Assembly (NCBI GenBank): GCA_040902535.1
Contig: JBBDXD010000025.1
Location: 1-64,000 of the forward strand
Direction: 5' to 3'
Source of the DNA: Dehalococcoidia bacterium
GTDB lineage: Bacteria > Chloroflexota > Dehalococcoidia > DSTF01 > JACRBR01
DNA length: 64,000 bases
Shown: piece by piece, positions 1 to 64,000 of the stretch
Layout of the letters: each line of letters starts with the position of its first letter
Numbering within the stretch: the stretch's first letter is position 1
Translations under genes and position numbers: made by a program
Notes under the pieces: generated by a model
What the model was told of the DNA's origin: nothing
What the model saw: the letters and a program-made list of their open reading frames with translations, nothing else
The model's database searches: none

Positions 1-470
1 GAAGGACCCGGTCGGACTCTCACAATGAGTGGACCAAAGATCGGGGGCAGGTCAAAGACAAACGCGTCATTTCCGTCGCTGGTCAGCTTGGCCAGGCCAT
101 ACCGCACAAGGTCGAGGGCAAGCTCGCACGAGCCGATGCGCCCACAGTGTTGAATCAACGAATCGGCCCATGCGTGAGGGTCGGTGGTCGATGCCGCCAA
201 TGGAACACCGACACCGCGCGCACCCTCATCCGCGAACAATGAGAGGGCCTTATTCCATCCGTTCTTTGTCAGTTCGTAGCGATCGCTTTGTAGCTCGCGC
301 TTGCTTGCCTGAGGATCAAGACACAGCAGGTAGAAGAAATATGCATCCATGCTGCGCACGAGTTCGAATAGGGCCATGCGGCGGTCGCCGTCGCCAACGC
401 TTCGCTTGACGCGCGACTCTTCCGCCGTCAGCAGCGTCCGCAGTTCCGACACGGGATCTGTCTCTTGCAT
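1..470 (-). CDS. hypothetical protein, C-terminus cut by window edge
   Basis: An open frame starts at ATG 470-468 (MQETDPVSELRTLLTAEESR) and runs without a stop off the left edge, giving at least 156 residues. The visible part is mostly helical in appearance, with SMDAYFFYLLCLDP near residue 45, and I recognise no family. It begins 82 bp after the stop of the HEPN gene on the same strand, so the two are probably co-transcribed and this may be a partner protein of that gene. It lies in the older, degraded island. Codon use looks normal for a real gene. The function is unknown, and the missing C-terminus could hold the informative domain. Confidence 0.6.
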   Translation of the reverse strand, partial: MQETDPVSELRTLLTAEESRVKRSVGDGDRRMALFELVRSMDAYFFYLLCLDPQASKRELQSDRYELTKNGWNKALSLFADEGARGVGVPLAASTTDPHAWADSLIQHCGRIGSCELALDLVRYGLAKLTSDGNDAFVFDLPPIFGPLIVRVRPGP

Positions 471-552
471 GCCGCTCGATCTCAGGTTGCCAGGTGCATG
501 TTGGTGGAGTCGCCACGGCTGAGCTCCTGATGGATTCTATGAGATGGCTCGG

Positions 553-1971
553 TTAGTCCGTTCGCTCCGCGGCTTCGCCATACCGCATGACACCGGCGGC
601 GTCGAGCGTGTAGGTCAGACTCGCGCCGAATATCGTCCCATGCTGCTCCCATTCGAACTCTTCAGCTACGCCGAATTCGCATCGAATTATCGCGCTCAAC
701 ACCCTTTTGCATCTCGACGCAGCTGTTTCATCGACCGCCGCCAGGTCGCCGTGAACCGCAGAGTTCCTTAGTTGCGTCGTCACTCTGAAATCATCAACGA
801 AGGCCGTATCAAGCTTGTGGCTCTCGGCATAGAACTGGACACGCTCCGTTAGCGTCGAGTCGATCAGCCGTTGCCGGACAGCCTGCTTGACCTCATCACC
901 CAGCGTTGCCGCAAGCTCCATCGCAGCTTCAAAGCGCGCGAGCCGCTCCTGCACCACAGGAATCGGCGAGTTGGTCGAGGCCCAGTAGTTCACGATCGCT
1001 TCGACGCCGATGAAGAAGGAAAATAGCTTGTCTGTTGGTGTCGCCGACCGAATGCCCTTCTCGTACCACCTCAGCGAGAGTGCTCTTGCCCTCGACGCTC
1101 GACTACTTTCCAGGATGAAAGGAAGCAGAGCGTCGATTGTGTCTATCTCATCGTGGCCAGCAGCCCGCGGGACTAAGGTCTTCACGGGCACGTAGACCTT
1201 TCCTTGCTGCTGCTCTCGCGAGGCCTGATAGTCCTCGGCGAAGACGACTTCCCCGGCGGCATGATCGCCCATCGCGAGTGCAATGAGCCCGAGCACCGAT
1301 TGCACCAGTAGTTGTGCTTCTCGTTCGGTCTCGCCTCGCGCAACTACTTCGATGAAGCGACCCTCGGCGGACGCAGCCTCCATACCTCCGCCCTCGATCA
1401 CCCACTTTGCTCCTTCCGCGGAAACCTGGTCGAATGGCGTCACTTGCTCCCCTCGCATCTCGCCAGTGACGAAGCGCACGAGGGTGCCGTCTAAGCGTAT
1501 GACCGTATCCTCTGACCAATCGAGGTATGGGACGGCGATTACGCGGCGGTGAAAGACCCCGAGATCGGGAACGAAGACGAGCTTTGTGGGCGGTGCCGCG
1601 AGCCCCTCCGTCCACACCTGAGTGACGTTCTCTCTTTCCCAGCGAATGTTCTCGATGCGATCGACAGCCGTAGGATCGGCGAGCTGCAAAGCGAGCTTCG
1701 TGTATTGATGCGGTGGCGACAACACCTTGGAGCCCTGGGCGTCATTGAGCGGACCCGCTAGCGGAGCTTCCTGATCACCAGGCGAGTCTGACGTGCCGGT
1801 GAAGAACGAAACACCTTCAATGGGTGGATCCCAGTAGAGCACTCCCCGTTGGTGTTCTTCGCGGCTCAGTTTCAAGGATCCTCCCCGAGTTGCGGGCCAG
1901 GTGCGGCGCCACTTGACCTCGCACCATGGCAGGAATAGAAGAACTGTCGGCCCAGGGATGGTTGCGGTCAA
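553..1971 (-). CDS. ApeA-like HEPN-domain protein, putative defence ribonuclease
   Basis: The 472-residue protein has an N-terminal beta-rich half (about 1-250) without a recognised family. Its C-terminal helical half (about 270-440) looks like an Apea-like HEPN domain: ALSLRWYEKGI, then FSFFIGVEAIVNYW, then LRNSAVHGDL near residue 415. RNSAVH fits the R-x4-H catalytic motif of HEPN ribonucleases. Proteins of this architecture act in abortive phage defence by cutting RNA, so an antiviral role is inferred from family and from position in an island. It follows a broken rusA paralogue, the same place where the neighbouring island keeps its SIR2 cassette. The gene itself is intact although the genes upstream are decayed, which suggests that it is either recent or selected. 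The alternative is a non-catalytic HEPN protein. Confidence 0.7.
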   Translation of the reverse strand: MTATIPGPTVLLFLPWCEVKWRRTWPATRGGSLKLSREEHQRGVLYWDPPIEGVSFFTGTSDSPGDQEAPLAGPLNDAQGSKVLSPPHQYTKLALQLADPTAVDRIENIRWERENVTQVWTEGLAAPPTKLVFVPDLGVFHRRVIAVPYLDWSEDTVIRLDGTLVRFVTGEMRGEQVTPFDQVSAEGAKWVIEGGGMEAASAEGRFIEVVARGETEREAQLLVQSVLGLIALAMGDHAAGEVVFAEDYQASREQQQGKVYVPVKTLVPRAAGHDEIDTIDALLPFILESSRASRARALSLRWYEKGIRSATPTDKLFSFFIGVEAIVNYWASTNSPIPVVQERLARFEAAMELAATLGDEVKQAVRQRLIDSTLTERVQFYAESHKLDTAFVDDFRVTTQLRNSAVHGDLAAVDETAASRCKRVLSAIIRCEFGVAEEFEWEQHGTIFGASLTYTLDAAGVMRYGEAAERTD

Positions 1972-2007
1972 GCACCCTCATCCTCACCGATTGGTATAAG
2001 TCAGACT

Positions 2008-2417
2008 TCACGCACGCTTCCATTCCAAGAAGGTTCGAACGGCCAGTTCGAGTGATCGCTGTTTCGCGGGGCTCAGCGCTTGGACGGGCGAGAACAAGCG
2101 GCACTGTGCTGAAAGCTCTTCCAGCCAAGCGGCGAGGCGCGGATGCTCTCCCGGTCGGAGCTTCAGGAGTTCGGCCTCCTCCTCCAGCATCTGGAGGTTG
2201 TTGGCCGCCCAAGTTGCACACCCATCGGGCGTTGCCTTATCAGGTGACGTACCAAGGAGCCATGACTTTTCACGGCATATTTCCCTGCTGTTCGCTCGAC
2301 GATGCCATAACGACGACCGAAGTCAGCGTTGGCAAGGATCTCCAAGTTCGCCGAAGCGGTAGCGATTCGCTCACGCTTGTGCTCGAACATGTCGCGATTC
2401 AAGTTTCTCTTAGGCAT
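2008..2417 (-). pseudogene. frameshifted small island gene
   Basis: Two reading frames make one broken gene. Frame one starts at 2417 (MPKRNLNRDMFEHKRERIAT) and reads well to about 2225. The other frame carries on with TPDGCATWAANNLQ, MLEEEAELLKLRPGEHPRLA and the C-terminus ending at 2008. A single missing base near 2222-2230 would join HL to DKATPDGCATWAANN. The rejoined product would be about 136 residues, helical and charged, of no family I know. It starts 3 nt after the end of the broken rusA copy, so the two formed an operon. The decay fits an abandoned element. Confidence 0.55.
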
Positions 2418-2419
2418 CC

Positions 2420-2841
2420 TCAGCCTCCGTCTCGCTCCACTCCAACTCGACCTGATACCGCAGCCCCTCCAGCCGGAACCGGCAGCCGCTCAAGTGTCAG
2501 CCGTGAGACGACTGAATCATCGCGGAAGGCGATGGCGCGGTCAGGCTTCGCCGCGTCGGGCAGCTCGGCCCACAGGGACGGGTCCACCGGCATGCGCGGA
2601 TGCACCGCCATGAGCGCGTCGCATGCCGGTCGCGAAGTTGTCCAGGTCGCCGGCGCCGGCCGGCGCGTACACGCGGACCGTTAACGACACCGGGCCGTCG
2701 CCAAGCACACGGCCGTCGAGCGCGGCGCACGCGGCAATGCGGAGCGCCTTGATGCGTGGGACCTCGGCCGGCTTGCGCCACATTGAGTTGGCGCCGTCCT
2801 TCTTCGGCGGCACGCCCCTGCACTGCGAATGCGATCTTCAT
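2420..2841 (-). pseudogene. broken RusA-like Holliday junction resolvase (paralogue of 6741-7169)
   Basis: Pieced together, this matches the intact RusA-like protein at 6741-7169 nearly residue for residue (PPKKDGANSMWRK, LRIAACAALDGR, AGDLDNFATG, MAVHP-MPVDPSLWAE, PDRAIAFRDD-VVSR). Two indels break it. One extra base near 2815 separates the start MKIAFAVQG from VPPKKDG. A 2-base deletion near 2626 (GGCAT-GCGAC against GGCATCTGCGAC in the intact copy) separates FATG from DALMAVHP. It is therefore not functional as one protein. It shows that an element related to the 18.5-kb island once occupied this place. Confidence 0.85.
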
Positions 2842-2886
2842 GGCGCATGGTACGGCGTGGAAAGCGTGGGCGAGGCCGGCCACGTC

Positions 2887-2932
2887 TGGAGCGGGACATG
2901 GGACTCGACCCCACGAACCCTCTGCTCGGCAA
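2887..2932 (-). repeat. degenerate tRNA-Gly 3' end, old attachment-site relic
   Basis: On the minus strand this resembles the 3' half of tRNA-Gly(CCC), including the terminal CCA, with about five differences and one inserted base relative to the 45-bp attachment repeat. No 5' half follows at higher coordinates. The anticodon-loop position reads TTGCCGA rather than TTCCCAA, but the T-arm and acceptor match the CCC gene better than the tRNA-Gly(GCC) at 57235. I read it as an attachment site from an earlier integration. Confidence 0.65.
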
Positions 2933-3127
2933 GCAAGAGGGCACTGCGTCGTGGATCCCTGCCTGGGAGGCAAGAGGTCATGGATCGTTCCTTGAGGCAT
3001 GTGCGCCGGCCCGGCGGCGGGTGCACTCTTCAACCTACACGCGACGAAGGCCGCTGTCGGTATCGGTCCCGCGCGCCGACCGGCGCCCGCGCACGACCGA
3101 TGCGGCGGTCGTCGTGCGTGGTTCTCT

Positions 3128-3172
3128 TGGAGCGGGAGATGGGACTCGAACCCACGACCCTCTGCTTGGGAA
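3128..3172. other. attL, distal attachment repeat
   Basis: The 45 bases are identical to 21627-21671 and correspond to the 3' half of tRNA-Gly(CCC) including CCA. The match stops abruptly after TTGGGAA, where this copy continues CAAGTT and the tRNA continues GCAGAT. It is not a functional tRNA because the 5' half is missing. Confidence 0.9.
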
Positions 3173-3364
3173 CAAGTTAGGGCTTGTGCAAGCTGCTCCA
3201 GATTCGAATTAGGCCCCGAAATCGATGCAAGCTGCACCTAATTAGGCGCACATCTCGCAGCACGTTGCCGCGTCGATCCTACCATAGATAAGAACGCTCG
3301 ACAGATCGAGTAGTTTCCGCTTTCTGGAAGACTAACGGTGCACTCGCAACGCGTCCAGTGAGGC

Positions 3365-4069
3365 TTATTCATGCATATCGCCCAACATCGGCCGAACGAT
3401 CAATTCCTCGACCACGGCTTGCTCGCTAAGGGTCAATATCGCCGCGACTAGCTTGGCGATGTCCTCCGGCTGGAGGAGACGATTCTCCGGGAGGGTCTCG
3501 CCCTCCCATAGATCCGTGAGCGTTCCTCCAGGCGAGAGGAATGTCACCCCCACACCGTCGTTCATCAGCTCCCGTCTAAGGTTGATTGCATACCCTCGGA
3601 GAGCCCACTTTGCGACTCCGTAGAGTGGCCCAATCGGATAGGGCTCATATGCCGCCGTCGAGCCCATCAAGATGATCTTTGATCCATGCTGAGTCTTTAG
3701 GTCATCGATGAACATCGTTACCGTCCGATGGATCGAGAAGAAGTTGACATCCAATGTCTCCCTTAACTCATCGATGGCGCCTCCTGAAAGCGAACCCTCT
3801 ATGAAGATCCCCGCGTTCAGCACTAGAATTTCGGGCACAAACCCGGAAGTAGTGCAGAACTTGCGCAAAGCGTCCTGGTCCTCGGCCTTTGCCACGTCAC
3901 ACACGAAGTGCGCAATTTTCCCTCGGCAGGCGGTTCGCAATTCACCGGCGGTGCGCTCGAGCGTCTCACGGTTCCGGGCTACAAGGAGAAGTTCGTGACC
4001 CGCTCGACCCAGCTCAAACGCGATCGCCTTTCCGATCCCTCGACTGCCACCGGTTATCAGTGCTCTCAT
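3365..4069 (-). CDS. short-chain dehydrogenase/reductase (island cassette)
   Basis: A classical SDR of 234 residues. The NAD(P)-binding motif TGGSRGIG lies at residues 6-13, NAG near 89, and the catalytic Ser (MGSTAA), Tyr and Lys (YGVAK) near 133-151. The C-terminus is short. It is the last gene of the same-strand set SIR2 / GNAT-like / SET / SDR and its start overlaps the SET gene stop by 4 bp, implying translational coupling. The substrate cannot be told. SDRs often use NAD(P), so a link to a SIR2-like NAD-consuming protein is possible but is only inference. It ends about 190 bp from the element end. Confidence 0.85.
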   Translation of the reverse strand: MRALITGGSRGIGKAIAFELGRAGHELLLVARNRETLERTAGELRTACRGKIAHFVCDVAKAEDQDALRKFCTTSGFVPEILVLNAGIFIEGSLSGGAIDELRETLDVNFFSIHRTVTMFIDDLKTQHGSKIILMGSTAAYEPYPIGPLYGVAKWALRGYAINLRRELMNDGVGVTFLSPGGTLTDLWEGETLPENRLLQPEDIAKLVAAILTLSEQAVVEELIVRPMLGDMHE

Positions 4070-4626
4070 TTCGCGTTCCCTTCTCGGTCGCGCCGCATAC
4101 GTTCTAGCCGTCGCTGGACGAACGGAGCCAGGTGCGCTTCGTACGTCTCATACACCTGCGGTAGACTCCAGTCCCTTCCGGTTATCTGTCCCCGACATGA
4201 GGCGGCGCCGCAATTGCAAGACGTCTTCATCACGTAGGTCTGATCCAGAAGCTCAATCGCATAGTCGATGGTTAGCTCCTCGCCGGCGTCAATGTCGCGG
4301 CGGGCGACCAGCGTGATCTCATCGTTCAGCCAGAGGTTCGGATCGCAGCTATGGTTCATGCAATCGTCCAAGCCCAAGCCATCCTCAGGCGGTGACGCCA
4401 GATAAACATCCTCAGCGAGACCCACGTTCGAGTGAGCCAGGCCCTTGCCGGCCTTGAAATCAGCCATTGTGACGACGACGCCGCCCCAGATGATTACCGT
4501 TGCGTTACGCTTGATCGGGCGCGCCGTGAACAAGCCTTCCCCCTCGACTTTGGATGGCCCGACCCACAATCCGTCGATCATCCAAGACTTACGAGGGATC
4601 CATGAGAAGTCATACGACACGGACAC
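4066..4626 (-). CDS. SET-domain protein (putative protein-lysine methyltransferase)
   Basis: The 186-residue protein contains a SET fold. The N-terminal VGPSKVEGEGLFTA segment is followed by the AdoMet/pseudoknot motif MNHSCDPN near residue 89, then AGEELTIDYA near 113, and a post-SET cysteine cluster C-x-C-x4-C (CNCGAASC) near 137-144 that would bind zinc. These are the residues expected of an active enzyme. SET proteins are mainly eukaryotic and are patchy in bacteria, which fits horizontal transfer. It lies 15 bp behind the membrane GNAT-like gene and overlaps the SDR gene by 4 bp, so it belongs to a compact operon. The target protein is unknown. Confidence 0.85.
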   Translation of the reverse strand: MSVSYDFSWIPRKSWMIDGLWVGPSKVEGEGLFTARPIKRNATVIIWGGVVVTMADFKAGKGLAHSNVGLAEDVYLASPPEDGLGLDDCMNHSCDPNLWLNDEITLVARRDIDAGEELTIDYAIELLDQTYVMKTSCNCGAASCRGQITGRDWSLPQVYETYEAHLAPFVQRRLERMRRDREGNAK

Positions 4627-4641
4627 AGCCCCCGGCTTGCG

Positions 4642-5574
4642 TCACGTCAACGCACAGGAATCCGGCAAGTCTGCCTCGTAAAGGTTCAGTAGTGAGTTGA
4701 GGTAACTCTGGTACGCAAAGTCTTTCGCTGCATCGTGACGGAAAATCGGCCGATAGATTTCGAGGTACACAAAGCGAAGTATCTCCATGATTGCCGCACG
4801 ACTGAGGTTGCCTTGCGCGATCGGCGTGGCATTCAAAGGTGCGTACATCAGCGCCATGCTCTCTTCGGAGTACTTGCCATTCGCCGCTACGACCATCTGA
4901 GGTTGTAAGTAGTCGACATCGACTTTGAAGATGTTGATTCCCAATCGACGCGCCGTCTCGCGGAAGAGCCGAATCCGTGCCTTGCGCTCCGCGTTCTGCT
5001 TCTCGCTCAACCGCTGGTCGGGTGCTTGAACTTCAAAGACGATCGCTCGGCACCCGCGAAGCTCCTTGGTCACAAGTCGTCCGAGGGCCTTCAACATATC
5101 GGGCGCACACCGACGCCGCGCAAGATTCTCCGTCGTATCAATTCCGTAGTACGCGATGAACAGGAACTTCCACTCCGTGCTGTATATCGCCTTCAACATA
5201 CAGACGACTTTGTCATTGACCTTACCGACGAAGAAAAAGTGCAGACACGTATGAGTCTTCGTTTTGCGCAGCGCCCTGTCCTCGTCGAGCCACGACACAA
5301 CCTCAGCCGAGTCGACGCGACACTCCTCGGCAAAGAGCCTCTCATACAACTCAACCATGGCTTCAACGTCACGATCCGAGGACTTCTTCATCCGGCGAAC
5401 CCGGACAGATTTCCTCGCTCGAATGCGGTCGTAGGCAAGCATCGCCAGCAGCGTCCCGAGCAGCCCGGCGAGCACCAATAGTCCCCATGCTGTGAACGGC
5501 GATGTTAACCAATCGGGCCCCGCCGCCCCTATATTCGAACCCTGATCGAATATGTCGAGATTCACCCTCAGCAC
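4642..5574 (-). CDS. membrane-anchored GNAT-like acetyltransferase
   Basis: Of 310 residues, about 28-48 form one transmembrane helix (FTAWGLLVLAGLLGTLLAML), followed by basic residues, so the bulk should be cytoplasmic. Residues 65-220 look like a GNAT fold: DRDVEAMVELYERLFAEE at the start, central strands HFFFVGKVNDKVVCMLKA and FLFIAYYGI, and a C-terminal helix RLFRETARRLGINIF. The acetyl-CoA loop is not a textbook R/QxxGxG/A, so activity is uncertain. The last 90 residues are unassigned. It sits 131 bp after the SIR2-like gene and 15 bp before SET on the same strand. A membrane-bound GNAT in a defence-like cassette is unusual. Confidence 0.6.
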   Translation of the reverse strand: MLRVNLDIFDQGSNIGAAGPDWLTSPFTAWGLLVLAGLLGTLLAMLAYDRIRARKSVRVRRMKKSSDRDVEAMVELYERLFAEECRVDSAEVVSWLDEDRALRKTKTHTCLHFFFVGKVNDKVVCMLKAIYSTEWKFLFIAYYGIDTTENLARRRCAPDMLKALGRLVTKELRGCRAIVFEVQAPDQRLSEKQNAERKARIRLFRETARRLGINIFKVDVDYLQPQMVVAANGKYSEESMALMYAPLNATPIAQGNLSRAAIMEILRFVYLEIYRPIFRHDAAKDFAYQSYLNSLLNLYEADLPDSCALT

Positions 5575-5705
5575 CTGGTCGCCTTGGAATATTTCTGAAA
5601 TGTTACAGCGCGCGGCCCAAGAATGCGAACGCTAGTGCTTCGCTAATCCGGGGCGATTCAGACTGAGGTGACGTTCGAGCTACGGCCGACAACGCGTACG
5701 TGGAC

Positions 5706-6740
5706 CTAGGGATCCCAAACCTTGCGATCCGCGGCAGTAAAGTCCCGCAAAGAGTTGAAGACGACGACACGTGTTTGCGGCCCGATTCCCCGCTGCAGCA
5801 CATCACGTGTTCTCCGTCGTGCTTCTGGATCGGGGTTCACGATAGTGAGGGCTCGAAGATTCCCGCCTTTGGTGTTCGTACGGAAGAGTGCCGTCGAGTG
5901 CAGATCCGTAGCTGGGAAAGAATAGCCGATCACGACGATGCTCCGAGATGAATAGAGTTCTCGACCAGCGAGCTTCCAAAGACGTGCGAATACGCCTTCG
6001 TCGAACCGCTTTTGTGATTCGGGAGGGATTATCGTAAACCGAAGATTTCCCCGCTGGCGGGTATAGGGACGTTCCTTCAAACGCACATTGGCGGGCGTCG
6101 CCTCATCATCGACGATGAAGTGCAGTGACCCGTGCAATTTCAGCAGGGTGACTGTGTCCACTCGCGTCGCGATCCGATCTGGCGACCAATGGTGATCTCC
6201 TCGAAGGTTTCCACCTCCACCCGGCGAGAGTTCAAACCCATAGCCGTAGTGGGCATTCCACTTTCCGTCGCCGTGCCGCTTGAGGGCGTCGTCAATCAGG
6301 CAGTCATAGTTGAAGGACACTACGGAGTCGCCGACGCGGAGCTTCGCCACGAGCGCGTCATGATAGTCACAAGCGAGAGGCTTCTGATTCCCGCGACATA
6401 TTGACTCCTCGAAAACCGAAGCTATCGCTTGCTGTAACCGCACCCGCTTTTCCTTGAAGTCCGCGGTCTTGAAGTCCCGCTTCTCGCCGGTCGTCTTGAG
6501 CATCCGCTCGGAGTGTTCAAGAGTGGTGAACATCGTCTCCATTGTGGTGCGAAAGTTCGTGCCAAACAGCTCGACCGTGTCCTTGATCACGCCATCAATA
6601 ATCCTCTTGTGTTTCGGATCGTGGATGCGCTGAAGCTGCGTGTGGAAGTCAGCGTCTAGGGGCGGCAGGCACGGATTCACAGTCGGATCGACGAAGCTCG
6701 CACCCCGCGTTGCCCCCGCGCCCAACACAATGACAGCCAT
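5706..6740 (-). CDS. SIR2-like protein, candidate NAD-consuming defence effector
   Basis: The 344-residue protein has SIR2 superfamily marks: the nucleotide motif VIVLGAGATRGAS at the N-terminus, SFNYDCLIDDAL near residue 150 (conserved Asn/Asp), LLKLHGSLHF near 205 (candidate catalytic His), and VVIGYSFPATDLH near 272. No zinc-binding cysteines are seen, as in the SIR2-like proteins of anti-phage systems that deplete NAD+ rather than deacetylate. Its start abuts the stop of rusA with no gap. It is followed on the same strand by the GNAT-like, SET and SDR genes. An NADase function is inferred from family and context. A regulatory or non-enzymatic SIR2 fold is the alternative. Confidence 0.78.
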   Translation of the reverse strand: MAVIVLGAGATRGASFVDPTVNPCLPPLDADFHTQLQRIHDPKHKRIIDGVIKDTVELFGTNFRTTMETMFTTLEHSERMLKTTGEKRDFKTADFKEKRVRLQQAIASVFEESICRGNQKPLACDYHDALVAKLRVGDSVVSFNYDCLIDDALKRHGDGKWNAHYGYGFELSPGGGGNLRGDHHWSPDRIATRVDTVTLLKLHGSLHFIVDDEATPANVRLKERPYTRQRGNLRFTIIPPESQKRFDEGVFARLWKLAGRELYSSRSIVVIGYSFPATDLHSTALFRTNTKGGNLRALTIVNPDPEARRRTRDVLQRGIGPQTRVVVFNSLRDFTAADRKVWDP

Positions 6741-7169
6741 CTAGTTTCGGCCCTCTCGTTCAACCCAATCCAGTTCGACCTCGTAACGCACAACATCAGT
6801 TACGGGCAGCCTCTCGATGACGATCCGCGAGACTACGCAGTCGTCGCGGAAGGCAATCGCGCGATCAGGCCGCGCCTGCTCTGGCACCTCCGCCCACAGC
6901 GAAGGGTCCACGGGAGCTCGCGGATGTACTGCCATCAGCCCGTCGCAGATGCCCGTCGCAAAGTTGTCCAGGTCGCCTGCGCTGACAGGCGCAAAAACGC
7001 GGACGGTCAACGCCACCAGACCGTCTTCTGGTTCTCGGCCATCGAGCGCCGCGCATGCGGCGATACGGAACGTCTTGAGGCGCTGCACTTCCGCCTGCTT
7101 GCGCCACATCGAGTTGGCGCCGTCCTTCTTCGGCGGCACGCCGTCAACGGTGAATGTGACCTTCATCAT
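6741..7169 (-). CDS. rusA: RusA-like Holliday junction resolvase
   Basis: The 142-residue size is typical of RusA. The N-terminus has VTFTVDGVPPKKDGANSMWRK. The core carries acidic residues that fit the RusA metal site, in the motif SAGDLDNFATGICDGL and later RPDRAIAFRDD. RusA enzymes cut four-way DNA junctions during phage or prophage recombination and replication. The start codons ATG 7169 and ATG 7166 follow a TACACT box by 5 and 8 nt, which suggests a leaderless message starting at the second ATG. The stop abuts the SIR2 start. A frameshifted paralogue lies at 2420-2841. Confidence 0.85.
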   Translation of the reverse strand: MMKVTFTVDGVPPKKDGANSMWRKQAEVQRLKTFRIAACAALDGREPEDGLVALTVRVFAPVSAGDLDNFATGICDGLMAVHPRAPVDPSLWAEVPEQARPDRAIAFRDDCVVSRIVIERLPVTDVVRYEVELDWVEREGRN

Positions 7170-7232
7170 GGCAGAGTGTAACCGGCGCTCGCTTGTTGGC
7201 GATGCACGCCCGAACCCATGTAAGATCCACGC

Positions 7233-7433
7233 ATGAACCCGGCTCTGGAATTCGGCGAGCTCAAGCCAGGCGATCGCATCGAGACAGTCGATGGCTCCAT
7301 CGCGGAGGTGATCGCTTCCACGGAGGACGGCACGTGGATCCGGGTAAGGTACCTTGAGTCACCGGGCAATCCGTCCCTGGTCGGAACTGAGGATCTATGC
7401 TCGGAGGACGATCTCCGGATCGCGAAGGCTTAA
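7233..7433 (+). CDS. small hypothetical protein (SH3-like beta fold?)
   Basis: The 66-residue acidic protein has the pattern KPGDRIETVDGSIAEVIAST and WIRVRYL, which looks like a small beta-barrel (SH3- or KOW-like). It is divergent from rusA. A TAAGAT box at 7221-7226 lies 6 nt before the ATG, consistent with a leaderless transcript. I recognise no family. It might be a small regulator of the replication module, but nothing proves that. Confidence 0.6.
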   Translation: MNPALEFGELKPGDRIETVDGSIAEVIASTEDGTWIRVRYLESPGNPSLVGTEDLCSEDDLRIAKA

Positions 7434-7537
7434 AGGAGACAAACCGTAGCGGCCCACGCGCGATCGCTGCGTGGCGGTCAATTCATCGGCGTGAGAGCAC
7501 GGAAATGGAAAGGGCCGGCGCGAAGCCGGCCCAATCA

Positions 7538-7777
7538 TCAGGCACCTTGTTCCTTGTCGTAATCGAATGGCAGGCCATGCCAGCGCGTTAGCGCCATCCT
7601 CGTCGCCCATACTTTTGAGCCGTCCTTGTAGTTGCTCGCCGTCTTCTGCCCGCCCTTGCGCCCGTTTCGCTTCGCGGCGTCGGGGTGTCGTGCGTGCATC
7701 GTGAGTGCCGCCAGGCGCGCTCGCATGCTCGGACTGAGCTGCGAGCGCCGGCCGTCGTTGTTCGCGGCGCGGGCCAC
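7538..7777 (-). CDS. small basic hypothetical protein
   Basis: Seventy-nine residues, strongly basic, with NGRKGGQKTASNYKDGSKVW near the middle and ALTRWHGLPFDYDKEQGA at the end. It directly abuts the stop of the primase-helicase gene (start at 7777, primase end at 7778), so it is the second gene of that operon. Small basic proteins of this kind are common beside phage replication genes and often bind nucleic acid. That is inference, and no family is recognised. Confidence 0.6.
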   Translation of the reverse strand: MARAANNDGRRSQLSPSMRARLAALTMHARHPDAAKRNGRKGGQKTASNYKDGSKVWATRMALTRWHGLPFDYDKEQGA

Positions 7778-9682
7778 TTAGGCTCCGACCGGGCTTTCCG
7801 CGACGCCGTTCGCCGCATGCCGGAACGGAGCGAGGCGGACCAGCCGATTGCGTCGGTCATCGGGATCGGCCTTCCGCTCGATCTTGCCGCCGTCCTCTAG
7901 CTGTCGCAGCGCGGCGTCCAACGACGCGTTGTCGATGTCGTCATCGGCCAGCTTCTCGCGCAAGGTGCCCTTCGGCATCCAGTCGGTAACGAAGCCGAGG
8001 ACATCCAGGACGAGGCCTTTCGCCAGATCGACCTTGCGACCGGAGCGTCCGGCTGGCTCTTGATCGAGCGCCGACGGCGCCACCAGGAGGAGCTGGGCGG
8101 TGCCTCGCTCCTCGCTGATGATTCGTCGGACCCCGAACGGCTGCACCTTCGCCGAACATCGGGCTTTCGCGTGCTCAACGGTGGACGTGTCCTCGCCGCC
8201 AATGCTGACCGCGAGCATCGTGTCGAGCGTCGCCTCGATATGGCTGGACCCGCGGAAGGTGCCACCATCCTTGCGATTGTGGTGCAGCACGACGAACGCC
8301 GGATCGCACGACCGTCCGGCTGCACGGAGCCGGTTGAAGATCTTCGCCACCTCATCGGCCGAGTTCTCGCTCTCGCGATGCACCTCGGCGAACGCGTCGA
8401 TGACCACGAGCGCTGGCCTGATCCGCGCGATGACCTCCTTGAGGTCGTCGACGCAGCGGCCATTCGAAAGGTTGAGGCCCTCCTTCGACGCGACTTCGAT
8501 GGGAAGCGCCGCGCCTTCTAGCCCTGCGCCTCGAATGAGCAATTCCAGTCGCGCCTTGAGGATCGCTGCTGGCGACTCCTCGTCGATCAGAAGCACGGGG
8601 CCGGCGATGACCTGGTACTTTCGGAGCCATGGCCGTCCGGAGGCGATCGCTATCGCGAGGTCGAGCGCCAACCAGGTTTTGCCCGACGCCGGCTTACCCA
8701 CCAGGGCAACCATCCCTCCGCGCGGGATCAACGGCTCAACGAGCCAATCGATCCTGTCCGGGGCTTCGGCGAGGAAGGCTTGAAGCGGGACTGCGGCGAA
8801 CCCACGATCCCCATCGATCGGTTCGATTCCCGGGTCGGGGTACCGCCGGTAGATGCCGGAGACGACGCTTTTCAGTTCCGCCTTGTCGAACGCGGGATCG
8901 CATCGGTCCGCCCATTCGTCGAGGATCGCCTGGGTGACATCCTCAGGGTGGGCACGGCTCTTGAGGTATCCCGCCAGTCTGGCGGCAGCGTCGTTTCGCC
9001 CGCCTGCATGGACGCCGGCCAGCAGCTCTACCACCCAGTTCTCGGTCAGCGGAACACTGGTCGGGCGCTCGACTTGCACCTGCGAGGCGATCGCCCGCAA
9101 CGGCCCGGCCTCGGACGGCTGGCAGAGGGTCAGAAACCGCGTCAGCGGCATCGGCTGCATTGAGCCGCTCGTGAGGACCATGCGCGGGCCGTCGGTCTCG
9201 CCAAAGTAGGGGAGGTTGATGTAGTTCCCGAATTCCACGGTGCCGGCATCGTCCTGCTTCGGGAAGATCTCCGTCGTCTCAGGGAGCCCGGCCGCCAGGA
9301 CCGCGTGACGTAGGATCCGTCGCATCTCGCGTGCGGTGATCGCCTCGTCGGCGAAGAGCCACACGTGGTAGCCCTTCCCTCGGGACTGTTCCATGTAGAC
9401 GCCAGACGGCAGTTTCAGTGCCGCTAGGGCGTCGTACACGGCCTTTGCGAGCGTCGGATCCTTCCGGTCGATGTCCACCGCGCCGAACCTGCAAGTGCTG
9501 TCCGGCATTAGCGGATAGACGCCAAGGCTCTCCTCGCCTTGGAGGTGGCGCCGGTAGTGGTCGAGCGTCACCTCCCCTCGCGCACATCCTCCCTGCGCGA
9601 GTCCACGCGCATCCTTGCGCCCCTCGAAGATCGAAGCGAATCGCCTCACCTTCTCCTCGTCCAACCGCGTAGTCGTGTCCAT
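7778..9682 (-). CDS. TOTE-like AEP primase fused to RecA-type helicase (element replication protein)
   Basis: 634 residues in two main modules. Residues 1-200 resemble the archaeo-eukaryotic primase of TOTE systems and some phages: GAVDIDRKDP (metal-binding DxD) near 67, SRGKGYHVWLFAD (primase His) near 103, and VEFGNYINLPYFG near 150. Residues 205-300 look like a linker or primase C-terminal region. Residues 310-520 are a RepA/AAA_25-type ATPase with Walker A VGKPASGKT near 330, Walker B VLLIDEES, LVVIDAF and the sensor-like VLHHNRKDGG. The C-terminus resembles a winged helix (DNASLDAALRQLEDGGKIER). It should prime and unwind element DNA. A 39-bp inverted half-site pair lies 167 bp upstream of its start. 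Confidence 0.85.
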   Translation of the reverse strand: MDTTTRLDEEKVRRFASIFEGRKDARGLAQGGCARGEVTLDHYRRHLQGEESLGVYPLMPDSTCRFGAVDIDRKDPTLAKAVYDALAALKLPSGVYMEQSRGKGYHVWLFADEAITAREMRRILRHAVLAAGLPETTEIFPKQDDAGTVEFGNYINLPYFGETDGPRMVLTSGSMQPMPLTRFLTLCQPSEAGPLRAIASQVQVERPTSVPLTENWVVELLAGVHAGGRNDAAARLAGYLKSRAHPEDVTQAILDEWADRCDPAFDKAELKSVVSGIYRRYPDPGIEPIDGDRGFAAVPLQAFLAEAPDRIDWLVEPLIPRGGMVALVGKPASGKTWLALDLAIAIASGRPWLRKYQVIAGPVLLIDEESPAAILKARLELLIRGAGLEGAALPIEVASKEGLNLSNGRCVDDLKEVIARIRPALVVIDAFAEVHRESENSADEVAKIFNRLRAAGRSCDPAFVVLHHNRKDGGTFRGSSHIEATLDTMLAVSIGGEDTSTVEHAKARCSAKVQPFGVRRIISEERGTAQLLLVAPSALDQEPAGRSGRKVDLAKGLVLDVLGFVTDWMPKGTLREKLADDDIDNASLDAALRQLEDGGKIERKADPDDRRNRLVRLAPFRHAANGVAESPVGA

Positions 9683-9848
9683 TTCGGACCTTTCTACTAC
9701 GCTCGTCTAGAGCAACCCTTTGTGGGCAGTCGTCCCGAGCGTGTTCGGGTCGTGAGAAGTCGCCATGTTGGGGGTGAACCGGAATCGAGAACCGGTTGGC
9801 TTTACTCACGCTCAGGACGATGGGGTTGGGAGTACGAACCGCAATGCA

Positions 9849-9887
9849 GATCACGATCAACGAAGGCCTACGCGTGATCTTGATCGA
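9849..9887. repeat. inverted half-site pair, copy 1
   Basis: GATCACGATCA, 15 unrelated bases, then TGATCTTGATCGA. The two half-sites are inverted repeats of one another except at the central base. The same half-sites with the same 15-nt spacing recur at 13523-13561. Copy 1 lies in the 418-bp non-coding stretch 9683-10100 upstream of the primase gene. It could be a replication-initiator or repressor binding site. The rest of that stretch shows no credible gene. Confidence 0.7.
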
Positions 9888-10100
9888 GATCAGCTGCTCG
9901 CGGGCACGATGATGCATCCCTGCATCGAAGTGCCAACGAGGGTTCCATAGCGTCGGTGGGTGGGACATGTACACCTCCTGGGACGCGGAGGGCCCCGATC
10001 CAAGCGGATCGGTTGCAGCCGAACTCGTGCGCCCAGCAGGGTCGTGCGGGGCGTATCTGCCCCTACCTATAGGGTGGAGTGGACAAGGCGACTTGTGACA

Positions 10101-11444
10101 TTAGGCGGCCAGAAAATCTCGGAGGAGGGGTTTGAGTCGCTGCTTCGTCTTGCGTGCCGTGCTCGGCGGCAACCCTGCTTGCTGGAAAAGCTGCTCTTCG
10201 GGGACTCCCAGTTCCTGGGCTCGAATGCAGAGCCGAGCGATTTTGGCCTGGGCGGGCGTCATCGAGGCAAGGATGCGATCGACAATCAGGCTCGATTCGA
10301 CGAGCCCGTACTCCGGATCGATCTGGCAAGGTTCGTGGCCAAGGTCCGCGAACTGAAACGAGCGCCTAGCGCCACTGCGCGTGTTGGATCCCTCTTCCTT
10401 CGGCTTGTAGTCACGATCAAGGCTGAGTTCTCGGCGTAGCTCGCGATTGGAGAGGTCCTTGAGGCGATTTCGCACAGTTCGCGGGTGGCCGTCCCACCCT
10501 TGCCAATGCGTGCAGGGAACGCCATCCGCGAGTACCAACTCAAGAGGAAGTTCCGATGACGATTTGACCTCGTAGGCTCGCTCCAACATCAGAACCGCCA
10601 AGATGCTCGTGAGCATGTCATCAGCGTCGAAGCCTGGTCGTCTCGGTGTTCCCTTCGGGCGCCGGTCGTCCCTTCGCGCTTGCGCGGGTACCGGCGGCTG
10701 ATATTCAGGACAGAGTCTCCGGACGGAGTTTGATAGCGAATGCCCTTGAGGGAACTGCGTCGCTGCGCGATCACGCGCGAACGCCGCTTCAATCCGCGCG
10801 ATGCGCTTGAGTGGCGTACGCTCTTGGAGTGCTGAGCTGATATCGGCGAAGAGTTCACGGACTTCATCCCTCGCGCGTTCCCTGGACTCCGCTCGTCGTT
10901 TGGCGATCGAGTCGAGCAATTTCTTGTCGGCCGCCAACTCGGGAACGACTCCGCCGCACATCAGTCTGTCCACCCGCGCACGCCAACCAGGAGGATGCTT
11001 CGGTCGAAGCAGCTGGCGACACCTCGCGCCGGTGACGTTTCCCTCGACGCCCATGGCGTCTACGAGCACGAGGCGAACGTCATATGCCAACACGCGTCCA
11101 TTATCGATGCATGTGAAATGGCCGAGCGCGCCTATGTGATCGAGCGTGCGTCTCCATCCGGTGTGGCAAGTCGCTTGCGGTTGTTCGTGAGGTCCAACCG
11201 GGACTGAACTGAACGATGGCCTGACAATATCGTCCTCGAGACGCATCTTCGCAAGCTGACCCGGAAAGATGAGAAGCTGCCAAGTACGAGCTTCAAGGCC
11301 CTTGTTGTCGAGTTGCGCAAACACTGATCGACGCAACTTGTCCACGGCGCACGCAACCTGGTCTCTCTCCACTCGTCCGCTAACGTGAGGCACTCCGTTC
11401 TGAAGGAACAAGTGCAACACAACGGACAGATCGATCATGTTCAT
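10101..11444 (-). CDS. hypothetical protein with C-terminal HTH-like region
   Basis: About 447 residues if started at MNMIDLSVVLHLFLQ (11444). An in-frame ATG at 11474 would add 10 residues. No known family is apparent. The last 60 residues (SMTPAQAKIARLCIRAQELG, then LPPSTARKTKQRLKPLL) look like a sigma-region-4 or HTH helix-turn-helix, so DNA binding is plausible. Around residue 260-300 is a disordered basic stretch. It follows the non-coding stretch with the inverted half-sites and is transcribed in the same direction as the primase. It may be an element regulator, but this is a guess. Confidence 0.65.
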   Translation of the reverse strand: MNMIDLSVVLHLFLQNGVPHVSGRVERDQVACAVDKLRRSVFAQLDNKGLEARTWQLLIFPGQLAKMRLEDDIVRPSFSSVPVGPHEQPQATCHTGWRRTLDHIGALGHFTCIDNGRVLAYDVRLVLVDAMGVEGNVTGARCRQLLRPKHPPGWRARVDRLMCGGVVPELAADKKLLDSIAKRRAESRERARDEVRELFADISSALQERTPLKRIARIEAAFARDRAATQFPQGHSLSNSVRRLCPEYQPPVPAQARRDDRRPKGTPRRPGFDADDMLTSILAVLMLERAYEVKSSSELPLELVLADGVPCTHWQGWDGHPRTVRNRLKDLSNRELRRELSLDRDYKPKEEGSNTRSGARRSFQFADLGHEPCQIDPEYGLVESSLIVDRILASMTPAQAKIARLCIRAQELGVPEEQLFQQAGLPPSTARKTKQRLKPLLRDFLAA

Positions 11445-11551
11445 GCATAAGAATCGGCAGCCGCGCTGGCGCAATCAGGATCTGTGTCGGTTTGAAACAA
11501 GCTCGTATGTGTTGCGTTCTATCGTCGATGGAATCGACGAAAGGAACGCGT

Positions 11552-12430
11552 ATGGAAATTCGAACAAGACTCACCCGGCTGCGACTGCCTGGACTTGGTA
11601 GCGGGTCGGCACTAGACCGTCTCATCGACAAGCTCGACTGGTCCGCGGGGACCCGGCATCGCTTGCTGACCGGCGAGCTGCTGCCGGAGGCGAGACCGTT
11701 CTGCACTAGCGGCTACAACCCGCTCGGTGAAGCGCGCGAGCGATATCTCGCCGGCGACCGCGATGAAGCGATCTGGTTGCATTTCGTGGCAACGCTCATC
11801 GGATGGGAGCGCCCGGACTCGGTCGATCGCTTTCTCCGCGTCCTCGGCGGCGGACAACGAGCGACGTGGTGCGTCATCACAGCGCACCCTCTCGACGCTA
11901 TCGCGAGAATTGAAGACCACGCCGCGGTACTGATACGAGAGGCACCGTTCGGGAATCACCGGAAGTATGAGACTCACCGCGGTGATGGGGGCAGTGCTCG
12001 TGTCGTGAAGAGCTTCATCGATTGGGCTGAGGCCAACCCGTCCGCGCGCATCGACGCCATCGCCACAACGGCGACTAATCCAGAGCATGCCTTCGATCGC
12101 CTTTTCAACTCCCTGAAGGTGTACCGCTTCGGTCGAACTGCCCGCTACGATTTCGCTCGGCTGCTGGCAAACCTCGACGCGAGGTTGAAGCCCGGCTGCT
12201 GTTACTTGCAAGGCGCGTCCGGCCCGAGACGTGGCGCCGCGCTGCTGTTCCTTGGTCGGCCGTGGGCGCGGGACGGCGAACTTTCATTCCTTGAAGATCG
12301 CTGCCGCGAACTCGCACAAGTCTGCGGTCTGGATCTCCAGGTGATAGAAGACGCCGTTTGTCAGTGGCAGAAAACGACTCCGTCAGCCCGTGTGGAACAA
12401 GCACCACGCAACCTTGCGAGGGCGTCATGA
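11552..12430 (+). CDS. alpha-glutamyl/putrescinyl thymine pyrophosphorylase-like protein (putative DNA-base hypermodification)
   Basis: I chose ATG 11552 because AAAGGA lies 7 nt before it. The product is 292 residues. The C-terminal segment KVYRFGRTARYDFARLLANL followed by LKPGCCYLQGASGPRRGA resembles the conserved core of the thymine pyrophosphorylase-like group from phages with hypermodified thymine (clade 3). The N-terminal part has ERPDSVDRFLRVLGGGQRAT. Such enzymes act on modified thymines to install amino-acid or polyamine adducts that block restriction. Only the family resemblance is visible, and the companion enzymes of a hypermodification pathway are not evident in the island. It overlaps the next small frame by ATGA. 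Confidence 0.5.
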   Translation: MEIRTRLTRLRLPGLGSGSALDRLIDKLDWSAGTRHRLLTGELLPEARPFCTSGYNPLGEARERYLAGDRDEAIWLHFVATLIGWERPDSVDRFLRVLGGGQRATWCVITAHPLDAIARIEDHAAVLIREAPFGNHRKYETHRGDGGSARVVKSFIDWAEANPSARIDAIATTATNPEHAFDRLFNSLKVYRFGRTARYDFARLLANLDARLKPGCCYLQGASGPRRGAALLFLGRPWARDGELSFLEDRCRELAQVCGLDLQVIEDAVCQWQKTTPSARVEQAPRNLARAS

Positions 12431-12621
12431 CCACCACGTGGAACAGTCGCCTCAGCGCCGATGCCAGATCGGCGCGCCGAAACTGCACCTTGCCCGAGCG
12501 CGTGCAAGCCGAATACGGATGTCGGTTTGTCGGCGCGCTGAGACGACGCAGAGCCGTCGTGAACGCGCAACGCGTCGTAACGTACGCCTCATTCGCTCAG
12601 CGCGTCTCTCGCGCACCTTAG
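12427..12621 (+). CDS. small hypothetical protein, uncertain
   Basis: The 64-residue frame starts at an ATG that overlaps the preceding stop (ATGA at 12427-12430). The product is arginine-rich (MTTTWNSRLSADARSARRNC), with AQRVVTYASFAQRVSRAP at the end. The coupling suggests translation, but composition alone cannot separate it from chance in GC-rich DNA. No family is recognised. Confidence 0.3.
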   Translation: MTTTWNSRLSADARSARRNCTLPERVQAEYGCRFVGALRRRRAVVNAQRVVTYASFAQRVSRAP

Positions 12622-12707
12622 CGCACATGAGAGCGCTTGAGGAACTGTTATCGCGAACGAACGACAGGGCGGCCATGGGGCCGCTCTTCGGTTAGAAGGA
12701 GAAACTC

Positions 12708-13517
12708 ATGACCACGGAGAAGACGCAGCGTCTGTTGGCCTCGCTCGAGCAGGCTGTGCTTGGTGTGCAGGATAGCGACGGCTTCAAGGCCTATCTTCGG
12801 ATGACCGCGAAGTTCCACTCCTACAGCTTTGGCAATGTCCTGCTTATCGCTTCCCAACAACCAGGCGCAACGCGCGTCGCCGGCTATCGCACCTGGCACG
12901 CTTTTGGTCGCTACGTGCGAAGGGGAGAGAAGGGCATCGCGATCGTCGTGCCCTACCGAACCATGCGGAACAACGACGCCGGCGAGACCGAGGAGCGCGT
13001 GCGGTTCGGCACCGGCTACGTGTTTGATATCTCGCAGACCGAAGGCCAGGATCTCCCGAACGTCCGCTGCCCGCTGCTGAGCGGCGACAGCGCGCGGGAT
13101 CTCTATGAAGCGCTGGCCTGTCTTGCGGCATCTAAGGGCTTCGTTCTCGATCGCGCACCCCGGCCCGACGAACCGGCCGCCGGCTTCTGGCAGCCAGCAA
13201 CGCGGACCATCTGGATATCACCAGAACTCTCGACGGATCAGGCCGCGAAGACGCTCGCGCATGAACTGGCACACGCGTTCGATCCGGAGATCGGAGACTA
13301 TGGTGCCTGTCGTGACGAGCGCGAGGCGGTTGCCGAAGCCGCGGCGTTCGTCGTGTGCGAGCGCTTCGGGCTCGACACCAGCGAGCGGAGCGTGCCGTAC
13401 ATCGCGGGATGGTCGAAGGACATCGAAACGCTCAAGCGCGCGCTCGCGAAGGTCCAGACGATCGCGCACCAGATCTTGGAGACATTGGACGCCACCCAGG
13501 CGCAAGCCGCGGCATAG
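12708..13517 (+). CDS. ardC: ArdC-like antirestriction protein
   Basis: 269 residues with the two ArdC parts. The N-terminal ssDNA-binding domain spans about 1-130, with FGNVLLIASQQPGATRVAGY and RRGEKGIAIVVPY. The C-terminal zinc-metallopeptidase-like domain has HELAHAFD near residue 184 (HExxH) and a following DEREAVAEAAAF helix. ArdC proteins of conjugative plasmids protect incoming ssDNA against host restriction. A ribosome-binding AGAAGGAGAA stretch precedes the ATG. It could help this element enter a new host, while the element itself carries a restriction set. Confidence 0.85.
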   Translation: MTTEKTQRLLASLEQAVLGVQDSDGFKAYLRMTAKFHSYSFGNVLLIASQQPGATRVAGYRTWHAFGRYVRRGEKGIAIVVPYRTMRNNDAGETEERVRFGTGYVFDISQTEGQDLPNVRCPLLSGDSARDLYEALACLAASKGFVLDRAPRPDEPAAGFWQPATRTIWISPELSTDQAAKTLAHELAHAFDPEIGDYGACRDEREAVAEAAAFVVCERFGLDTSERSVPYIAGWSKDIETLKRALAKVQTIAHQILETLDATQAQAAA

Positions 13518-13522
13518 TCGTC

Positions 13523-13561
13523 GATCACGATCAGACGTACGCACTCCCTGATCTTGATCGA
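13523..13561. repeat. inverted half-site pair, copy 2
   Basis: Identical half-sites and spacing to 9849-9887 (GATCACGATCA, N15, TGATCTTGATCGA). Here the palindrome extends two bases further outwards (TC and GA). It starts 6 bp after the ardC stop. The 257-bp stretch 13518-13774 holds nothing else that I can identify. Confidence 0.7.
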
Positions 13562-13774
13562 CGTTAGCGGGATGGGAGTCAGCGACGCGAAATGCCTGAG
13601 AGAGGTTAGTGGTGTCGCGTCACCCTAATATACTATTCGCGGACGTAGCGTAAGTCGGCCACGTTTCTCTCGAGTTTACGGACTTCGGCGCATCGCGATG
13701 GATGGAGCGTGGATGCCAGCAAAGACCTCGAATAGAGAGAAACAGCCTGTCGAAGCGCGGCCCCGCGCGAGTCG

Positions 13775-14023
13775 CTACGTTACCTCCTCGAAGGGAAAGT
13801 GCCCAGAGACAATGCGCTCGCTCACGAAGCGCCCCGCGGATGGAGCCTTGATTAGCTGGTCATACACATCGCGCGGCACCAGATAGTAGCGATACGTGCC
13901 TCGCTCGCGGAACTCGACCTCAAGCGTCGAATTCTGTGGGTCGTACCCCACTGAGCGGATGCTGTCCGATTGAACCAATACTCGCTGCACAAGCGAACCC
14001 TCGGTCATACGCGAGTGTATCAC
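13775..14023 (-). CDS. KTSC-domain protein
   Basis: Up to 82 residues. A start at MTEGSLVQR (14008) is equally possible. The core VQSDSIRSVGYDPQNSTLEV and GTYRYYLVPRDVYDQLIKAP followed by GRFVSERI is the small KTSC domain, named for its occurrence at the C-terminus of some lysyl-tRNA synthetases and common as a free protein in phages and plasmids. Its function is unknown. It is followed upstream on the same strand by the zinc-finger-like gene 9 bp away. Confidence 0.75.
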   Translation of the reverse strand: MIHSRMTEGSLVQRVLVQSDSIRSVGYDPQNSTLEVEFRERGTYRYYLVPRDVYDQLIKAPSAGRFVSERIVSGHFPFEEVT

Positions 14024-14032
14024 TGTGGAGGT

Positions 14033-14287
14033 TCACTCTGTGTTCCAGTGCCCGCGCGAAAGCAGGTCGGAGTTGTCCCCCATGCCCCGATCGATGGTGC
14101 GGCGCCACTCCGCGCCGCAATCGTCGCAGATGTAGTTTATGTAAGTCTCGGTCACTCGGTCACCAGTATATTTCTTGCGGTAGACCTCGTGCAGACCATG
14201 GTATCTACCCGGTCCGCTCGGCTTCCGCGCCGTGCACGCTTGGCAGAGCCGCGGTCCAAGATCTGTCGATACGGGTCTCTCGTCCAT
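14033..14287 (-). CDS. small zinc-ribbon-like protein
   Basis: 84 residues with two CxxC pairs: CQACTARK near residue 15 and CDDCGAEWRRT near 54. They suggest a four-cysteine zinc ribbon. No enzyme motif is seen. It precedes the KTSC gene by 9 bp in the same direction, making a two-gene unit. Possible roles are DNA binding or protein interaction; the family is not identified. Confidence 0.55.
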   Translation of the reverse strand: MDERPVSTDLGPRLCQACTARKPSGPGRYHGLHEVYRKKYTGDRVTETYINYICDDCGAEWRRTIDRGMGDNSDLLSRGHWNTE

Positions 14288-14464
14288 GAAGGAATGATCG
14301 GCAGCACCCGCCTTGACTGTCTGCTTTACAATGTCCTGACCGCTTGATTCTGAGTACCATTCTGCTAGTCCTAAAGACTCGATCGCACAAGCGGATTACC
14401 AGTTCCGCCATCCATGAGATAAGATAGGCCGTTCCTGGAAAGACCTCCTTCGAGGACAAGGCAT

Positions 14465-15721
14465 ATGACGCGCGGTCGCTCTACCGTAGTAGACATCTTC
14501 GCCTGCTGCGGCGGCATTACCTGCGGGTTCCAATGGGCGGGCTTTCGTCCGCTCGGCGGCGCCGACATTCAGGAGTTGTACCTCCGCACCTACGCCCGCA
14601 ACTTTCCCGACGCGAAACCAATACACGCGGACCTCGCCGAGCTGCCGCCAGCGCAATTCCGCGAAATGCTCGGCCTAGAGCGCGGCGAACTTGACTGCCT
14701 CGTCGGTGGTCCACCTTGTCAGGGTTTCTCAAAAAACGTGCCGGCCATCAACCGCTTTCTCGATGACCCACGCAACCAGCTGATCGGGCGCTACCTCGAC
14801 TACGTTGAAGAGCTGCGTCCGAAGATCCTGCTGCTCGAGAACGTCGCCGAGATCGTCCGTGCCTACGACGGCGCGGTTACGCGCGAGATCATTACCGCGC
14901 TCAATTCTTGGGGCTACGAGGTCGATGTCAAGGTGCTCGTCGCTGCCGACTTCGGGGTGCCGCAAATCCGCCGACGCGCATTCTTTTTCGCAAACCGACT
15001 CGGGGCGCCGGTCCTATTTCCAACTCACACACATGCACAGGAAGAGGCCCCATCCGACCTCTTCGGTAACGGCCGCCTCTCGCACGTGACGGTCTGGAAC
15101 GCTATCGGCGACTTGCCGTCGCTCGAGGCTGGCGAGGGCAAGAGTCCTGTGACGTACACGATGCCGCCGCAGTCCGACTACCAGCGGTTAGTGCGCGAGG
15201 GTTCCGACCTACTTCACGACCACGTTTCGCGCCCACTTCGCGATCGGCAGCTCGAGCGCGTTCGTGCGCTTCGTGAAGGTGAGGGAGTACAACAGCTGCC
15301 GCCTATGCTTCGTCCCAAGTCTGGCTACAGCGGAGCCTACGCGCGACTGCACTCGCAGGGTGTGGCGCGCACCATCACGCGTTGGGTCTTCCACTCAGGG
15401 TCCGGACGTTTCTCGCATCCGTTCGATGATCGGGTTATCACCATCCGAGAGGCAGCACGTTTGCAAGGGTTCCCCGACTGGTTCGTGTTCACTGGCACGT
15501 ACGTGCAAAAGGCTGCCCAGGTCGGTGAGGGCGTACCGCCGCTGATCGCAAAGGCTTTTGCGGAGATCGCGCAGCAGCTACTTCTTGAACGCGGCCGGGC
15601 GCACGACCTTGGCCGGAACTTCGTCCTCGACGGCGCGAGCAACGGGCGCGTCCTTGGGGCTGAGAAGTCCCATGACCGCCTCGACGAACTCGTCCGCGTC
15701 GATGCGGGCGGGGCTGATTGA
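14465..15721 (+). CDS. DNA (cytosine-5) methyltransferase
   Basis: 418 residues with ordered 5mC methyltransferase motifs: I VDIFACCGGITCGF, IV GGPPCQGFS with the catalytic Cys near 82, VI ILLLENV, VIII QIRRRAFFF, IX near REAARLQGFP, X GEGVPPLIAKAF. The target recognition region is short and lies about 210-320. It should methylate the site cut by the adjacent endonuclease and so protect the host. The 3' end overlaps the convergent endonuclease gene by 144 bp. The residues after LLLERGR look like an unneeded extension, perhaps from loss of an original stop. A vsr gene nearby fits 5mC chemistry. Confidence 0.92.
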   Translation: MTRGRSTVVDIFACCGGITCGFQWAGFRPLGGADIQELYLRTYARNFPDAKPIHADLAELPPAQFREMLGLERGELDCLVGGPPCQGFSKNVPAINRFLDDPRNQLIGRYLDYVEELRPKILLLENVAEIVRAYDGAVTREIITALNSWGYEVDVKVLVAADFGVPQIRRRAFFFANRLGAPVLFPTHTHAQEEAPSDLFGNGRLSHVTVWNAIGDLPSLEAGEGKSPVTYTMPPQSDYQRLVREGSDLLHDHVSRPLRDRQLERVRALREGEGVQQLPPMLRPKSGYSGAYARLHSQGVARTITRWVFHSGSGRFSHPFDDRVITIREAARLQGFPDWFVFTGTYVQKAAQVGEGVPPLIAKAFAEIAQQLLLERGRAHDLGRNFVLDGASNGRVLGAEKSHDRLDELVRVDAGGAD

Positions 15722-16372
15722 CACGCGCGTCGCTTGGTCGGGGATGTGGAAAACCTCGAACAACTGTTTTTGGTTCGGGTACCAGCGAAGCTTGAGCCTA
15801 CCATCGGAAAACCCCTGCAGGCCCGTAGCCGTCGCGTTCGTCCATTTCCATGCAAATGCCTCTTCATTGAAGGGCGGGTAGCTGCTCTCAACAAGCACGA
15901 AATTCTTGCGCGCGTTGTCCTTCAGCAGGATGCCGACGCGCGCGTCAGTGACTCCCTGGTACTTGCCGTCCCCAACGACCTTCTCGTTCCAGTGACGGAT
16001 TAGCGCACGACCAAGATCTTCCGGTGGTGACGTCGCATCCAGCTTGGCAAACCCTAGGGCGACGGCCTTCTTGAAGATGTCGGCACGCTGGATGACTAGC
16101 TCGAACTGCGTGCCAGCCGCGAGGTTGCCCCACTGCACCGCCTTAAGCGACCAACCAATGTGTTTCGCTTGATCTACGGCGTCGAACAGTCGCTTTGTTC
16201 GACCCTCAACAAGCGGGTTCGGAACAGGGAGCCCTTTCACGTAGTGGAAGGCCGCCTCCCAGATGAAGTCCTCAAGGTCGTCGATGAACGGCGACGCGAA
16301 GCACACGGCGATGGCCGTTGCGAGCCTTCTCTCCTGATGGGCCGAAAGGCCGTAGTAAACTGTCGATGCCAC
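15578..16372 (-). CDS. putative type II restriction endonuclease
   Basis: 264 residues, convergent with the methyltransferase and divergent from vsr, which is the usual place for the cognate nuclease. The stretch PLVEGRTKRLFDAVDQ...GWSLKAVQW (about 53-82) fits a PD-(D/E)xK-type site with an Asp and an S-x-K. GKYQGVTDARVGILLKD follows near 138. I cannot name the specificity. Assignment rests on context plus the weak nuclease pattern. The 144-bp tail overlap with the methyltransferase means that one of the two C-termini is not essential. Confidence 0.6.
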   Translation of the reverse strand: MASTVYYGLSAHQERRLATAIAVCFASPFIDDLEDFIWEAAFHYVKGLPVPNPLVEGRTKRLFDAVDQAKHIGWSLKAVQWGNLAAGTQFELVIQRADIFKKAVALGFAKLDATSPPEDLGRALIRHWNEKVVGDGKYQGVTDARVGILLKDNARKNFVLVESSYPPFNEEAFAWKWTNATATGLQGFSDGRLKLRWYPNQKQLFEVFHIPDQATRVSISPARIDADEFVEAVMGLLSPKDAPVARAVEDEVPAKVVRPAAFKK

Positions 16373-16389
16373 TACTTGGAGCGTATGCG

Positions 16390-16818
16390 ATGCCCCTAAG
16401 GCCCGTCAACGAGACAGCGAAGCAACGCTCGAGCATCATGTCTCGCGTTCGAAGTAGCGGCTCGACCCTCGAAGGGCGCGTCGCGGATCTACTTGAAGCG
16501 AACGGCTTCGCGTACCGTAAGCACGCCGCCGACTTGCCAGGTAGACCTGACTTCGTGCTCCTTGACGCGAGAGTGGTGGTCTTCGTCGATAGCTGTTTCT
16601 GGCATGGCTGTCCGCGACATCTTCGGCGACCTCGCACGAACACGAGTTACTGGACCCCAAAGATCGACGCCAACCGGAGGCGTGACGGACGCCAACGTCG
16701 AGCATTGAGGCGTAACGGATGGTCAGTGGTGTCCATATGGGAGCACGATCTTAAGCGAGTCCGCGTTCTTCAGCGGCGCATAGCCCGCCTGCGCTCGTCT
16801 AAGCTCGTATCCAGCTGA
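16390..16818 (+). CDS. vsr: Vsr-like T/G mismatch nicking endonuclease
   Basis: About 142 residues from ATG 16390 (MPLRPVNETAKQRSSIMSRV). Longer in-frame starts exist at 16366 and 16318 but overlap the endonuclease gene. It contains the Vsr core DLPGRPDFVLLDARVVVFVD followed by SCFWHGCP, with the catalytic Asp and the zinc-coordinating Cys/His residues, and SYWTPKIDANRRRD. Vsr starts repair of T:G mismatches made by deamination of 5-methylcytosine at the methyltransferase site. It is divergent from the endonuclease with 17 bp between starts. Confidence 0.9.
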   Translation: MPLRPVNETAKQRSSIMSRVRSSGSTLEGRVADLLEANGFAYRKHAADLPGRPDFVLLDARVVVFVDSCFWHGCPRHLRRPRTNTSYWTPKIDANRRRDGRQRRALRRNGWSVVSIWEHDLKRVRVLQRRIARLRSSKLVSS

Positions 16819-16939
16819 GCCGAGCATAGGCCGACGCTGGACTCGAACCAATCTCCGCGCCGCCATCATCTTCGAAGTTGACAAGGCCTGCTCCCGCGTA
16901 TTAACCTGTGCCATGAACCGTTAATCAGGAAGGATAGAA

Positions 16940-18448
16940 ATGGAACCCTACCTGACCCTCTTTGGTCACGTCATCACGTTATCGACCCGGCCAACGCCGA
17001 GTTTCCTGGAATATCACATTCGGCCGATGGCCGCTCAAGACACCCCTTCGCCCGGCATGATGCTCGCGGTCGAGCTTGGAGTTGACGGAGACCTTATGGC
17101 GTACGCCATGGTTCGGGTGTCGAACGCCTGGGAAGCCAATCCGTATGAGGACGCCCACAGTGCGACGCTCGAGGAGGTCATGCCATTCAATCTGGTCTCG
17201 CCTTCTGAGGGTGAGTCGCCTGTGATCTACCGCGTTTGCCATGTCGAGCCCCTCGAAATGGCCCTTGTTCGGCCGGACACGGGCGAACTCGTTGATGTGC
17301 GATCGGTGACGCGACTTCCGCGCGCCGGCGCACCCGTCTATCTGCCATGGGGTGATTTAATCGCGCGGACACTCGGGCTCATCGATGACCGAACGCGAGC
17401 CCTGGATCTCGGGACCATCCGCGGTTCCGAGGAGGTAGCTGCCTTGATTCGCCGCGACGCAATCCAGCGGCACATGTCGATCCTAGGCGCAATCGGTTCA
17501 GGCAAGTCGTATACCCGCGGGGTGATCGCTGAGGAACTGACGAGATTGCGCGTACCGCAGGTGAACATCGACGTCAACGGAGAGATGATCAGCGCCGCCA
17601 AGGAGCTCGGGGGGAGGACGGTCGTTCCCGGCAAGGACTTTCATGTGCCCCTGAGCGCTTTCACTGCAGGTGACATCCTCAACGCAGTGCCAAGCCTCGG
17701 CGGAAATATGGTGGAGCTTGTCCGACACGCCCACGAGGAACTCCTAGGCGATGCGCGGGCGACCCGAGGAACTTTTGGAGTAGAGGAGCTGATCAATAGG
17801 ATGAATGAGGAGGCACCTAGGCTCGATATGAAGCCCGTGACACTCAGACCAGCGGTTGCCCGGGTTGGTTCTCTCCGCCGCATGCCCATCCTTGGCGCCC
17901 CGTTCGATTGGAAGAGCGAACTGACTCCTGGCGCGTTCATAAACATTGACTGTCGCGGGCGATCGCTCACGGAGCTACGCCTGATCGCGGCGTCTGTGGC
18001 CCGTGACATCCAGCGCCTAGGCCAGTCGGGAGCCGTACCCTTCATCGCGTTGTCTGTAGATGAAGCACACTTAGTTGCGCCATCGGACGATGAAACTGTC
18101 GCAAAGCAGGTATTTCGAGAACTCGCCCGTATCGGTCGCCATATTCGCGTCGGATTGATCATTACAACACAGGCTCCACGCGACATTGACTCGTCCATCC
18201 TCGAACGAACACTCACGCGGTTCATCCACACATTGGAGCCACATCAGCTTCCCGGCATTCGTTCGCTGTTTGCGGATGCATCGGAGGACCTGATCAAGCA
18301 AATGCCCAAGATGCCGGTCGGTGTATGTGTTGTAACCGGGGCCATCGAAAATATTCGTCACGCTGCTGTGGTGAAGGTTCGCTCCCGTCGCACAACGCAC
18401 GGCGGCGAGACGCCGGACATATGGAAGGATCTGGACGAACAGCCATGA
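16940..18448 (+). CDS. herA: HerA-like DNA translocase ATPase
   Basis: 502 residues. The N-terminal HAS-barrel region spans about 1-150. The FtsK/HerA ATPase core follows, with Walker A GAIGSGKS near 188, NIDVNGEM (HerA-specific strand after Walker A) near 210, Walker B ALSVDEAH near 372, and RIGRHIRVGLIITTQAPRDI near 395. HerA forms hexamers that translocate DNA and usually partners with a nuclease encoded next to it. Here the stop overlaps the start of the NurA-like gene by ATGA, so the two products are probably a complex. HerA-nuclease pairs are known phage-defence modules. Confidence 0.9.
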   Translation: MEPYLTLFGHVITLSTRPTPSFLEYHIRPMAAQDTPSPGMMLAVELGVDGDLMAYAMVRVSNAWEANPYEDAHSATLEEVMPFNLVSPSEGESPVIYRVCHVEPLEMALVRPDTGELVDVRSVTRLPRAGAPVYLPWGDLIARTLGLIDDRTRALDLGTIRGSEEVAALIRRDAIQRHMSILGAIGSGKSYTRGVIAEELTRLRVPQVNIDVNGEMISAAKELGGRTVVPGKDFHVPLSAFTAGDILNAVPSLGGNMVELVRHAHEELLGDARATRGTFGVEELINRMNEEAPRLDMKPVTLRPAVARVGSLRRMPILGAPFDWKSELTPGAFINIDCRGRSLTELRLIAASVARDIQRLGQSGAVPFIALSVDEAHLVAPSDDETVAKQVFRELARIGRHIRVGLIITTQAPRDIDSSILERTLTRFIHTLEPHQLPGIRSLFADASEDLIKQMPKMPVGVCVVTGAIENIRHAAVVKVRSRRTTHGGETPDIWKDLDEQP

Positions 18449-20547
18449 CTGACGACCGGCAAGCACCTGCAATCTCGACTTCGTCGCAACGGGAACGCGA
18501 GATCATGCGCCTTCTCCGCGAGAGGGATGAAAGCATGACGGTTGCGGAGATCTTCGATGAGGTGTCTTCTCGCCTGAGCGACTCACGCACCCTTCAGACG
18601 TACTACAAGACCGTTAACAGGCTCGAGGCAGCAGGACGCGTTAGTGCGGCTGACGGCGATGGAGCGCGCGTGTACAGTCTTGTCCCCGGAATCTCGCTCG
18701 CACATGCCTTTACCCAGGACGACATCAGCGATGCCGTGCTCTACCGGAGGCCCGCTGCAATCCTTGCGGCGATTGAGCATCACAACGAGTACCTAGAGGC
18801 GCATCGAGCAACCACTCTAAGGGTGGCTGGTGAGCGTCTCATGGAAGAAACCGACCCCGCCAGCCTCGTGGCCCTGATGCTCCATGAAGATGTCTCAGTG
18901 TTTCGTGCCAAGCTCGACGAGTACCAGGACGCGCGGGACGAAACCTTGCGCGCTAGGCTCGAAGATGATCACCGACACCTTCAGCGTACTTACCTGCGAG
19001 AACTCGCTCTAACGCACAAGGCTCTCGTACTACCCATGCTAGAAGCATTGGATATTGGCGGCGTCGTGTATTCCCGAGAAGAAGCTGAGAAACAGATTCG
19101 TCGGCGCATCTATGGCGATCGCTGTGTCGGCGCGGCCGGCGCACGTCCCACCACGAGCTTGGACAGCACCGTCGCCGGTAGTGACGCGAGCGTGAGGTTC
19201 AGTGAACTACGATTCATCAAAGCGGCATCCTACCGCGAGGACGACGGCGGCCTAGTGTCGATAAATACGAGCGTCGCTGTAGAGAAGCTGGCGCCCGAGG
19301 CGGCAAAGTCCCGGGGCAGGGCGATGATGACCCACAGCCTTCCTTTGACGCGCGAAGCGATCGATGATCCCAAGAACCGCGGAATGATCATGCTGCGTGT
19401 GGCTTTCCCGGATCTCACGGATTCCGCGTTCGAGCATGCGAAACACGGCGCGACCGATGTGGTCCAGTGGCGCGTTGACGTTGCGGTCTTCTCAGGAACG
19501 GCTGCTGATGTGGGAACTGGCGAGATACTCCCGCGCCCAAAGGTCCATCTTCGCGACGGAACCGTGGTGCCCCAGGAACGCGAACACAGGCACTATGTCG
19601 ATAACGATGCGTATGGGGAGTTCACGCGAGAGGGCGTCCGCCATACCCGGCGGATCCTTCAAGAGTTACGTGACTCTCGCTCCCTCCGTGTATTCGGGGG
19701 AACGGTGAAATCCACGCAGTCATACTTCTTCGGATCGTTTCTAAACTGGTTCATCCGATCCGGTTCGCGCCGCGGGAGCGAGCCACCCATAGACCCGAAC
19801 TGGCAGCTTGCCCGCAGCGCTCAACTGCCCGACCACGTGTACATGACCCACCTGTTCGGAGCGCTGCCCCAACTCGAGTTCAACAACTTCTATAGGACCT
19901 TCGTGGTCGTGCGCTCCTTCGCATCGACGACCGAGTACTACATGTCAGGAACTCATGTGGAGGAAGCCGGCGGTTGGCCGCAGTTCATTCGGCGGGTCAG
20001 GGAGGGGCGGCGGGAGTTCAAAGCTAAGACGGGTGAACCGCCCGACTGGGACGAGGGTGTCGATCTCGAGGATGACGACTTTGTCTACGTGTGCGAACAC
20101 GGGGAGTACGCTTCGTTCTACATCGGAACCACCGCTGGTCATCCGGCGCCGCTTGTCCCACGTTATGAGTTCATTCTTCCATCGGTTGACAGCGATACTG
20201 AACAGCAGAGACAGGCCTCAGTCCTCGACAGCCAGCAAGCGATCATTCACGCGGTCCAACAGGTCGGCTTCATGACCGACCGCGACCACAACATGCTCAC
20301 GAACCGAACCTTGGTGCGGATTCTCCCGTCCGTGATTCAGCAGGCACACGATGCCTGCAAATCCTTCGGTGGCCAGCTTGAACGCTCGCTCTACGGTGCC
20401 GTTGCTGAGCTTCTCTCAAGAGGAAGGCGGCTGCGTTTAGGGAGTGGCGATATACAACTCCGTCCCGCCGATCCCGAGGCCGTCATCCAATCCCTCTTGG
20501 CAGGCGCGACTACTGATCCCGACGACGCCGATTCGCCAGATGTCTGA
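18445..20547 (+). CDS. wHTH-NurA-like nuclease, HerA partner
   Basis: 700 residues from ATG 18445. A longer in-frame start at 18325 lies inside herA and is unlikely. Residues 10-75 form a winged helix (SQREREIMRLLRERDESMTV, then LQTYYKTVNRLEAAGRVSA). Residues 80-330 are helical with no known family. Residues 330-640 resemble a NurA fold: VDVAVFSG, LRDGTVVPQEREH (candidate metal-binding Asp), VFGGTVKSTQSYF as the counterpart of the NurA VVK segment, and FYRTFVVVRSF. NurA is usually 300-400 residues, so the N-terminal half is an unusual addition. The nuclease call is by resemblance and by coupling to herA. Confidence 0.6.
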   Translation: MTDDRQAPAISTSSQREREIMRLLRERDESMTVAEIFDEVSSRLSDSRTLQTYYKTVNRLEAAGRVSAADGDGARVYSLVPGISLAHAFTQDDISDAVLYRRPAAILAAIEHHNEYLEAHRATTLRVAGERLMEETDPASLVALMLHEDVSVFRAKLDEYQDARDETLRARLEDDHRHLQRTYLRELALTHKALVLPMLEALDIGGVVYSREEAEKQIRRRIYGDRCVGAAGARPTTSLDSTVAGSDASVRFSELRFIKAASYREDDGGLVSINTSVAVEKLAPEAAKSRGRAMMTHSLPLTREAIDDPKNRGMIMLRVAFPDLTDSAFEHAKHGATDVVQWRVDVAVFSGTAADVGTGEILPRPKVHLRDGTVVPQEREHRHYVDNDAYGEFTREGVRHTRRILQELRDSRSLRVFGGTVKSTQSYFFGSFLNWFIRSGSRRGSEPPIDPNWQLARSAQLPDHVYMTHLFGALPQLEFNNFYRTFVVVRSFASTTEYYMSGTHVEEAGGWPQFIRRVREGRREFKAKTGEPPDWDEGVDLEDDDFVYVCEHGEYASFYIGTTAGHPAPLVPRYEFILPSVDSDTEQQRQASVLDSQQAIIHAVQQVGFMTDRDHNMLTNRTLVRILPSVIQQAHDACKSFGGQLERSLYGAVAELLSRGRRLRLGSGDIQLRPADPEAVIQSLLAGATTDPDDADSPDV

Positions 20548-20614
20548 GCCTGAACTCGCGCGCTCGGGACAACTAGTCACCATGGATCCGGAACCCCTAG
20601 AGGTCTGAGCACGC

Positions 20615-21577
20615 CTAACGTCCCACCAGCCGATCCGCCGGCGACAGCTTCTTGTGCGCTCGCCGAGCGCGGGCGCTGGCCGTGGCCTTCGTGTACCGCT
20701 GGACCATCTGGAGCGAGTTCCAGCCGGCGATCTGCTGGAGGTCCTCGGCGTAGCCGCCGGCGTCCAGGAAGGCGATCGCGAACGAGCGCCGGAAGCCGTG
20801 GATGCCCTTGAAGGGTACGCCGGCGTCCTGGAACCTCCGCCTGAGGCACATTCGGAGCGCATTGAAGGTCATCGGCTGCCCTCGTGTTGAGATCCAAACG
20901 TGGTCTGCCAGCGTCGCCGGGCGCTTCCGTAGGTACTTGTCGAGCATCAGCGCGGCCTTGTTGCCCATCGGGACGACACGTTCCTTCCCGCCCTTCCCTG
21001 TGACCTTGATCGCCTGTTCATCCATGTCGAGATCATCCATGCGCATGCCGCACAACTCCGACGCGCGGACGCCCGTGTCGTACAGCACGAGCACCATCGC
21101 GCGGTCCCGCAGCGAGGTCCAAGACTTTTCGCCACAGGCCTTCAGCACGCGTTCGAGTCCCTCGGTGCCGTAGTGCTCCTTGATTTGATCCGGCACCTTC
21201 GGCGGCTTGATGCGGACCATAGGACTCTCGCGGATCTCGCCCTCTTCGAGCAGCCAGCGGTAGAAGCGCTTGAGCGACCGGTAGCGCTGGTTGACCGTCG
21301 AAGGTGCGTTGCGACCTTGCATGTCTCCGAGGAACTCGCGGACGTGCTCCGTGCTCATCGACGGGATCGACGGCATGCCGCGGTCGAGCCGAAAGGCCTC
21401 CAGTCGGTGGATCGCGTCGGCGTAGATGTTGAAGGTCTTTTCCGTCAGACCCTCGGCGCGGAGGGTCAGCCGGAAGCTCGACAACAGCGCCTGGATGCTG
21501 GGGCCGGCGTCCGCCGGATCCGAATAATTGGGCGCACTGGGATGCAAGCTGCGGGTGGGATTGGTCATGGGGCACAC
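20615..21577 (-). CDS. int: tyrosine recombinase (element integrase)
   Basis: 320 residues. A SAM-like core-binding domain spans about 28-120 (LLSSFRLTLRAEGLTEKTFN and STVNQRYRSLKRFYRWLLEE). The catalytic domain spans about 130-310, with Arg in DTGVRASELCGM, Lys in TGKGGKER, HGFRRSFA (HxxR), a Trp in AGWNSLQM at the second His/Trp position, and nucleophile Tyr in VQRYTKA. All catalytic residues are present. The gene starts 50 bp from the CCA end of tRNA-Gly(CCC) and reads away from it, the normal layout for an integrase that uses this tRNA as attB. It should join and excise the 18.5-kb element. Confidence 0.95.
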   Translation of the reverse strand: MCPMTNPTRSLHPSAPNYSDPADAGPSIQALLSSFRLTLRAEGLTEKTFNIYADAIHRLEAFRLDRGMPSIPSMSTEHVREFLGDMQGRNAPSTVNQRYRSLKRFYRWLLEEGEIRESPMVRIKPPKVPDQIKEHYGTEGLERVLKACGEKSWTSLRDRAMVLVLYDTGVRASELCGMRMDDLDMDEQAIKVTGKGGKERVVPMGNKAALMLDKYLRKRPATLADHVWISTRGQPMTFNALRMCLRRRFQDAGVPFKGIHGFRRSFAIAFLDAGGYAEDLQQIAGWNSLQMVQRYTKATASARARRAHKKLSPADRLVGR

Positions 21578-21626
21578 CTCCGAATCTCTTACCTATAGAT
21601 TCGGCAGCGTGCGCCTAATTATGAAC

Positions 21627-21671
21627 TGGAGCGGGAGATGGGACTCGAACCCACGACCCTCTGCTTGGGAA
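21627..21671. other. attR, tRNA-proximal attachment repeat
   Basis: The 45 bases are identical to 3128-3172 and run from the CCA end through the T-arm, variable loop and 3' anticodon stem into the anticodon loop of tRNA-Gly(CCC). The tRNA remains whole after insertion. Confidence 0.9.
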
Positions 21672-21702
21672 GCAGATGCTCTACCAACTGAGCTACTCCC
21701 GC
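21627..21702 (-). tRNA. tRNA-Gly(CCC)
   Basis: A 76-nt cloverleaf on the minus strand. The acceptor is GCGGGAG/CTCCCGC, the D-arm is AGCTCAGTTGGTAGAGC, and the anticodon stem TCTGC/GCAGA closes the loop TTCCCAA (anticodon CCC). The T-loop is TTCGAGT and the 3' CCA is genome-encoded. It is the integration target of the neighbouring island. Confidence 0.97.
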
Positions 21703-21754
21703 TCGCGGAGCACGTCTGGAGCATAGCAAACGGCGATCGTACGCATCGATCACA

Positions 21755-22693
21755 TCAGCAGTCGTCACGACGGCGCACGCGTCGCGCCAACGAGCGGCCG
21801 CCTTCGATGGCGCGAAACGCCAGCCGCAGGTGCGCCGGCGCCACGAAGAAGCTCACGGCGTCCCCGTCGTGCGGCGCCCATCGCTCCTTGTACGCCCCCG
21901 CACCCATATCCACCATGCGATACGAAGACGCAGCGGCCCAGCGGAAGAACAACTCGAACAGCCGCGTGCCGACGCCGAACCGCTCGAACGCGTCGTCGCG
22001 ATAGCTGTTCATGAAGTAGAGCACGCCGTCATACGGCAGCATCGTGATGCCCGCGACCGCCTGCTCGCGATGCAGCAGGCGGAACGCGTGATAGCCGCCG
22101 CGCGCGGAGAGATAGCGGGCCGCTTCGACGATATCGTCCGCGATCTGCGCCTCGCCGAACCGGTCGCCGGCCCAGCGCTCGCTCCAGTTGCGCACCACCC
22201 ACTCCGCGGCGCCCTCACCGTCCACTTCGAGCGCAAAGCCGCCTTCGCGCTCGCAGCGGTTGCGCGCGCGCGCCACGCTCTCGGCGTTGTGCTGCGCCTT
22301 CCACAGCGCATCAAAGTCGACGTTCGTCGCAACGCGATAGCGCGCCTTCGTCTCGGGATCCGATGCCACGTCCGGAGTTGCTCCCAACCACTCGTTGACC
22401 TTCACCAGGCGCCCCAGCGCCAGGGCTGCATCCCAGCGCGCCGGGCGCATGACGCCAAACGCGTGCGGCACGATGCCATCGCACACCGACTCGTGCAGCT
22501 CGAAGCGCTTCCGCAACGCCAGCACCGCCAGCGGCTCGCCCGCCTCGAGCACCAGCGCGATGCACTTGCGCACCCCCCCGCGCTGCTCCGCGAGCAGGCG
22601 AAACAACTCCGGCGGGCAGGCCTCCACGTCCGGCAGCGAAGTCACGGCAGCGTCGAGCGTGCTCGACCAACGCTCGTGCCACTCCACCTTCAA
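21755..22693 (-). CDS. GNAT (BioF2/FemAB-like) acetyltransferase
   Basis: 312 residues. The C-terminal half fits the Acetyltransf_6 type of GNAT fold: YHAFRLLHREQAVAGITMLP, VLYFMNSYRDDAFERFGVGT (the acetyl-CoA-binding turn), LFELFFRWAAASSYRMVDMG and AGAYKERWAPHDGDAVSFFV at the end. The N-terminal half is a second, degenerate GNAT-like domain. Such proteins occur in polysaccharide or cell-envelope pathways, but no such cluster is visible here. It is the first chromosomal gene beyond the tRNA and lies in its own unit. Confidence 0.7.
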   Translation of the reverse strand: MKVEWHERWSSTLDAAVTSLPDVEACPPELFRLLAEQRGGVRKCIALVLEAGEPLAVLALRKRFELHESVCDGIVPHAFGVMRPARWDAALALGRLVKVNEWLGATPDVASDPETKARYRVATNVDFDALWKAQHNAESVARARNRCEREGGFALEVDGEGAAEWVVRNWSERWAGDRFGEAQIADDIVEAARYLSARGGYHAFRLLHREQAVAGITMLPYDGVLYFMNSYRDDAFERFGVGTRLFELFFRWAAASSYRMVDMGAGAYKERWAPHDGDAVSFFVAPAHLRLAFRAIEGGRSLARRVRRRDDC

Positions 22694-22762
22694 CCGCGAT
22701 GGAAGCGGAAGCGCCGACGTCAGCCGCTCGAGGGGCTCGATCAGATCGATGTCGCCCCTCCC

Positions 22763-23752
22763 CTACCAGTCAGGCAGATTCTCGTCGAGGCCCGGGGTGT
22801 TCGTCAGACGCCGCTGATCCGAACCGTCGAGGTTCATGATGTACAACTCCGGATTGCCATCGCGGTCCGTCACGAATACGACGCGATCGTCGGGGCCCGG
22901 CTCGCCGTAGTCGTCCTTCGCCGGATCGTCTGTCAAACGCGTGTCCGACGTTGTTGTCGTGTCAGGATTAGTCATGTCGTGTGCGAAGACATCAAGCTGG
23001 TCTTCGCCATCGGGGATGGTCGCGTACAGCAGCGTTGCGCCATCGTCGGTGAAATGCGGGCACACGTCGGCAGTATCCGTCGCGATGAGCGTCGCAACGT
23101 CGCCGCCGGCCGGTGATACCGAAATCAGGTCGGAGTCCGTGCCGCCGGGCTCGATCCCGGCGAATGCGATCATCGAACCATCCGGCCGCCACGCCGGAAA
23201 CTCGATGAACTTCATCGGCTCCGTCAGGTCGCGCCGGTTCGATCCGCCCGCGTCCATCAACGACAGGATCCAATTTGCGCCGTCTTGCCGCACAAACGCC
23301 ACGGTAGAGCCGTCCGGCGACACGCGCGGCTCGTACTCGGCCTCCGGGGTATCCGTCATGCGCCGGACGTCGCTGCCATCGCGCGCCATGCTGTACAGGT
23401 CCGTCTCATCCTGACCATCGCGCGTCGACGAGAACACGATCCGTTGCCGGTCCGGCGACCATGCAGGCCCGGCACTGAACGCCTCCCCGTCCGTGAGTCG
23501 CGCCCGATCGCCCGTCGCCGGGTCGATGAGGTAGATGTCCATCACGTCGTCGTCGTCGCCGGAAGCTTCGTACACCACCAGCGGCGCATCGAAGTTGAGG
23601 GCGGACGGCGCGACCGTTACATCTTCGGGCTGCTCGCCGGACGAGTCGTCGCCCGCGCAAGCGCCGAACGCGACAGTCGTCGCCACCAAGACTGCGACTG
23701 TCGTGGCTTGCGCACGCACTATGTGCCGCCTTGGCGCCGCCCTGACCATCAT
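22763..23752 (-). CDS. TolB-like beta-propeller lipoprotein
   Basis: 329 residues. The signal sequence ends in the lipobox FGAC at about 28-31, followed by an acidic linker. PD40-type repeats follow: GPAWSPDRQRIVFSSTRDGQ, YEPRVSPDGSTVAFVRQDGA, FPAWRPDGSMIAFAGIEPGG and further blades to the C-terminus (DDRVVFVTDRDGNPELYIMN). This predicts an extracytoplasmic six-bladed propeller tethered to the membrane. Its start overlaps the stop of a 56-residue gene by ATGA and an SDR gene precedes that, so the three form a coupled operon. A second lipoprotein of similar kind lies at 37435. Confidence 0.85.
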   Translation of the reverse strand: MMVRAAPRRHIVRAQATTVAVLVATTVAFGACAGDDSSGEQPEDVTVAPSALNFDAPLVVYEASGDDDDVMDIYLIDPATGDRARLTDGEAFSAGPAWSPDRQRIVFSSTRDGQDETDLYSMARDGSDVRRMTDTPEAEYEPRVSPDGSTVAFVRQDGANWILSLMDAGGSNRRDLTEPMKFIEFPAWRPDGSMIAFAGIEPGGTDSDLISVSPAGGDVATLIATDTADVCPHFTDDGATLLYATIPDGEDQLDVFAHDMTNPDTTTTSDTRLTDDPAKDDYGEPGPDDRVVFVTDRDGNPELYIMNLDGSDQRRLTNTPGLDENLPDW

Positions 23753-23919
23753 CGGCGCTTGCCTCGCCTCTTGGCCGCGATTGTACGCAATCGCTTGATC
23801 ACTGCTTGCCGGTATACGTCAGCCGTCCTTGCACCGTGCTTCTTCATACGCTCCCGCTCTGCCTGCTTGCGAAGCTCGCGCCGCTCTGCGCGCTCGTCAC
23901 GCGGCGTCTCGTCGTTCAC
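23749..23919 (-). CDS. small basic hypothetical protein (56 aa), coupled to neighbours
   Basis: It starts at GTG 23919, overlapping the SDR stop (GTGA), and ends in a TGA that overlaps the lipoprotein start (ATGATG). The product begins MNDETPRDERAERRELRKQA and ends AKRRGKRR. It is highly charged and helical, probably a coiled or RNA-binding helix. No family is recognised. Overlaps on both sides argue that it is translated, though the length leaves doubt. Confidence 0.45.
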   Translation of the reverse strand: MNDETPRDERAERRELRKQAERERMKKHGARTADVYRQAVIKRLRTIAAKRRGKRR

Positions 23920-24740
23920 TTGTACTGCGCGAGGAAGGCCTCATCGCCCTGGTACAGGTCCTGACCGTCATTGACGCGATCGCGCAGCAAATGCCGGCTG
24001 TAGAAGTGCTGCCCCGAAAGCTCCTTCGCCTCGTCGCCGCAGAGATAGATCGCCGCGCGACCCATCGCCTCGGGCTTCTCGAGCATCGGACTCACCCCCG
24101 GCATCGTCTCGTCCAGGCGATGGTAGAGGGTACCCGGCGTCGGCACCCAGCCGTACGGCGACAACGCGAAGACGCGGATGTTGTGCTGTTTCACCTCGCC
24201 GGCCAACCCCTGCGTGAGTTCGCGCAGTGCGTGCTTCGTCACCTTGTACGAAATGTTGCCCGCGCCCTCCTGGTCCGCCGCGATCGATGAGATGTTGAAA
24301 ATGACCCCATCGCCCTGCTTGATCATCTGCGGCAGCACGGCCTGGCACGCAACGGCCGCCCCGCGCACGTTGACCCGCCATACCAGGTCCCAGCGCTTCA
24401 TCGGCATGTCGACCAAATTGCCGGGCGCCATCACGCCCGCATTGTTCACCAGGATGTCGATGCGGCCGAACTCGTCGATGGTCCGCTGTACGGCCGCGCG
24501 GATGCTCTCCTCGTCCGTCACGTCGCATCGCACCGCGATCGCCTTCACGCCTAATGCGGTCAGTTCTTGCGCCGTCGAGTAGATCGTGCCGGGCAGCTTC
24601 GGATCCTTTACCTCTTCCGTGCGCGCCGCTCCAGCGATGTTGCAGCCTTCCTTCGCGAACTCGCGCGCCATGTATTCCCCGACGCCGCGGCTCGCGCCCG
24701 TGATCAGCGCGACTTTGCCTTCCAGCTCTTTCATCTCCAT
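23916..24740 (-). CDS. short-chain dehydrogenase/reductase
   Basis: 274 residues. TGASRGVG lies at 14-21, NNAG near 99, SS-x-AADQEGAGNISYKVTK near 152-170 with catalytic Ser, Tyr and Lys, and LSPYGWVPTPG after strand 6. All classical SDR marks are present. The substrate is unknown. It leads a coupled operon with a 56-residue protein and a lipoprotein. The upstream region toward 24930 shows no further gene. Confidence 0.9.
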   Translation of the reverse strand: MEMKELEGKVALITGASRGVGEYMAREFAKEGCNIAGAARTEEVKDPKLPGTIYSTAQELTALGVKAIAVRCDVTDEESIRAAVQRTIDEFGRIDILVNNAGVMAPGNLVDMPMKRWDLVWRVNVRGAAVACQAVLPQMIKQGDGVIFNISSIAADQEGAGNISYKVTKHALRELTQGLAGEVKQHNIRVFALSPYGWVPTPGTLYHRLDETMPGVSPMLEKPEAMGRAAIYLCGDEAKELSGQHFYSRHLLRDRVNDGQDLYQGDEAFLAQYK

Positions 24741-24934
24741 TCCCTTCTTGCGTCTATTGGATGCTCTGATAATTGCCGGAGCCCGGAAGGCAGTTGGTCA
24801 CCTGCCGTGTACACGAAGGCAGCCTTACGCGTGCCAATCAGAAGTCACACCCGGGATGCCATGGCCGCGCCTCCCTTCTTCGGCTCGGCCGTCGCGGGCC
24901 GAGGGCGCGTACGCTCCGGAAGCCGAGTTCACGG

Positions 24935-25477
24935 TTATACCCGCGGCCCCCGCCGCTGGTCCGGCTCTCGGCCGCCTGCGTACTTCGGCTTGTAGTCCGG
25001 CTCCCGCCCCGCCATCTGGTCACGGTGCATGCGGTCGTGCCGATAATACGACCGCAGCCATTGCATCACCGTCAGGCTGCCGAACATCGGCTGCGATGCC
25101 GTCCGTTCAAACTGCTCCGGCTCGATGGTCTCGATGAGCGCGAGCGTCGTCGCTCGCTCCTGCCGAAGCTGCGCCGTCAGCTCCCCGACCGTGCGCTCCG
25201 TGGCCGACGTCAACGGGATCCCCGGCCGCACCCCGGCGACGCCCGTCAGGTCCGGGCTATCCTCGGCCAGCGCCCGCTCGACCCACGCCCGATACGACGT
25301 CTCCATCTCGGCCAGGTGGGCGAGCTGCTGCTTCGCCGACCACTGGGCTTCCCCCTCCGCATCGGGCCGCGCGAAACCCGCCTCCTTGTCCGAGAGTGCT
25401 TCAGCCTGGGCAAGCAAGGCATCCCGTTCCGACGTCATCTTGTCAAGTAATTCGCGTATCGCGTCTGGCGTCGCCAT
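24935..25477 (-). CDS. DinB-family (DUF664-like) protein
   Basis: 180 residues from ATG 25477. A longer frame to 25969 is open but overlaps two genes on the other strand. Four-helix DinB fold: AIRELLDKMTSERDALLAQA, WSAKQQLAHLAEMETSYRAW, ATTLALIETIEPEQF and QWLRSYYRHDRMHRDQMAG. His residues in AHLAE and YYRHDRMHRD fit the metal-binding triad. DinB proteins include thiol S-transferases, but the substrate here is unknown. The C-terminus is a short basic tail. Confidence 0.75.
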   Translation of the reverse strand: MATPDAIRELLDKMTSERDALLAQAEALSDKEAGFARPDAEGEAQWSAKQQLAHLAEMETSYRAWVERALAEDSPDLTGVAGVRPGIPLTSATERTVGELTAQLRQERATTLALIETIEPEQFERTASQPMFGSLTVMQWLRSYYRHDRMHRDQMAGREPDYKPKYAGGREPDQRRGPRV

Positions 25478-25578
25478 TACGGATCCCTCTCGAACCCTCT
25501 CGTTCGCCTGGAACGGCAGTAACGCCCTGCCGTCTCCGAGCGTTGATCGTGATGTCAAGCGTAGGAGAGGGAAGAAGT

Positions 25579-25854
25579 ATGGCCAAGCGCGACCCCGAAC
25601 GCACCCAGAAGATGCGTATCGCCGTTCGCTACCTGCTCGAGCGGGACTGCCTCGCCAAGGGCAACCAGTCCCGGATTGCGGAGCACTTCCACGTATCGAG
25701 GCAGCGCGTGCACCAGATCGTCGTCGAAGAGCGGAGGCGCCTCGGCTGGCCGGCCGGCGACGGGCATCTTGTCGCCGAACCCGCCTACGCCGTCGCGGCG
25801 CCATCCATCGCGGCGCCCTTTGCGTACGCCATGCGAGAGGAACGGCAGGTATAG
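25579..25854 (+). CDS. HTH protein, first of a tandem pair
   Basis: 91 residues from ATG 25579. The core KMRIAVRYLLERDCLAKGNQ and RIAEHFHVSRQRVHQIVVEE is a helix-turn-helix of resolvase/sigma-4 type. The tail is Ala-rich. The next gene, 1 nt downstream, encodes a shorter paralogue with an identical HFHVSRQRVHQIVVEER segment. They probably arose by duplication and may form a heterodimeric regulator. An A/G-rich stretch (GGAGAGGGAAGAAGT) precedes the start. Confidence 0.7.
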   Translation: MAKRDPERTQKMRIAVRYLLERDCLAKGNQSRIAEHFHVSRQRVHQIVVEERRRLGWPAGDGHLVAEPAYAVAAPSIAAPFAYAMREERQV

Positions 25855-25855
25855 G

Positions 25856-26062
25856 ATGGTCAAGCGCAATCCCGAACGCACCGAAAGGCTCCGGATCGCC
25901 GTCCGCCACCTGCTCGAGAAGCAGGCCCTTGAGAAGGGCATCCAGTCGACGCTCGCGCGCCACTTCCACGTCTCACGCCAGCGCGTGCACCAGATCGTCG
26001 TCGAAGAGCGCCAGCGATCACAGGCAGCCGCCAGCAGCTCGCACCACGTCGGCGTGAGCTGA
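25856..26062 (+). CDS. HTH protein, second of a tandem pair
   Basis: 68 residues. The sequence is parallel to the preceding gene: RNPERTERLRIAVRHLLEKQ, then TLARHFHVSRQRVHQIVVEE, then a short Ser/His tail. It starts one nucleotide after the stop of its paralogue, so the two are co-translated. A strong terminator hairpin follows 27 bp after the stop and closes the two-gene unit. Confidence 0.7.
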   Translation: MVKRNPERTERLRIAVRHLLEKQALEKGIQSTLARHFHVSRQRVHQIVVEERQRSQAAASSSHHVGVS

Positions 26063-26088
26063 CGCTGGCGCCAGCTGCAAGGCAGAAC

Positions 26089-26117
26089 AACAACAGAGGA
26101 GATGGGCCTCTGTTGTT
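26089..26117 (+). terminator. rho-independent-like terminator
   Basis: The perfect 11-bp stem AACAACAGAGG / CCTCTGTTGTT surrounds a 7-nt loop and is followed by TGTGTCTT. It closes the tandem HTH pair. Confidence 0.8.
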
Positions 26118-26216
26118 TGTGTCTTGCGAGCGGCGATCCGTGGGATGCATGGTCCGAACTGGCCGATTCCGCATATGATGGCATCCAGGGACCGTACCTG
26201 AACGACCGGACTGCAT

Positions 26217-26519
26217 ATGGCCACGATCGGCTACATTACGCTAACACTCGAGGCCTACCCCGAGGGCAAAGCCTTCGTCTCGCGCTGTCGAGAACTGGAC
26301 GTCGCCAGTTGCGGGGATACCGTCGGCGAGGCGATCGAAGCCGTGAGAGACGCTGTGGCCACGTATCTCAACGCCATCGGGGATCTGGGAGAGCGCGCGC
26401 GCATCTTCACTGAGCGTGGGATCGAGATCAGCAAGACAAAGCCCCGGGAGGTCCGCGTCGAGTCCAACCTTCCGCCCAATTCCTTCACGGGGAAGGTAGT
26501 CCTGCCAATCGCTGCGTGA
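26217..26519 (+). CDS. HicB-like (UPF0150) protein
   Basis: 100 residues. The N-terminal half has the HicB/UPF0150 pattern: ITLTLEAYPEGKAFVSRCRE, DVASCGDTVGEAIEAVRDAV and ATYLNAI. HicB proteins are antitoxins to the small HicA RNase. No clear HicA frame is seen before or after it. A GTG frame overlapping its stop runs into the heptad repeat and gives only about 33 basic residues, so it is not convincing. It may therefore be an orphan antitoxin or a solitary UPF0150 protein. Confidence 0.7.
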   Translation: MATIGYITLTLEAYPEGKAFVSRCRELDVASCGDTVGEAIEAVRDAVATYLNAIGDLGERARIFTERGIEISKTKPREVRVESNLPPNSFTGKVVLPIAA

Positions 26520-26570
26520 GCAAGCGTCCGGACAAACCGAGTCGGAAGAAACCGAACCGCAACGTCTACC

Positions 26571-26616
26571 GCCTCCCACCTGCATCCCGCCTCCCGCCTC
26601 TAGCCTCTAGCCCCTA
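26571..26616. repeat. degenerate heptanucleotide repeat (GCNTCCM type)
   Basis: From 26582 the units read GCATCCC, GCCTCCC, GCCTCTA, GCCTCTA, GCCCCTA, each 7 bases. An extra GCCTCCC lies at 26571. On the minus strand the units read TAGAGGC/GGGAGGC, and the TAG in one unit is the stop codon of dgt. Related tracts lie at 47947-47988 and 52620-52689. Confidence 0.7.
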
Positions 26617-27707
26617 AACCCCAGCCGCTCCGCAGCCGCCATCGCGAAGTGGTCCGTCATGCCGCTGATGTAGTCCGCCACCCGCCGCGACAGCGCATCG
26701 TCCGGGCGCGTGTACTCCGACGATGCAAACTCTTCGGGATGCGCCATCAGACGCTCCCACAGGAACTCGATGACGCGACGCGCGCGGTCCGCCTCCGCGA
26801 GCCGCTCCTCCCACAGGTACACGCTGTCGAACATGAAGTCCCGCAGCTCGTCGGTGGCCGCGCGTATGCCTTCGCTCATTACGATTGTCGCATCCGCCGG
26901 CAGCGCGCCGTCGACGCGCCGCGCCTGCGCCGCCGCGTATGACGCGTCGACGATATCGCTGACCAGCGTGTCGATGCGCTGCGAGTGCGTCTCGCCGAGT
27001 GCCCGCCGTGCGTCCCGCGGCAAATCGTCAATCGTCACTACGCCTGCCCGCAGCGCATCAGCGATGTCGTGGTTCAGGTACGCGACGGAGTCCGATAGCC
27101 GCACGGTCTGGCCCTCAAGCGTGCCCGCGAGCGGGCCGCCCCACTCCGCCTGCGACCAGTAGCGCTCGCCCAACTCCTCGAAGATCCCCTCACGCGGTTT
27201 CGAATGCTTGAGGATGCCCTCGCGCACCTCCCACGTCAGGTTCAACCCCGCGCCCGACGCTTCCAGCATGTCGACGATGCGCACGCTCTGCTCGTTGTGC
27301 CGAAAGCCTTCCGGCAGCAACTTGCCGAGCGCTTCCTCGCCGGCGTGGCCGAACGGCGTGTGTCCCAGGTCGTGCCCGAGCGCGATCGCCTCGGCGAGGT
27401 CTTCGTTCACGTCGAGCCCGCGCGCGATCGTCCGCCCGATCTGCGCCACCTCGAGCGTGTGCGTCAGCCGCGTCACGTAGTGGTCGCCGAGGGGTGCGAT
27501 GAACACTTGCGTCTTGTGCTTCAGCCGCCGGAACGCCTTGCAGTGGATGATCCGGTCGCGGTCGCGCTGGTACTCCGTCCGCATATCGGACGGCGCCTCG
27601 TGCCGCATGCGGCCGCGCGACTCCGCAGAGCGCATCGCCGCGGGCGCCAGGAGATCGCGCTCGCGTTGTTCGAGCCGCTTGCGAACAGTGCTGTGGGGGT
27701 GTGTCAT
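26607..27707 (-). CDS. dgt: deoxyguanosinetriphosphate triphosphohydrolase-like protein
   Basis: 366 residues with the dGTPase pattern. YQRDRDRIIHCKAFRRLKHK near 45 is followed by the HD site: H in LTHTLEVAQIG, then HDLGHTPFGHAGEEAL near 112-127. FRHNEQSVRIVDMLE and DSVAYLNHDIADALRAG follow. It should hydrolyse dNTPs to deoxynucleoside and triphosphate. Type 2 enzymes of this length are common. A TACAAT box lies 8 nt before the ATG, suggesting a leaderless message. Its stop codon lies in a heptad repeat. Confidence 0.9.
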   Translation of the reverse strand: MTHPHSTVRKRLEQRERDLLAPAAMRSAESRGRMRHEAPSDMRTEYQRDRDRIIHCKAFRRLKHKTQVFIAPLGDHYVTRLTHTLEVAQIGRTIARGLDVNEDLAEAIALGHDLGHTPFGHAGEEALGKLLPEGFRHNEQSVRIVDMLEASGAGLNLTWEVREGILKHSKPREGIFEELGERYWSQAEWGGPLAGTLEGQTVRLSDSVAYLNHDIADALRAGVVTIDDLPRDARRALGETHSQRIDTLVSDIVDASYAAAQARRVDGALPADATIVMSEGIRAATDELRDFMFDSVYLWEERLAEADRARRVIEFLWERLMAHPEEFASSEYTRPDDALSRRVADYISGMTDHFAMAAAERLGFRG

Positions 27708-27846
27708 CGGTGGTTATTGTAGGGTATCGCGTTTGAGGTTCCCTGCGACGCCCTGTTGAGAAGCATCTGCTTCCCAACCAGCGCGGCCTACGCGCTGTCC
27801 TATAAGATTGGCTCCGCACAACGAAATCGCCGCAGTTATCGACTGT

Positions 27847-28912
27847 TCACACTTCACCCCGACTGACGGCGCCGCTGCTTGCCTGCAGCGCATCTATCAG
27901 TCTATGAAGGTCCTCGCGTTGCTCTTGGAAGATGACGAGCTGGAGAGCCACAACAACCGCTGCCACAACCGCTAATCTTGCTCCCCCTCGCAGTCCGACT
28001 CGCTGTAGTCCAAGCATCGCCAACGGCACCATGACGATTGCCGCAGGAGCAAGTAGCCTCGCTGTGTCCGTCGCGAATGGCAGTTGCAGATAGACCCCTA
28101 GTAGCAACGCCGCCAGCCCGGCGTATCGAGTCAGAGAACGTGGATGGGCTAGCAACGCGAGCGGGAACAATAGACCCCAGACACCCCAAGTTAGAAATCG
28201 AGCGTCTTTGAACAGATCGCTAAGCGAGCCCGGCCATGATGCACCCACGCCGTATGAGCTCCCTTCGGCATCAAATATGAGACGCGGCAGCGCGAATGCC
28301 CCGACGCCCAACAATAGTGACAACGCGATAACGTCAACTCGACGAGCATCGACCGCCGCGACGACCAGGGGGCCGACGAGAACAAGCCCAACTTCCTTGT
28401 TGAGCACTCCGAGTACTAGCATTGCCAGCGCCCACGCCCCATCTTCGCGAAAGGCTCGCCCAGGTGCCCACCCCCATCGCCGCCATCGATAGCGGGTCAA
28501 CAAGCCCTTTATCGATAACGAAGAACTCTGCAACCCAGAACGTCGCCGTCGCGCTGCCAAGGCCGACGTAGCGCAACGGCGCTACGACACCAAGCTCCAT
28601 CTGGACGTAATACAACGACACGAGGAACACACCGAGCGCGACGAACGTGATTGTCCCGAAGCTCCCCGGAACGAACCCCGCGAGCCATGGCGTCAGCACG
28701 CGATACGCAAACGGAGCCGGCACAGCGACACCGTCGCTCATCCGAGAGTAATAGACGTTGTCAGGGCACACGTTCGCAGCGCATGCCGCGCCGTCCGAGA
28801 TCGTACCTTGCCACGAAACCACGACGTAGAGAATCGCCACGAGTGCAAACGATACGGGAGCGACGCGAACCAACATCCGCCGATGATCCCGTTCGACCAC
28901 TCTAGGTGTCAA
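27847..28912 (-). pseudogene. polytopic membrane protein split by a frameshift (GT-C-like)
   Basis: The 5' part (from 28912) encodes a first TM helix VSFALVAILYVVVSW, an extracytoplasmic Cys-containing loop, YRVLTPWLAGFVPGSF, further helices and VIDKGLVDPLSMAAMGVGTW. The frame is then lost. The other frame resumes with AFREDGAWALAMLVLGVLNK and carries at least five more helices to RLIDALQASSG at 27847. One indel near 28440-28480, next to a G-rich run, joins them. The whole would be about 350 residues and resembles membrane proteins of the GT-C or DUF2029 type. A sequencing error is possible. Confidence 0.65.
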
Positions 28913-28947
28913 TCCGACACGCTTAGAAACGCTCGCCGCTAGGCAGA

Positions 28948-28977
28948 AAGGTCGATGTTAGTTCCTCCATCGACCTT
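28948..28977. other. perfect inverted repeat, 10-bp stem
   Basis: AAGGTCGATG, 10-nt loop, CATCGACCTT. It lies in the 178-bp stretch between the broken membrane-protein gene start and the diguanylate cyclase stop. The T-run is weak, so it may be a terminator for the cyclase gene or an operator. Confidence 0.5.
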
Positions 28978-29090
28978 CGGTCGTCAGCTTGGGTGCTAGT
29001 ACCCGCGCGTCGAGGGGGTATCCATAAAATCGCCGAGCGATTTACAGACGCCGTTGGCCTCGGCCGCGCTATTGTTCTCGGAGGTCTGGG

Positions 29091-30665
29091 CTACGCCACC
29101 CGCTCGTCGGCTTCCCCACCCTCAAACACCATCACGCGGTTGCGGCCGGCGCGCTTGGCGTCGTAGAGCGCCGCATCGGCGAGGCGCAGCAGATCTTCGG
29201 GGCTGCGCGCGCCCGATGCGTGGCCTTCGGCGACGCCGATGCTCACCGTGACGCTCGTGTGGTGCTGCCGGTCCACCCAGAAGTCCTGCGACGCCACCCG
29301 CTCGTTCCACGCCAGCGCTGCGTCCGTCGCGCGCGGCAGCGTCAGCGCAGGCATCACGAACACCAACTCATCGCCACCGTAGCGCGCGGCGATGTGTCTG
29401 GCGCCCGCCGCCTCGCGCGCGAGCGCGCCGAGTTGCCGCAGCACTTCGTCGCCCGCGTCGTGGCCGTAGGTATCGTTGATCTGCTTGAAGTGGTCGACGT
29501 CCGCCATCGCCACGGACAACGGCGAACCCTCGCGGTGCGCCCGTTCGCACTCCGCGTTCAGCACCTCGTCTATGTAGCGGCGATTCGGGATGCCCGTTAG
29601 AGCGTCGGTGCGCGCCAGCAGGTGCTCCGAGCGCATACTGTCGAGCAGCTTCTCGTTCAGCGCCGCCAGGTGATGACGCGACTCCGCCAACTCGTGGTAC
29701 ATCTGGATGCCGCGGATCGTCATCGCCGCCTGCGACGCGAGGTCCACGAGGTACGCGATGTTCTCGAACGTCTGCGGCAGGTTCGATGCATAGCTCATGC
29801 AGCCGACCGCCTCGCCTTTGACGATCAGCGGCACGACGGCAGCCGAACGGATCAGCGCCGCCCGGAAGAACGCCCGCGCCCGCTCGTCGATCCGCGGATC
29901 GTTTTGGATGTCCTGCATCAGCACCGGTTCGCCCGTGCGGAACGCCTCGACCTGAATCGGGTTCGGCTTGCGCACGGCCGCCACCCAGCGTTCGCCCTGC
30001 GCCGTGGCTGCGCCCATGTTGTTGATCGCGCGCCGCACCATCGCACCCGAAGCTGCTTCGTAGACATCGATCGTCACCGACGTCATGCCCGAAACGCCGG
30101 CGATGATGGTGCACAGTTCGCGCAATACGTCTTCGATGCTGTCGTTGTCGGAGATCAACCGCGCGATGCTGCCCAGCGCGCTCACCTGCTCGTGCTGCTG
30201 CGCCGAGCGCCGTGCCTCCAGCGAACGCTGCAGTGCGATCGCGAACGGCGCCAGCGCCGCGTCGAAGAAGCGCATCGCATCGTCCGGCACGCCGCCAGGC
30301 CAGTCGCCGCGCACGACGATCATCTCGGCGCCGAGCATTGTCGCCGAAGGCCGCGCGGCGAACGCCGTCAGGTCGCGCGCACCTTCGAGCGGCGCAAATC
30401 CGCGGGCACGATCTTGCTCGAACCGAAAGGACAGCGGCCGCCCCGCGTCGGTAAGCTTGCGATGAATCACCCAGAGCGCGTTGTTGTCGGGCAGTGGCTC
30501 GTCGCAGAGCCGCGCGAAACCCTCGCCTTCGTCCGCAAACACCACGGCGACATCGCGCGCGCCGAGGCCTTCGCGCAGGAGCGCGCGCATCTCATCGAGC
30601 GCAGCCCGCGGCGCACCCGTCGAGGCGATCTGCGTCATGCGCGCGAGGCGCTCAATCTGCTGCAT
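29091..30665 (-). CDS. GAF-GGDEF diguanylate cyclase
   Basis: 524 residues from ATG 30665. A first sensor-like region lies at about 5-150. A GAF domain spans about 160-325 (LGSIARLISDNDSIEDVLRE, then SAAVVPLIVKGEAVGCMSYA). A short coiled linker follows, and then a GGDEF domain at about 355-515, with LTGIPNRRYID, ADVDHFKQINDTYGHDAGDE and the active site RYGGDELVFV. The signature is GGDEL rather than GGDEF/GGEEF, and no RxxD inhibitory site is seen 5 residues upstream. It probably makes c-di-GMP in response to a ligand. The HD-GYP protein at 40529 could be its counterpart. Confidence 0.85.
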   Translation of the reverse strand: MQQIERLARMTQIASTGAPRAALDEMRALLREGLGARDVAVVFADEGEGFARLCDEPLPDNNALWVIHRKLTDAGRPLSFRFEQDRARGFAPLEGARDLTAFAARPSATMLGAEMIVVRGDWPGGVPDDAMRFFDAALAPFAIALQRSLEARRSAQQHEQVSALGSIARLISDNDSIEDVLRELCTIIAGVSGMTSVTIDVYEAASGAMVRRAINNMGAATAQGERWVAAVRKPNPIQVEAFRTGEPVLMQDIQNDPRIDERARAFFRAALIRSAAVVPLIVKGEAVGCMSYASNLPQTFENIAYLVDLASQAAMTIRGIQMYHELAESRHHLAALNEKLLDSMRSEHLLARTDALTGIPNRRYIDEVLNAECERAHREGSPLSVAMADVDHFKQINDTYGHDAGDEVLRQLGALAREAAGARHIAARYGGDELVFVMPALTLPRATDAALAWNERVASQDFWVDRQHHTSVTVSIGVAEGHASGARSPEDLLRLADAALYDAKRAGRNRVMVFEGGEADERVA

Positions 30666-31079
30666 CAGCGCCGGTCGCCTCGCGCATCGCTCTGGCGCCC
30701 GCGTCGCGGCGGCGGCACGAAGCTGCCAAACGGGATCAGCGCCGAGGGCGTGAGCGCCCACGCGCCTGCCCGCGGCGACCATGCAACGCTGCGTTCATCC
30801 GTGCGCGGATCCGCGGTCTTCCGCTGCGCGTCCTTACGTGTGCCGAACCTCATGCCAACCACCTCTATCAGAGAGATAATCGGCGGTCGCGGCTCCAGAT
30901 TCAGGCTTCCGCTCGGCGCGATCGCCCCGCACCATCACCACCCCGGAGGATCAGGTGCCAGCACTCATCCTGCGGACGTTATGTGGAGCCAGTTAGTGCG
31001 TCTTCATTCGCCGCTGCTGCGCTGCGATGCCGCGCGGGCTTACCCCCCCCCCTCGACGGTGGCCCGGCGGCGCCTGAAG
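30666..31079. other. 414-bp non-coding stretch
   Basis: No convincing gene lies here. The open frames that cross it read in GC-rich shadow of the cyclase or hydrolase genes. A run of ten C bases lies at 31043-31052. No clear promoter or hairpin is recognised. Confidence 0.5.
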
Positions 31080-32258
31080 CTAGGCCGTCCACCGCAGCAG
31101 CAACTGGTACAGCCGGAACAGCAGCCGCGTGCTGTCGAAGACGATCACGTCCGGCCGCTGGTTCAGCTTCGGCTCCACGTGCTCGAACAGCCGCACTTCA
31201 TCGAAGTGCGCGGTCCCGCGTTCGCCGATCGCATCCTCCAGCCGCCGCGACTCCGTGTACGGGATGAACGGGTCCGCGCGGTCGTGGATGATGAACAGCT
31301 CCGCCTGCACCCGCTCGATGCTCGTGCGCGGCGAAAGATATTCGAGCTCTGACACCGCCGATGCCGGCAGCCTGTTGATCAGCGCCGGCACCGCCGCCGG
31401 ATCTTCGTTGGACAGGAATTCGTACGAGCTGCGCCCGATCGGCGAGAGCGTCGCCAACTCCGCCGGCCGCGGCTGGTCGTCTCGCACGAACCAGCGCCAG
31501 AGCAGGTCGCGGTCGTCCCCGTCCTCGACCGAGCGGATGATCTGTTGCGCCATCACCTCTTCGGCGTGTTCGCGCGGCGTCCACTCCTCGGCGACCTCGC
31601 CGTACTCAATGTGGTGCGTCGCGATCGCGCCGAAGGTCTGCAGCGCATCGAAGTAGCCGCCGAACGACACCACGTGATCGACCTCGTCGGCGATACGCGG
31701 GTCCGCCGCCGCCACGAGCGCCAGCGACCCGCCGACGCTCGCGCCGAAAAACCCGACGCGTGCCGGATCCACCGTCGGCAGTGACTGCACGTACTGAAAC
31801 TCCGCCACCAGCGCGTCGATCTCCTCCGCCACGACCTCCTCATCGTCCAGGCGTTCAGAGAACGGCACGACGATCACGACCCCGGCCCGCGCCGTGTCCT
31901 CCGCGATGCGCACCAGCCGCGGCTCGTCCAGGTCGAGCGGCGGCGCACCCATCGAGAAGACCACGCCCGGATGGTTGTCACCGGACGCCGGCATATACAG
32001 GTCCGCTTCGATACTGCGCGGCCCGTTGCGGCTCTCGTACTCGATCGTGATGCGCTCGCGCGTCGGCGCCTCGGTGATGAACTCGATCGGCCGCAGCGGC
32101 AGATCGACCTGAAGCACCATGTCCGGCAGGTAGATCGCTGCGAGCACCGCCACCCGTCCGCGGTGCGTCAGGCTCAGCAGGAACGGCATGCCGCCGATCA
32201 GCGCCAGCGCGAGTAAGAGCGGCCAGATCCGTATGAGGAAGCGACGGAGCAAATTCAT
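31080..32258 (-). CDS. membrane-anchored alpha/beta hydrolase
   Basis: 392 residues. The N-terminal TM helix WPLLLALALIGGMPFLLSL lies at about 12-30. The alpha/beta hydrolase core is at about 100-380, with nucleophile elbow GASVGG near 181, Asp in HDRADPFIPY near 330, and His in VRLFEHVEP near 362. The family resembles dienelactone hydrolase and prolyl-oligopeptidase-like enzymes. The substrate is unknown. The enzyme probably faces the outside of the membrane. It is divergent from the DUF3105-like gene. Confidence 0.8.
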   Translation of the reverse strand: MNLLRRFLIRIWPLLLALALIGGMPFLLSLTHRGRVAVLAAIYLPDMVLQVDLPLRPIEFITEAPTRERITIEYESRNGPRSIEADLYMPASGDNHPGVVFSMGAPPLDLDEPRLVRIAEDTARAGVVIVVPFSERLDDEEVVAEEIDALVAEFQYVQSLPTVDPARVGFFGASVGGSLALVAAADPRIADEVDHVVSFGGYFDALQTFGAIATHHIEYGEVAEEWTPREHAEEVMAQQIIRSVEDGDDRDLLWRWFVRDDQPRPAELATLSPIGRSSYEFLSNEDPAAVPALINRLPASAVSELEYLSPRTSIERVQAELFIIHDRADPFIPYTESRRLEDAIGERGTAHFDEVRLFEHVEPKLNQRPDVIVFDSTRLLFRLYQLLLRWTA

Positions 32259-32304
32259 TCTTCGCCGAAGTCTAGCGGCTCCCCCTGCTGGTCAATCGCG
32301 CCGG

Positions 32305-32310
32305 TATAAT
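32305..32310 (+). promoter_or_regulatory. -10 box of a leaderless promoter
   Basis: A perfect TATAAT lies exactly 7 nt before the ATG of the following gene, so transcription would begin at or next to the start codon. No good -35 hexamer is seen. Confidence 0.6.
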
Positions 32311-32317
32311 CCCGCCC

Positions 32318-33070
32318 ATGTATTCCCGGCTCACCTGGATGGACTGGACCATGCTCTCGCTGATCGCGCTGCTCGCGGCGTTCCACGCGGCGACGCTCGG
32401 CGGCGTCTTTCGAGGCGAAGACGCAGGCACGGGGCCGGCGTTCTTTGACCTCAGCCGCCTGCCCGAAGGCAACGCGCCCACCGGCCTCCGCGAACCGACC
32501 GCCGCCGACCGCGCCGAAGCCGACGCCAGCCCCGACCTGCCCGGCCGCTTCGTACCGACGCAGGGGAAACGCCACAGCGGCGTCTGGCCGGGCGACCGTG
32601 TGCCGTACTGCCCCCAGGGCGAAGTGCGCAGTGATTGTTACGCATCACTGCCGCCTTCATCGGGTTTGCACGCGCCCGTGCAGCGCGCCGTGCGCCTCGA
32701 GGACGGCTCGGTGACGCCGCTGCCGCCGAACCCTGGTGTTTATGAGTTCAATCTCCCGCGCGAGGCCGTCCCGCACCTGCAGGAGCACGCCGGCGTGTTC
32801 GTCGGCTACAACTGCGCCACCGACGCTTGTCTCGACATCATCCCCACGCTCGAAGCGCTTGTCATCGAAGAATTGTCCGTCGGCGCGCGCGTCATCATGG
32901 CGCGCTTCAGCGACCTCCCGCCGGACACGATCGGCCTCGCCAGTTGGACCCGGGTCGATACGTTCGACGCGACGGAGTTCGACGCCGTGCGAATCAGCGC
33001 TTTCATCAAGACGCATAGCTGCCGCTTCGACCCCGAAGGCTTCTGCAGGGAGGACGCTCCGCAATCGTGA
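32318..33070 (+). CDS. DUF3105-like membrane-anchored protein
   Basis: 250 residues. The N-terminal TM helix WTMLSLIALLAAFHAATLGG lies at about 10-29. The extracytoplasmic part has SLPPSSGLHAPV near 110 and GVYEFNLPREAVPHLQEHAG near 140, followed by VFVGYNC. This matches the PP-SG-H and HxLEHG pattern of DUF3105, although one motif reads HLQEHAG. Four or more Cys residues (CPQGEVRSDC, CATDAC, CRFDPEGFC) suggest disulfides. The function is unknown. The message is probably leaderless (TATAAT 7 nt upstream). Confidence 0.65.
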   Translation: MYSRLTWMDWTMLSLIALLAAFHAATLGGVFRGEDAGTGPAFFDLSRLPEGNAPTGLREPTAADRAEADASPDLPGRFVPTQGKRHSGVWPGDRVPYCPQGEVRSDCYASLPPSSGLHAPVQRAVRLEDGSVTPLPPNPGVYEFNLPREAVPHLQEHAGVFVGYNCATDACLDIIPTLEALVIEELSVGARVIMARFSDLPPDTIGLASWTRVDTFDATEFDAVRISAFIKTHSCRFDPEGFCREDAPQS

Positions 33071-33176
33071 CGCGCCCCCGTGCCTGCTTGCCAACGCTAC
33101 GGCGTGGCTAGCGACGGCTGCCCGCGGTCACTTGTGAATAATTGCCCAATCGTGCGACAACCCCCACAATGCACTC

Positions 33177-33836
33177 GTGAGTTCCATCCAGCAATCCATC
33201 CCGCTCGTCGGCCAGAACGTCGAAGAGGCCGTCGATACCGATGTCGAGCAGAACATCCTGCTCACCGGCGTCGACACCGTCATGAACTGGGCACGCAGTT
33301 CGTCGCTGTGGCCGACGATGTTCGGTCTCGCCTGCTGCGCGATGGAGATGATCGCCACCGCCACCCCCCGCTACGACATCTCGCGCTTCGGCGCCGAGAT
33401 CTTTCGCGCTTCGCCGCGCCAGGCTGACCTGATGATCGTCTCCGGCACCTGCACGTGGAAGATGGCGCCCGCGATCCGTCGCATCTGGATGCAGATGCCC
33501 GATCCCAAGTGGGCGATCTCGATGGGCGGCTGCGCGATCATGGGCGGCCCCTTCGCGTACGCGTACAGCGTGCTCCCCGGCGTCAATCTCATCGTCCCGG
33601 TGGACGTCTATGTGCCCGGTTGCCCGCCCCGCCCGGAATCACTGCTCACGGGCTTGATCATGCTGCAGAACAAGATCATGGACTCGCGCGTCACCGGCCA
33701 GCGCGAGACCCCGCAGCCCGACGGCGACTTCAGCCGCTACCTCCCGCCCGACGACCCGATCCGGCGCGAACTCGAATCACTTTTCCCGCCGTATCCCGAG
33801 TTCAAGGCCGAAGAGTCGGCGCTCTGGGAGGGCTAG
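33177..33836 (+). CDS. nuoB: NADH-quinone oxidoreductase subunit B-like protein
   Basis: 219 residues, GTG start. The 20-kDa subunit fold has [20 protein letters not shown] (two adjacent Cys ligands), [20 protein letters not shown] and [14 protein letters not shown], which together supply the four cysteines of cluster N2. The N-terminal extension of about 30 residues is acidic. No other complex I genes flank it: a DUF3105-like gene precedes it and a kinase-like gene follows. The remaining nuo genes must be elsewhere, or this is a second or orphan copy. Confidence 0.92.
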
Positions 33837-33948
33837 CCAGCCCCACGTGCGATCTGCCCAAAGGCGCACACAGCATAGCCGCGTATCCCTGCCGCATTCA
33901 TCGAGGTTGCAAGACGTGCAACTCCCTGCTGCATTCACTCAGGTAGTG

Positions 33949-34824
33949 ATGAGCGTCCACGGCGAACGCGGACGCGCCTGGCTCGAAGCGCTGCCGGCGC
34001 TCCTCGACGACATCGCGCGCGAGTGGCGCATCGAGATCCGTGAGCCGTTCGCGCTGTCGTACAACTACGTCACGCGAGCGCGCACGCACGACGGGGCGGA
34101 CGTCGTGCTGAAGGTGGGCGTGCCATCGCAGGCGCTGGCGAACGAGATCGCCGCGCTGCGCCACTTCGATGGCCGCGGCGCCGTGCGGTTGATCGCCGCC
34201 GATGTCGCCCGCGGTGCCATGCTCCTGGAGCGCGTCATCCCCGGCGACACCCTCAAGGACGTCGATGATGACGAGTCCGCCACGGCGATCGCTGCCGACG
34301 TGATGCGCGCCATGTGGCGTCCGCCGCCGTCCCGGCACGACTTCCCGACGGTCGCCGAGTGGGGACAGGGCTTCACGCGGCTCCGCCAGCACTTCCGCGG
34401 CGGCACCGGGCCGCTGCCCGCGCGCCTCGTCGCGATGGCGGAACACACTTACGGCGATCTCGTCGCCTCCTCCGCGCCGCCCGTGCTGTTGCACGGCGAC
34501 CTCCACCACGAAAATATGTTGCACGCCGCGAACGGGCGTTGGCTCGCCATCGACCCGCAGGGCGTGGTCGGCGAGCCGGTGTATGACACCGGCGCGCTCC
34601 TGCGCAACCCGCACGAATGGCTCGCCGGCGCGGCCGATCCGGCGCGCCTTCTGTCACGCCGCGTGACGATCCTCGCCGAGCGCCTCGGCTTCGACCGGCA
34701 GCGCATCCTCGACTGGGCGATGGCCCAGGCTGTTTTGTCGGCGTGGTGGCACATCGAGGACCACGAGGCCGGCGGCATCGAATCCGCGATCGCCGTGGCG
34801 GAGGTCTTCGCGGACATGCGCTAA
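33949..34824 (+). CDS. APH(6)-type kinase (streptomycin 6-kinase family)
   Basis: 291 residues from ATG 33949. The APH fold has ADVVLKVGVPSQALANEIAA (ATP-binding Lys and helix Glu), the catalytic loop LLHGDLHHENML near 180 and AIDPQGVVGEPVYDTGALLR, which is characteristic of APH(6) aminoglycoside/hydroxyurea kinases. The core is complete, so it is likely active. The substrate may be streptomycin-like or a natural metabolite, and chromosomal members need not give resistance. It is a stand-alone gene upstream of the recA region. Confidence 0.82.
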   Translation: MSVHGERGRAWLEALPALLDDIAREWRIEIREPFALSYNYVTRARTHDGADVVLKVGVPSQALANEIAALRHFDGRGAVRLIAADVARGAMLLERVIPGDTLKDVDDDESATAIAADVMRAMWRPPPSRHDFPTVAEWGQGFTRLRQHFRGGTGPLPARLVAMAEHTYGDLVASSAPPVLLHGDLHHENMLHAANGRWLAIDPQGVVGEPVYDTGALLRNPHEWLAGAADPARLLSRRVTILAERLGFDRQRILDWAMAQAVLSAWWHIEDHEAGGIESAIAVAEVFADMR

Positions 34825-35098
34825 CCGCGGTGTCGCGTCACGCGCTTCGTCGCGCGGCGACGAGTCGGCGCGTCGCCGCCGAAATTCTTCACGTTGCTGC
34901 AAGCTTCGGCCGTCAACCTACCGACGCCGCCGGACGTTTTATGTACTGCGCGGCGAGCGGGTCCTGGCTCTGACCTCCCCCATCCCTGGCCGGACCTGCT
35001 CGTTGCACTTCTTCCCGCCCGCCCCACGTCGCCATTCCCACCTCGATCAGAGGTAAAATCATTCGATGACACGCTGCGCCCGATCAGAACAAATGGTC

Positions 35099-35127
35099 TT
35101 GACACCGCACGGCCGCCGCCCTAAGAT
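35099..35127 (+). promoter_or_regulatory. recA promoter
   Basis: TTGACA at 35099-35104, a 17-nt spacer and TAAGAT at 35122-35127. This is the best sigma-70-type promoter in the window and lies 64 bp before recA. The rest of the 367-bp stretch upstream (34825-35191) has no gene. A GAACAAATGGTC half-palindrome lies at 35087-35098, directly upstream of the -35. Confidence 0.8.
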
Positions 35128-35138
35128 TGCGCGGTCGA

Positions 35139-35154
35139 TAGATCGTTTGTTCTA
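35139..35154. promoter_or_regulatory. SOS-box-like palindrome at recA start site
   Basis: TAGATCGTTTGTTCTA is a 16-bp palindrome with one mismatched pair, close to the GAAC-N4-GTTC LexA box of Gram-positive type. It lies about +5 to +20 relative to the expected start, where a repressor would block transcription. lexA itself is not in the window. Confidence 0.55.
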
Positions 35155-35191
35155 GCCCGTCGGGCTATGCGCTGTGGGCAGGAGGCACGCC

Positions 35192-36301
35192 ATGGCAAGG
35201 AATGAAAAGACGCCGGCATACTCTGGGAACGATCCCGTGAAGAAGGACCAGGCGCTCAAAGACGCACTCGCCGATATCGAAAAGCGCTACGGCCACGGCG
35301 CCATCATGAAACTCGGCGATGCGCGCGACTTCAAGGTCGAGGTCGTCTCCACGGGCTCGCTCGCACTTGATATGGCGCTCGGCGTCGGCGGGCTGCCCCG
35401 CGGGCGCATCACCGAGATCTACGGCCCGGAAGGCGCTGGCAAGTCGACGCTCGCGTACCACGTCGTCGGATCCGCGCAGAGGACCGGCGGCATCGCCGCC
35501 TATATCGATGTCGAGCACGCGCTCGACAAGGACCACGCCGAATCGTGCGGCATCAACGTCGCCGAACTGCTGATCTCGCAGCCCGACACCGGCGAACAGG
35601 CGCTCGAGATCTGCGATGCGCTCGTCCGCAGCAACGCCGTCGATGTCATCGTTGTCGATAGCGTCGCGGCGCTTGTGCCCAGAGCGGAGATCGAAGGCGA
35701 CATGGGCGACTCGCTTCCCGGCCTGCAAGCGCGCCTCATGTCGCAGGCGCTCCGCAAGCTCACCGCCGTCATCTCCAAGTCCCGCGCGACGGTCATCTTC
35801 ATCAACCAGTTGCGCGAGAAGATCGGCGTCGTCTTCGGCAACCCGGAGACCACGCCCGGCGGTCGCGCACTCAAGTTTTACAGCTCCGTGCGCATCGAAC
35901 TGCGGCGCGCCGAATCACTCAAGCAGGGCACCGACATCATCGGCAACCGCGTACGCGCCAAGGTCGTGAAGAACAAGGTGGCGGCGCCGTTCCGCACTGC
36001 CGAGTTCGACATTCTCTTCAGCGGCAAGCACCGTGGCATCAGCCGCGAAGGCGACATCGTCGACCTCGGCGTCGATGCGAATGTCGTCAAGAAGATGGGC
36101 GCGTTCTTCAGCTACGGCGAACTCCGTCTCGGCCAGGGGCGCGAAGCGGCGAAGGAATACCTGCGGCAGAACCCCGACCTCGCGCGCGAGATCGAAGAGC
36201 TGATCGTCTCGATGACGCCGGGCGCCGTCGCGGCGGCCAGCGCGAATGGCCATGCTGCCGCCGCGATCGTCGAGCCGGACGAACCGCCGGTACAGGCATA
36301 G
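35192..36301 (+). CDS. recA: RecA recombinase
   Basis: 369 residues from ATG 35192, with GGAGG 8 nt upstream. Walker [10 protein letters not shown] lies at 78-86, Walker [16 protein letters not shown] near 155, [11 protein letters not shown] (Q-loop and L2 region) near 208, and the RecA C-terminal domain at 270-330 with an acidic/Ala-rich tail. It catalyses strand exchange and activates SOS. A deoxyribosyltransferase-like gene follows and then recX, its regulator. The start was chosen for the ribosome-binding site and conserved length. Confidence 0.98.
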
Positions 36302-36328
36302 CGTCGCGCTCGCAACGCCGGTCGATTG

Positions 36329-36766
36329 ATGATGGCCTACGACTACTTCGTTGCGTCGCGATACCGGAACAAGCAAGCGGTGCTCGACCTCGTGAGCCGG
36401 ATTCGCGCGCGCGGCAAGTCCGCCTACTGCTTCTTCGAATCCGACGAAGCACAGTTCGGAGTTGTTACGCCTGATGAAGATCCGGAAGCGATTATGCAGA
36501 AGTTCGAGTCGCTGATCGGCTGGCGCGACGATCCGAAGGTCATAGCGATCTTCGAAGCAGACATGAAGGCGCTCAGGGATTCCGCCGCCATCATCCTCCT
36601 GCTGCCCGCAGGCAAGTCCGCGCACATCGAGGCGGGCGTTGGCTACGGACTCGGCAAGAAACTGATCCTGATCGGCGAGCAGCATGAGACCGAGAGCCTC
36701 TACCTGATCTTCAGCGAGGCGTACGCGTCCGTCGAGGAGTTCGTGGCCTCCATGAGCGACAATTGA
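36329..36766 (+). CDS. nucleoside 2-deoxyribosyltransferase-like protein
   Basis: About 145 residues. The Rossmann-like NDT/TIR-like fold has DYFVASRYRNKQAVLDLVSR at the start, ALRDSAAIILLLPAGKSAHI and EAGVGYGLGKKLILIGE, the last two being the conserved core with the Glu expected at the nucleophile position. Family members cleave N-glycosidic bonds of deoxynucleotides or NAD-like molecules. It lies between recA and recX. Its stop overlaps the recX start (TGATG), so it is translated with recX. A role in nucleotide-pool or damage response is inference from this location. Confidence 0.7.
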   Translation: MMAYDYFVASRYRNKQAVLDLVSRIRARGKSAYCFFESDEAQFGVVTPDEDPEAIMQKFESLIGWRDDPKVIAIFEADMKALRDSAAIILLLPAGKSAHIEAGVGYGLGKKLILIGEQHETESLYLIFSEAYASVEEFVASMSDN

Positions 36767-37425
36767 TGCTCGTCACCGCAGTCGTACGCAAACCGCGCCG
36801 AGCCGGCCGCGTCGACGTGTACGTCGATGGCGAAGTCGCGTTCGACGTGCAGCGCGATACCGCGCGCACCAGCGAACTGCGTCCCGGACGCAGCATCGAA
36901 CCGGCAGAGATCGAGGCGATCATCGCCGCCGACCGCAAACGCCAGGCGCTCGAGGCCGCGGTCGCACTACTCGCGCGCCGTCCGCGCAGCGAGCGTGAGG
37001 TGCGCAGCCGGCTCGCGCAACGTAAGTTCCCAGCGCCCATCATCGAAGAAACGATGGCGCGTCTCGATGCACTCAAACTCATCGACGACGCCGCGTTCGC
37101 GCGTTACTGGGCCGAAACTAGAGATCGCACGAGTCCGCGTGGCCGGCGGCTCGTCACGCAGGAATTGCGCAGCCGCGGCGTCGATGCCGGCATGGCCTCC
37201 GAAGCGACCGCCGAACTATCCGATGCCGATGCCGCGTACCGCGTGGCTTCTCGGCGGGCGCGCTCGCTGGCGGCCGCCGACTACCAGACCTTCCGCAACC
37301 GGCTCGGCTCCCTGCTGCAGCGCCGCGGCTTCGGCTGGGACGTCGCCGGCGCCACGGTCGAACGCTGCTGGCAGGAACTCGGACGCGCGGCCGCGGAGGA
37401 TGATCTCGTATCTGGCATCGAGTAG
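36766..37425 (+). CDS. recX: RecX regulatory protein
   Basis: 219 residues from ATG 36766. Three RecX helical repeats are visible: ALEAAVALLARRPRSEREVR and SRLAQRKFPAPIIEETMARL; LIDDAAFARYWAETRDRTSP and RGRRLVTQELRSRGVD; AAYRVASRRARSLAAADYQT. The N-terminal 60 residues form a small beta region. RecX caps and destabilises RecA filaments. Its place two genes after recA supports the call. Confidence 0.92.
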   Translation: MLVTAVVRKPRRAGRVDVYVDGEVAFDVQRDTARTSELRPGRSIEPAEIEAIIAADRKRQALEAAVALLARRPRSEREVRSRLAQRKFPAPIIEETMARLDALKLIDDAAFARYWAETRDRTSPRGRRLVTQELRSRGVDAGMASEATAELSDADAAYRVASRRARSLAAADYQTFRNRLGSLLQRRGFGWDVAGATVERCWQELGRAAAEDDLVSGIE

Positions 37426-37434
37426 GCTGATCCG

Positions 37435-40528
<3,094 letters not shown>

Positions 40529-42256
40529 TCAGGCGGCAGGCTCTTCGCGCGTCGGGTCGAGGTCCTCGTCGTGGCCGTCGTGCATGCGGTGACCGGTGTT
40601 GTCACGCAGGTCGGGGCGCGATGCCATCAGGCGCTCGAACGAGTCGACGACATGCGGATCAAACTGCGATCCGCAGTTGGCGCGCACTTCCGTCATCGCT
40701 TCTTCGTGCGACATCGCCGCGCGGTACGGACGGTCAGAGGTCATCGCATCGTACGCGTCGACGATCGAAAAGATGCGCGCTTCGAGCGGGATGTTCTCTC
40801 CGGCGAGGCCGAACGGGTAGCCCATGCCGTCGTAGCGCTCGTGGTGGTACAGCAGAATCGGCAGCGCCTTCTCCAGGAATCCGACCTTCGACACCATCAC
40901 GCCGGCCAGCAGCGGATGCTTGCGCATCGCTTCCCATTCCATGGGCGTGAGCTTCTTCGGCTGCTTGAGCACCGCGTCGGGCACGCCGATCTTGCCGACG
41001 TCGTGCAGCAGCGCGCCACGCTCGATATCGACGAGCCCGCTCTCCGTGACGCCCATGAACTTCGCCAGTTGCACGGTGAGCTTGGCGACGCGCTCGCAGT
41101 GGCCCTCCGTGTCATTGTCCTTCGCATCGAGCGCCGCCATCAGCACCTTGAGCGTGGTGTCGTAGCTGTTCTCCAGTTCGTTCGCGTCGGAGCGCACGCG
41201 CGCGAAGAGTTGCGCCTGTTCGACCGCCGCGACCGCCTGGCTCGCCAGATCCTCCACGAGACGCACCTCGGCCGGCGTATAGTTGTGCGCGCCGGCAGCG
41301 CGCAGCACGGCGACGGCTCCGACCACCCGGTCGCGCATCGCCAGCGGCACGCAGAGCAACGGCGACGAGCCGTCGATCTCCGGCGTCTGCCCCAGCAGTT
41401 GCGTATAGGTGCCCGCTGACTGTGTGGTCACGACCGTCTGGTTCGTCGCGATGCAGCGTCGTATGAACCACTCGTCGAGCGCGCGCTGGTGCAATGTCAG
41501 GTCGCCCGTCGTGCGGTCGTACGTCGTCTTGAGCAGCAGGTCATTCGTGTCTTCATCGAGCAACGCCACCAGCCCGAAGCGGCCATGTGCCAACCCCGTC
41601 GCATCGGCCGCGAGCTTCGTCAGCACATCGTGCAAGTCGAGCGAGGAGCGAAGTTGCTCGCCGGTCTCGAAAAGATACTTGAGACGCAGGTGTGATTGCA
41701 CGTGCGTCAAGATGCCCCACCAGAACGCGAACTGCAGCAGCACCCACGCGCCCGCCGTGAAGAGCACGCTGATCACGATGATCTCCCGCTGCGCATGCGT
41801 GATGGCGGCGTCGACCGCACCGGCGTCGTGGCCGACCTCGACGACGAACGCTCCCGTCCGCGTCGATGTCACGAACAGTCCCTCGCCGGCCGCCTGTTCG
41901 CGTCGCCAGGCAAGACCGCTCTGCGTGAACAGGGCGGGGCTCTCCGGCGCACCACCCCTCGCGAAAACCTCGGTCCCGTCGGCGGAAACGATGCGTACGT
42001 AGCGCGTGCTGCCCGAAAGCAGCGGCTCGACGGCAGCGGCCGTCAGATCGGCGTCGAAGTCCTCCGCTCGCTGCGGCAGCGTCACCGCGATCGGTTCAGC
42101 GACGAGTTCATGCGTTTCGCGAGCGACGATCTGCTCGTGCCACCCGGCCGCAAGCTGCGTCGCGATGTACGCGGCCGTGACGAGCGCAAGCGCGCACACA
42201 GCAAAACTGACGCCGGCGAAGCGCACGTAGGGTCGCGAACCTGAATAGCCGCCCAT
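40529..42256 (-). CDS. membrane GAF / HD-GYP c-di-GMP phosphodiesterase
   Basis: 575 residues. TM1 (VSFAVCALALVTAAYIATQL) lies at about 16-35, an extracytoplasmic sensor at 36-150, and TM2 (IVISVLFTAGAWVLLQFAFW) near 155-175. A GAF domain spans about 205-350 (SLDLHDVLTKLAADATGLAH). The HD-GYP domain spans about 375-550, with GHCERVAKL, LLHDVGKIGVPD, HPLLAG, YHHERYDGMGYP and VDAYDAMTSDRPYR. All HD and GYP residues are present, so it should degrade c-di-GMP. Its stop abuts the ligA stop. Confidence 0.92.
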   Translation of the reverse strand: MGGYSGSRPYVRFAGVSFAVCALALVTAAYIATQLAAGWHEQIVARETHELVAEPIAVTLPQRAEDFDADLTAAAVEPLLSGSTRYVRIVSADGTEVFARGGAPESPALFTQSGLAWRREQAAGEGLFVTSTRTGAFVVEVGHDAGAVDAAITHAQREIIVISVLFTAGAWVLLQFAFWWGILTHVQSHLRLKYLFETGEQLRSSLDLHDVLTKLAADATGLAHGRFGLVALLDEDTNDLLLKTTYDRTTGDLTLHQRALDEWFIRRCIATNQTVVTTQSAGTYTQLLGQTPEIDGSSPLLCVPLAMRDRVVGAVAVLRAAGAHNYTPAEVRLVEDLASQAVAAVEQAQLFARVRSDANELENSYDTTLKVLMAALDAKDNDTEGHCERVAKLTVQLAKFMGVTESGLVDIERGALLHDVGKIGVPDAVLKQPKKLTPMEWEAMRKHPLLAGVMVSKVGFLEKALPILLYHHERYDGMGYPFGLAGENIPLEARIFSIVDAYDAMTSDRPYRAAMSHEEAMTEVRANCGSQFDPHVVDSFERLMASRPDLRDNTGHRMHDGHDEDLDPTREEPAA

Positions 42257-42371
42257 ATCACCTCATGAGGGGTTCCGACTGGTGAATCATCGGCGTTCAG
42301 CTTCGCTCGCTACAGCCTTTATCGCCGTCTCCGCGCGTCAACGATCGACGAGCGTAGATTCAACGCGATGC

Positions 42372-42377
42372 TATAGT
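42372..42377 (+). promoter_or_regulatory. -10 box of larE, leaderless type
   Basis: TATAGT lies 7 nt before ATG 42385, so the message would begin at the start codon. No clear -35 is seen. This spacing decides the start of larE over ATG 42379 and GTG 42376. Confidence 0.5.
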
Positions 42378-42384
42378 GATGGCC

Positions 42385-43221
42385 ATGGAAACCAAGCTCC
42401 AGGCTCTCCACCGCATCGTGGGTGAGATGAATTCGGCGCTCGTGGCCTTCTCGGCCGGCGTGGATAGCACGTTCGTCGCCGCCGCCGCTGCCGACGTCCT
42501 GGGCGAGCGCGCCCTCGCGGTCACCGGCGTCTCCCCGTCGATTCCTGCATCGGAGGTCGAAGAGGCGAAGGCGCTCGCCAGCCAGATCGGCATCCGGCAT
42601 GTGCTGCTCGATACGTCCGAGATGGACAGCCCCGGATACGTCGAAAATAGCCCCCAGCGGTGCTACTTCTGCAAAACCGAGCTCTATTCGCTGCTCGAAG
42701 ACATGGCGCGGCGCGACGGCTACGCCTACGTCCTGGATGGCTGCAACCTCGACGACCTCGGCGACCACCGCCCGGGACGCGTCGCAGCGGCCGAGCACTG
42801 CGTGCGTAGTCCGCTTATCGAAGCGCAGCTCTCGAAATCCGAGATCCGCGAGCTATCGAAGGACCGCGGGCTGCCGACGTGGGACAAGCCCGCCATGGCC
42901 TGTCTGTCGTCACGCATCCCATACGGTACGCCGGTGACGGTGCAAGCGCTCGACCGCATCGGCGCGTCGGAGGCGTTCCTCCGCGGCCTCGGCATACGAC
43001 AGTTGCGCGTCCGCCATCACGACGACGTCGCACGCATCGAGGTCGATGCGGACGCGCTCGCGATCGTGGTGGAGCATCGCGAACGCATCGTGCGGCGCCT
43101 CAAGAACTTGGGCTACAAGTACGTGACGCTTGATCTCGCCGGCTTCCGCTCGGGCTCGATGAACGAAGGTCTGGCGAACGCGACGCAGAGTTCGACGATC
43201 GAACTCATCTCCCTCAGCTAG
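42385..43221 (+). CDS. larE: LarE-like ATP-dependent sulfur transferase
   Basis: 278 residues. The PP-loop motif FSAGVDST lies near 22-29. Cysteines 93 and 96 lie in QRCYFCK and Cys173 in MACLSSRIPYG. LarE supplies sulfur to the nickel-pincer cofactor of lactate racemase. Forms with these three cysteines bind an Fe-S cluster and use it as a sulfur carrier instead of sacrificing a cysteine. No larA, larB or larC lies in the window, so the partner genes are elsewhere or the enzyme serves another thiolation. The 3' end overlaps proS by 8 bp, convergent. Confidence 0.88.
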   Translation: METKLQALHRIVGEMNSALVAFSAGVDSTFVAAAAADVLGERALAVTGVSPSIPASEVEEAKALASQIGIRHVLLDTSEMDSPGYVENSPQRCYFCKTELYSLLEDMARRDGYAYVLDGCNLDDLGDHRPGRVAAAEHCVRSPLIEAQLSKSEIRELSKDRGLPTWDKPAMACLSSRIPYGTPVTVQALDRIGASEAFLRGLGIRQLRVRHHDDVARIEVDADALAIVVEHRERIVRRLKNLGYKYVTLDLAGFRSGSMNEGLANATQSSTIELISLS

Positions 43222-44929
43222 CGTCGGCGCTCTTCCGCGCGAACTTGCGGACGGCTTCCGCCGCGCCGGCGAGCGGCACGATTGTGCCGTCCTTCTCGGT
43301 GCGCAGTTTTATCTCGGCGCCGCCGTTCTCGATGCTCCGCGGGCTGACCGTCACGCGCACGGGCATGCCGAGCAGGTCAGCGTCGTTGAACTTGACGCCG
43401 GCCGAGCCCTCTTCGCGGTCGTCATACAGCACCTCGCACCCGGCATCTTGTAGCTGCTGGTACACCTGCTCGACACTTTCGCGCACGCCGGGCTTGTCGT
43501 AGCCCAGCCCGACGAGATGCACGTCGAACGGCGCCAGTTCGGGCGGCCAGATGATCCCCCGTTCGTCGTGGTTCGCCTCGATCGCGCCCGCGAACACGCG
43601 TCCCACACCGATGCCGTAGCAGCCCATAACCGGATGCTGCAGGTTGCCCTCTTCGTCGGCGTACGTCGCTTCGAGCTTTTCCGTGTACACCGTGCCGAGC
43701 TTGAAAACGTGGCCCATCTCCATACCGCGCTTCGCCTCGAGCTGCCCGCCGCAACGCGGACATGCATCACCTTCGCGCGCGAGTGAGATATCGGTGACGA
43801 TGTCGGCCTGCCAATCACGGCCATGATTCACGTTGCGAAGATGCACGTCAGGCTTGTTAGCCCCCGCGACGAGGTTCCGCGAGTCGAGCACCGTATCATC
43901 CGCGACGATCGTGATGTCCTTCAGTCCCACCGGCGAAGCCGACCCCGCGACCAACCCGTGTTTGCGCACGCCATCATCGTCCAGCAGCGTCAGCTCGACG
44001 GCCTTGAGCGCGTTACGAAGTTTCGCCTCGTTAACCTCGAGGTCGCCGCGGATCGCCACGAATGCGGGCTTGCCGTCGGCCTCGTAGAACACCGCCTTGA
44101 GCGTGCGATAATGCGGCACCTTCAAAAAGTGCACCAGGTCGTCGATGGTCCTCTGTCCGGGCGTCGCGACCTCTTCCATGGGCTGCGGGTCTTCCGGAGG
44201 CAATGCGTGCTTCTTGTGGTCCGCCTTCTCGTCCGTCGCCGCGTAGTTGCAGCGAGGACATATCAGCACCGTCGACTCGCCGACGTCCGTGATGAAGATG
44301 AACTCTTCGCTGTCGCGCCCGCCGATCGCTCCCGAGTCGGCAAGCATCGGCAGCGTGGGCACGCCGCACCGCTCGAAGATCCGGACATACGCGTCGCGCG
44401 CGGCGTTGTAGCTGTCGTCAAGCGCTTCCCACGTCGCGTCGAAGCTGTACGCGTCTTTCATCGTGAATTCGCGCACGCGCATCAGGCCGCCGCGCGGGCG
44501 CGCCTCGTCGCGAAATTTCGTCTGGATCTGGTAGACCATGAGCGGCATGTCGCGATAGCTCTGCACCTGCCGCTTGAACAGGTCTACGACGACTTCCTCG
44601 TGCGTCGGACCGAGCACGAACTGGCGTTCTTTGCGGTCCTGCACATGGATCAGCACGTCCGACATGGTTTTGGCGCGGCCTGATTGCTCCCAAAGCTCGG
44701 CCGGCTGGATCGCCGGCAGCATCACTTCCTGTCCGCCGGCGCGATCCATCTCCTCGCGGATGATCTGCTCGATCTTGCGGAGCACCTTCCAGCCGACAGG
44801 CAGATAGCTGTAGATGCCCGCCGCGAGTTGCTGCGCCAGTCCCGCGCGAAGCATCAACTGGTGGTTCGGCGTATCCGCATCGGCTGGCGCGTTTCGCAGC
44901 GTCTTCGCAAAGAGCTTTGACATTCGCAT
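43214..44929 (-). CDS. proS: prolyl-tRNA synthetase
   Basis: 571 residues, bacterial type. Class II motif 1 is near GWKVLRKIEQIIREEMDRAG, motif 2 near QIQTKFRDEARPRGGLMRVR and motif 3 near CYGIGVGRVFAGAIEANHDE. The INS editing-like domain lies between about 225 and 380 (HYRTLKAVFYEADGKPAFVA). The C-terminal anticodon-binding domain follows. A zinc-like CPRC-x-YAATDEK and CPRCGGQ pair is visible. It charges tRNA-Pro; a tRNA-Pro(CGG) gene lies at 52345. Confidence 0.97.
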   Translation of the reverse strand: MRMSKLFAKTLRNAPADADTPNHQLMLRAGLAQQLAAGIYSYLPVGWKVLRKIEQIIREEMDRAGGQEVMLPAIQPAELWEQSGRAKTMSDVLIHVQDRKERQFVLGPTHEEVVVDLFKRQVQSYRDMPLMVYQIQTKFRDEARPRGGLMRVREFTMKDAYSFDATWEALDDSYNAARDAYVRIFERCGVPTLPMLADSGAIGGRDSEEFIFITDVGESTVLICPRCNYAATDEKADHKKHALPPEDPQPMEEVATPGQRTIDDLVHFLKVPHYRTLKAVFYEADGKPAFVAIRGDLEVNEAKLRNALKAVELTLLDDDGVRKHGLVAGSASPVGLKDITIVADDTVLDSRNLVAGANKPDVHLRNVNHGRDWQADIVTDISLAREGDACPRCGGQLEAKRGMEMGHVFKLGTVYTEKLEATYADEEGNLQHPVMGCYGIGVGRVFAGAIEANHDERGIIWPPELAPFDVHLVGLGYDKPGVRESVEQVYQQLQDAGCEVLYDDREEGSAGVKFNDADLLGMPVRVTVSPRSIENGGAEIKLRTEKDGTIVPLAGAAEAVRKFARKSADAS

Positions 44930-45037
44930 GGTGGCCGTAGCTTAGCGAATGCGCCGCCCGAGCAGTACGACGGCGGTTGATCGCTCGCGCCCCTTCCGGC
45001 ACGATGGGGCTCCTCCGGCACGACGAAGGAGCCGCTC

Positions 45038-45394
45038 GTGACGAAGACGCTCGAACTCCTGAGATTCGCGCCCGACGACCGCGTGCGAATCATCCACGCC
45101 GACGACCGCGGATTCTCGCACGCGTCGAACGTCGCCGCGTTCGAGGCGATGGAGCGCGGCAGCCTGACCTGCGCATCGATGCTTGTCCCGGCGCCCTGGT
45201 TCATGGAGACCGCCAATCTCGCCCGGCAACATCCGGCAGCCATGGCGCCGAACGACTGCGCGCACCGCGCGAAGGAGTACGAGATCTTCCGCACGCCTGA
45301 TATGCGCACCTACTGCGAGAGCATCGGCGTCAGGCCCATCGGCTATCGCGAGATCCGCGATCGGTTACGCGCATCGCTCGGCGCGGCGGTGTGA
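45038..45394 (+). pseudogene. internally deleted YdjC/ChbG-like deacetylase
   Basis: 118 residues, GTG start. The first 60 residues fit the N-terminus of YdjC-family carbohydrate deacetylases (VRIIHADDRGFSHASNVAAF with the metal-binding DD, then GSLTCASMLVPAPWFMETAN). The last 45 fit the C-terminus (HRAKEYEIFRTPDMRTYCES, then GYREIRDRLR). The normal middle of about 170 residues, including the other metal ligands, is missing, yet the frame is intact. It is probably inactive. An in-frame deletion is the simplest explanation. The next SDR start overlaps its stop (TGATG). Confidence 0.65.
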
Positions 45395-46200
45395 TGCAAC
45401 TCGAAGGCGCCGTCGTCATCGTCACCGGCGCCAGCGCTGGCATCGGCCGCGAGACGGCGCTCGCCTTCGCGCGGCGCGGTTCGCACCTCTCACTCGCCGC
45501 GCGACGGGAAGATCGGCTGCACGACCTCTCCCGCCGCATCGATCGCATCGGCGTCCAAACGCTCGTCGTACCGACCGACGTCGGCCGGGCCGCCGACGTC
45601 GAGCGCATGGTGCGCGCGACGGTCGAGCGCTTCGGACGCATCGACGTGCTGGTGAACAACGCCGGCTTCGGCTTCAGCGGCACGATTGAGGAGACCACCG
45701 AGGCGGACATGCGCGAGTTGATGGACGTGAACTACATGGGCGCGTTCAACGCCACGCGCGCCGTGCTGCCGCACATGCGACGCCAGCGGCAGGGTCACAT
45801 CGTCAACGTCGCTTCGGTGGTGGGGAAGCTCGCTTTCCCGTTCCACGGCGCCTATTCCGCGACGAAGTTCGCGATGATCGGCATGACGGAGTCGCTGCGC
45901 GGCGAACTCGACGGCTCGGGCGTCACGGCGACCGTCGTGCTCCCCGGCAGCACCCGCACGGAGTTCTTCGACGTCCAGCGCACGAACGACGGTCACGTTT
46001 CCGCGCCGACGGGCCCGCAGCAGAACGCTGAGCACGTTGCGCGCGCCATCGTGCGCTCCGTCGACCATCCTGTCCCCGAAGTCAACGTCTTCCCCGGATA
46101 CCGCATTGCCTACGGGCTCAACGCGTTCTTCCCGTCACTGCGTGACTTCGCCGGCCGTCAGTTCTACCGTCGCAGCAAGGGCAAGCCACGACGCCCATAG
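45394..46200 (+). CDS. short-chain dehydrogenase/reductase
   Basis: 268 residues. TGASAGIG lies at 11-18, NNAGFGFSG near 88, the catalytic Ser in NVASVVGKLAFPFHGAYSAT and the YSATKFA motif near 152. A longer C-terminal tail ends RRSKGKPRRP. It resembles the DltE/YqjQ-like SDR group. It is coupled to the shortened YdjC gene. The substrate is unknown. Confidence 0.9.
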   Translation: MQLEGAVVIVTGASAGIGRETALAFARRGSHLSLAARREDRLHDLSRRIDRIGVQTLVVPTDVGRAADVERMVRATVERFGRIDVLVNNAGFGFSGTIEETTEADMRELMDVNYMGAFNATRAVLPHMRRQRQGHIVNVASVVGKLAFPFHGAYSATKFAMIGMTESLRGELDGSGVTATVVLPGSTRTEFFDVQRTNDGHVSAPTGPQQNAEHVARAIVRSVDHPVPEVNVFPGYRIAYGLNAFFPSLRDFAGRQFYRRSKGKPRRP

Positions 46201-46221
46201 AACTGTGATGGCTATCGGCTG

Positions 46222-47025
46222 TCACCGAGTCGACGATCGCAACGCGCGCTGAGCCAGCGCCCGCGCATGCCGGACGACTTCGCGTTGTTGTTCAGAGAGC
46301 AGCGGCATGATCTCCTCGGACGCGAACAGATAGAGGCGGAGCGTCGCCGCCGCAATCGCCTCATGCGACTCGCCGTTGAGCGCCAGGGCGGAGCGCTGCG
46401 TCGACGCCCATGGCTCACCCATCGATTCGACGACGAGGTCCCAGAGACGGTTCTCGCTGCCGTAGAGCATACGGCGGTGCAACGCCATGATCGGCGCGAG
46501 ACGGACCGCAAGCAGCGAGCGCTGCACGGCGGCGCCGAGCAGCTCGCGGCGCTCGATCATGGCGACGAGCTTGTGCACCTCTTCGGCCCAGCCGGTCGTG
46601 GCCTCCGCTACCCAGGCGTCGCACGCCGTCGCGACGGCATCCCAGGAGAACGCGCGCGCCTCTCGCTTGAGCTGTTTGGCGACGCCTGTCGGATCAACGA
46701 GGATGCGCGCCTCACGCCAGCCCGGCACCGACGTCGGGATGGAGCGCGGGTCGCGGAACGAAGCCCGCGCCCTGGCCGCCGTGTGAGGCGATACGGTGAC
46801 GAGATGCCCGTCACGGCGCGAGATCGCCCAGGTCGCGTGCCATCGCTCTCGGCGCGGGCGCGCGTATACCGCGATAAGATCGATATCCGACTGCGCGTGA
46901 GCCGTACCTGTCGCATGGCTGCCCGTCAGCAGGACCGCGAGCGCGCCATCGTCGTGGAGGTCGCGTGCGACGCGTCGCGCAACGGTACGGGCGGCGGCGC
47001 CTGAATCGCCGCTCGATGACGACAT
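46222..47025 (-). CDS. nucleotidyltransferase-fold protein
   Basis: 267 residues from ATG 47025. The N-terminal pol-beta-like NTP-transferase domain has LLTGSHATGTAHAQSDIDLI near 33-52, with the G-S and D-x-D signature. The C-terminal helical domain is about 130 residues, as in kanamycin nucleotidyltransferase-like proteins. No partner HEPN gene is next to it. The substrate is unknown. It starts 5 bp after the sugar-isomerase stop and is co-directional. Confidence 0.75.
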   Translation of the reverse strand: MSSSSGDSGAAARTVARRVARDLHDDGALAVLLTGSHATGTAHAQSDIDLIAVYARPRRERWHATWAISRRDGHLVTVSPHTAARARASFRDPRSIPTSVPGWREARILVDPTGVAKQLKREARAFSWDAVATACDAWVAEATTGWAEEVHKLVAMIERRELLGAAVQRSLLAVRLAPIMALHRRMLYGSENRLWDLVVESMGEPWASTQRSALALNGESHEAIAAATLRLYLFASEEIMPLLSEQQREVVRHARALAQRALRSSTR

Positions 47026-47030
47026 GCGAC

Positions 47031-47945
47031 TCAGATAACGCCGCGTTCGCGCAGGAACGGGATCGCGTTCGCGACGGCTTCCGCCGGCTGCGACTGGTTG
47101 ATCTCGAACACGCGCAGCGCCGCTTTCGGGATGCCCGCGGCAATATACTCCCACTCGACGGTGCCGTTCCCGGGCGCGCGATGGTCCGCCAGCCCATCGA
47201 CGTCGTGCAGGTGGGCGCCGATCGTGCGCGCGCTGTTCGTGTCGAGCCAGGCGCGCTTGTCGACCAGCCCCAGGCGCCACTGCACCTCCGCGTGCCCGAC
47301 GTCGTGCCAGTAGCCCGCGACGTCAGGTGCATAATCGGCGAGCAGCGCCGCCGCTTCGTCGGCTTGTGGAAACTCGTGGTAGTGCAGCCGGTTCTCGATG
47401 CCGATGGCGATGCCGCGCGCTTCGCCGTAATCGGCGAGCACGCGCAGCGTCGCGCGCGCCTTCTCGAACCACGGCGCTGACTCGTCGACGCGCCGCCGCT
47501 TGATGATGGCGCGCAACTCCTCGACGCGTTCGCCTTCGCGCGTACCCGAATCGTAGAGACGCCGCAACTCGCGCTCCTCCTCGAACATCGCGTTGCCGAC
47601 GCCGCCCAGGTGTACGACGACGAACTTGCCGCCGACGCGCTTCGTGAACTCGATGCTCCCCTTGGTGAAGCCGATGGCCGCTTCGCGCTCACTGTCGTCG
47701 AGCGCGGCAAGGTTTAGCGAACTGTTCGAGCGCTCCGTAGCGTCACGCACGAGCGGCGCCGGCGCGTGGATCGACGAGATCTTGACGCCGTGGCGCTCGA
47801 TCAGCCGAGTAAACGGCACCTCCGGCGTCGAATGGCTGACCTCGATGGCGTCGTAGCCCAGCCGTGCGACCTCATCGACAAACTCATGCATGTCGTCGAT
47901 GAACCGCTGCTGCTGCGCCCACATCGTGCTGAGAGAGAGGGTCAT
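47031..47945 (-). CDS. sugar phosphate isomerase/epimerase-like TIM-barrel protein
   Basis: 304 residues from ATG 47945. It is an AP-endonuclease-2/xylose-isomerase-like barrel: LGYDAIEVSHSTPEVPFTRL, GVKISSIHAPAPL, GGKFVVVHLGGVG, IAIGIENRLHYHEFPQADEA (Glu ligand), GYWHDVGHAEVQW (Asp/His ligands) and TIGAHLHDVDGLADHRAPGN. Metal ligands are present, so an active isomerase or epimerase is likely. The substrate is unknown. A heptad repeat lies just upstream of its start. Confidence 0.85.
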   Translation of the reverse strand: MTLSLSTMWAQQQRFIDDMHEFVDEVARLGYDAIEVSHSTPEVPFTRLIERHGVKISSIHAPAPLVRDATERSNSSLNLAALDDSEREAAIGFTKGSIEFTKRVGGKFVVVHLGGVGNAMFEEERELRRLYDSGTREGERVEELRAIIKRRRVDESAPWFEKARATLRVLADYGEARGIAIGIENRLHYHEFPQADEAAALLADYAPDVAGYWHDVGHAEVQWRLGLVDKRAWLDTNSARTIGAHLHDVDGLADHRAPGNGTVEWEYIAAGIPKAALRVFEINQSQPAEAVANAIPFLRERGVI

Positions 47946-47946
47946 A

Positions 47947-47988
47947 GCTGGAGGATAGATGCTGGCAGCGGGAAGCGGGAGTCGCGAC
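47947..47988. repeat. degenerate heptanucleotide repeat
   Basis: Six 7-base units read GCTGGAG, GATAGAT, GCTGGCA, GCGGGAA, GCGGGAG, TCGCGAC. Read on the other strand they are of the GCNTCCM type found at 26571 and 52620. They fill most of the 52-bp gap between two same-strand genes. Confidence 0.6.
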
Positions 47989-47997
47989 CTTACAGCA

Positions 47998-49215
47998 TCA
48001 TTGCTTGCGTCCAAGCGCCCGTACGATCGCCTCGAGCGCTGCGCTGGAGGCGTACGGGTTCCCGGAAGGCGCGATGGGCGCCTCGATCGTGATCACGGCC
48101 GACGCCGTGCGCAACTCCGCCGCGAAGCGATCCGGCGCGGCGCCACAGGCGTCACTCCAGGCATAGATCGTTGCGGTATTCGGCCCAACGTCGAGCGAGC
48201 GTTGTTCGACGCACACGCTCTGCGCCCATGGCGCGACCGCGTCGAATGGCGCGGTGCCTGAGCGTACGTACGACGCCTGCGTGATAACGACGAACGGCGA
48301 GGCAAACTCGTCATCGATCGGGACGTATTCCAGCCGCACGCTCGATCCCGTTTCCGTCACGCGCACATTGCTCAGCGCGATCGGGACGATGCCGTCGCGC
48401 CACGTGTACTCCGGTCCGAGCCAGTACAACGGCTCGGCGACCAGGGGCTGGTCGAGCGCAAAGTCCAGGTTGCCTGGGCGCAGCGCTGCTTGGCCAAAGA
48501 AATGCGCGGGCACGCTGTCTCTCGCGACGAACTCGTGCTGGAAGTACGTCTCCGTCTTCGTGCGCGAACCGCCGCCAAGGCTGTCGTGGTGATTCGTCCG
48601 CCGCACGCTCGGCAGATAGGTGATGGCGTCGACGAGCAGTTCGTCGGAAACCGTGACCGTCGAATCGATCCCGGAGTACTTCGCCTTCGTGCGCACGGCG
48701 ATCACATCGATGTCGCCGAATCTCCGACCGGACTCCACGCTCACCGCCGCGCGCGCACGGTCGAGGAGACACGTCTGATACACCGAGATCACGCGTTTCG
48801 CGGACTCACGGCATCCTTCGATCTCAGCTTCGTGCATGCTGCCGTTGCCGGCGCTGTATTCGTTGCCGCCGTCGAGCAGACGCTCGAAGCGCAACGGGCG
48901 TCGCGGATCTCCGTTGCTCCGGATCACGCGCGCGCGGTCGTTCTCGGCATCGATCCAGGCCTCGATCTCGGTCACCGGCCTGTAGTCCGAGTCGGATTCG
49001 ACGTTCGCCGTGACGTGGACGATCATGCCGGGCCGCGTAAGCGCCAGCGCCACTCTGCGGTACACCTCGTCGACCGGAGGCGCCGCGCGCTTCGAACGCT
49101 CGTCTTCCCCTGAGGCCAACGTGATCACGGTCAGCGACCCGATCGCAATCGCCGCGAGGAAGAGACCGGCAATGAGAGCCTTCCGTGAAAGACGTCCCCT
49201 CGCACCGATGGTCAC
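47998..49215 (-). CDS. secreted or membrane-anchored hypothetical protein
   Basis: 405 residues, GTG start that overlaps the stop of the broken hepT (GTGA). The N-terminal helix KALIAGLFLAAIAIGSLTVI (about 12-31) would be a signal anchor. The rest is beta-rich with about four Cys. It has VYRRVALALTRPGMIVHVTA near 50 and EIEAWIDAENDRARVIRSNG near 85, a pattern reminiscent of LolA/sigma-E-regulator-like folds, but I cannot confirm it. The function is unknown. Confidence 0.7.
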   Translation of the reverse strand: MTIGARGRLSRKALIAGLFLAAIAIGSLTVITLASGEDERSKRAAPPVDEVYRRVALALTRPGMIVHVTANVESDSDYRPVTEIEAWIDAENDRARVIRSNGDPRRPLRFERLLDGGNEYSAGNGSMHEAEIEGCRESAKRVISVYQTCLLDRARAAVSVESGRRFGDIDVIAVRTKAKYSGIDSTVTVSDELLVDAITYLPSVRRTNHHDSLGGGSRTKTETYFQHEFVARDSVPAHFFGQAALRPGNLDFALDQPLVAEPLYWLGPEYTWRDGIVPIALSNVRVTETGSSVRLEYVPIDDEFASPFVVITQASYVRSGTAPFDAVAPWAQSVCVEQRSLDVGPNTATIYAWSDACGAAPDRFAAELRTASAVITIEAPIAPSGNPYASSAALEAIVRALGRKQ

Positions 49216-49555
49216 GGGATATCGCCTCCTTCGGAGGATCTCACTATTCGCTCGAGGACGGCGATGAGCGGCGGAATGTCATTACTCGCGGTCTGCCAGA
49301 CAACGTCGACCGTCGATGTGCACGATGATGTGGCGCATTCCGATGATCTCGCGCCACGGCACATCAACGTACGCGGCACGCTGGTCTCCCGTAAGACGGC
49401 TCGGCGCCTCCCCGACGACCTGGAGGAGGTAGACAAGGGCCAGCTGCAGATCCTCGTCCGTCGAATTCGGCGCGCGAGATACCTGTTATACGCCGGGCAA
49501 TTCGGCGAGCGTGTACCAGCATGTCGACGAAGAATGCGTCATCAGGTCGCCGCAT
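49212..49555 (-). pseudogene. hepT: HepT (DUF86) toxin gene broken by two frameshifts
   Basis: Three frames make one HepT. The first reads MRRPDDAFFVDMLVHARRIA and ISRAEFD (49555 down to about 49470). The second reads TDEDLQLALVYLLQVVGEAP and VPWREIIGMRHIIVHIDG, with the R-x4-H HEPN motif. The third reads VDVVWQTASNDIPPLIAVLE to the stop at 49212. One indel lies near 49465 and another near 49330. The expected Tyr after the active-site His is also lost. It starts inside the 3' end of the mntA-like gene. It is probably inactive unless the frameshifts are sequencing errors. Confidence 0.75.
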
Positions 49556-49865
49556 AGATGGGCCGGGCGGACTCCAGGATCCGCCTGCGACGGATCCAGT
49601 TCTCACTTGTTTCTACGAGATGACGCTTAACGAGGTCGACGTTACGTCCGAAGATCGTGCGCAGCTCATCTTCCATGTCGAGTTGTTCGCCGAGCGAGGG
49701 GCGATGGTCCTCGTCGAACGTGACGAGCAGATCGATGTCGCTCTCATCGTCGAAATCGTCGCGCAACACCGAGCCGAACAGTTCCAGTCGCACGATCTTC
49801 CATTTCCGACAGAATTGTTCGATCTGCTCGGGCGTGCCGCCCAGTCGTGTGTGCACCTTCGACAT
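49542..49865 (-). CDS. mntA: MntA-like nucleotidyltransferase antitoxin
   Basis: 107 residues from ATG 49865. The minimal nucleotidyltransferase has VRLELFGSVLRDDFDDESDI followed by DLLVTFDE near residue 42, the GS-x-D-x-D signature, and the C-terminal NVDLVKRHLVE. In MntA/HepT pairs the antitoxin AMPylates the HEPN toxin. Its 3' end overlaps the start of the broken hepT by 14 bp. The antitoxin frame is intact while the toxin is not, as expected if toxin loss was tolerated. Confidence 0.85.
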   Translation of the reverse strand: MSKVHTRLGGTPEQIEQFCRKWKIVRLELFGSVLRDDFDDESDIDLLVTFDEDHRPSLGEQLDMEDELRTIFGRNVDLVKRHLVETSENWIRRRRILESARPIYAAT

Positions 49866-49993
49866 GACGCCACTATAGCGCGCCGCACCGGTTGGCCGCG
49901 CCAGGAAGAAGCCTGAGGCAAGCGAGAACATCACGACCCGTCGAGGGCTGCCATCGCCCGCCGGGCTCCGCGGCGCTACAGACCTCCGGCGCC

Positions 49994-50901
49994 CTACTTA
50001 GGCTGTTCCCCAAACGCCTGCGCACGCGTCATCGTCACGATGATCCACGTCGCCTCGGCGGTCGCGTATACGACGCCCGCGTCGTCGAAGAGCGCCGAGG
50101 TGCCGTAGAACTTCCGACCGTCGCGTTGGCGCGCGCGGCCGACGACGTGGTAGCGGGCGTCCGGTGGCGGCACGCGCAGGTACCGCACATCGAGTGAGCC
50201 GAGCAGAACTGGTCGTTGCGCAACAGTTCCTCCTGCTGCTCTCGCGGCAAACAGATGCCAGAACCGCAGTCCAGCGCCGACGCGACGATCGACGACGCCA
50301 GCCCGCCTCCGGCGTCGACGAACGACGGCTCCGGCGACCCCGCAGCCCACGTCACGCCGTGGCCGGCGAAGCGTGGGTAGATGTGCAGCCCCAGCGCGTT
50401 GCGCGGCCCGCACGAGAAGCAGCCGATCACCGGATGATCGCCCGTCTCCTCGAAGAACGGCGGCGTCGAAGGTTCCGACCCGCGCGCCATCTCGCGCACG
50501 AGTGCGTCGAGTTCGGCCGGCATCGACGACAGTACGTCCCCGGCGCGCGCCGGTTGCGCGAGCATCGTGACCTCGACGCGTCCGCTGATCAGTGAAGCAT
50601 CGCCGTCACGCACCTCGACGTCGTACGCCCCATTCGCTCGTGCTGTCTTTGCCTGCAGATCGCGGCTGTGCGGGATGCCTGAATGCAGCCGCGCAGTCAC
50701 GCGCGTCACGGCGGGATGCGCGATGCCGTCGCGTGTCGCCGCCTCGATCGCCGGACACGCCAACGCTCCGACAGCCATGCCGCCGTTCACGTTGCCCGGT
50801 GGCCCTTCGACCCGCGCCGGAAAGCGAAGCGAGGTGCCGCTCGCGCCGTGCGTCGCGATGCGGTCGGGGTTCCCGGGTTCGCAGCAGTAGCAGTTCGTCA
50901 T
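49994..50901 (-). pseudogene. double-hotdog thioesterase-like gene with a frameshift
   Basis: From ATG 50901 the frame encodes two hotdog-like halves, each opening with a Cys-rich turn: CYCCEPGNPD near residue 4 and CFSCGPRNALGLHI near 160. GNVNGGMAVGALACPAIEAA lies in half one and PSFVDAGGGLASSIVASALD in half two. After LPREQQEELLRNDQ near 50215 the frame is lost. The other frame continues VLLGSLDVRYLRVPPPDARY and AGVVYATAEATWIIVTMTRA to 49994. One indel joins them. It is a pseudogene or a sequencing error. The family resembles acyl-CoA thioesterases. Confidence 0.7.
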
Positions 50902-50951
50902 CAAGACGCAGGATCGCACGGCGATGCGCGCGTAGCCACAGGGCGGACGTG

Positions 50952-50980
50952 TTGACAGTTAGGGACGCCCGTGATAAGTT
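50952..50980 (+). promoter_or_regulatory. nadA promoter
   Basis: TTGACA at 50952-50957, 17-nt spacer, TAAGTT at 50975-50980. It lies 58 bp before the nadA ATG. Its -10 box overlaps the first two bases of a 21-bp palindrome. Confidence 0.75.
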
Positions 50981-50999
50981 AGTGTCATAGAGACACTAA
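50979..50999. promoter_or_regulatory. palindromic operator upstream of nadA
   Basis: TTAGTGTC, 5 nt, GACACTAA: a perfect inverted repeat starting within the -10 box and covering the expected transcription start. It is placed for repression. NAD-biosynthesis repressors of the NrtR or NiaR kind bind sites of similar look, but I cannot name the regulator, and no regulator gene is next to it. Confidence 0.7.
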
Positions 51000-51038
51000 G
51001 TACGACACGCTCTTGTATGACGCCCTCGGAGGCCCTCG

Positions 51039-52247
51039 ATGACTCCTGCGGCCATCGCTGAAAAGAAGACCACCCCCAACGTCGGCGGCATCGGCTGCGA
51101 GAGCGACGCGATCGAGACGGCGCCGCTTTCGGCCGAGCGCTCCTTCGCCTACTGGCAGCAGGACATCCCACGCGAGTACTGGGATCTCGACGCTCCCGCA
51201 CTGACCGCGCGCATCGCCGAGGCACGCAACAAGCTCGGTACGCGTCTCATCGTGCTCGGCCATCACTATCAGCGCGAGGACATTATCGCGTTCGCGGACC
51301 TGCGCGGCGACAGCTTCAAGCTCGCGCAGTTCGCGGCGGAACACCCCGAATCGGAGTACATCGTCTTCTGCGGCGTGCACTTCATGGCCGAAGCCGCGGA
51401 CATCCTCAGCGCTCCGCACCAGAAGGTGATGCTGCCGAACATGGCGGCCGGCTGCTCGATGGCCGACATGGCCGATCCCGACGACGTCTTCAGCGCCTGG
51501 GCCGAGATGGAAGAGCTTGGCATCGCGCAGGACACGATGCCGATCACGTACATGAACTCGGCCGCCGCGCTAAAGGCGTTCGTCGGCGAGCACGGCGGCG
51601 CGGTGTGCACGTCGAGCAACGCGCGCAAGGTCATGGAGTGGGCATTCGCGCAGAAGAAGCGCGTGCTCTTCTTCCCCGACCAGCACCTCGGACGCAACAC
51701 CGGCGACGCCATGGGCATCCCGCTCGACGAGATGGTGCTCTGGGGCTGGTCGCGTCCTTACGGTTCTATGGGCGGCCGCACGCTCGAAGAGCTGGGACAG
51801 AGCCGCGTGCTGCTGTGGGCGGGCCACTGCTCCGTGCACCAACGCTTCACGCCGGCGCAGATCGACGAAGCCCGCGCGAAGTATCCGGACATCACGGTGA
51901 TCGTACACCCCGAGTGCCGGTACGAGACGGTGCAGGCATCCGACCTCAATGGTTCGACGGAGTTCATCGCGAAGACGATCGCGAACGCGCCGGCCGGCTC
52001 GAAGTTCGCCGTCGGCACGGAGATCAACCTGGTCGCGCGGCTCGCACGTGAGAACCCGGACAAAACGGTGTTCTGCCTCGACCCCGTCGTCTGTCCCTGC
52101 TCGACGATGTATCGCGTGCACCCGGCGTATCTTGCGTGGACGATCGAGTCGCTCGCCGAAGGCCGCGTCGTCAACCAGGTCATAGTGCCGGAAGCGATTA
52201 CCGCGAACGCGAAGATCGCGCTCGACCGCATGCTGGCGATTAAATAG
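51039..52247 (+). CDS. nadA: quinolinate synthase NadA
   Basis: 402 residues. The long form has an extra N-terminal 60 residues. LIVLGHHYQREDIIAFADLR, EYIVFCGVHFMAEAADIL, MLPNMAAGCSMADMADPD, VCTSSNARKV, FFPDQHLGRNT, VIVHPECRYET and PVVCPCSTMYR include the three cysteines that hold the 4Fe-4S cluster. It makes quinolinate from iminoaspartate and DHAP in de novo NAD synthesis. nadB and nadC are not next to it. Regulation by the upstream palindrome is likely. Confidence 0.96.
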   Translation: MTPAAIAEKKTTPNVGGIGCESDAIETAPLSAERSFAYWQQDIPREYWDLDAPALTARIAEARNKLGTRLIVLGHHYQREDIIAFADLRGDSFKLAQFAAEHPESEYIVFCGVHFMAEAADILSAPHQKVMLPNMAAGCSMADMADPDDVFSAWAEMEELGIAQDTMPITYMNSAAALKAFVGEHGGAVCTSSNARKVMEWAFAQKKRVLFFPDQHLGRNTGDAMGIPLDEMVLWGWSRPYGSMGGRTLEELGQSRVLLWAGHCSVHQRFTPAQIDEARAKYPDITVIVHPECRYETVQASDLNGSTEFIAKTIANAPAGSKFAVGTEINLVARLARENPDKTVFCLDPVVCPCSTMYRVHPAYLAWTIESLAEGRVVNQVIVPEAITANAKIALDRMLAIK

Positions 52248-52328
52248 CGCCGGCCACCGCAAACAAGCGCCGACTCGCGAAGCACGGACTTCTACTTGAC
52301 CGCGCTTTATTGGCGCCGCGACGTTTGG

Positions 52329-52334
52329 TAAGAT
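52329..52334 (+). promoter_or_regulatory. -10 box of tRNA-Pro
   Basis: TAAGAT lies 10 nt before the tRNA 5' end. A weak TTTATT lies 17 nt upstream as a candidate -35. Confidence 0.45.
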
Positions 52335-52344
52335 GCCTCGCCGT

Positions 52345-52422
52345 CGGGGTGTAGCTCAGCCAGGCTAGAGTGCACGGTTCGGGACCGTGAGGTCGATGGT
52401 TCAAATCCATTCACCCCGACCA
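52345..52422 (+). tRNA. tRNA-Pro(CGG)
   Basis: 78 nt. The acceptor is CGGGGTG/CACCCCG with discriminator A and encoded CCA. The anticodon stem CACGG/CCGTG closes the loop TTCGGGA (anticodon CGG). The T-arm is GATGG TTCAAAT CCATT. The D-arm has a weak last pair (GCTC/GAGT). Confidence 0.95.
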
Positions 52423-52430
52423 TCTTCCCC

Positions 52431-52465
52431 CAGTTGTCAGTCTTGAGTTTTTAGTTGTAAGTTCC
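52431..52465. repeat. degenerate heptanucleotide repeat (AGTTNT type)
   Basis: Five units read CAGTTGT, CAGTCTT, GAGTTTT, TAGTTGT, AAGTTCC, directly after tRNA-Pro. They share the 7-base period but have a different consensus from the GCNTCCM tracts. Confidence 0.55.
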
Positions 52466-52619
52466 CGGGGATCAGCGTGTCTCTCGAATCCGGCTTTCAT
52501 CTGCAGATGGTGAACATTTATATCCGCGCCAGGAAAGAGTGTGGATACAACGCCACGCGCTTCCTGCAAATGCTCGACGGGCCGGAGCGCGGCGTCTCCG
52601 TCGCCAAACGCAATTTCCG

Positions 52620-52689
52620 CCTCTAACCTCCAGCTTCCAGCCTCCAGCTTCCAGCGCCGCCTCCCGGCCTCTCGCATCCCGCTTCCAAC
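52620..52689. repeat. degenerate heptanucleotide repeat (GCNTCCM type), long copy
   Basis: Ten 7-base units, clearest as CCTCCAG and CTTCCAG alternating twice, then looser GC-rich units. It lies 20 bp before the M20 amidohydrolase start. The rest of 52423-52708 has no gene that I can support. Confidence 0.65.
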
Positions 52690-52708
52690 GTCCGCTACCC
52701 TTGCCCCG

Positions 52709-53899
52709 ATGGACGCCAACGAGCTGAAACTCCGCGCCATGCGTGAGGTCGATGCCCACGCCGATGAGCTGGTCGCGCTCAGCATGCGCATCCACGCCAA
52801 TCCCGAACTCGCCTTCCACGAGGTGCAGGCTTCCGCCTGGCTCGCCGACTTCCTCGAGAAAGAGCACTTCGAGGTGACGCGCGGCATCGCCGGGCTGCCG
52901 ACGGCGTTTCGTGCCGTCGCAGGCGAAGGACGCCCGACCGTCGCCATCATCGCCGAGTACGATGCTCTCCCCGGCATCGGCCACGGCTGCGGACACAACA
53001 TCATCGCGACGACGGCGGTAGGCGCCGGCATCGCCGTACGCTCTGTGATCGATGCGTTCGAGGGCGCCGTGCAGGTGATCGGGACGCCGGCCGAAGAGGT
53101 CTACGGCGGCAAGGTGCCCATGATCCGTGAAGGCGTGTTCGATGGCCTCGACGCCGCGATGATGACGCATCCCGCGACGCGCGACGCCGTCATGGCGAAG
53201 GCGCTCGCGTGCGCGGAACTCAAGGTCGAGTACTTCGGCGTCGAAGCGCACGCGGCTGCCCAGCCCGAGCGCGGCATCAACGCGCTCGAGGCCATGATCA
53301 TCGCGTTCAACGCCATCAACTCGCTGCGCCAGCACATGCGCCGGACGGCGCGCGTGCACGGCGTCATCACTCACGGCGGCGACGCGCCGAACATCGTGCC
53401 GGGCCATTCGGCCGCGAGCTTCCTCATCCGCGCCGAAGACGACGAGTACCTGGAGGAACTAAAGACGCGCGTGAAAGCGTGCTTCGAAGCGGGCGCGCAA
53501 GCGACCGGCTCGCGGCTCGAACTGACGTGGAACCCCAACCAGTACGCCGCGATGAACACGAACCGCGCCATCGCCGAAGCGCATCGCCGCAACCTCGAAG
53601 CGATCGGCCGCAACGTCCCTGTCGATGACAACCCGCGCCCGCTCGGCAGCACCGACATGGGCAACGTCAGCAAGGTGTGCCCTTCCATCCATCCCGCGAT
53701 CGCGATCGCACCGCTCGAGATCAACGGCCATTCGCCGCAATTCGCCGAGTACGCCGCATCCGACGCCGGCAAGCAGGCGGTGATCGATGGCGCAAAGGCG
53801 CTCGCCATGACCGCGATCGACATCTTCACCGATGCGTCGCTGCGACTCGCCATGCGCGAAGAGTTCGAGCGCGCGATGCCCGCCCCGCCTGCATCATGA
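52709..53899 (+). CDS. M20-family amidohydrolase (AbgB-like)
   Basis: 396 residues from ATG 52709. The upstream in-frame extension runs through heptad repeats and was left out. M20 metal motifs: VAIIAEYDALPGIGHGCGHN near 78, EEVYGGK near 120, and MTHPATRD. A dimerisation domain lies at about 165-280. GSTDMGNVSKVCPSIHPAIA near 300 carries a further metal-site residue. It is closest in look to p-aminobenzoyl-glutamate hydrolase subunit B and related aminoacylases. The stop overlaps the start of the methyltransferase gene (ATGA). Confidence 0.88.
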   Translation: MDANELKLRAMREVDAHADELVALSMRIHANPELAFHEVQASAWLADFLEKEHFEVTRGIAGLPTAFRAVAGEGRPTVAIIAEYDALPGIGHGCGHNIIATTAVGAGIAVRSVIDAFEGAVQVIGTPAEEVYGGKVPMIREGVFDGLDAAMMTHPATRDAVMAKALACAELKVEYFGVEAHAAAQPERGINALEAMIIAFNAINSLRQHMRRTARVHGVITHGGDAPNIVPGHSAASFLIRAEDDEYLEELKTRVKACFEAGAQATGSRLELTWNPNQYAAMNTNRAIAEAHRRNLEAIGRNVPVDDNPRPLGSTDMGNVSKVCPSIHPAIAIAPLEINGHSPQFAEYAASDAGKQAVIDGAKALAMTAIDIFTDASLRLAMREEFERAMPAPPAS

Positions 53900-54681
53900 C
53901 GCAACCCGACGTCGTCTACGGGGACGACGAACTCGCCGCACTCTACGATCTGGTATACGCGCACTACACTGACGATCTCTCTCTGTACGAGCAGTTCGCA
54001 GCGCGTGGCGAGACGCCCTCGCTGGAACTGGCTGCGGGCAGCGGCCGCGTCGCGCTGCATCTCGCGCGCAACGGACATCGCGTCGTCGGCATCGACACGT
54101 CGCGGCCGATGCTCGCACGCTTTGAAGCCGCGCTCGACGACACCACGCGCTCCAACATCCGCCTGGTCGAGGCCGACATGCGCGACTTCGATCTCGGCGA
54201 GACGTTCGATCTCGTGTACTGCGCATTGGATTCCTTCGAGCAGCTGCTCACGAACGACGACGCTATCTCAGCGCTGCGATGCGTCGCGCGCCATCTGAAC
54301 CTTGGCGGCGTGTTCGTCACCGAGCTGCGCACGCTCCGCAGCGTCGATTGGGCGCCGTCTCCCCAGGCGCCGCTCAGCTTCGAATGGACGCGACAGGATC
54401 CCGGAACCGGGGGGATCATTACCAAGCTCTCATCGATGCGCGCATCACCTGCCACGCAAACGACGACCACCACGCTCATCTTCGACCGCGCAGCTTCCGA
54501 TGGCACGGTGCGCCGGCGGACATTCGACGTAACACTGCGTGTCTTCGGCAGGCACGAGTTCGAACTCCTGCTCGCCCACGCCGGTCTGCGCGTGACGCAA
54601 CGCTACGGCGACTACGATCTCTCGCCCCTTACGGACGACGGCGATACGATGATCGTGGTGGCGGAGCGGGAGGGAGCCTGA
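53896..54681 (+). CDS. class I SAM-dependent methyltransferase
   Basis: 261 residues. ALYDLVYAHYTDDLSLYEQF lies at the start, motif I LELAAGSGRVALHLARNG near 45, VVGIDTSRPML, VEADMRDFDLGETFDLVYCA near 95, then HLNLGGVFVTEL. It is coupled to the M20 gene by ATGA and sits 4 nt before plsX. The substrate is unknown. Confidence 0.85.
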   Translation: MTQPDVVYGDDELAALYDLVYAHYTDDLSLYEQFAARGETPSLELAAGSGRVALHLARNGHRVVGIDTSRPMLARFEAALDDTTRSNIRLVEADMRDFDLGETFDLVYCALDSFEQLLTNDDAISALRCVARHLNLGGVFVTELRTLRSVDWAPSPQAPLSFEWTRQDPGTGGIITKLSSMRASPATQTTTTTLIFDRAASDGTVRRRTFDVTLRVFGRHEFELLLAHAGLRVTQRYGDYDLSPLTDDGDTMIVVAEREGA

Positions 54682-54685
54682 ACCA

Positions 54686-55678
54686 TTGCTGATCGCACTC
54701 GATGCCATGGGCGGCGACCATGCACCGGCCGAGATCTTGGCCGGTGCTATTCTTGCCCGCGATGAGCTGAGCATTGACTGCGCTCTCGTCGGCTCCAGGG
54801 ACGTGATCGAGGCGGAGTTGACGCGTCTCGGCGAACAGCCCGCGTCATGGCAGATCGTGCACGCCAGCGAGGCGATCGCCATGGACGAGCACCCCGCCCA
54901 GGCCGTGCGTGCGAAACGCAACGCCTCCATCAACATCGGCATGGACATGGTGAAACGCGGCGTCGCCGGCGGCCTCGTCTCCGCCGGCAACACGGGCGCC
55001 GTCATGGCCTCGGCGCTGATGACGCTCGGCCGCATCCAGGGCATCGAGCGGCCGGCACTCGGCACGCTGGCGCCCTTCACCGAACGCGGCGTCCTCGTCC
55101 TCGATGTCGGTGCCAACGCCGATGTGAAGCCGAGCTACATGGTGCAATTCGCCCAGATGGGCTCCGTGTACGCGGAGCGCGTGCTCGGCATCCCCAACCC
55201 GCGCATCGCGCTATTGAACATCGGCGGCGAGGAGACGAAGGGCAGCGAACTCGTACAGGACGTGCACGCGCGGCTGCAACACGCCGGCGTACACTTCATC
55301 GGCAACATCGAAGGCGGCGAAGTGCATCTTGGCAAGGCCGACGTCATCGTCACCGACGGATTCACGGGCAATGTCGCCGTGAAGGTCACCGAAGGCGTGG
55401 CGGATTTCATCTTTCGTGAGCTGCGCTCCGCACTCACGTCGAAACTGCGCTACAAGATCGCCGCCATGGTGCTGCGCCCCGGCCTCCTCAAGCTGCGCGA
55501 CCGCATGGACCCGGGGACGTACGGCGGCGTGCCGCTGCTGGGCGTCAACGGCTTCGTCATCATCGCGCATGGCAACTCCAACGCGCGCGCCATTCGCAAT
55601 GCCGTCCGCACCGCCAGCGAGGGCGCGCAGTCCGGCATGCTCGATAGCATCCGCAGCGCGCTCGCGCGCAAGTCGTAG
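54686..55678 (+). CDS. plsX: phosphate acyltransferase PlsX
   Basis: 330 residues, TTG start. LIALDAMGGDHAPAEILAGA lies at the N-terminus, VSAGNTGAVMASALMTLGRI near 108, VLDVGANADVKPSYMVQFAQ near 142, and LNIGGEETKGSEL, VTDGFTGNVAVKVTEG and GVPLLGVNGFVIIAHGNSNA follow. It makes acyl-phosphate from acyl-ACP for phospholipid synthesis, working with PlsY, which is not in the window. It is the last gene of a coupled run M20 / methyltransferase / plsX and is convergent with the J-domain gene. Confidence 0.97.
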   Translation: MLIALDAMGGDHAPAEILAGAILARDELSIDCALVGSRDVIEAELTRLGEQPASWQIVHASEAIAMDEHPAQAVRAKRNASINIGMDMVKRGVAGGLVSAGNTGAVMASALMTLGRIQGIERPALGTLAPFTERGVLVLDVGANADVKPSYMVQFAQMGSVYAERVLGIPNPRIALLNIGGEETKGSELVQDVHARLQHAGVHFIGNIEGGEVHLGKADVIVTDGFTGNVAVKVTEGVADFIFRELRSALTSKLRYKIAAMVLRPGLLKLRDRMDPGTYGGVPLLGVNGFVIIAHGNSNARAIRNAVRTASEGAQSGMLDSIRSALARKS

Positions 55679-56818
55679 CTACCGCCGCCGCGCGACCATC
55701 TGCGCAGGCACCTCAAGCTTGCGTCCGTCCCAGCGCACCGTGATCTTGCCCGTCGGCCGTACAGGCTTGCCGCTCTTCGCATCGCCAATGCGTTCGATGA
55801 TCGCGTCCCACCGCACGTCGAATACCACGCGCACGGGCGTGTTCGTCGGCAGCTTGAGCGGCGCCTGGATCGCCTTTCCGCCCGCGTCGCACCGCGCCAG
55901 CCACACCGACGTATCGATGTCGACTGTCGTGGCGGCCGTACTTATTAGCAGCATCGTCGCACGCACTTTCTGCTTCATGTCCACCGTGCCCAGGTCGAGG
56001 GAAAGCGGGCTCACGCTGACCACCGGCGGATACAACAACGTCCCCCGCACGCGGAACTTCGCTTCGTCGCCCGGCCAACGCACCGTGATCGTCGCGTCGA
56101 GCGCGTGGCCCCGGATCGAAGGCTCGTGACTGAACGCCGGGGCATCCCAGTCGATCCCGATCGTCAACACGAATCGTCCTTCGATCGTCTTCGAGGACGT
56201 CACCTTCACGACGAGCGGCGCCGCTGCGTCCACGTTGATGACGTACGGCGCCAGGCGCTTCCACGTCAGGCGCACGTCGCGTGTTACATCACTCCGCCAC
56301 GCAACGTCGCCGAGGTCGATGGCGGATTCGGGCAAGCCTTCCGGACGCGGAGGTATCGCAGGCTTCGGCGGCGCCTCCGGCCGCTTCGTAAAGCGCGCTG
56401 CTCGCGGCCGGGGCGGCGGTGGCGGAGGCACGATCCGCGCAGGCGTTTTCCCGAAGTTGCCGAGCGCCCATTCGACGCGCGCGAGCAACCGCGGGAACGT
56501 CGAGAGTTCTCCGCACAGCTGCCGTGCGACGCGGTCGGCGAGCTTCGGGTCGGCGTTGCTCGCAAGGCCCAACACGTGCCACGGCGCGCCGTCGAAGAAG
56601 TGCGCGACGTGTTCGTTCGGCTTGGAACCGCGTCCCTTCAGTTCGTCGTACGCAACATTGATCTGCTGCGCCGCTTCCAACGACCCGCCGCGGTCGGGAT
56701 GGTGCACCTCGATGTGATAGCGGTGGGCGGCCTTGATGGCGCACTCCGGCGCGCCGGGCGCCAGCCCCAGTCGGCGCCAGTGGGCGGCCAGCCGTTCGTC
56801 CTTGATCGTGGGTGGCAA
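55679..56818 (-). CDS. J-domain protein with C-terminal beta domains
   Basis: 379 residues from TTG 56818. The frame stays open upstream to 57140 but there encodes a kinase-like fragment. Residues 10-60 form a J domain with intact HPD: APECAIKAAHRYHIEVHHPD, then QQINVAYDELKGRG. A helical segment to about 125 and a Pro-rich linker (PPPPPPRPRAARF) follow. Then come two beta-sandwich-like regions (VVKVTSSKTIEGRFVLTIGI and LLYPPVVSVSPLSLDLGTVD). It may be a DnaK co-chaperone; the beta domains are unassigned. It is convergent with plsX. Confidence 0.7.
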   Translation of the reverse strand: MPPTIKDERLAAHWRRLGLAPGAPECAIKAAHRYHIEVHHPDRGGSLEAAQQINVAYDELKGRGSKPNEHVAHFFDGAPWHVLGLASNADPKLADRVARQLCGELSTFPRLLARVEWALGNFGKTPARIVPPPPPPRPRAARFTKRPEAPPKPAIPPRPEGLPESAIDLGDVAWRSDVTRDVRLTWKRLAPYVINVDAAAPLVVKVTSSKTIEGRFVLTIGIDWDAPAFSHEPSIRGHALDATITVRWPGDEAKFRVRGTLLYPPVVSVSPLSLDLGTVDMKQKVRATMLLISTAATTVDIDTSVWLARCDAGGKAIQAPLKLPTNTPVRVVFDVRWDAIIERIGDAKSGKPVRPTGKITVRWDGRKLEVPAQMVARRR

Positions 56819-56926
56819 GCGGATCCTCCGAGCCGATTGTATCGGCGAGGCGGCGCGCCGCCAGAAGAAGCCGCGACAACGAGAAATTTCGAACGGGGCC
56901 GTCGCGCAAGCACGAACTGCATGCCA

Positions 56927-57140
56927 TACGGGCAGCCGCGCGACGACGCTCGTACCTCGCCCGGGACTGCTCTCGATCCCCACGGTGCCCCGAGCTTCGC
57001 CGCGCGCTCCGGCATCGAGTGCAGCCCGACGTGCCCCGGAAACGAGCCAGCCCGGGTCGAAGCCACGCCCGTCCTCGCGCACCGTGAGTGTTAGGGCGTC
57101 GCCGTCTCGCTCCAGCCGCACCTCGCATGTTGCGCCCGGG
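56927..57140 (-). pseudogene. histidine-kinase ATPase-domain remnant
   Basis: The frame upstream of the J-domain gene encodes DALTLTVREDGRGFDPG and, 22 residues on, TVGIESSPGRGTSVVARLPV. These are the G1-like and last motifs of a NarL-type sensor-kinase HATPase domain. The region between them is worn and everything before is missing. It is a decayed fragment that runs into the J-domain gene without a stop. Confidence 0.55.
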
Positions 57141-57234
57141 CCCCGTCGTCGTTCCGCTCGTCACTCCGATGATGCCGAGGCGCCGGATCAAAACGCGCGC
57201 GCCTCGCAAGCGAGCCGCGCGCATTATCGTCAAC

Positions 57235-57309
<75 letters not shown>

Positions 57310-57390
57310 GAGGTAGCCAGTATAACGGCGCCCGCCCGAAGCAACAACGCGCGAAGATCGGCGCCCTGCCGGGGTGAATGGAAGCCGTCG

Positions 57391-57426
57391 CCTGCCGATG
57401 CTAGCCATAGGGGCAGCGTCGGCAGG
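57391..57426. other. long hairpin, 12-bp stem
   Basis: CCTGCCGATGCT, 12-nt loop, AGCGTCGGCAGG: one G-T wobble, otherwise perfect. It lies in the 165-bp stretch between tRNA-Gly(GCC) and the J-like gene. There is no T-run, so a simple terminator is unlikely. It could be a structured leader. Confidence 0.5.
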
Positions 57427-57474
57427 GGTGACGCTCTCCGCGAGAATCGACCCCGAAGGGGAAGGGGCTGCGGG

Positions 57475-57774
57475 TTGCCACGCTTCAAGGACTACTACCA
57501 AACGCTCGGCGTCGAACCACGCTCACACGCCCGCGTCATCGAAGGGACGTACTGGGAGCGCGCGCACGAACTCCACGGCGTACCGACCCGCCAGGCGCAG
57601 AAGCGCCTGAAGACGCTCAACGAGGCATACGAAGTCCTGGCGTCGCCGCACAAGCGCGCCGCCTACGATCGCCGGCACCGCGAGGCGAGGGACCACGCGT
57701 CCGACGCGCAGCGCGGTCCGGGATTTCTGCAGATATTCGTCAATCTCCTCGGAAAGCCGTTCCGCCCCGACTAG
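57475..57774 (+). CDS. J-domain-like protein lacking HPD
   Basis: 99 residues from TTG 57475. The frame upstream runs through a tRNA and was rejected. FKDYYQTLGVEPRSHARVIE, QKRLKTLNEAYEVLASPHKR and AAYDRRH have the shape of a J domain, but the HPD tripeptide between helices II and III is replaced by HGVP (HELHGVPTRQ). Such proteins cannot stimulate DnaK in the usual way. The C-terminal helix is FLQIFVNLLGKPFRPD. It is convergent with guaB3 across a shared terminator hairpin. Confidence 0.7.
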   Translation: MPRFKDYYQTLGVEPRSHARVIEGTYWERAHELHGVPTRQAQKRLKTLNEAYEVLASPHKRAAYDRRHREARDHASDAQRGPGFLQIFVNLLGKPFRPD

Positions 57775-57800
57775 CGCGATCATTGTGTGCAACAAACAAA

Positions 57801-57820
57801 GGACTCGCAATCGCGAGCCC
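57801..57820 (-). terminator. terminator hairpin of guaB3, perhaps bidirectional
   Basis: Stem GGACTCGC / GCGAGCCC with one mismatch and a 4-nt loop. On the minus strand it is followed by TTTGTTTGTTG, a good T-rich tail for the guaB3 transcript. On the plus strand the tail TTCTGTGAT is weaker. Confidence 0.75.
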
Positions 57821-57845
57821 TTCTGTGATCTCAATCGACGCGGCG

Positions 57846-58991
57846 CTAGGCCTGCGCGATCTGATATTCCTTGCCTTCGGTCTTGATCGCCGGCGCGACG
57901 ATCATCTCCGTCTTCTGGAAGTCGCGGATCGTCCGCGCGCCGCACGTGCCCATCGAAGTCTTCAGCGCACCGACGAGATTCTCGCGGCCATCCGTGCGCG
58001 ACGTGGGCCCAAAGAGCACCTTCTGCAACGTCGTGTCGATCGAAACGCGAACGCGCGTGCCACGCGGCAACTCGCCGTGCGGCGTCGCCATGCCCCAGTG
58101 GTGACCGTGCCCGGGCGCTTCCTCCGTCGCCGCCAGGATCGACCCCAGCATCACGCCGTCGGCACCCGCCGCGAACGCCTTGCACATCGCGCCGCCGTTC
58201 GTGATGCCGCCGTCGGTGATGATCGGGACGTAGCGGCCGGACTCGCGGTAATACGTGTCCCGCGCCGCCGCCGCGTCGATCGTCGCTGTCACCTGCGGCA
58301 CGCCGACGCCCAGCACCTCACGGCTCGTACATGCGGCGCCCGGGCCGACGCCGATCAGCACCGCCGCGATGCCCGTGTCCATCAGTTCCTTCGTGGCCGA
58401 GAACGTCACCGTGTTGCCGACGACGACCGGGACGTCGCCCATGTTTCTCACCAGCTCGTCGAAGATCAGGCCGCGCTCGCTCGAAGAGATGTGGCGCGCG
58501 CTCGTCACGGTCGCCTGGACCACAAAAACATCGACGCCCGCCTCTTTGGCGAGCGCCGCAAACTTCTTCGTGTTCATGGGCGTGGCGCTTACCGCCGCCA
58601 CGCCGCCGCCCGCCTTGATTTGGCGGACGCGCTCCCCGATCAAGTCGGGCTTGATCGGCGCCGAGTACGCCTTCTGCATCAGCGCGGTCACGTCGGACTT
58701 CGGCGCTTCGGCAATTTCGCGTAGGATGGGAGCCGGGTCGTCGTACCGGGTCTGGACGCCTTCGAGATTCAGCACTGCCAGCCCGCCCCGTCGCGAGAAC
58801 TCGATGCACATGCTGACGTCGGTGACACCATCCATCGCCGCCGCCATAAACGGCAACTCGAACCGTTGTGGTCCGAGTTCAAACGACAGCTCCACCATGT
58901 TGGGGTTGATCGTGTGGCGTCCGCCGGGGACGATGGCGACGTCATCGAATCCGTACGCCCGCCGCATCTCCTTGAACTGGGGTTGTGACAT
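57846..58991 (-). CDS. guaB3: GuaB3-type IMP dehydrogenase-family protein
   Basis: 381 residues, IMPDH/GMPR barrel without CBS domains, as in the GuaB3 family. It has AYGFDDVAIVPGGRHTINPN at the start, FMAAAMDGVTDVSM, VVVGNTVTFSATKELMDTGI and the catalytic-loop cysteine in GVGPGAACTSREVLGVGVPQ, then ITDGGITNGGAMCKAFAAGA and GVMLGSILAATEEAPG. GuaB3 proteins occur in Actinobacteria, Cyanobacteria and Chloroflexi. A role in purine nucleotide interconversion is inferred. Confidence 0.9.
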   Translation of the reverse strand: MSQPQFKEMRRAYGFDDVAIVPGGRHTINPNMVELSFELGPQRFELPFMAAAMDGVTDVSMCIEFSRRGGLAVLNLEGVQTRYDDPAPILREIAEAPKSDVTALMQKAYSAPIKPDLIGERVRQIKAGGGVAAVSATPMNTKKFAALAKEAGVDVFVVQATVTSARHISSSERGLIFDELVRNMGDVPVVVGNTVTFSATKELMDTGIAAVLIGVGPGAACTSREVLGVGVPQVTATIDAAAARDTYYRESGRYVPIITDGGITNGGAMCKAFAAGADGVMLGSILAATEEAPGHGHHWGMATPHGELPRGTRVRVSIDTTLQKVLFGPTSRTDGRENLVGALKTSMGTCGARTIRDFQKTEMIVAPAIKTEGKEYQIAQA

Positions 58992-59273
58992 GGTTCGGGT
59001 ACCTCCAACTAATGCCGCCGGGCCTGCCCGCCTGTGAGGCTTCGCTGCTTGGTCCCCGTCGGTCGTTCCCGTGCGCCGGGTATGACGCGATCGAGGCCGG
59101 CGGAGGCTTCCTACCGGTTTCCTGCTACATCTTGTCGTCCATACGTACCTTGAAGAGCCCGCTCGTGCGTCGCGGGTATGATTTCAAGAAGTGTATCGCT
59201 GCCGAATCCAGGCAGTCAAGAAATTATTACGACAAATAGTCACCCGCAATAGCGATATACACCGGGACGATGC

Positions 59274-60083
59274 ATGGCCACCCTTTACCTCGTCGCGACG
59301 CCCATCGGCAACCTCGAAGATATGACGTTCCGTGCCGTCCGCGTGCTCTCCGAGGTCACGCTCATCGCTGCCGAGGACACGCGCAGCGCGAAACGCCTGC
59401 TCGACCACTACCAGGTGGCCGCAAAGCTGACGAGCTATAACGAGCACAACGCCCGCGCGAAGACTCCGGCCATCCTCCGCTCGCTCGAAGATGGCGACGT
59501 CGCCGTCGTGAGCGACGCCGGTATGCCCGGCATCAGCGATCCCGGCCACGACCTCGTCGTTGCCGCGATCGCGGCAGGCCACGACGTGGTGCCGATTCCG
59601 GGCGCGTCGGCTGTCATCGCCGCCGTCGCTGCCTCCGGTCTACCCTCGCGCCGCTTCCACTATCTCGGTTTCCTGCCGCGACAATCCGGCCCGCGCCGGC
59701 GCGCGCTCGCGGCAGCCGCAGCGTCCGGCGATACGATCGTCGTGTACGAATCACCGCATCGCCTGCGCTCAACGCTCGAAGACGCCCTCTCAGCGCTCGG
59801 CGATCGCCAGATCGCCGTCGCGCGCGAACTCACGAAGCTCTACGAGGAGATCTGGCGCGGCAGGATCTCCGCCGCTCTCGACCACTTCCTCGAGCCGCGC
59901 GGCGAGTTCACCTTGGTGATTGAAGGCATCGAACCGGAGGTCCGAGCCCCACAGGAGGACATCTCCAGTGGCATCGCGGCGATGCGTGACGATGGGTTGT
60001 CGTCGAAGGACGCCGTGGCCCAGATCGTCGAGCGGTACGGCGTCAGCCGTCGGGATGCGTATCGTCTGTGGCATCAGGAGTAA
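59274..60083 (+). CDS. rsmI: 16S rRNA (cytidine-1402-2'-O)-methyltransferase RsmI
   Basis: 269 residues. LYLVATPIGNLEDMTFRAVR lies at the N-terminus, IAAEDTRSAKRLLDHYQVA follows, then YNEHN, VAVVSDAGMPGISDPGHDLV, VVPIPGASAVIAAVAASGLP, YLGFLPRQ, VVYESPHRL and RELTKLYEE. All tetrapyrrole-methylase-family motifs of RsmI are present. It modifies the decoding centre of the 30S subunit. The C-terminal 50 residues resemble a helix-turn-helix. The 3' end overlaps the convergent MazG-like gene by 41 bp. Confidence 0.96.
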   Translation: MATLYLVATPIGNLEDMTFRAVRVLSEVTLIAAEDTRSAKRLLDHYQVAAKLTSYNEHNARAKTPAILRSLEDGDVAVVSDAGMPGISDPGHDLVVAAIAAGHDVVPIPGASAVIAAVAASGLPSRRFHYLGFLPRQSGPRRRALAAAAASGDTIVVYESPHRLRSTLEDALSALGDRQIAVARELTKLYEEIWRGRISAALDHFLEPRGEFTLVIEGIEPEVRAPQEDISSGIAAMRDDGLSSKDAVAQIVERYGVSRRDAYRLWHQE

Positions 60084-60396
60084 CGTGAAGGGATCTGGCG
60101 CTTCGCCACTCGCGCTCGCCATCCTTCCGCACGAACTTCGAGTCGACCGCCGAGGCGAGGTCGACGTTGAACTCCGATGCAATAGCGGCGAGCATCACGA
60201 ACGCGTCCGCCAGTTCATCCGAAAGACGCTTTGGATCGAAGGCCGCATAGTTGGGTGACCACGTGCGTTTGAGCTCGGCGGCGATCTCACCCACCTCCTC
60301 GCTGAGGAGGACCATCATGCGTACGGGATCAGTCGTGAATCCGCGTTCGCGGCGGATGAAAGAAATGCGCCGTTGTAGATCAGTGAGGTCGCCCAT
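60043..60396 (-). CDS. MazG-like NTP pyrophosphohydrolase
   Basis: 117 residues from ATG 60396. An upstream ATG at 60420 is possible. MVLLSEEVGEIAAELKRTW near 30 has the E-x2-E helix. RLSDELADAFVMLAAIASEF near 57 has the second E-x2-D helix. FNVDLASAVDSKFVRKDGER ends the core. This is a single all-alpha MazG/dCTPase-type domain that would hydrolyse non-canonical or excess NTPs. It overlaps the 3' end of rsmI, convergent. Confidence 0.8.
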   Translation of the reverse strand: MGDLTDLQRRISFIRRERGFTTDPVRMMVLLSEEVGEIAAELKRTWSPNYAAFDPKRLSDELADAFVMLAAIASEFNVDLASAVDSKFVRKDGEREWRSARSLHVTPDATDDTHPDG

Positions 60397-60510
60397 CGCA
60401 CGTTCGTCCTTTAGTTCCACGTTCTACAGACGTGAGCGGGTGATGCAGGCTGAGCATAAGCCTTGAGGATCAGGTTCACCTAGCGGCCTCGATGGTAGAA
60501 TAGCCATGCA

Positions 60511-62190
60511 TTGAATACGGATTCACAATCTCGTCACATCCTCGTCGCCGTCGCGTGGCCCTATGCCAACGGGCCGCTGCACCTCGGCCACATCGCCGGC
60601 GCGTATCTGCCGGCCGATGTCTTTGCGCGCTATCACCGCATGGCCGGCAACCGCGTGCTCATGGTCTCCGGCAGCGACTTCCACGGCACGCCCATCACGG
60701 TCCGCGCCGACAACGAGGCCCGCACCCCGCAGGACGTCGTCGATGAGTTCCACCCGCAGTTCCAGCGTTACTGGCGCGAACTTGGCATTTCCTTCGACAT
60801 CTTCACCTCCACCGGCACGCCCAACCATCAGCAGGTCGTGCATGACTTCTTCGACCGGCTCTACGAGCAGGGCTACATCTACCGCGCCACCATGCAGCAG
60901 TTCTTCGACCCGCAGGCCGACCGCTTCCTCCCCGACCGCTACGTAGAGGGCACCTGCCCGAACTGCGGCTACGAGAAGGCGCGCGGCGACCAGTGCGACA
61001 ACTGCGGCCGCACGCTGGACCCTGAGCAGCTCATCAATCCCCGCAGCCGCTTCACCGGCGCCGTGCCCGAGATGCGCGATACCGAGCACTTCTTCTTCAA
61101 GCTCAGCGCGTTGCAGGCGCCGCTCCTCGAATGGCTCAAGTCCCGCGAGGGCTGGCGCAAGCACGTGCAAAACTCCAGCATCGGCTGGATCGAGGAGGGG
61201 TTGCACGACCGATCGATCACACGCGACCTCGAATGGGGCGTGACGCTCCCGAACGAAGATCTGGGCCCCGGTAAGCGCATCTACGTCTGGTTCGAGGCGT
61301 TCATCGGTTACGTCTCCGCCGCCGTCGAGTGGGCTCAGCAGCAAGGCACACCCGATGCGTGGGAGGCCTGGTGGAAGGACGCCAGCGCCGAGACGTACTA
61401 CTTCATCGGCAAGGACAACATCTTCTATCACACGATCTTCTGGCCGGCCGTGATCATGGCGTACGGCGGCCTCAACCTCCCGACCGACGTCCCCGCGAAT
61501 CAGTTTGTGACGTTCAAGGGTGAGAAGGCATCGAAGAGCGAGGGTGTCGGCGACACCGTGCTCACGTATCTCGAGCGCTATCAGCCCGACATGATCCGCT
61601 ACGGCCTCGCCGCGAACTTTCCCGAGCAGGCGGACACTGACCTCACGGAAGCAGAAATGATCCGTCGCAACAACGACGAGTTGGTGGCGACGTGGGGCAA
61701 TCTCGTCAACCGCGTGCTGCAAATGACGCACCGCAACTTCGATGGCGTCGTGCCGTCGCCCGGCGCATTCGACGCGCGCGACGAATCGCTGCTCGCCGCC
61801 GCCGCCACCATGCTCGACGGCGTCGCGCGGAACATCGAACAGCGCCATCTGAAGGCGGGATTGGGCGCGGCCATGGCGTACGCGCAGGAAGCTAACGCGT
61901 ACCTCAACGCAACGGAGCCCTGGAAGACGGCAAAGACCGATCCGGCGCGCACCGGCACAACCCTCTACGTCGCGATCTGCGCGATCGACGCGCTGAAGGT
62001 CGCGCTGCATCCCTATCTGCCGTTCTCGAGCCAGAAGATACACGAGTACCTCGGATACGCCGGCACCGTTGAAGATGCGGGCTGGAGGCTCGCGCGCCCG
62101 CGCCCGGGCACCGCGCTCACGCAACCGGAGCCGCTATTCACGAAGATCGAGACTGAAAGTGCGAAGGGGGAAGCGCGCCTTACGGCGTAA
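60511..62190 (+). CDS. metG: methionyl-tRNA synthetase
   Basis: 559 residues, TTG start. The HIGH-like motif GPLHLGHIAGAYLPADVFAR lies near 22. A zinc knuckle lies near 150 (CPNCGYEKARGDQCDNCG, four Cys). WFEAFIGYVSAAVEW and YFIGKDNIFYHTIFWPAVIM follow. The KMSKS loop reads KASKSEG. The C-terminal helical anticodon domain is present; there is no appended tRNA-binding domain. TAGAAT lies 9 nt before the TTG. It is followed 4 nt later by tatD. Confidence 0.96.
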   Translation: MNTDSQSRHILVAVAWPYANGPLHLGHIAGAYLPADVFARYHRMAGNRVLMVSGSDFHGTPITVRADNEARTPQDVVDEFHPQFQRYWRELGISFDIFTSTGTPNHQQVVHDFFDRLYEQGYIYRATMQQFFDPQADRFLPDRYVEGTCPNCGYEKARGDQCDNCGRTLDPEQLINPRSRFTGAVPEMRDTEHFFFKLSALQAPLLEWLKSREGWRKHVQNSSIGWIEEGLHDRSITRDLEWGVTLPNEDLGPGKRIYVWFEAFIGYVSAAVEWAQQQGTPDAWEAWWKDASAETYYFIGKDNIFYHTIFWPAVIMAYGGLNLPTDVPANQFVTFKGEKASKSEGVGDTVLTYLERYQPDMIRYGLAANFPEQADTDLTEAEMIRRNNDELVATWGNLVNRVLQMTHRNFDGVVPSPGAFDARDESLLAAAATMLDGVARNIEQRHLKAGLGAAMAYAQEANAYLNATEPWKTAKTDPARTGTTLYVAICAIDALKVALHPYLPFSSQKIHEYLGYAGTVEDAGWRLARPRPGTALTQPEPLFTKIETESAKGEARLTA

Positions 62191-62193
62191 GAG

Positions 62194-63009
62194 ATGCGCT
62201 TCGTCGACACGCACGCCCACATCCACGACAAGGAGTTCGCCCGCGACATCGACGAAACGATCCAGCGTGCATCCGTCGCCGGTGTCGAACTCATCGTCAC
62301 GCTCGGCACGAATCTCGAGAGCAGCACGCGCGCCATCGCGCTCGCCGAGCGCAGTCCGCGCGTGCTCGCCGCCGCCGGCGTCCACCCGCACGACGCCGCG
62401 GATGCGTCCGCCGCCGATCTCGATGCGCTCGAAGAGATGGCGCGCCATCCGCGCGTGGCGCTCGTCGGCGAGATCGGACTCGACTTCTATCGCGATCTCT
62501 CGCCGCGCGATGCACAGTTACGCGTGATGCGCCGCCAACTGCAGACGGCGCGCCGCGTCGGCAAGCCGATCGCCGTGCACGTCCGCGATGCCCACGACGA
62601 CGCATTGCCTTTACTCCAGGACTACGCGCACGGGGCGGGCGGCGCGCTGCCCAATGGACGGCCGCTCGGCGTCATGCACTACTTCAGCGGCGATGCTTCA
62701 CTCGCGCAGAAGTACGTCGCGCTGGGATTCATGATCTCCGTGCACACGTCGGTCACGCACCCGAAAGGCGAGATGATGCGGGGCGTCGCGCGCGAGGTCC
62801 CTATCGAGCATCTCGTCATCGAGACGGACAGCCCCTACGGTGCGCCGCAGGCGTATCGGGGTAAGCGCAACGAGCCCGCCTACGTCCGCGAAGCGGCAGC
62901 GATGATCGCCGAACAGAAGGGCATCTCGCTGGAAGCCGCCGCGAAGGCGACCACGAGAAACGCCCTGCGGCTGCTCGGCGTCGCAGTGCCCGCCGGCCCG
63001 GCCCGCTGA
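62194..63009 (+). CDS. tatD: TatD-family metal-dependent hydrolase
   Basis: 271 residues. FVDTHAHIHDKEFARDIDET lies at the N-terminus (metal-binding HxH). AAAGVHPHDA, VALVGEIGLDFYRDLSPRDA (bridging Glu), GKPIAVHVRDAHDD, GVMHYFSGDASLAQKYVALG and IETDSPYGAPQAYRGKRNEP follow. All TatD metal ligands are present, so a nuclease activity is expected. The gene starts 4 nt after metG, a common arrangement in bacteria. Confidence 0.95.
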   Translation: MRFVDTHAHIHDKEFARDIDETIQRASVAGVELIVTLGTNLESSTRAIALAERSPRVLAAAGVHPHDAADASAADLDALEEMARHPRVALVGEIGLDFYRDLSPRDAQLRVMRRQLQTARRVGKPIAVHVRDAHDDALPLLQDYAHGAGGALPNGRPLGVMHYFSGDASLAQKYVALGFMISVHTSVTHPKGEMMRGVAREVPIEHLVIETDSPYGAPQAYRGKRNEPAYVREAAAMIAEQKGISLEAAAKATTRNALRLLGVAVPAGPAR

Positions 63010-63140
63010 ATTGATGCCGCGCAGCCGTGCGTCTGAGAGTAGCCGTCGCGGCCGTGCGCGATTACTATGCGCCTCGAACCCATCGCCGTGGGACTGTTGG
63101 AGGCTCGGCATCAGGCCATCGAATACGGAATGGAGCTGAG

Positions 63141-64000
63141 GTGAAGGTCGCTTCGATCTACGGCCCGGTCCAGGAGGACATCGAGCTCGTCGAGGATACG
63201 CTGCGCGGCATCGCCCACGTAGACAACTTCCCCGCGCTCGCGAAGATGCTCGCGCACGTGCTCGGAGCGGGCGGAAAGCGCCTGCGTCCCGCCATCGCGC
63301 TCCTCTCCGGCAAGTTCGGCGACTATCACCGCGACGTGCACATCCCGCTCGCCGCGTCGATCGAGCTGCTGCACACGGCTACACTCGTCCACGACGACGT
63401 GATCGATGCATCCCCCACGCGCCGCGGCCGCGCGACGGCTAACGAGCTGTTCAACAACTCCGCCTCCGTCATGCTCGGCGACTTCATGTTCGCGCACGCC
63501 TCCGAATTGATCTCGCGCACCGACAACACGCAGGTCGTGCGGCTGTTCGCCAGGACGCTGATGTCGATCGCGGGCGGCGAACTGCACCAGGATCTGAGCG
63601 CGTACGAATACAGCCAGGACACGCTCGCGTACTTCGGCCGCATCGAAGGCAAGACGGCATCCCTGTTCGCCGCATCGTCGGAGGGCGGCGGGCTCGTCGC
63701 CGGCTGCACCCCTCGCGAGTGCGCGGCGCTCCGCGACTACGGCCTCAACGTCGGCATGGCATTCCAGGTCGTCGATGACATCCTGGATTTCGCCGGCGAC
63801 GAGCGCGAGATGGGCAAACCTATCGGCAGCGACCTCATGCAGGGCACGCTGACGCTTCCCGCCCTCCTGCTGATGGAGCGCAACCCCAGGGACAACCCCA
63901 TCAAGAAGGCCTTCCGCACCAGGAAGCCAAAGCAGGAGCACGTCGCGGAAGCGGTGAACATGGTGCTCAATTCCGACATACTGAACGAGGTGTACGTCGT
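63141..64000 (+). CDS. polyprenyl (trans-isoprenyl) diphosphate synthase, 3' end cut by window
   Basis: GTG 63141 opens a frame of at least 286 residues that runs off the right edge. Class I isoprenyl synthase motifs: GAGGKRLRPAIALLSGKF near 49, the first Asp-rich motif LLHTATLVHDDVIDASPTRR near 85, GDFMFAHASELI, and the second Asp-rich motif GMAFQVVDDILDFAGD near 208. It elongates allylic diphosphates, probably to a quinone side chain or long polyprenol. The residues before the first DDxxD look like those of long-chain enzymes. Chain length cannot be stated. Confidence 0.92.
   Translation, partial: MKVASIYGPVQEDIELVEDTLRGIAHVDNFPALAKMLAHVLGAGGKRLRPAIALLSGKFGDYHRDVHIPLAASIELLHTATLVHDDVIDASPTRRGRATANELFNNSASVMLGDFMFAHASELISRTDNTQVVRLFARTLMSIAGGELHQDLSAYEYSQDTLAYFGRIEGKTASLFAASSEGGGLVAGCTPRECAALRDYGLNVGMAFQVVDDILDFAGDEREMGKPIGSDLMQGTLTLPALLLMERNPRDNPIKKAFRTRKPKQEHVAEAVNMVLNSDILNEVYV

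Follow-up and report, generated by a model that had tools for sequence, protein, structure and literature searches.

Two identical opposed-repeat sites in an integrated Dehalococcoidia element, putative docking sites for its primase-helicase

The stretch of DNA analysed here, hereafter the window, spans 64,000 nucleotides of a Dehalococcoidia bacterium contig and carries an 18.5-kb element bounded by attachment repeats. Besides a tyrosine recombinase, the element encodes a primase-helicase, an orphan protein, a thymine hypermodification-type enzyme and an antirestriction protein (Table 1). The orphan frame at 10101-11444 becomes 10101-11474 when TTG is accepted as a start codon; we found no family for its product, and no relative of it in 392 other genomes, IMG/VR, phages or plasmids. 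Within the element the pattern GATCACGATCA-N15-TGATCTTGATCGA occurs twice, and the coordinates, letters and spacing reported for both copies in a first-pass annotation were all confirmed.

Table 1. Features of the element and of its two repeat sites (window positions)
Feature	Position	Strand	Remarks
att direct repeat, 45 bp, left end	3128..3172	+	copy of tRNA-Gly 3' part
Primase-helicase, 634 aa	7778..9682	-	proposed ligand of both sites
Primase-helicase domains (residues)	39-161; 220-282; 303-473		AEP-TOTE primase; PriCT_1; RSF1010-RepA-like AAA_25
Primase-helicase C-terminal winged helix (residues)	583-612		MarR-like
Site 1	9849..9887	+	GATCACGATCA-N15-TGATCTTGATCGA; four TGATC pentamers (2 direct, 2 inverted), fifth at 9888
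CCTATAGGG	10066..10074	+	element's sole copy; shares intergenic region with site 1; suggestive only
Orphan, 457 aa	10101..11474	-	C terminus HTH-like on visual inspection; alternative ligand
aGPT-Pplase3 / ADDT family protein, 312 aa	11492..12430	+	thymine hypermodification-type enzyme
ArdC-type antirestriction protein	12708..13517	+
Site 2	13523..13561	+	letters and N15 spacing as site 1; starts 6 nt past ardC stop (13517)
AT-rich patch ACCCTAATATACTATT	13622..13637	+	61 nt beyond site 2; suggestive only
XerC/D-type tyrosine recombinase (integrase)	20615..21577	-
att direct repeat, 45 bp, right end	21627..21671	+	within tRNA-Gly 21627-21702

The spaced pattern has exactly 2 matches in the window, both on the same strand, where 0 are expected (100 dinucleotide shuffles), and across the whole genome (28 contigs, 3,184,540 bases) it is confined to these two places, 3.67 kb apart. 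The two sites share 24 letters at equal spacing; their spacers agree at 2/15 positions and their 60-nt flanks at 15/60 and 14/60, which is the level of chance and bears out the earlier description of spacers and flanks as unrelated. Within a half-site the pentamer is repeated directly (TGATC n TGATC), which gives every site two direct and two inverted pentamers. Perfect sites of this four-TGATC kind arose in 0/60 dinucleotide shuffles of the 18.5-kb element, any perfect site over 4 gaps x 37 spacings being counted. The halves of each site differ, GATCACGATCA facing GATCAAGATCA, with the C/A difference retained in both copies, and at site 2 the palindrome runs 4 further pairs outward. Both sites lie outside likely genes: the first stands 167-205 nt upstream of position 9682, where the primase-helicase gene starts on the minus strand, and the second directly after ardC, as had been noted. 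The related claim that the pair brackets the replication and regulatory core holds for the orphan, the thymine-modification-type gene and ardC, but not for the primase-helicase, which lies outside. Equal half-sites at equal spacing are still most naturally read, as they were at first, as the target of one oligomeric, sequence-specific protein.

Three ligands had been proposed for the sites, and the initiator is now the best supported of them. Sequence (PDB 1g8y, E 1.7e-11) and fold (Z 24.8-25.0, rmsd 2.2-2.9 over 216-223 residues) both place the primase-helicase in the RSF1010-RepA-like helicase family. Its C-terminal winged helix has a MarR match (E 3e-4) and a model of mean pLDDT 83, and a profile built from 12 relatives matches winged-helix chains. 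The structure-match list for the better model of the primase-helicase contains no winged-helix protein because the helicase part fills the list; a whole-protein model made from the single sequence was discarded (pLDDT 38). As a single protein the primase-helicase has no relative in IMG/VR and only partial matches among phages and plasmids. Among 393 genomes of the class, 7 match it at 1e-20, its own included, with no other match full-length, and we found no locus with the same full AEP-PriCT-RepA-winged helix architecture. The integrase is unsupported as a ligand, because no such half-site stands near either att end and the sites lie more than 6 kb and more than 8 kb away from the ends.

The letters of the sites are private to the element; the layout is not. 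None of 196 other genomes contains them (0/196), and the exact spaced pattern has 0 matches in IMG/VR. A relaxed pattern finds 18 IMG/VR contigs and at least 113 stretches in a large genome collection, and the relaxed matches listed from either source include nothing recognisable as a relative of the sites. The listed genome-collection matches were rejected as site relatives and are codon artefacts: spacings of 12, 15 and 18 account for 102/123 of their places, and 34/34 of their N15 places lie inside open frames of at least 130 aa. Loci of aGPT-Pplase3 relatives likewise hold no site resembling the window's at one mismatch.

Initiator/iteron pairs keep the same layout with different letters among relatives. 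The first-pass annotation proposed looking for the pattern itself in related elements; taken literally, that expectation is not borne out, and it is this layout, rather than the letters, that recurs in them. Opposed, element-specific repeat clusters stand at the 3' end of RSF1010-RepA-like helicase genes and outrank all other windows in 13/21, 9/24 and 3/3 loci of three sets, with 8/21 and 15/24 loci not obeying the rule; 24 loci were tested in the second set because 6 of its 30 repeated earlier ones. Left out of the 21-locus count were L152-L157, of which L155-L157 are not helicase loci, L152 has a GGTAACA cluster at its primase 3' end as the top of the locus, and L153 and L154 have none. The clusters of L178 and L186 lie beyond the helicase domain and were scored as misses by the rule. 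An unbiased scan for a word twice direct, then twice inverted, found words of at least 6 in 7/17 viral loci of relatives, four different words in all, every match falling in the interval from 46 nt before the helicase stop to 119 nt past it, and the rest of the loci giving none. Clusters of at least 6 occur near the 3' end in 11/45 loci as against 1/45 elsewhere, "near" covering 14% of windows. These cluster counts are not independent, since L158, L159, L163 and L167 belong to one family, and a second seems to be made up of L160, L162, L164 and L166. The element's own genome also encodes a second RepA-like helicase, whose 3' end carries different letters, GTTGCCA. No clear association emerges across 44 loci between detection of a winged helix and presence of a 3' cluster: where the helix is detected, 14 loci have a cluster and 11 do not, and where it is not, 8 do and 11 do not. 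With the model's own rows set aside, the figures are 7 and 7 with the helix and 8 and 11 without it; L186, with its broken frame, was excluded here. The element's own primase-helicase gene departs from the rule, with no 7-mer two-strand cluster at its 3' end (count 2) or at its 5' end (count 3). A search for papers on the iterons of RepA-like/AAA_25 helicases, weak in that it covered open-licence literature only, found none.

Taken with the domain make-up of the protein, these observations lead us to favour, with moderate confidence, the reading that the initiator of the element's replication module, the primase-helicase, docks at both sites. The integrase would excise the 18.5-kb element as a circle, and the primase-helicase would then bind the TGATC repeats, most likely via its C-terminal winged helix. 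In each site the direct pair and the inverted pair of repeats would seat two facing sets of subunits. From these a RepA-like ring could be loaded, with the primase domain making primers. The two sites may act like P4 ori and crr, one as the opening site and the other as a second site brought by looping, or as a copy-number or autoregulatory site. The analysis establishes the sites, the domains of the protein and the association of opposed private repeats with genes of this helicase family; that the primase-helicase binds the repeats, that the repeats are an origin, and that the two sites cooperate are inferences.

Like P4, the element has a fused primase-helicase with a C-terminal winged helix, and in both replicons short repeats of either orientation are found at two places separated by kilobases. 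Each P4 crr unit likewise has a direct pair of repeats followed by an inverted pair. In the P4 annotation, crr and ori both have opposed type 1 repeats and lie 4.7 kb apart, crr beside alpha; our repeat scan recovers the two as its top windows. The P4 helicase is SF3, whereas that of the element is RepA-like. P4 further differs in having 8-mers, more repeats per site and AT-rich spacers, and in placing crr directly 3' of alpha, where the element has no cluster. Parts of PMC4234260 describe alpha as binding its repeats through a winged helix and as carrying a Toprim primase, in place of the AEP primase found here. The C terminus of alpha does not match the profile of the 12 relatives' winged helices (probability 0.1).

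Other replicons share other parts of this arrangement. According to sections of PMC7581432, SaPI Rep and SCC Cch2 bind iterons adjoining their own genes through a C-terminal domain, the Cch2 iterons being 5 nt long. As described there, SaPI/PICI rep-ori and SCCmec Cch2 resemble the element in combining an initiator helicase, a C-terminal DNA-binding domain and private iterons beside the gene; passages of PMC6092414 and PMC7581432 give PICI two opposed iteron sets, which in the former flank an AT-rich region. SaPI/PICI and SCCmec differ from the element in helicase family, in their single origin 3' of the gene and in their AT-rich centre. RSF1010 RepA is alike in helicase fold and sequence, but PMC4234260 has a separate RepC reading the iterons and RepB' priming at ssiA/ssiB, whereas the element unites primase, helicase and winged helix in a single polypeptide. 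pRN1 ORF904 joins an AEP primase, a helicase and a C-terminal winged helix, with an origin adjoining the gene; its helicase is SF3, and its origin, as PMC4234260 describes it, is one large stem-loop without iterons. Measured against that stem-loop, site 2 folds strongly (z -5.25) far from the gene, and site 1 weakly (z -1.71) near it.

Several observations count against the docking reading, among them those given above: the lack of a cluster at the 3' end of the element's own primase-helicase gene, the loci that break the rule, the unclear association of winged helix and cluster, and the failure to find a locus with the same full architecture. Site 1 lies on the 5' side of the primase-helicase gene, and site 2 follows ardC; the spacers ACGAAGGCCTACGCG and GACGTACGCACTCCC are short and GC-rich, and neither provides the AT-rich centre between opposed repeat sets of a PICI/SaPI-type origin; each site has only 4-5 pentamers; and the P4 binding domain gives no match to our profile. 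The main rival, which we consider possible although rather unlikely, is that an element regulator (the orphan, or the primase-helicase as autorepressor only) uses the sites as operators, which control the primase-helicase promoter and end or insulate the ardC operon, with no part in origin opening. Site 1 does fall within the 418-nt gap preceding the primase-helicase, 214 nt from the end of the orphan gene, and equal half-sites would suit a dimeric repressor; however, no DNA-binding family was detected in the orphan, and direct repeats in pairs that face each other are characteristic of iteron sites such as P4 crr. The sole sigma-70-like match of 9600-13900 lies just before site 1 (minus strand, 9936-9909), but one such match is the level of chance (0.7 expected), and site 2 stands where two genes converge, a position that calls for no operator.

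It is improbable that the sites act as folded single strands, whether as primase start hairpins like ssiA/ssiB of RSF1010 or as the ends of a 3.7-kb cassette whose cargo (orphan, aGPT-Pplase3, ArdC) was captured between a pair of like-oriented hairpin recombination sites. The arms are conserved while the loops vary, the copies share one orientation and flank cargo genes, and the DNA of site 2 folds at -14.3 kcal/mol, with 0/200 shuffles as good and z -4.99 on the other strand. Site 1, however, folds weakly on both strands (z -1.71 and -1.83), a hairpin does not need a direct repeat inside each arm, no cassette recombinase besides the terminal integrase was found among the products scanned, and no empty or moved cassette was observed in relatives. 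That GATC-rich codon runs (ITI...LILI) repeated by accident, as in the relaxed matches listed elsewhere, is scarcely credible for two sites that lie outside likely genes, share 24 letters around unrelated spacers and have no counterpart in the element shuffles.

If the docking reading is true, a P4-like layout is also used by another helicase family, and the element would offer a second case, after P4, in which to ask why a replicon keeps two distant initiator sites; opposed private repeats at the ends of RepA-like helicase genes would also locate origins in many unstudied elements. More tentatively, RepA-like (SF4) helicases with C-terminal DNA-binding tails could form a wide class of mobile-element replication modules with opposed private iteron origins at or beside the gene, independent of PICI/SaPI and P4. 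The element would then represent this class with its origin split into two identical sites, which lie 3.7 kb from each other and would have to be joined.

Two smaller features accompany the sites. Relatives carry a CCCTATA-type core near their repeats, a parallel, suggestive only, to CCTATAGGG beside site 1. This CCCTATA/TATAGGG core, a hint only in that it was picked after viewing the sequences, occurs near the helicase end 7 times in 19.6 kb as against 9 in 248 kb, in 7/45 loci (L186 again excluded). Beyond site 2, the ACCCTAATATACTATT patch ranks in about the top 0.1% of the element's 16-nt windows for AT-richness.

Sites 1 and 2, each made of two half-sites around a 15-nt spacer within the 18.5-kb mobile element, are a real and well-described feature. 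The first-pass annotation had described one spaced pattern in two places with unrelated spacers and flanks, and our analysis agrees: both copies lie on one strand with equal spacing, and identity falls to 2 of 15 positions in the spacers and to 15/60 and 14/60 positions in the flanks. The copies therefore do not stem from recent duplication of a longer segment, and only the arms are conserved between them. Each half-site is a TGATC pentamer in direct repeat with a period of 6, so that a site comprises two direct and two inverted pentamers. Perfect sites of this geometry occur nowhere else in the element, and none arose in 60 dinucleotide shuffles of it. A whole-genome search found no third copy of the pattern in the 3.18 Mb genome. 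The placement originally described, before the primase-helicase gene and just past ardC, also stands.

Features of the mobile element and its boundary
Feature	Position	Strand	Remark
att degenerate copy	2887-2931		76%
att direct repeat, 45-bp	3128-3172		element boundary
SIR2 protein	5706-6740
Site 1	9849-9887		in 418-nt gap, orphan stop to primase-helicase start
aGPT-Pplase3/ADDT family protein	11492-12430	+	E 1.5e-42
Site 2	13523-13561		6 nt after ardC
C5 methyltransferase and overlapping ORF	14465-16372		ORF on opposite strand
HerA-like ATPase, then 740-aa protein	16940-20547
att direct repeat, 45-bp	21627-21671		element boundary, within tRNA-Gly gene

We think it somewhat more likely than not that sites 1 and 2 are a pair of initiator sites, bound by a replication-starting protein. 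The P4 record offers a parallel: it marks type 1 repeats at two places, crr (4291-4590, adjoining the alpha gene) and ori (9310-9413), each crr unit holds two of them direct, two inverted and a further one, and our window scan of P4 ranks exactly crr and ori first. P4 requires both sites, and its alpha protein belongs to the SF3 class. A tail profile from primase-helicase relatives did not match alpha's tail. Passages of PMC4234260 describe alpha binding its repeats through a winged helix, as well as RSF1010 RepA, RepC and RepB'; passages of PMC7581432 describe SaPI Rep and SCC Cch2, whose C-terminal domains bind iterons adjoining their own genes (5 nt for Cch2), and PMC6092414 describes PICI origins as an AT-rich region flanked by two iteron sets.

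The annotation's proposal that the pattern should recur in related elements held for the layout, which reappears with other letters, but not for the letters themselves: among 197 genomes searched, even a relaxed form occurs only in the window's own. Matches listed in a large genome collection were a codon artefact, with spacing in steps of 3 nt. Comparison by protein was the informative one, and its first hint was the presence of opposed repeats (short words in direct, then inverted orientation) at the gene end in three genome loci of helicase relatives. We retrieved 17 viral loci with a helicase-tail alignment and scanned them, without prior knowledge of TGATC, for any word present in two direct copies followed by two inverted ones. 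Hits with words of at least 6 fell in 7 of the 17 (four related loci with the CGCTAACA type, plus TGGTGCGC, TGTTCCCG and TGTCAAAC), all from -46 nt to +119 nt around the helicase stop and none elsewhere in these loci.

A count of 7-mers over the two strands, in windows of 250 nt, put the 3' end of the helicase gene ahead of all other windows in 13 of 21 loci, in 9 of 24 loci newly taken from 393 genomes of the class (with clusters such as AATCTGA x12 and GGCGAAC x8), and in three of three further loci. One of these last lies in the window's own genome and holds a second RepA-like helicase (L207, G000:C5), with five GTTGCCA repeats in both directions at its 3' end (751-1050; stop at 969). Across 45 pooled loci, clusters of 6 or more lie at the 3' end in 11 cases versus 1 elsewhere, although the independent number is smaller because several loci are related; 'near' covers only 14% of windows, and shuffled ends gave clusters of 5 or more in 0 of 900 trials. 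With the cut-off lowered to 5, the second set taken by itself is unimpressive (5/24 near versus 4/24 elsewhere). The occurrence of opposed private repeats, with words specific to one element, where RepA-like helicase genes end is a wider regularity and the more useful result, a new form of a kind of origin already known.

In five loci (L160, L162, L164, L158 and L167) the repeats at the helicase 3' end are coding and translate to Pro/Ser/Thr- or Asn/Ile-rich tails (e.g. PSSPSTPSS, NIANIAN), so there the repeat array has shaped the protein tail. In another locus, L152, an AEP-TOTE primase that lacks a helicase is followed downstream, at 10740-10900, by GGTAACA repeats together with a CCCTATATACGCGCGCGTAGG core, a hint that stand-alone AEP primases follow the rule too.

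The element itself departs from its relatives' rule: the 7-mer window count gave no cluster at the 3' end of its own primase-helicase, and its sites lie 5' of that gene and after ardC. The primase-helicase combines an AEP-type primase, PriCT_1, AAA_25 and a C-terminal winged helix. Its AAA_25 domain is RSF1010-RepA-like by sequence (1g8y, E 1.7e-11) and in modelled fold (Z 24.8-25.0, rmsd 2.2-2.9 over 216-223 residues). For the winged helix, the tail alone matches MarR (E 3e-4), a model from 17 aligned sequences has a mean pLDDT of 83, and a profile of 12 tails matches many solved winged-helix chains. Even in the relatives we can only infer that the helicase tail reads the repeats, because 3' clusters are not clearly tied to a detected winged helix: of the 44 loci compared, 14/25 with a winged helix and 8/19 without one have a cluster. 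A possible alternative ligand is the 457-aa orphan; the end of its gene lies 214 nt from site 1. The initiator reading is not more certain because of the weak winged-helix association, the missing 3' cluster, the GC-rich spacers of both sites and the unmatched P4 tail; that the sites are instead operators is the next most likely reading, and a doubtful one.

A XerC/D-type integrase adjoins the att repeat on the tRNA-Gly side, and the element genes examined include a RusA-like resolvase, the primase-helicase, the orphan, the aGPT-Pplase3/ADDT protein, ArdC, a C5 methyltransferase with a type II restriction enzyme match, a HerA ATPase and a SIR2 protein. Neither a relaxase nor a phage structural protein was found among the products scanned, which included part of the small frames. 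The aGPT-Pplase3/ADDT protein is a thymine hypermodification-type enzyme adjoining ArdC in an integrative element. A search for its relatives gave 8 plasmids and 3 of the 392 other genomes in the class, and nothing in the phage collection. The C5 cytosine methyltransferase and the overlapping ORF, which hits a model of type II restriction enzymes (E 2.8e-56), form a predicted restriction-modification pair beside the antirestriction gene. The HerA-like ATPase, the 740-aa protein that follows it (whose family match is a weak repressor-type N terminus only) and the SIR2 protein, encoded elsewhere in the element, may be defence cargo. Beside the degenerate att copy lies RusA-like DNA with 75-81% identity to the element's own copy (regions 2478-2931 and 6802-7142), and together they are what is left of an earlier, related insertion at this tRNA-Gly.

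Follow-up and report, generated by a model that had tools for sequence, protein, structure and literature searches.

Within a window of 64,000 nucleotides (the whole stretch of Dehalococcoidia DNA analysed), a gene for a HerA-family ATPase runs directly into the gene of a 700-residue partner, here termed wN, in which a predicted winged helix and a helical middle precede a putative NurA-like nuclease region. The same two genes recur at seven other loci and, at all eight, directly adjoin a gene for a C5-cytosine DNA methyltransferase (MTase). It is about an even bet (probability roughly 0.5) that HerA-wN serves as the restriction arm in an ATP-dependent restriction-modification (R-M)-like system based on C5 methylation. 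HerA-NurA is known from DNA repair and end resection, and pairs of HerA with a nuclease are known as abortive defences. If the reading proposed here is true, a HerA-nuclease tied to a self-marking MTase would link the repair and defence worlds, and the pair would represent a restriction enzyme with a ring translocase at its core.

Overall architecture of the HerA-wN pair

The product of the first gene (16940-18448, forward strand; 502 aa) exceeds the Pfam cut-offs for DUF87 (8e-13) and HerA_C (3e-7) and contains the Walker A motif GAIGSGKS and the Walker B motif VDEAH. Its identity as a HerA ATPase is backed by Pfam, by PADLOC and by the solved HerA structure 4d2i (PDB; 4e-16). In a 35-sequence tree, the HerAs of the eight loci form a single clade with support of 100/100, which does not group with NurA-linked HerA and stands apart from the 23 classic HerAs and the 4 of haloarchaeal origin; the root of this tree is unsure because long branches meet at the clade.

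The wN gene (18445-20547, forward strand) has its start codon inside the HerA stop, and the resulting ATGA overlap at 18445, already described in the first-pass annotation, is borne out. A longer reading with a start at 18325 would yield 740 aa, but the start at 18445 is preferred because homologues with readable starts begin at or near the end of HerA; the two reading frames overlap at six of the eight loci. The partner had been put at about twice the size of classic NurA; wN is approximately 1.4 to 2 times as long as the NurA frames measured here (352-512 aa).

The N-terminus of wN is predicted to form a winged helix, as had been proposed. Residues 12-79 (18478-18681, forward strand) match Penicillinase_R with an E value of 5.5e-4, slightly below the curated cut-off, and are modelled as H-H-H-E-E with a pLDDT of about 72-90; Foldseek aligns them with Fur/PadR/MecI-type winged helices at a probability of 1.00 but with E values of 0.07-0.2. 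The proposed helical middle is likewise recovered, since residues of about 83-223 (18691-19113, forward strand) are modelled as long helices, mostly with a pLDDT of 60-85. This middle is less conserved than the C-terminal half, and the winged helix is the quickest-diverging segment among near relatives (73%, compared to 93-96% elsewhere). Such fast change might fit the expectation for a recognition domain. No model in PADLOC, Pfam or NCBIfam covers wN.

Distribution of HerA-wN loci

A search for HerA neighbours with the same architecture yielded seven further HerA-wN pairs, all from Chloroflexota, the phylum of the window. The pairing is therefore more than chance. The loci are G081 (L004), G238 (L041), G844 (L047), G756 (L051), G1065 (L079), G845, which is spread over two contigs (L046 and L055), and G1032 (L080), in which wN is cut by the contig end. 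Three of the eight loci are near-copies. A candidate match in G361 was dropped, as it was weak and confined to the winged helix. The pair is rare: separate searches gave convincing wN matches in 2/400, 1/393, 2/158, 1/29 and 3/298 Chloroflexota genomes. Phyla beyond Chloroflexota were sampled by one pattern scan, and all eight loci lie in the one phylum. Viral contigs scanned for HerA and wN patterns gave no match, nor did tblastn of wN in the plasmid (P0002, P0003) and phage (P0002) sets.

Association with C5 methyltransferases and predicted T:G-mismatch repair genes

In the window, the C5 MTase gene (14465-15721, forward strand; Pfam DNA_methylase 5.9e-54; TIGR00675 dcm) lies upstream of the pair, with a Vsr mismatch endonuclease gene (16318-16818, forward strand; TIGR00632 7e-36) between them, and the same arrangement is found in G1032. 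In G238, G844 and G845, wN is followed by an HhH-GPD glycosylase gene and then by the MTase gene, all in one direction; in G081, the MTase gene is divergent from the pair, with the glycosylase gene behind it; in G756, the MTase gene is convergent with the pair; and in G1065, the MTase gene stands alone directly downstream, leaving a bare HerA-wN-MTase trio. The gene order thus varies between loci while the gene set is constant. The direct adjacency of a C5 MTase at all eight loci links the pair to R-M, and the 23 classic HerA loci inspected in Chloroflexota, about 317 kb in total, showed no C5 MTase; 13 of these loci have a recognisable NurA beside HerA. By Fisher's exact test, 8/8 versus 0/23 gives p = 1e-7, or 2e-6 when the three near-copies are counted once.

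Three of the MTases (window, G756 and G1032) share just 27-36% identity with the others, and the only plasmid relatives of the window MTase are C5 MTases of less than 60% identity. A T:G-mismatch repair gene, predicted from family alone, is present at six of the eight loci, as Vsr at two and as an HhH-GPD glycosylase at four, and these two families are unrelated; none was seen at G756 and G1065. Should the restriction-arm reading hold, the recurrent T:G-repair genes would gain a clear role.

Restriction endonuclease genes near the pair

A type II restriction endonuclease (REase) gene is present in the window (15578-16372, reverse strand; PADLOC REase_II PDLC03480, 2.8e-56), where it converges on the MTase gene inside the MTase-Vsr-HerA-wN order common to G1032. 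Its family is absent from the other seven HerA-wN loci, including G1032, and plasmid relatives were not found. G238 contains a typeII_restric_endo gene followed by a probable N6 MTase gene, and G756 contains a probable REase, possibly resembling XhoI/PaeR7I, with an N6-type MTase. At both loci, the REase and N6-type MTase form a second R-M-like pair just past the cassette (L041, 13940-16263; L051, 14849-17324). The stretches seen at G1065, G844, G845, G081 and G1032, the last on a short contig, showed no recognisable REase. Because five loci show no REase, the simplest assumption is that HerA-wN itself supplies the restriction arm, and at G1065, where no other nuclease was seen, it is the only candidate restriction enzyme.

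It is worth weighing this against a stand-alone HerA-nuclease defence in the style of DUF4297-HerA, which would act abortively and merely share islands with ordinary R-M systems. Stand-alone pairs of this kind are established (PMC11291478), and a recognisable type II REase gene does lie beside the C5 MTase gene in the window and in G238. However, the adjacency is direct at every locus, the adjacent MTase is always of the C5 type, and no further R-M component is visible around the G1065 trio, so a stand-alone defence appears unlikely. Based on the MTase next door in all eight cases, a restriction arm of an R-M-like system is the likelier role. The first-pass annotation had suggested a distinct variant of HerA-nuclease defence. 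The pair is indeed a distinct and recurrent type, given the fully supported HerA clade and the same partner in eight of eight cases, and gene context is what speaks for defence; the constant C5 MTase neighbours point to an R-M-like restriction arm instead of a defence that stands alone. The restriction-arm reading itself has limits, as the loci are few and from one phylum, and some of the gene context at G238, G756 and the window could be due to ordinary R-M.

The carrier element and comparison with ICETh1

The window copy is held by an 18,544-bp element (3128-21671) bounded by 45-bp direct repeats at tRNA-Gly(CCC). The left att copy (3128-3172) repeats the 3' part of the tRNA gene and is identical to the right copy (21627-21671), which lies within the tRNA gene predicted by ARAGORN (21627-21702, reverse strand). 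An Xer-type tyrosine recombinase is encoded at 20615-21577 on the reverse strand (Phage_integrase 1.1e-32). These marks of integration (tRNA target, repeats and recombinase) are documented for the window copy, and the copies of the window and of G1032 adjoin recombinases in mobile elements. Unrelated cargo gathers in such a setting, a point against the restriction-arm reading.

These features bring to mind ICETh1 of Thermus thermophilus, an element of about 14.9 kb with 47-bp repeats at tRNA-Ile and an XerC-type recombinase, which carries a type IIG REase, a NurA-like protein, the HerA-like TdtA and a methylase of the N4/N6 family (PMC5365140). The loss of TdtA abolishes DNA donation and the loss of the NurA-like protein strongly lowers it; TdtA, the NurA-like nuclease and the type IIG REase are all needed for efficient donation (PMC5365140). 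The window element parallels ICETh1 in its size (18.5 kb), its tRNA insertion with repeats, its recombinase, and its REase, MTase, HerA and wN genes, and HerA-wN could on this basis be a DNA-donation module. We regard this as an important rival, though a quite unlikely one. Most other copies sit among chromosomal genes with no recombinase in the stretches read, and donation is ranked below restriction on that account. In addition, the NurA of ICETh1, whose known role is DNA donation, has 377 aa and is encoded upstream of tdtA, and the methylase of ICETh1 differs in family from the C5 MTase of the cassette.

Comparison with classic HerA-NurA

In the classic HerA-NurA of archaea, Deinococcus and Chloroflexota, as in HerA-wN, a HerA-family ATPase is encoded next to a partner whose D..E..D-type residues follow the order of NurA, and wN takes NurA's position as that partner. 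The two differ as follows: wN has 700 aa with a winged helix and a helical middle, lacks a NurA profile match and follows HerA, whereas NurA precedes HerA; the HerA belongs to its own clade; and a C5 MTase is the neighbour. A diverged HerA-NurA repair pair that resects DNA ends, with irrelevant neighbours, would agree with the HerA family membership and with a genome that has no Pfam NurA. Nevertheless, this is very unlikely, as the pair occurs in at most a few percent of the Chloroflexota genomes searched, its HerA clade is separate, its carrier is a mobile element, and no Mre11/Rad50-type genes adjoin it, unlike in the haloarchaeal plasmid clusters. In each of those plasmids (L007, L008 and L009), genes for a metallophosphoesterase, an SMC ATPase, NurA and HerA lie in one row, in which a gene for a hypothetical protein separates NurA from HerA.

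Conserved residues in the C-terminal half of wN

This half (19150-20544, forward strand) is the conserved part of the protein and its putative nuclease. Across six full-length homologues, 34 of the 40 invariant columns fall here, including D247, D371, K422, H615 and H635, and the motifs are D247xS249, D/E338, R370-D371-G372, V421-K422, D612/H615 and P628...A634-H635. The motif span starts near residue 236-247, earlier than the range of 330-640 first suggested for the NurA-like region, and the clustered acidic residues that a nuclease would require are conserved (D247, D/E338 and D371). In a by-eye comparison without a significance test, D[A/G]S, [D/E], RDG, V-K and AH keep the order of NurA, where the counterparts in the NurAs collected here are DGS, E, DG and a C-terminal A-[D/H]. 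By the same by-eye alignment, the spacing from the first D to D/E is 91 residues in wN and 69 in NurA, and that from there to the next D is 33 and 27, respectively; approximately 100 additional residues precede the last motif in wN.

Profile methods give no link to NurA. The NurA profile (PF09376) has no match in the genome of the window or in the wN members scanned, and a NurA HMM search of wN at maximum sensitivity returned nothing. A profile-profile comparison of wN with NurA (hhalign) scored 15.4, compared to 16.4 +/- 3.1 for column-shuffled decoys; a second such comparison gave a probability of 0.7%; and PDB profile searches with wN showed no NurA link. Two AlphaFold2 runs, with few homologues, reached overall pLDDT values of 45 and 38 and gave no usable model for the C-terminal two thirds. 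Since the HMM, hhalign and PDB profile searches all failed to connect the two families, the NurA label is kept at the motif level only. The claim of a NurA-like region is not confirmed at the level of models or profiles, and what remains for it is the ordered invariant polar residues, from which NurA-like chemistry of this putative nuclease is nonetheless likely. Mutation of D49, a predicted active-site Asp of Thermococcus NurA, kills a true HerA-NurA (PMC12977600), and this residue would correspond to the first motif of wN (the D247 region). That the C-terminal half is instead no nuclease and serves HerA in DNA recognition or regulation would suit the missing NurA match and the lack of a confident fold, but it is very improbable in view of the concentration of invariant columns, with their Asp, Lys and His residues, in this half.

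Proposed mechanism and relation to known systems

On the restriction-arm reading, the C5 MTase would mark host DNA at a target sequence. The HerA ring motor, probably a hexamer, would bind wN, and the winged helix, perhaps with the fast-evolving helical middle, would let wN engage DNA. HerA would then pump unmodified DNA through its ring in a 5mC-sensitive manner, and the C-terminal NurA-like domain of wN would cut the unmarked DNA. The Vsr or HhH-GPD enzyme would mend T:G mismatches that arise from 5mC deamination. The broader proposal, that these loci represent a new class of ATP-dependent R-M, in which a HerA ring motor acts with a winged-helix NurA-like nuclease, 5mC is the self mark and Vsr or HhH-GPD enzymes are standard accessories, is tentative, at just short of an even chance. 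With its bare trio, G1065 would allow a direct test of the idea using just three genes.

The closest functional analogue is CglI/NgoAVII, an ATP-dependent R-M system consisting of a 5mC MTase, a nuclease and a separate ATPase (PMC4267653). The three-gene logic is the same, but the motor here is HerA and not a DEAD helicase, the putative nuclease is not PLD-type, and site-specific cleavage by the cassette is hypothetical. HerA together with a nuclease is also the theme of DUF4297-HerA and other HerA-nuclease defences (PMC11291478) and of the "HerA/FtsK capture" systems, several of which carry wHTH domains (PMC10853773). The partner family is different there, and a constant C5 MTase partner is not described in the available parts of these two papers (PMC11291478, PMC10853773). 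With methylation-associated defence (MADS) there is one point in common, as the HerAs of the cassettes score against mad8 of PADLOC with E values of 1e-17 to 1e-19; membership was rejected because wN matches no MADS model and the adjacent MTase is of the C5 type. A cassette of HerA, a NurA-like protein and a C5 MTase was not found described in the full-text literature searched, which leaves subscription papers and preprints outside it.

Other genes of the carrier element

The element in the window carries several further genes. A small SET-domain protein is encoded at 4066-4626, and the end of its gene overlaps that of a short-chain dehydrogenase (3365-4069). A SIR2_2-domain protein (5706-6740) is possibly a further defence gene, and the gene at 7778-9682, in whose product PriCT_1 and AAA_25 accompany a TOTE-type archaeo-eukaryotic primase domain, is likely the replication or conflict gene of the element. 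An aGPT-Pplase3/ADDT-type protein (11492-12430; E 1.5e-42) belongs to a family named for DNA thymine hypermodification. Close to the R-M genes, 12708-13517 encodes an anti-restriction-like combination of an ArdC-like N-terminal domain and a peptidase domain of the M78 type.
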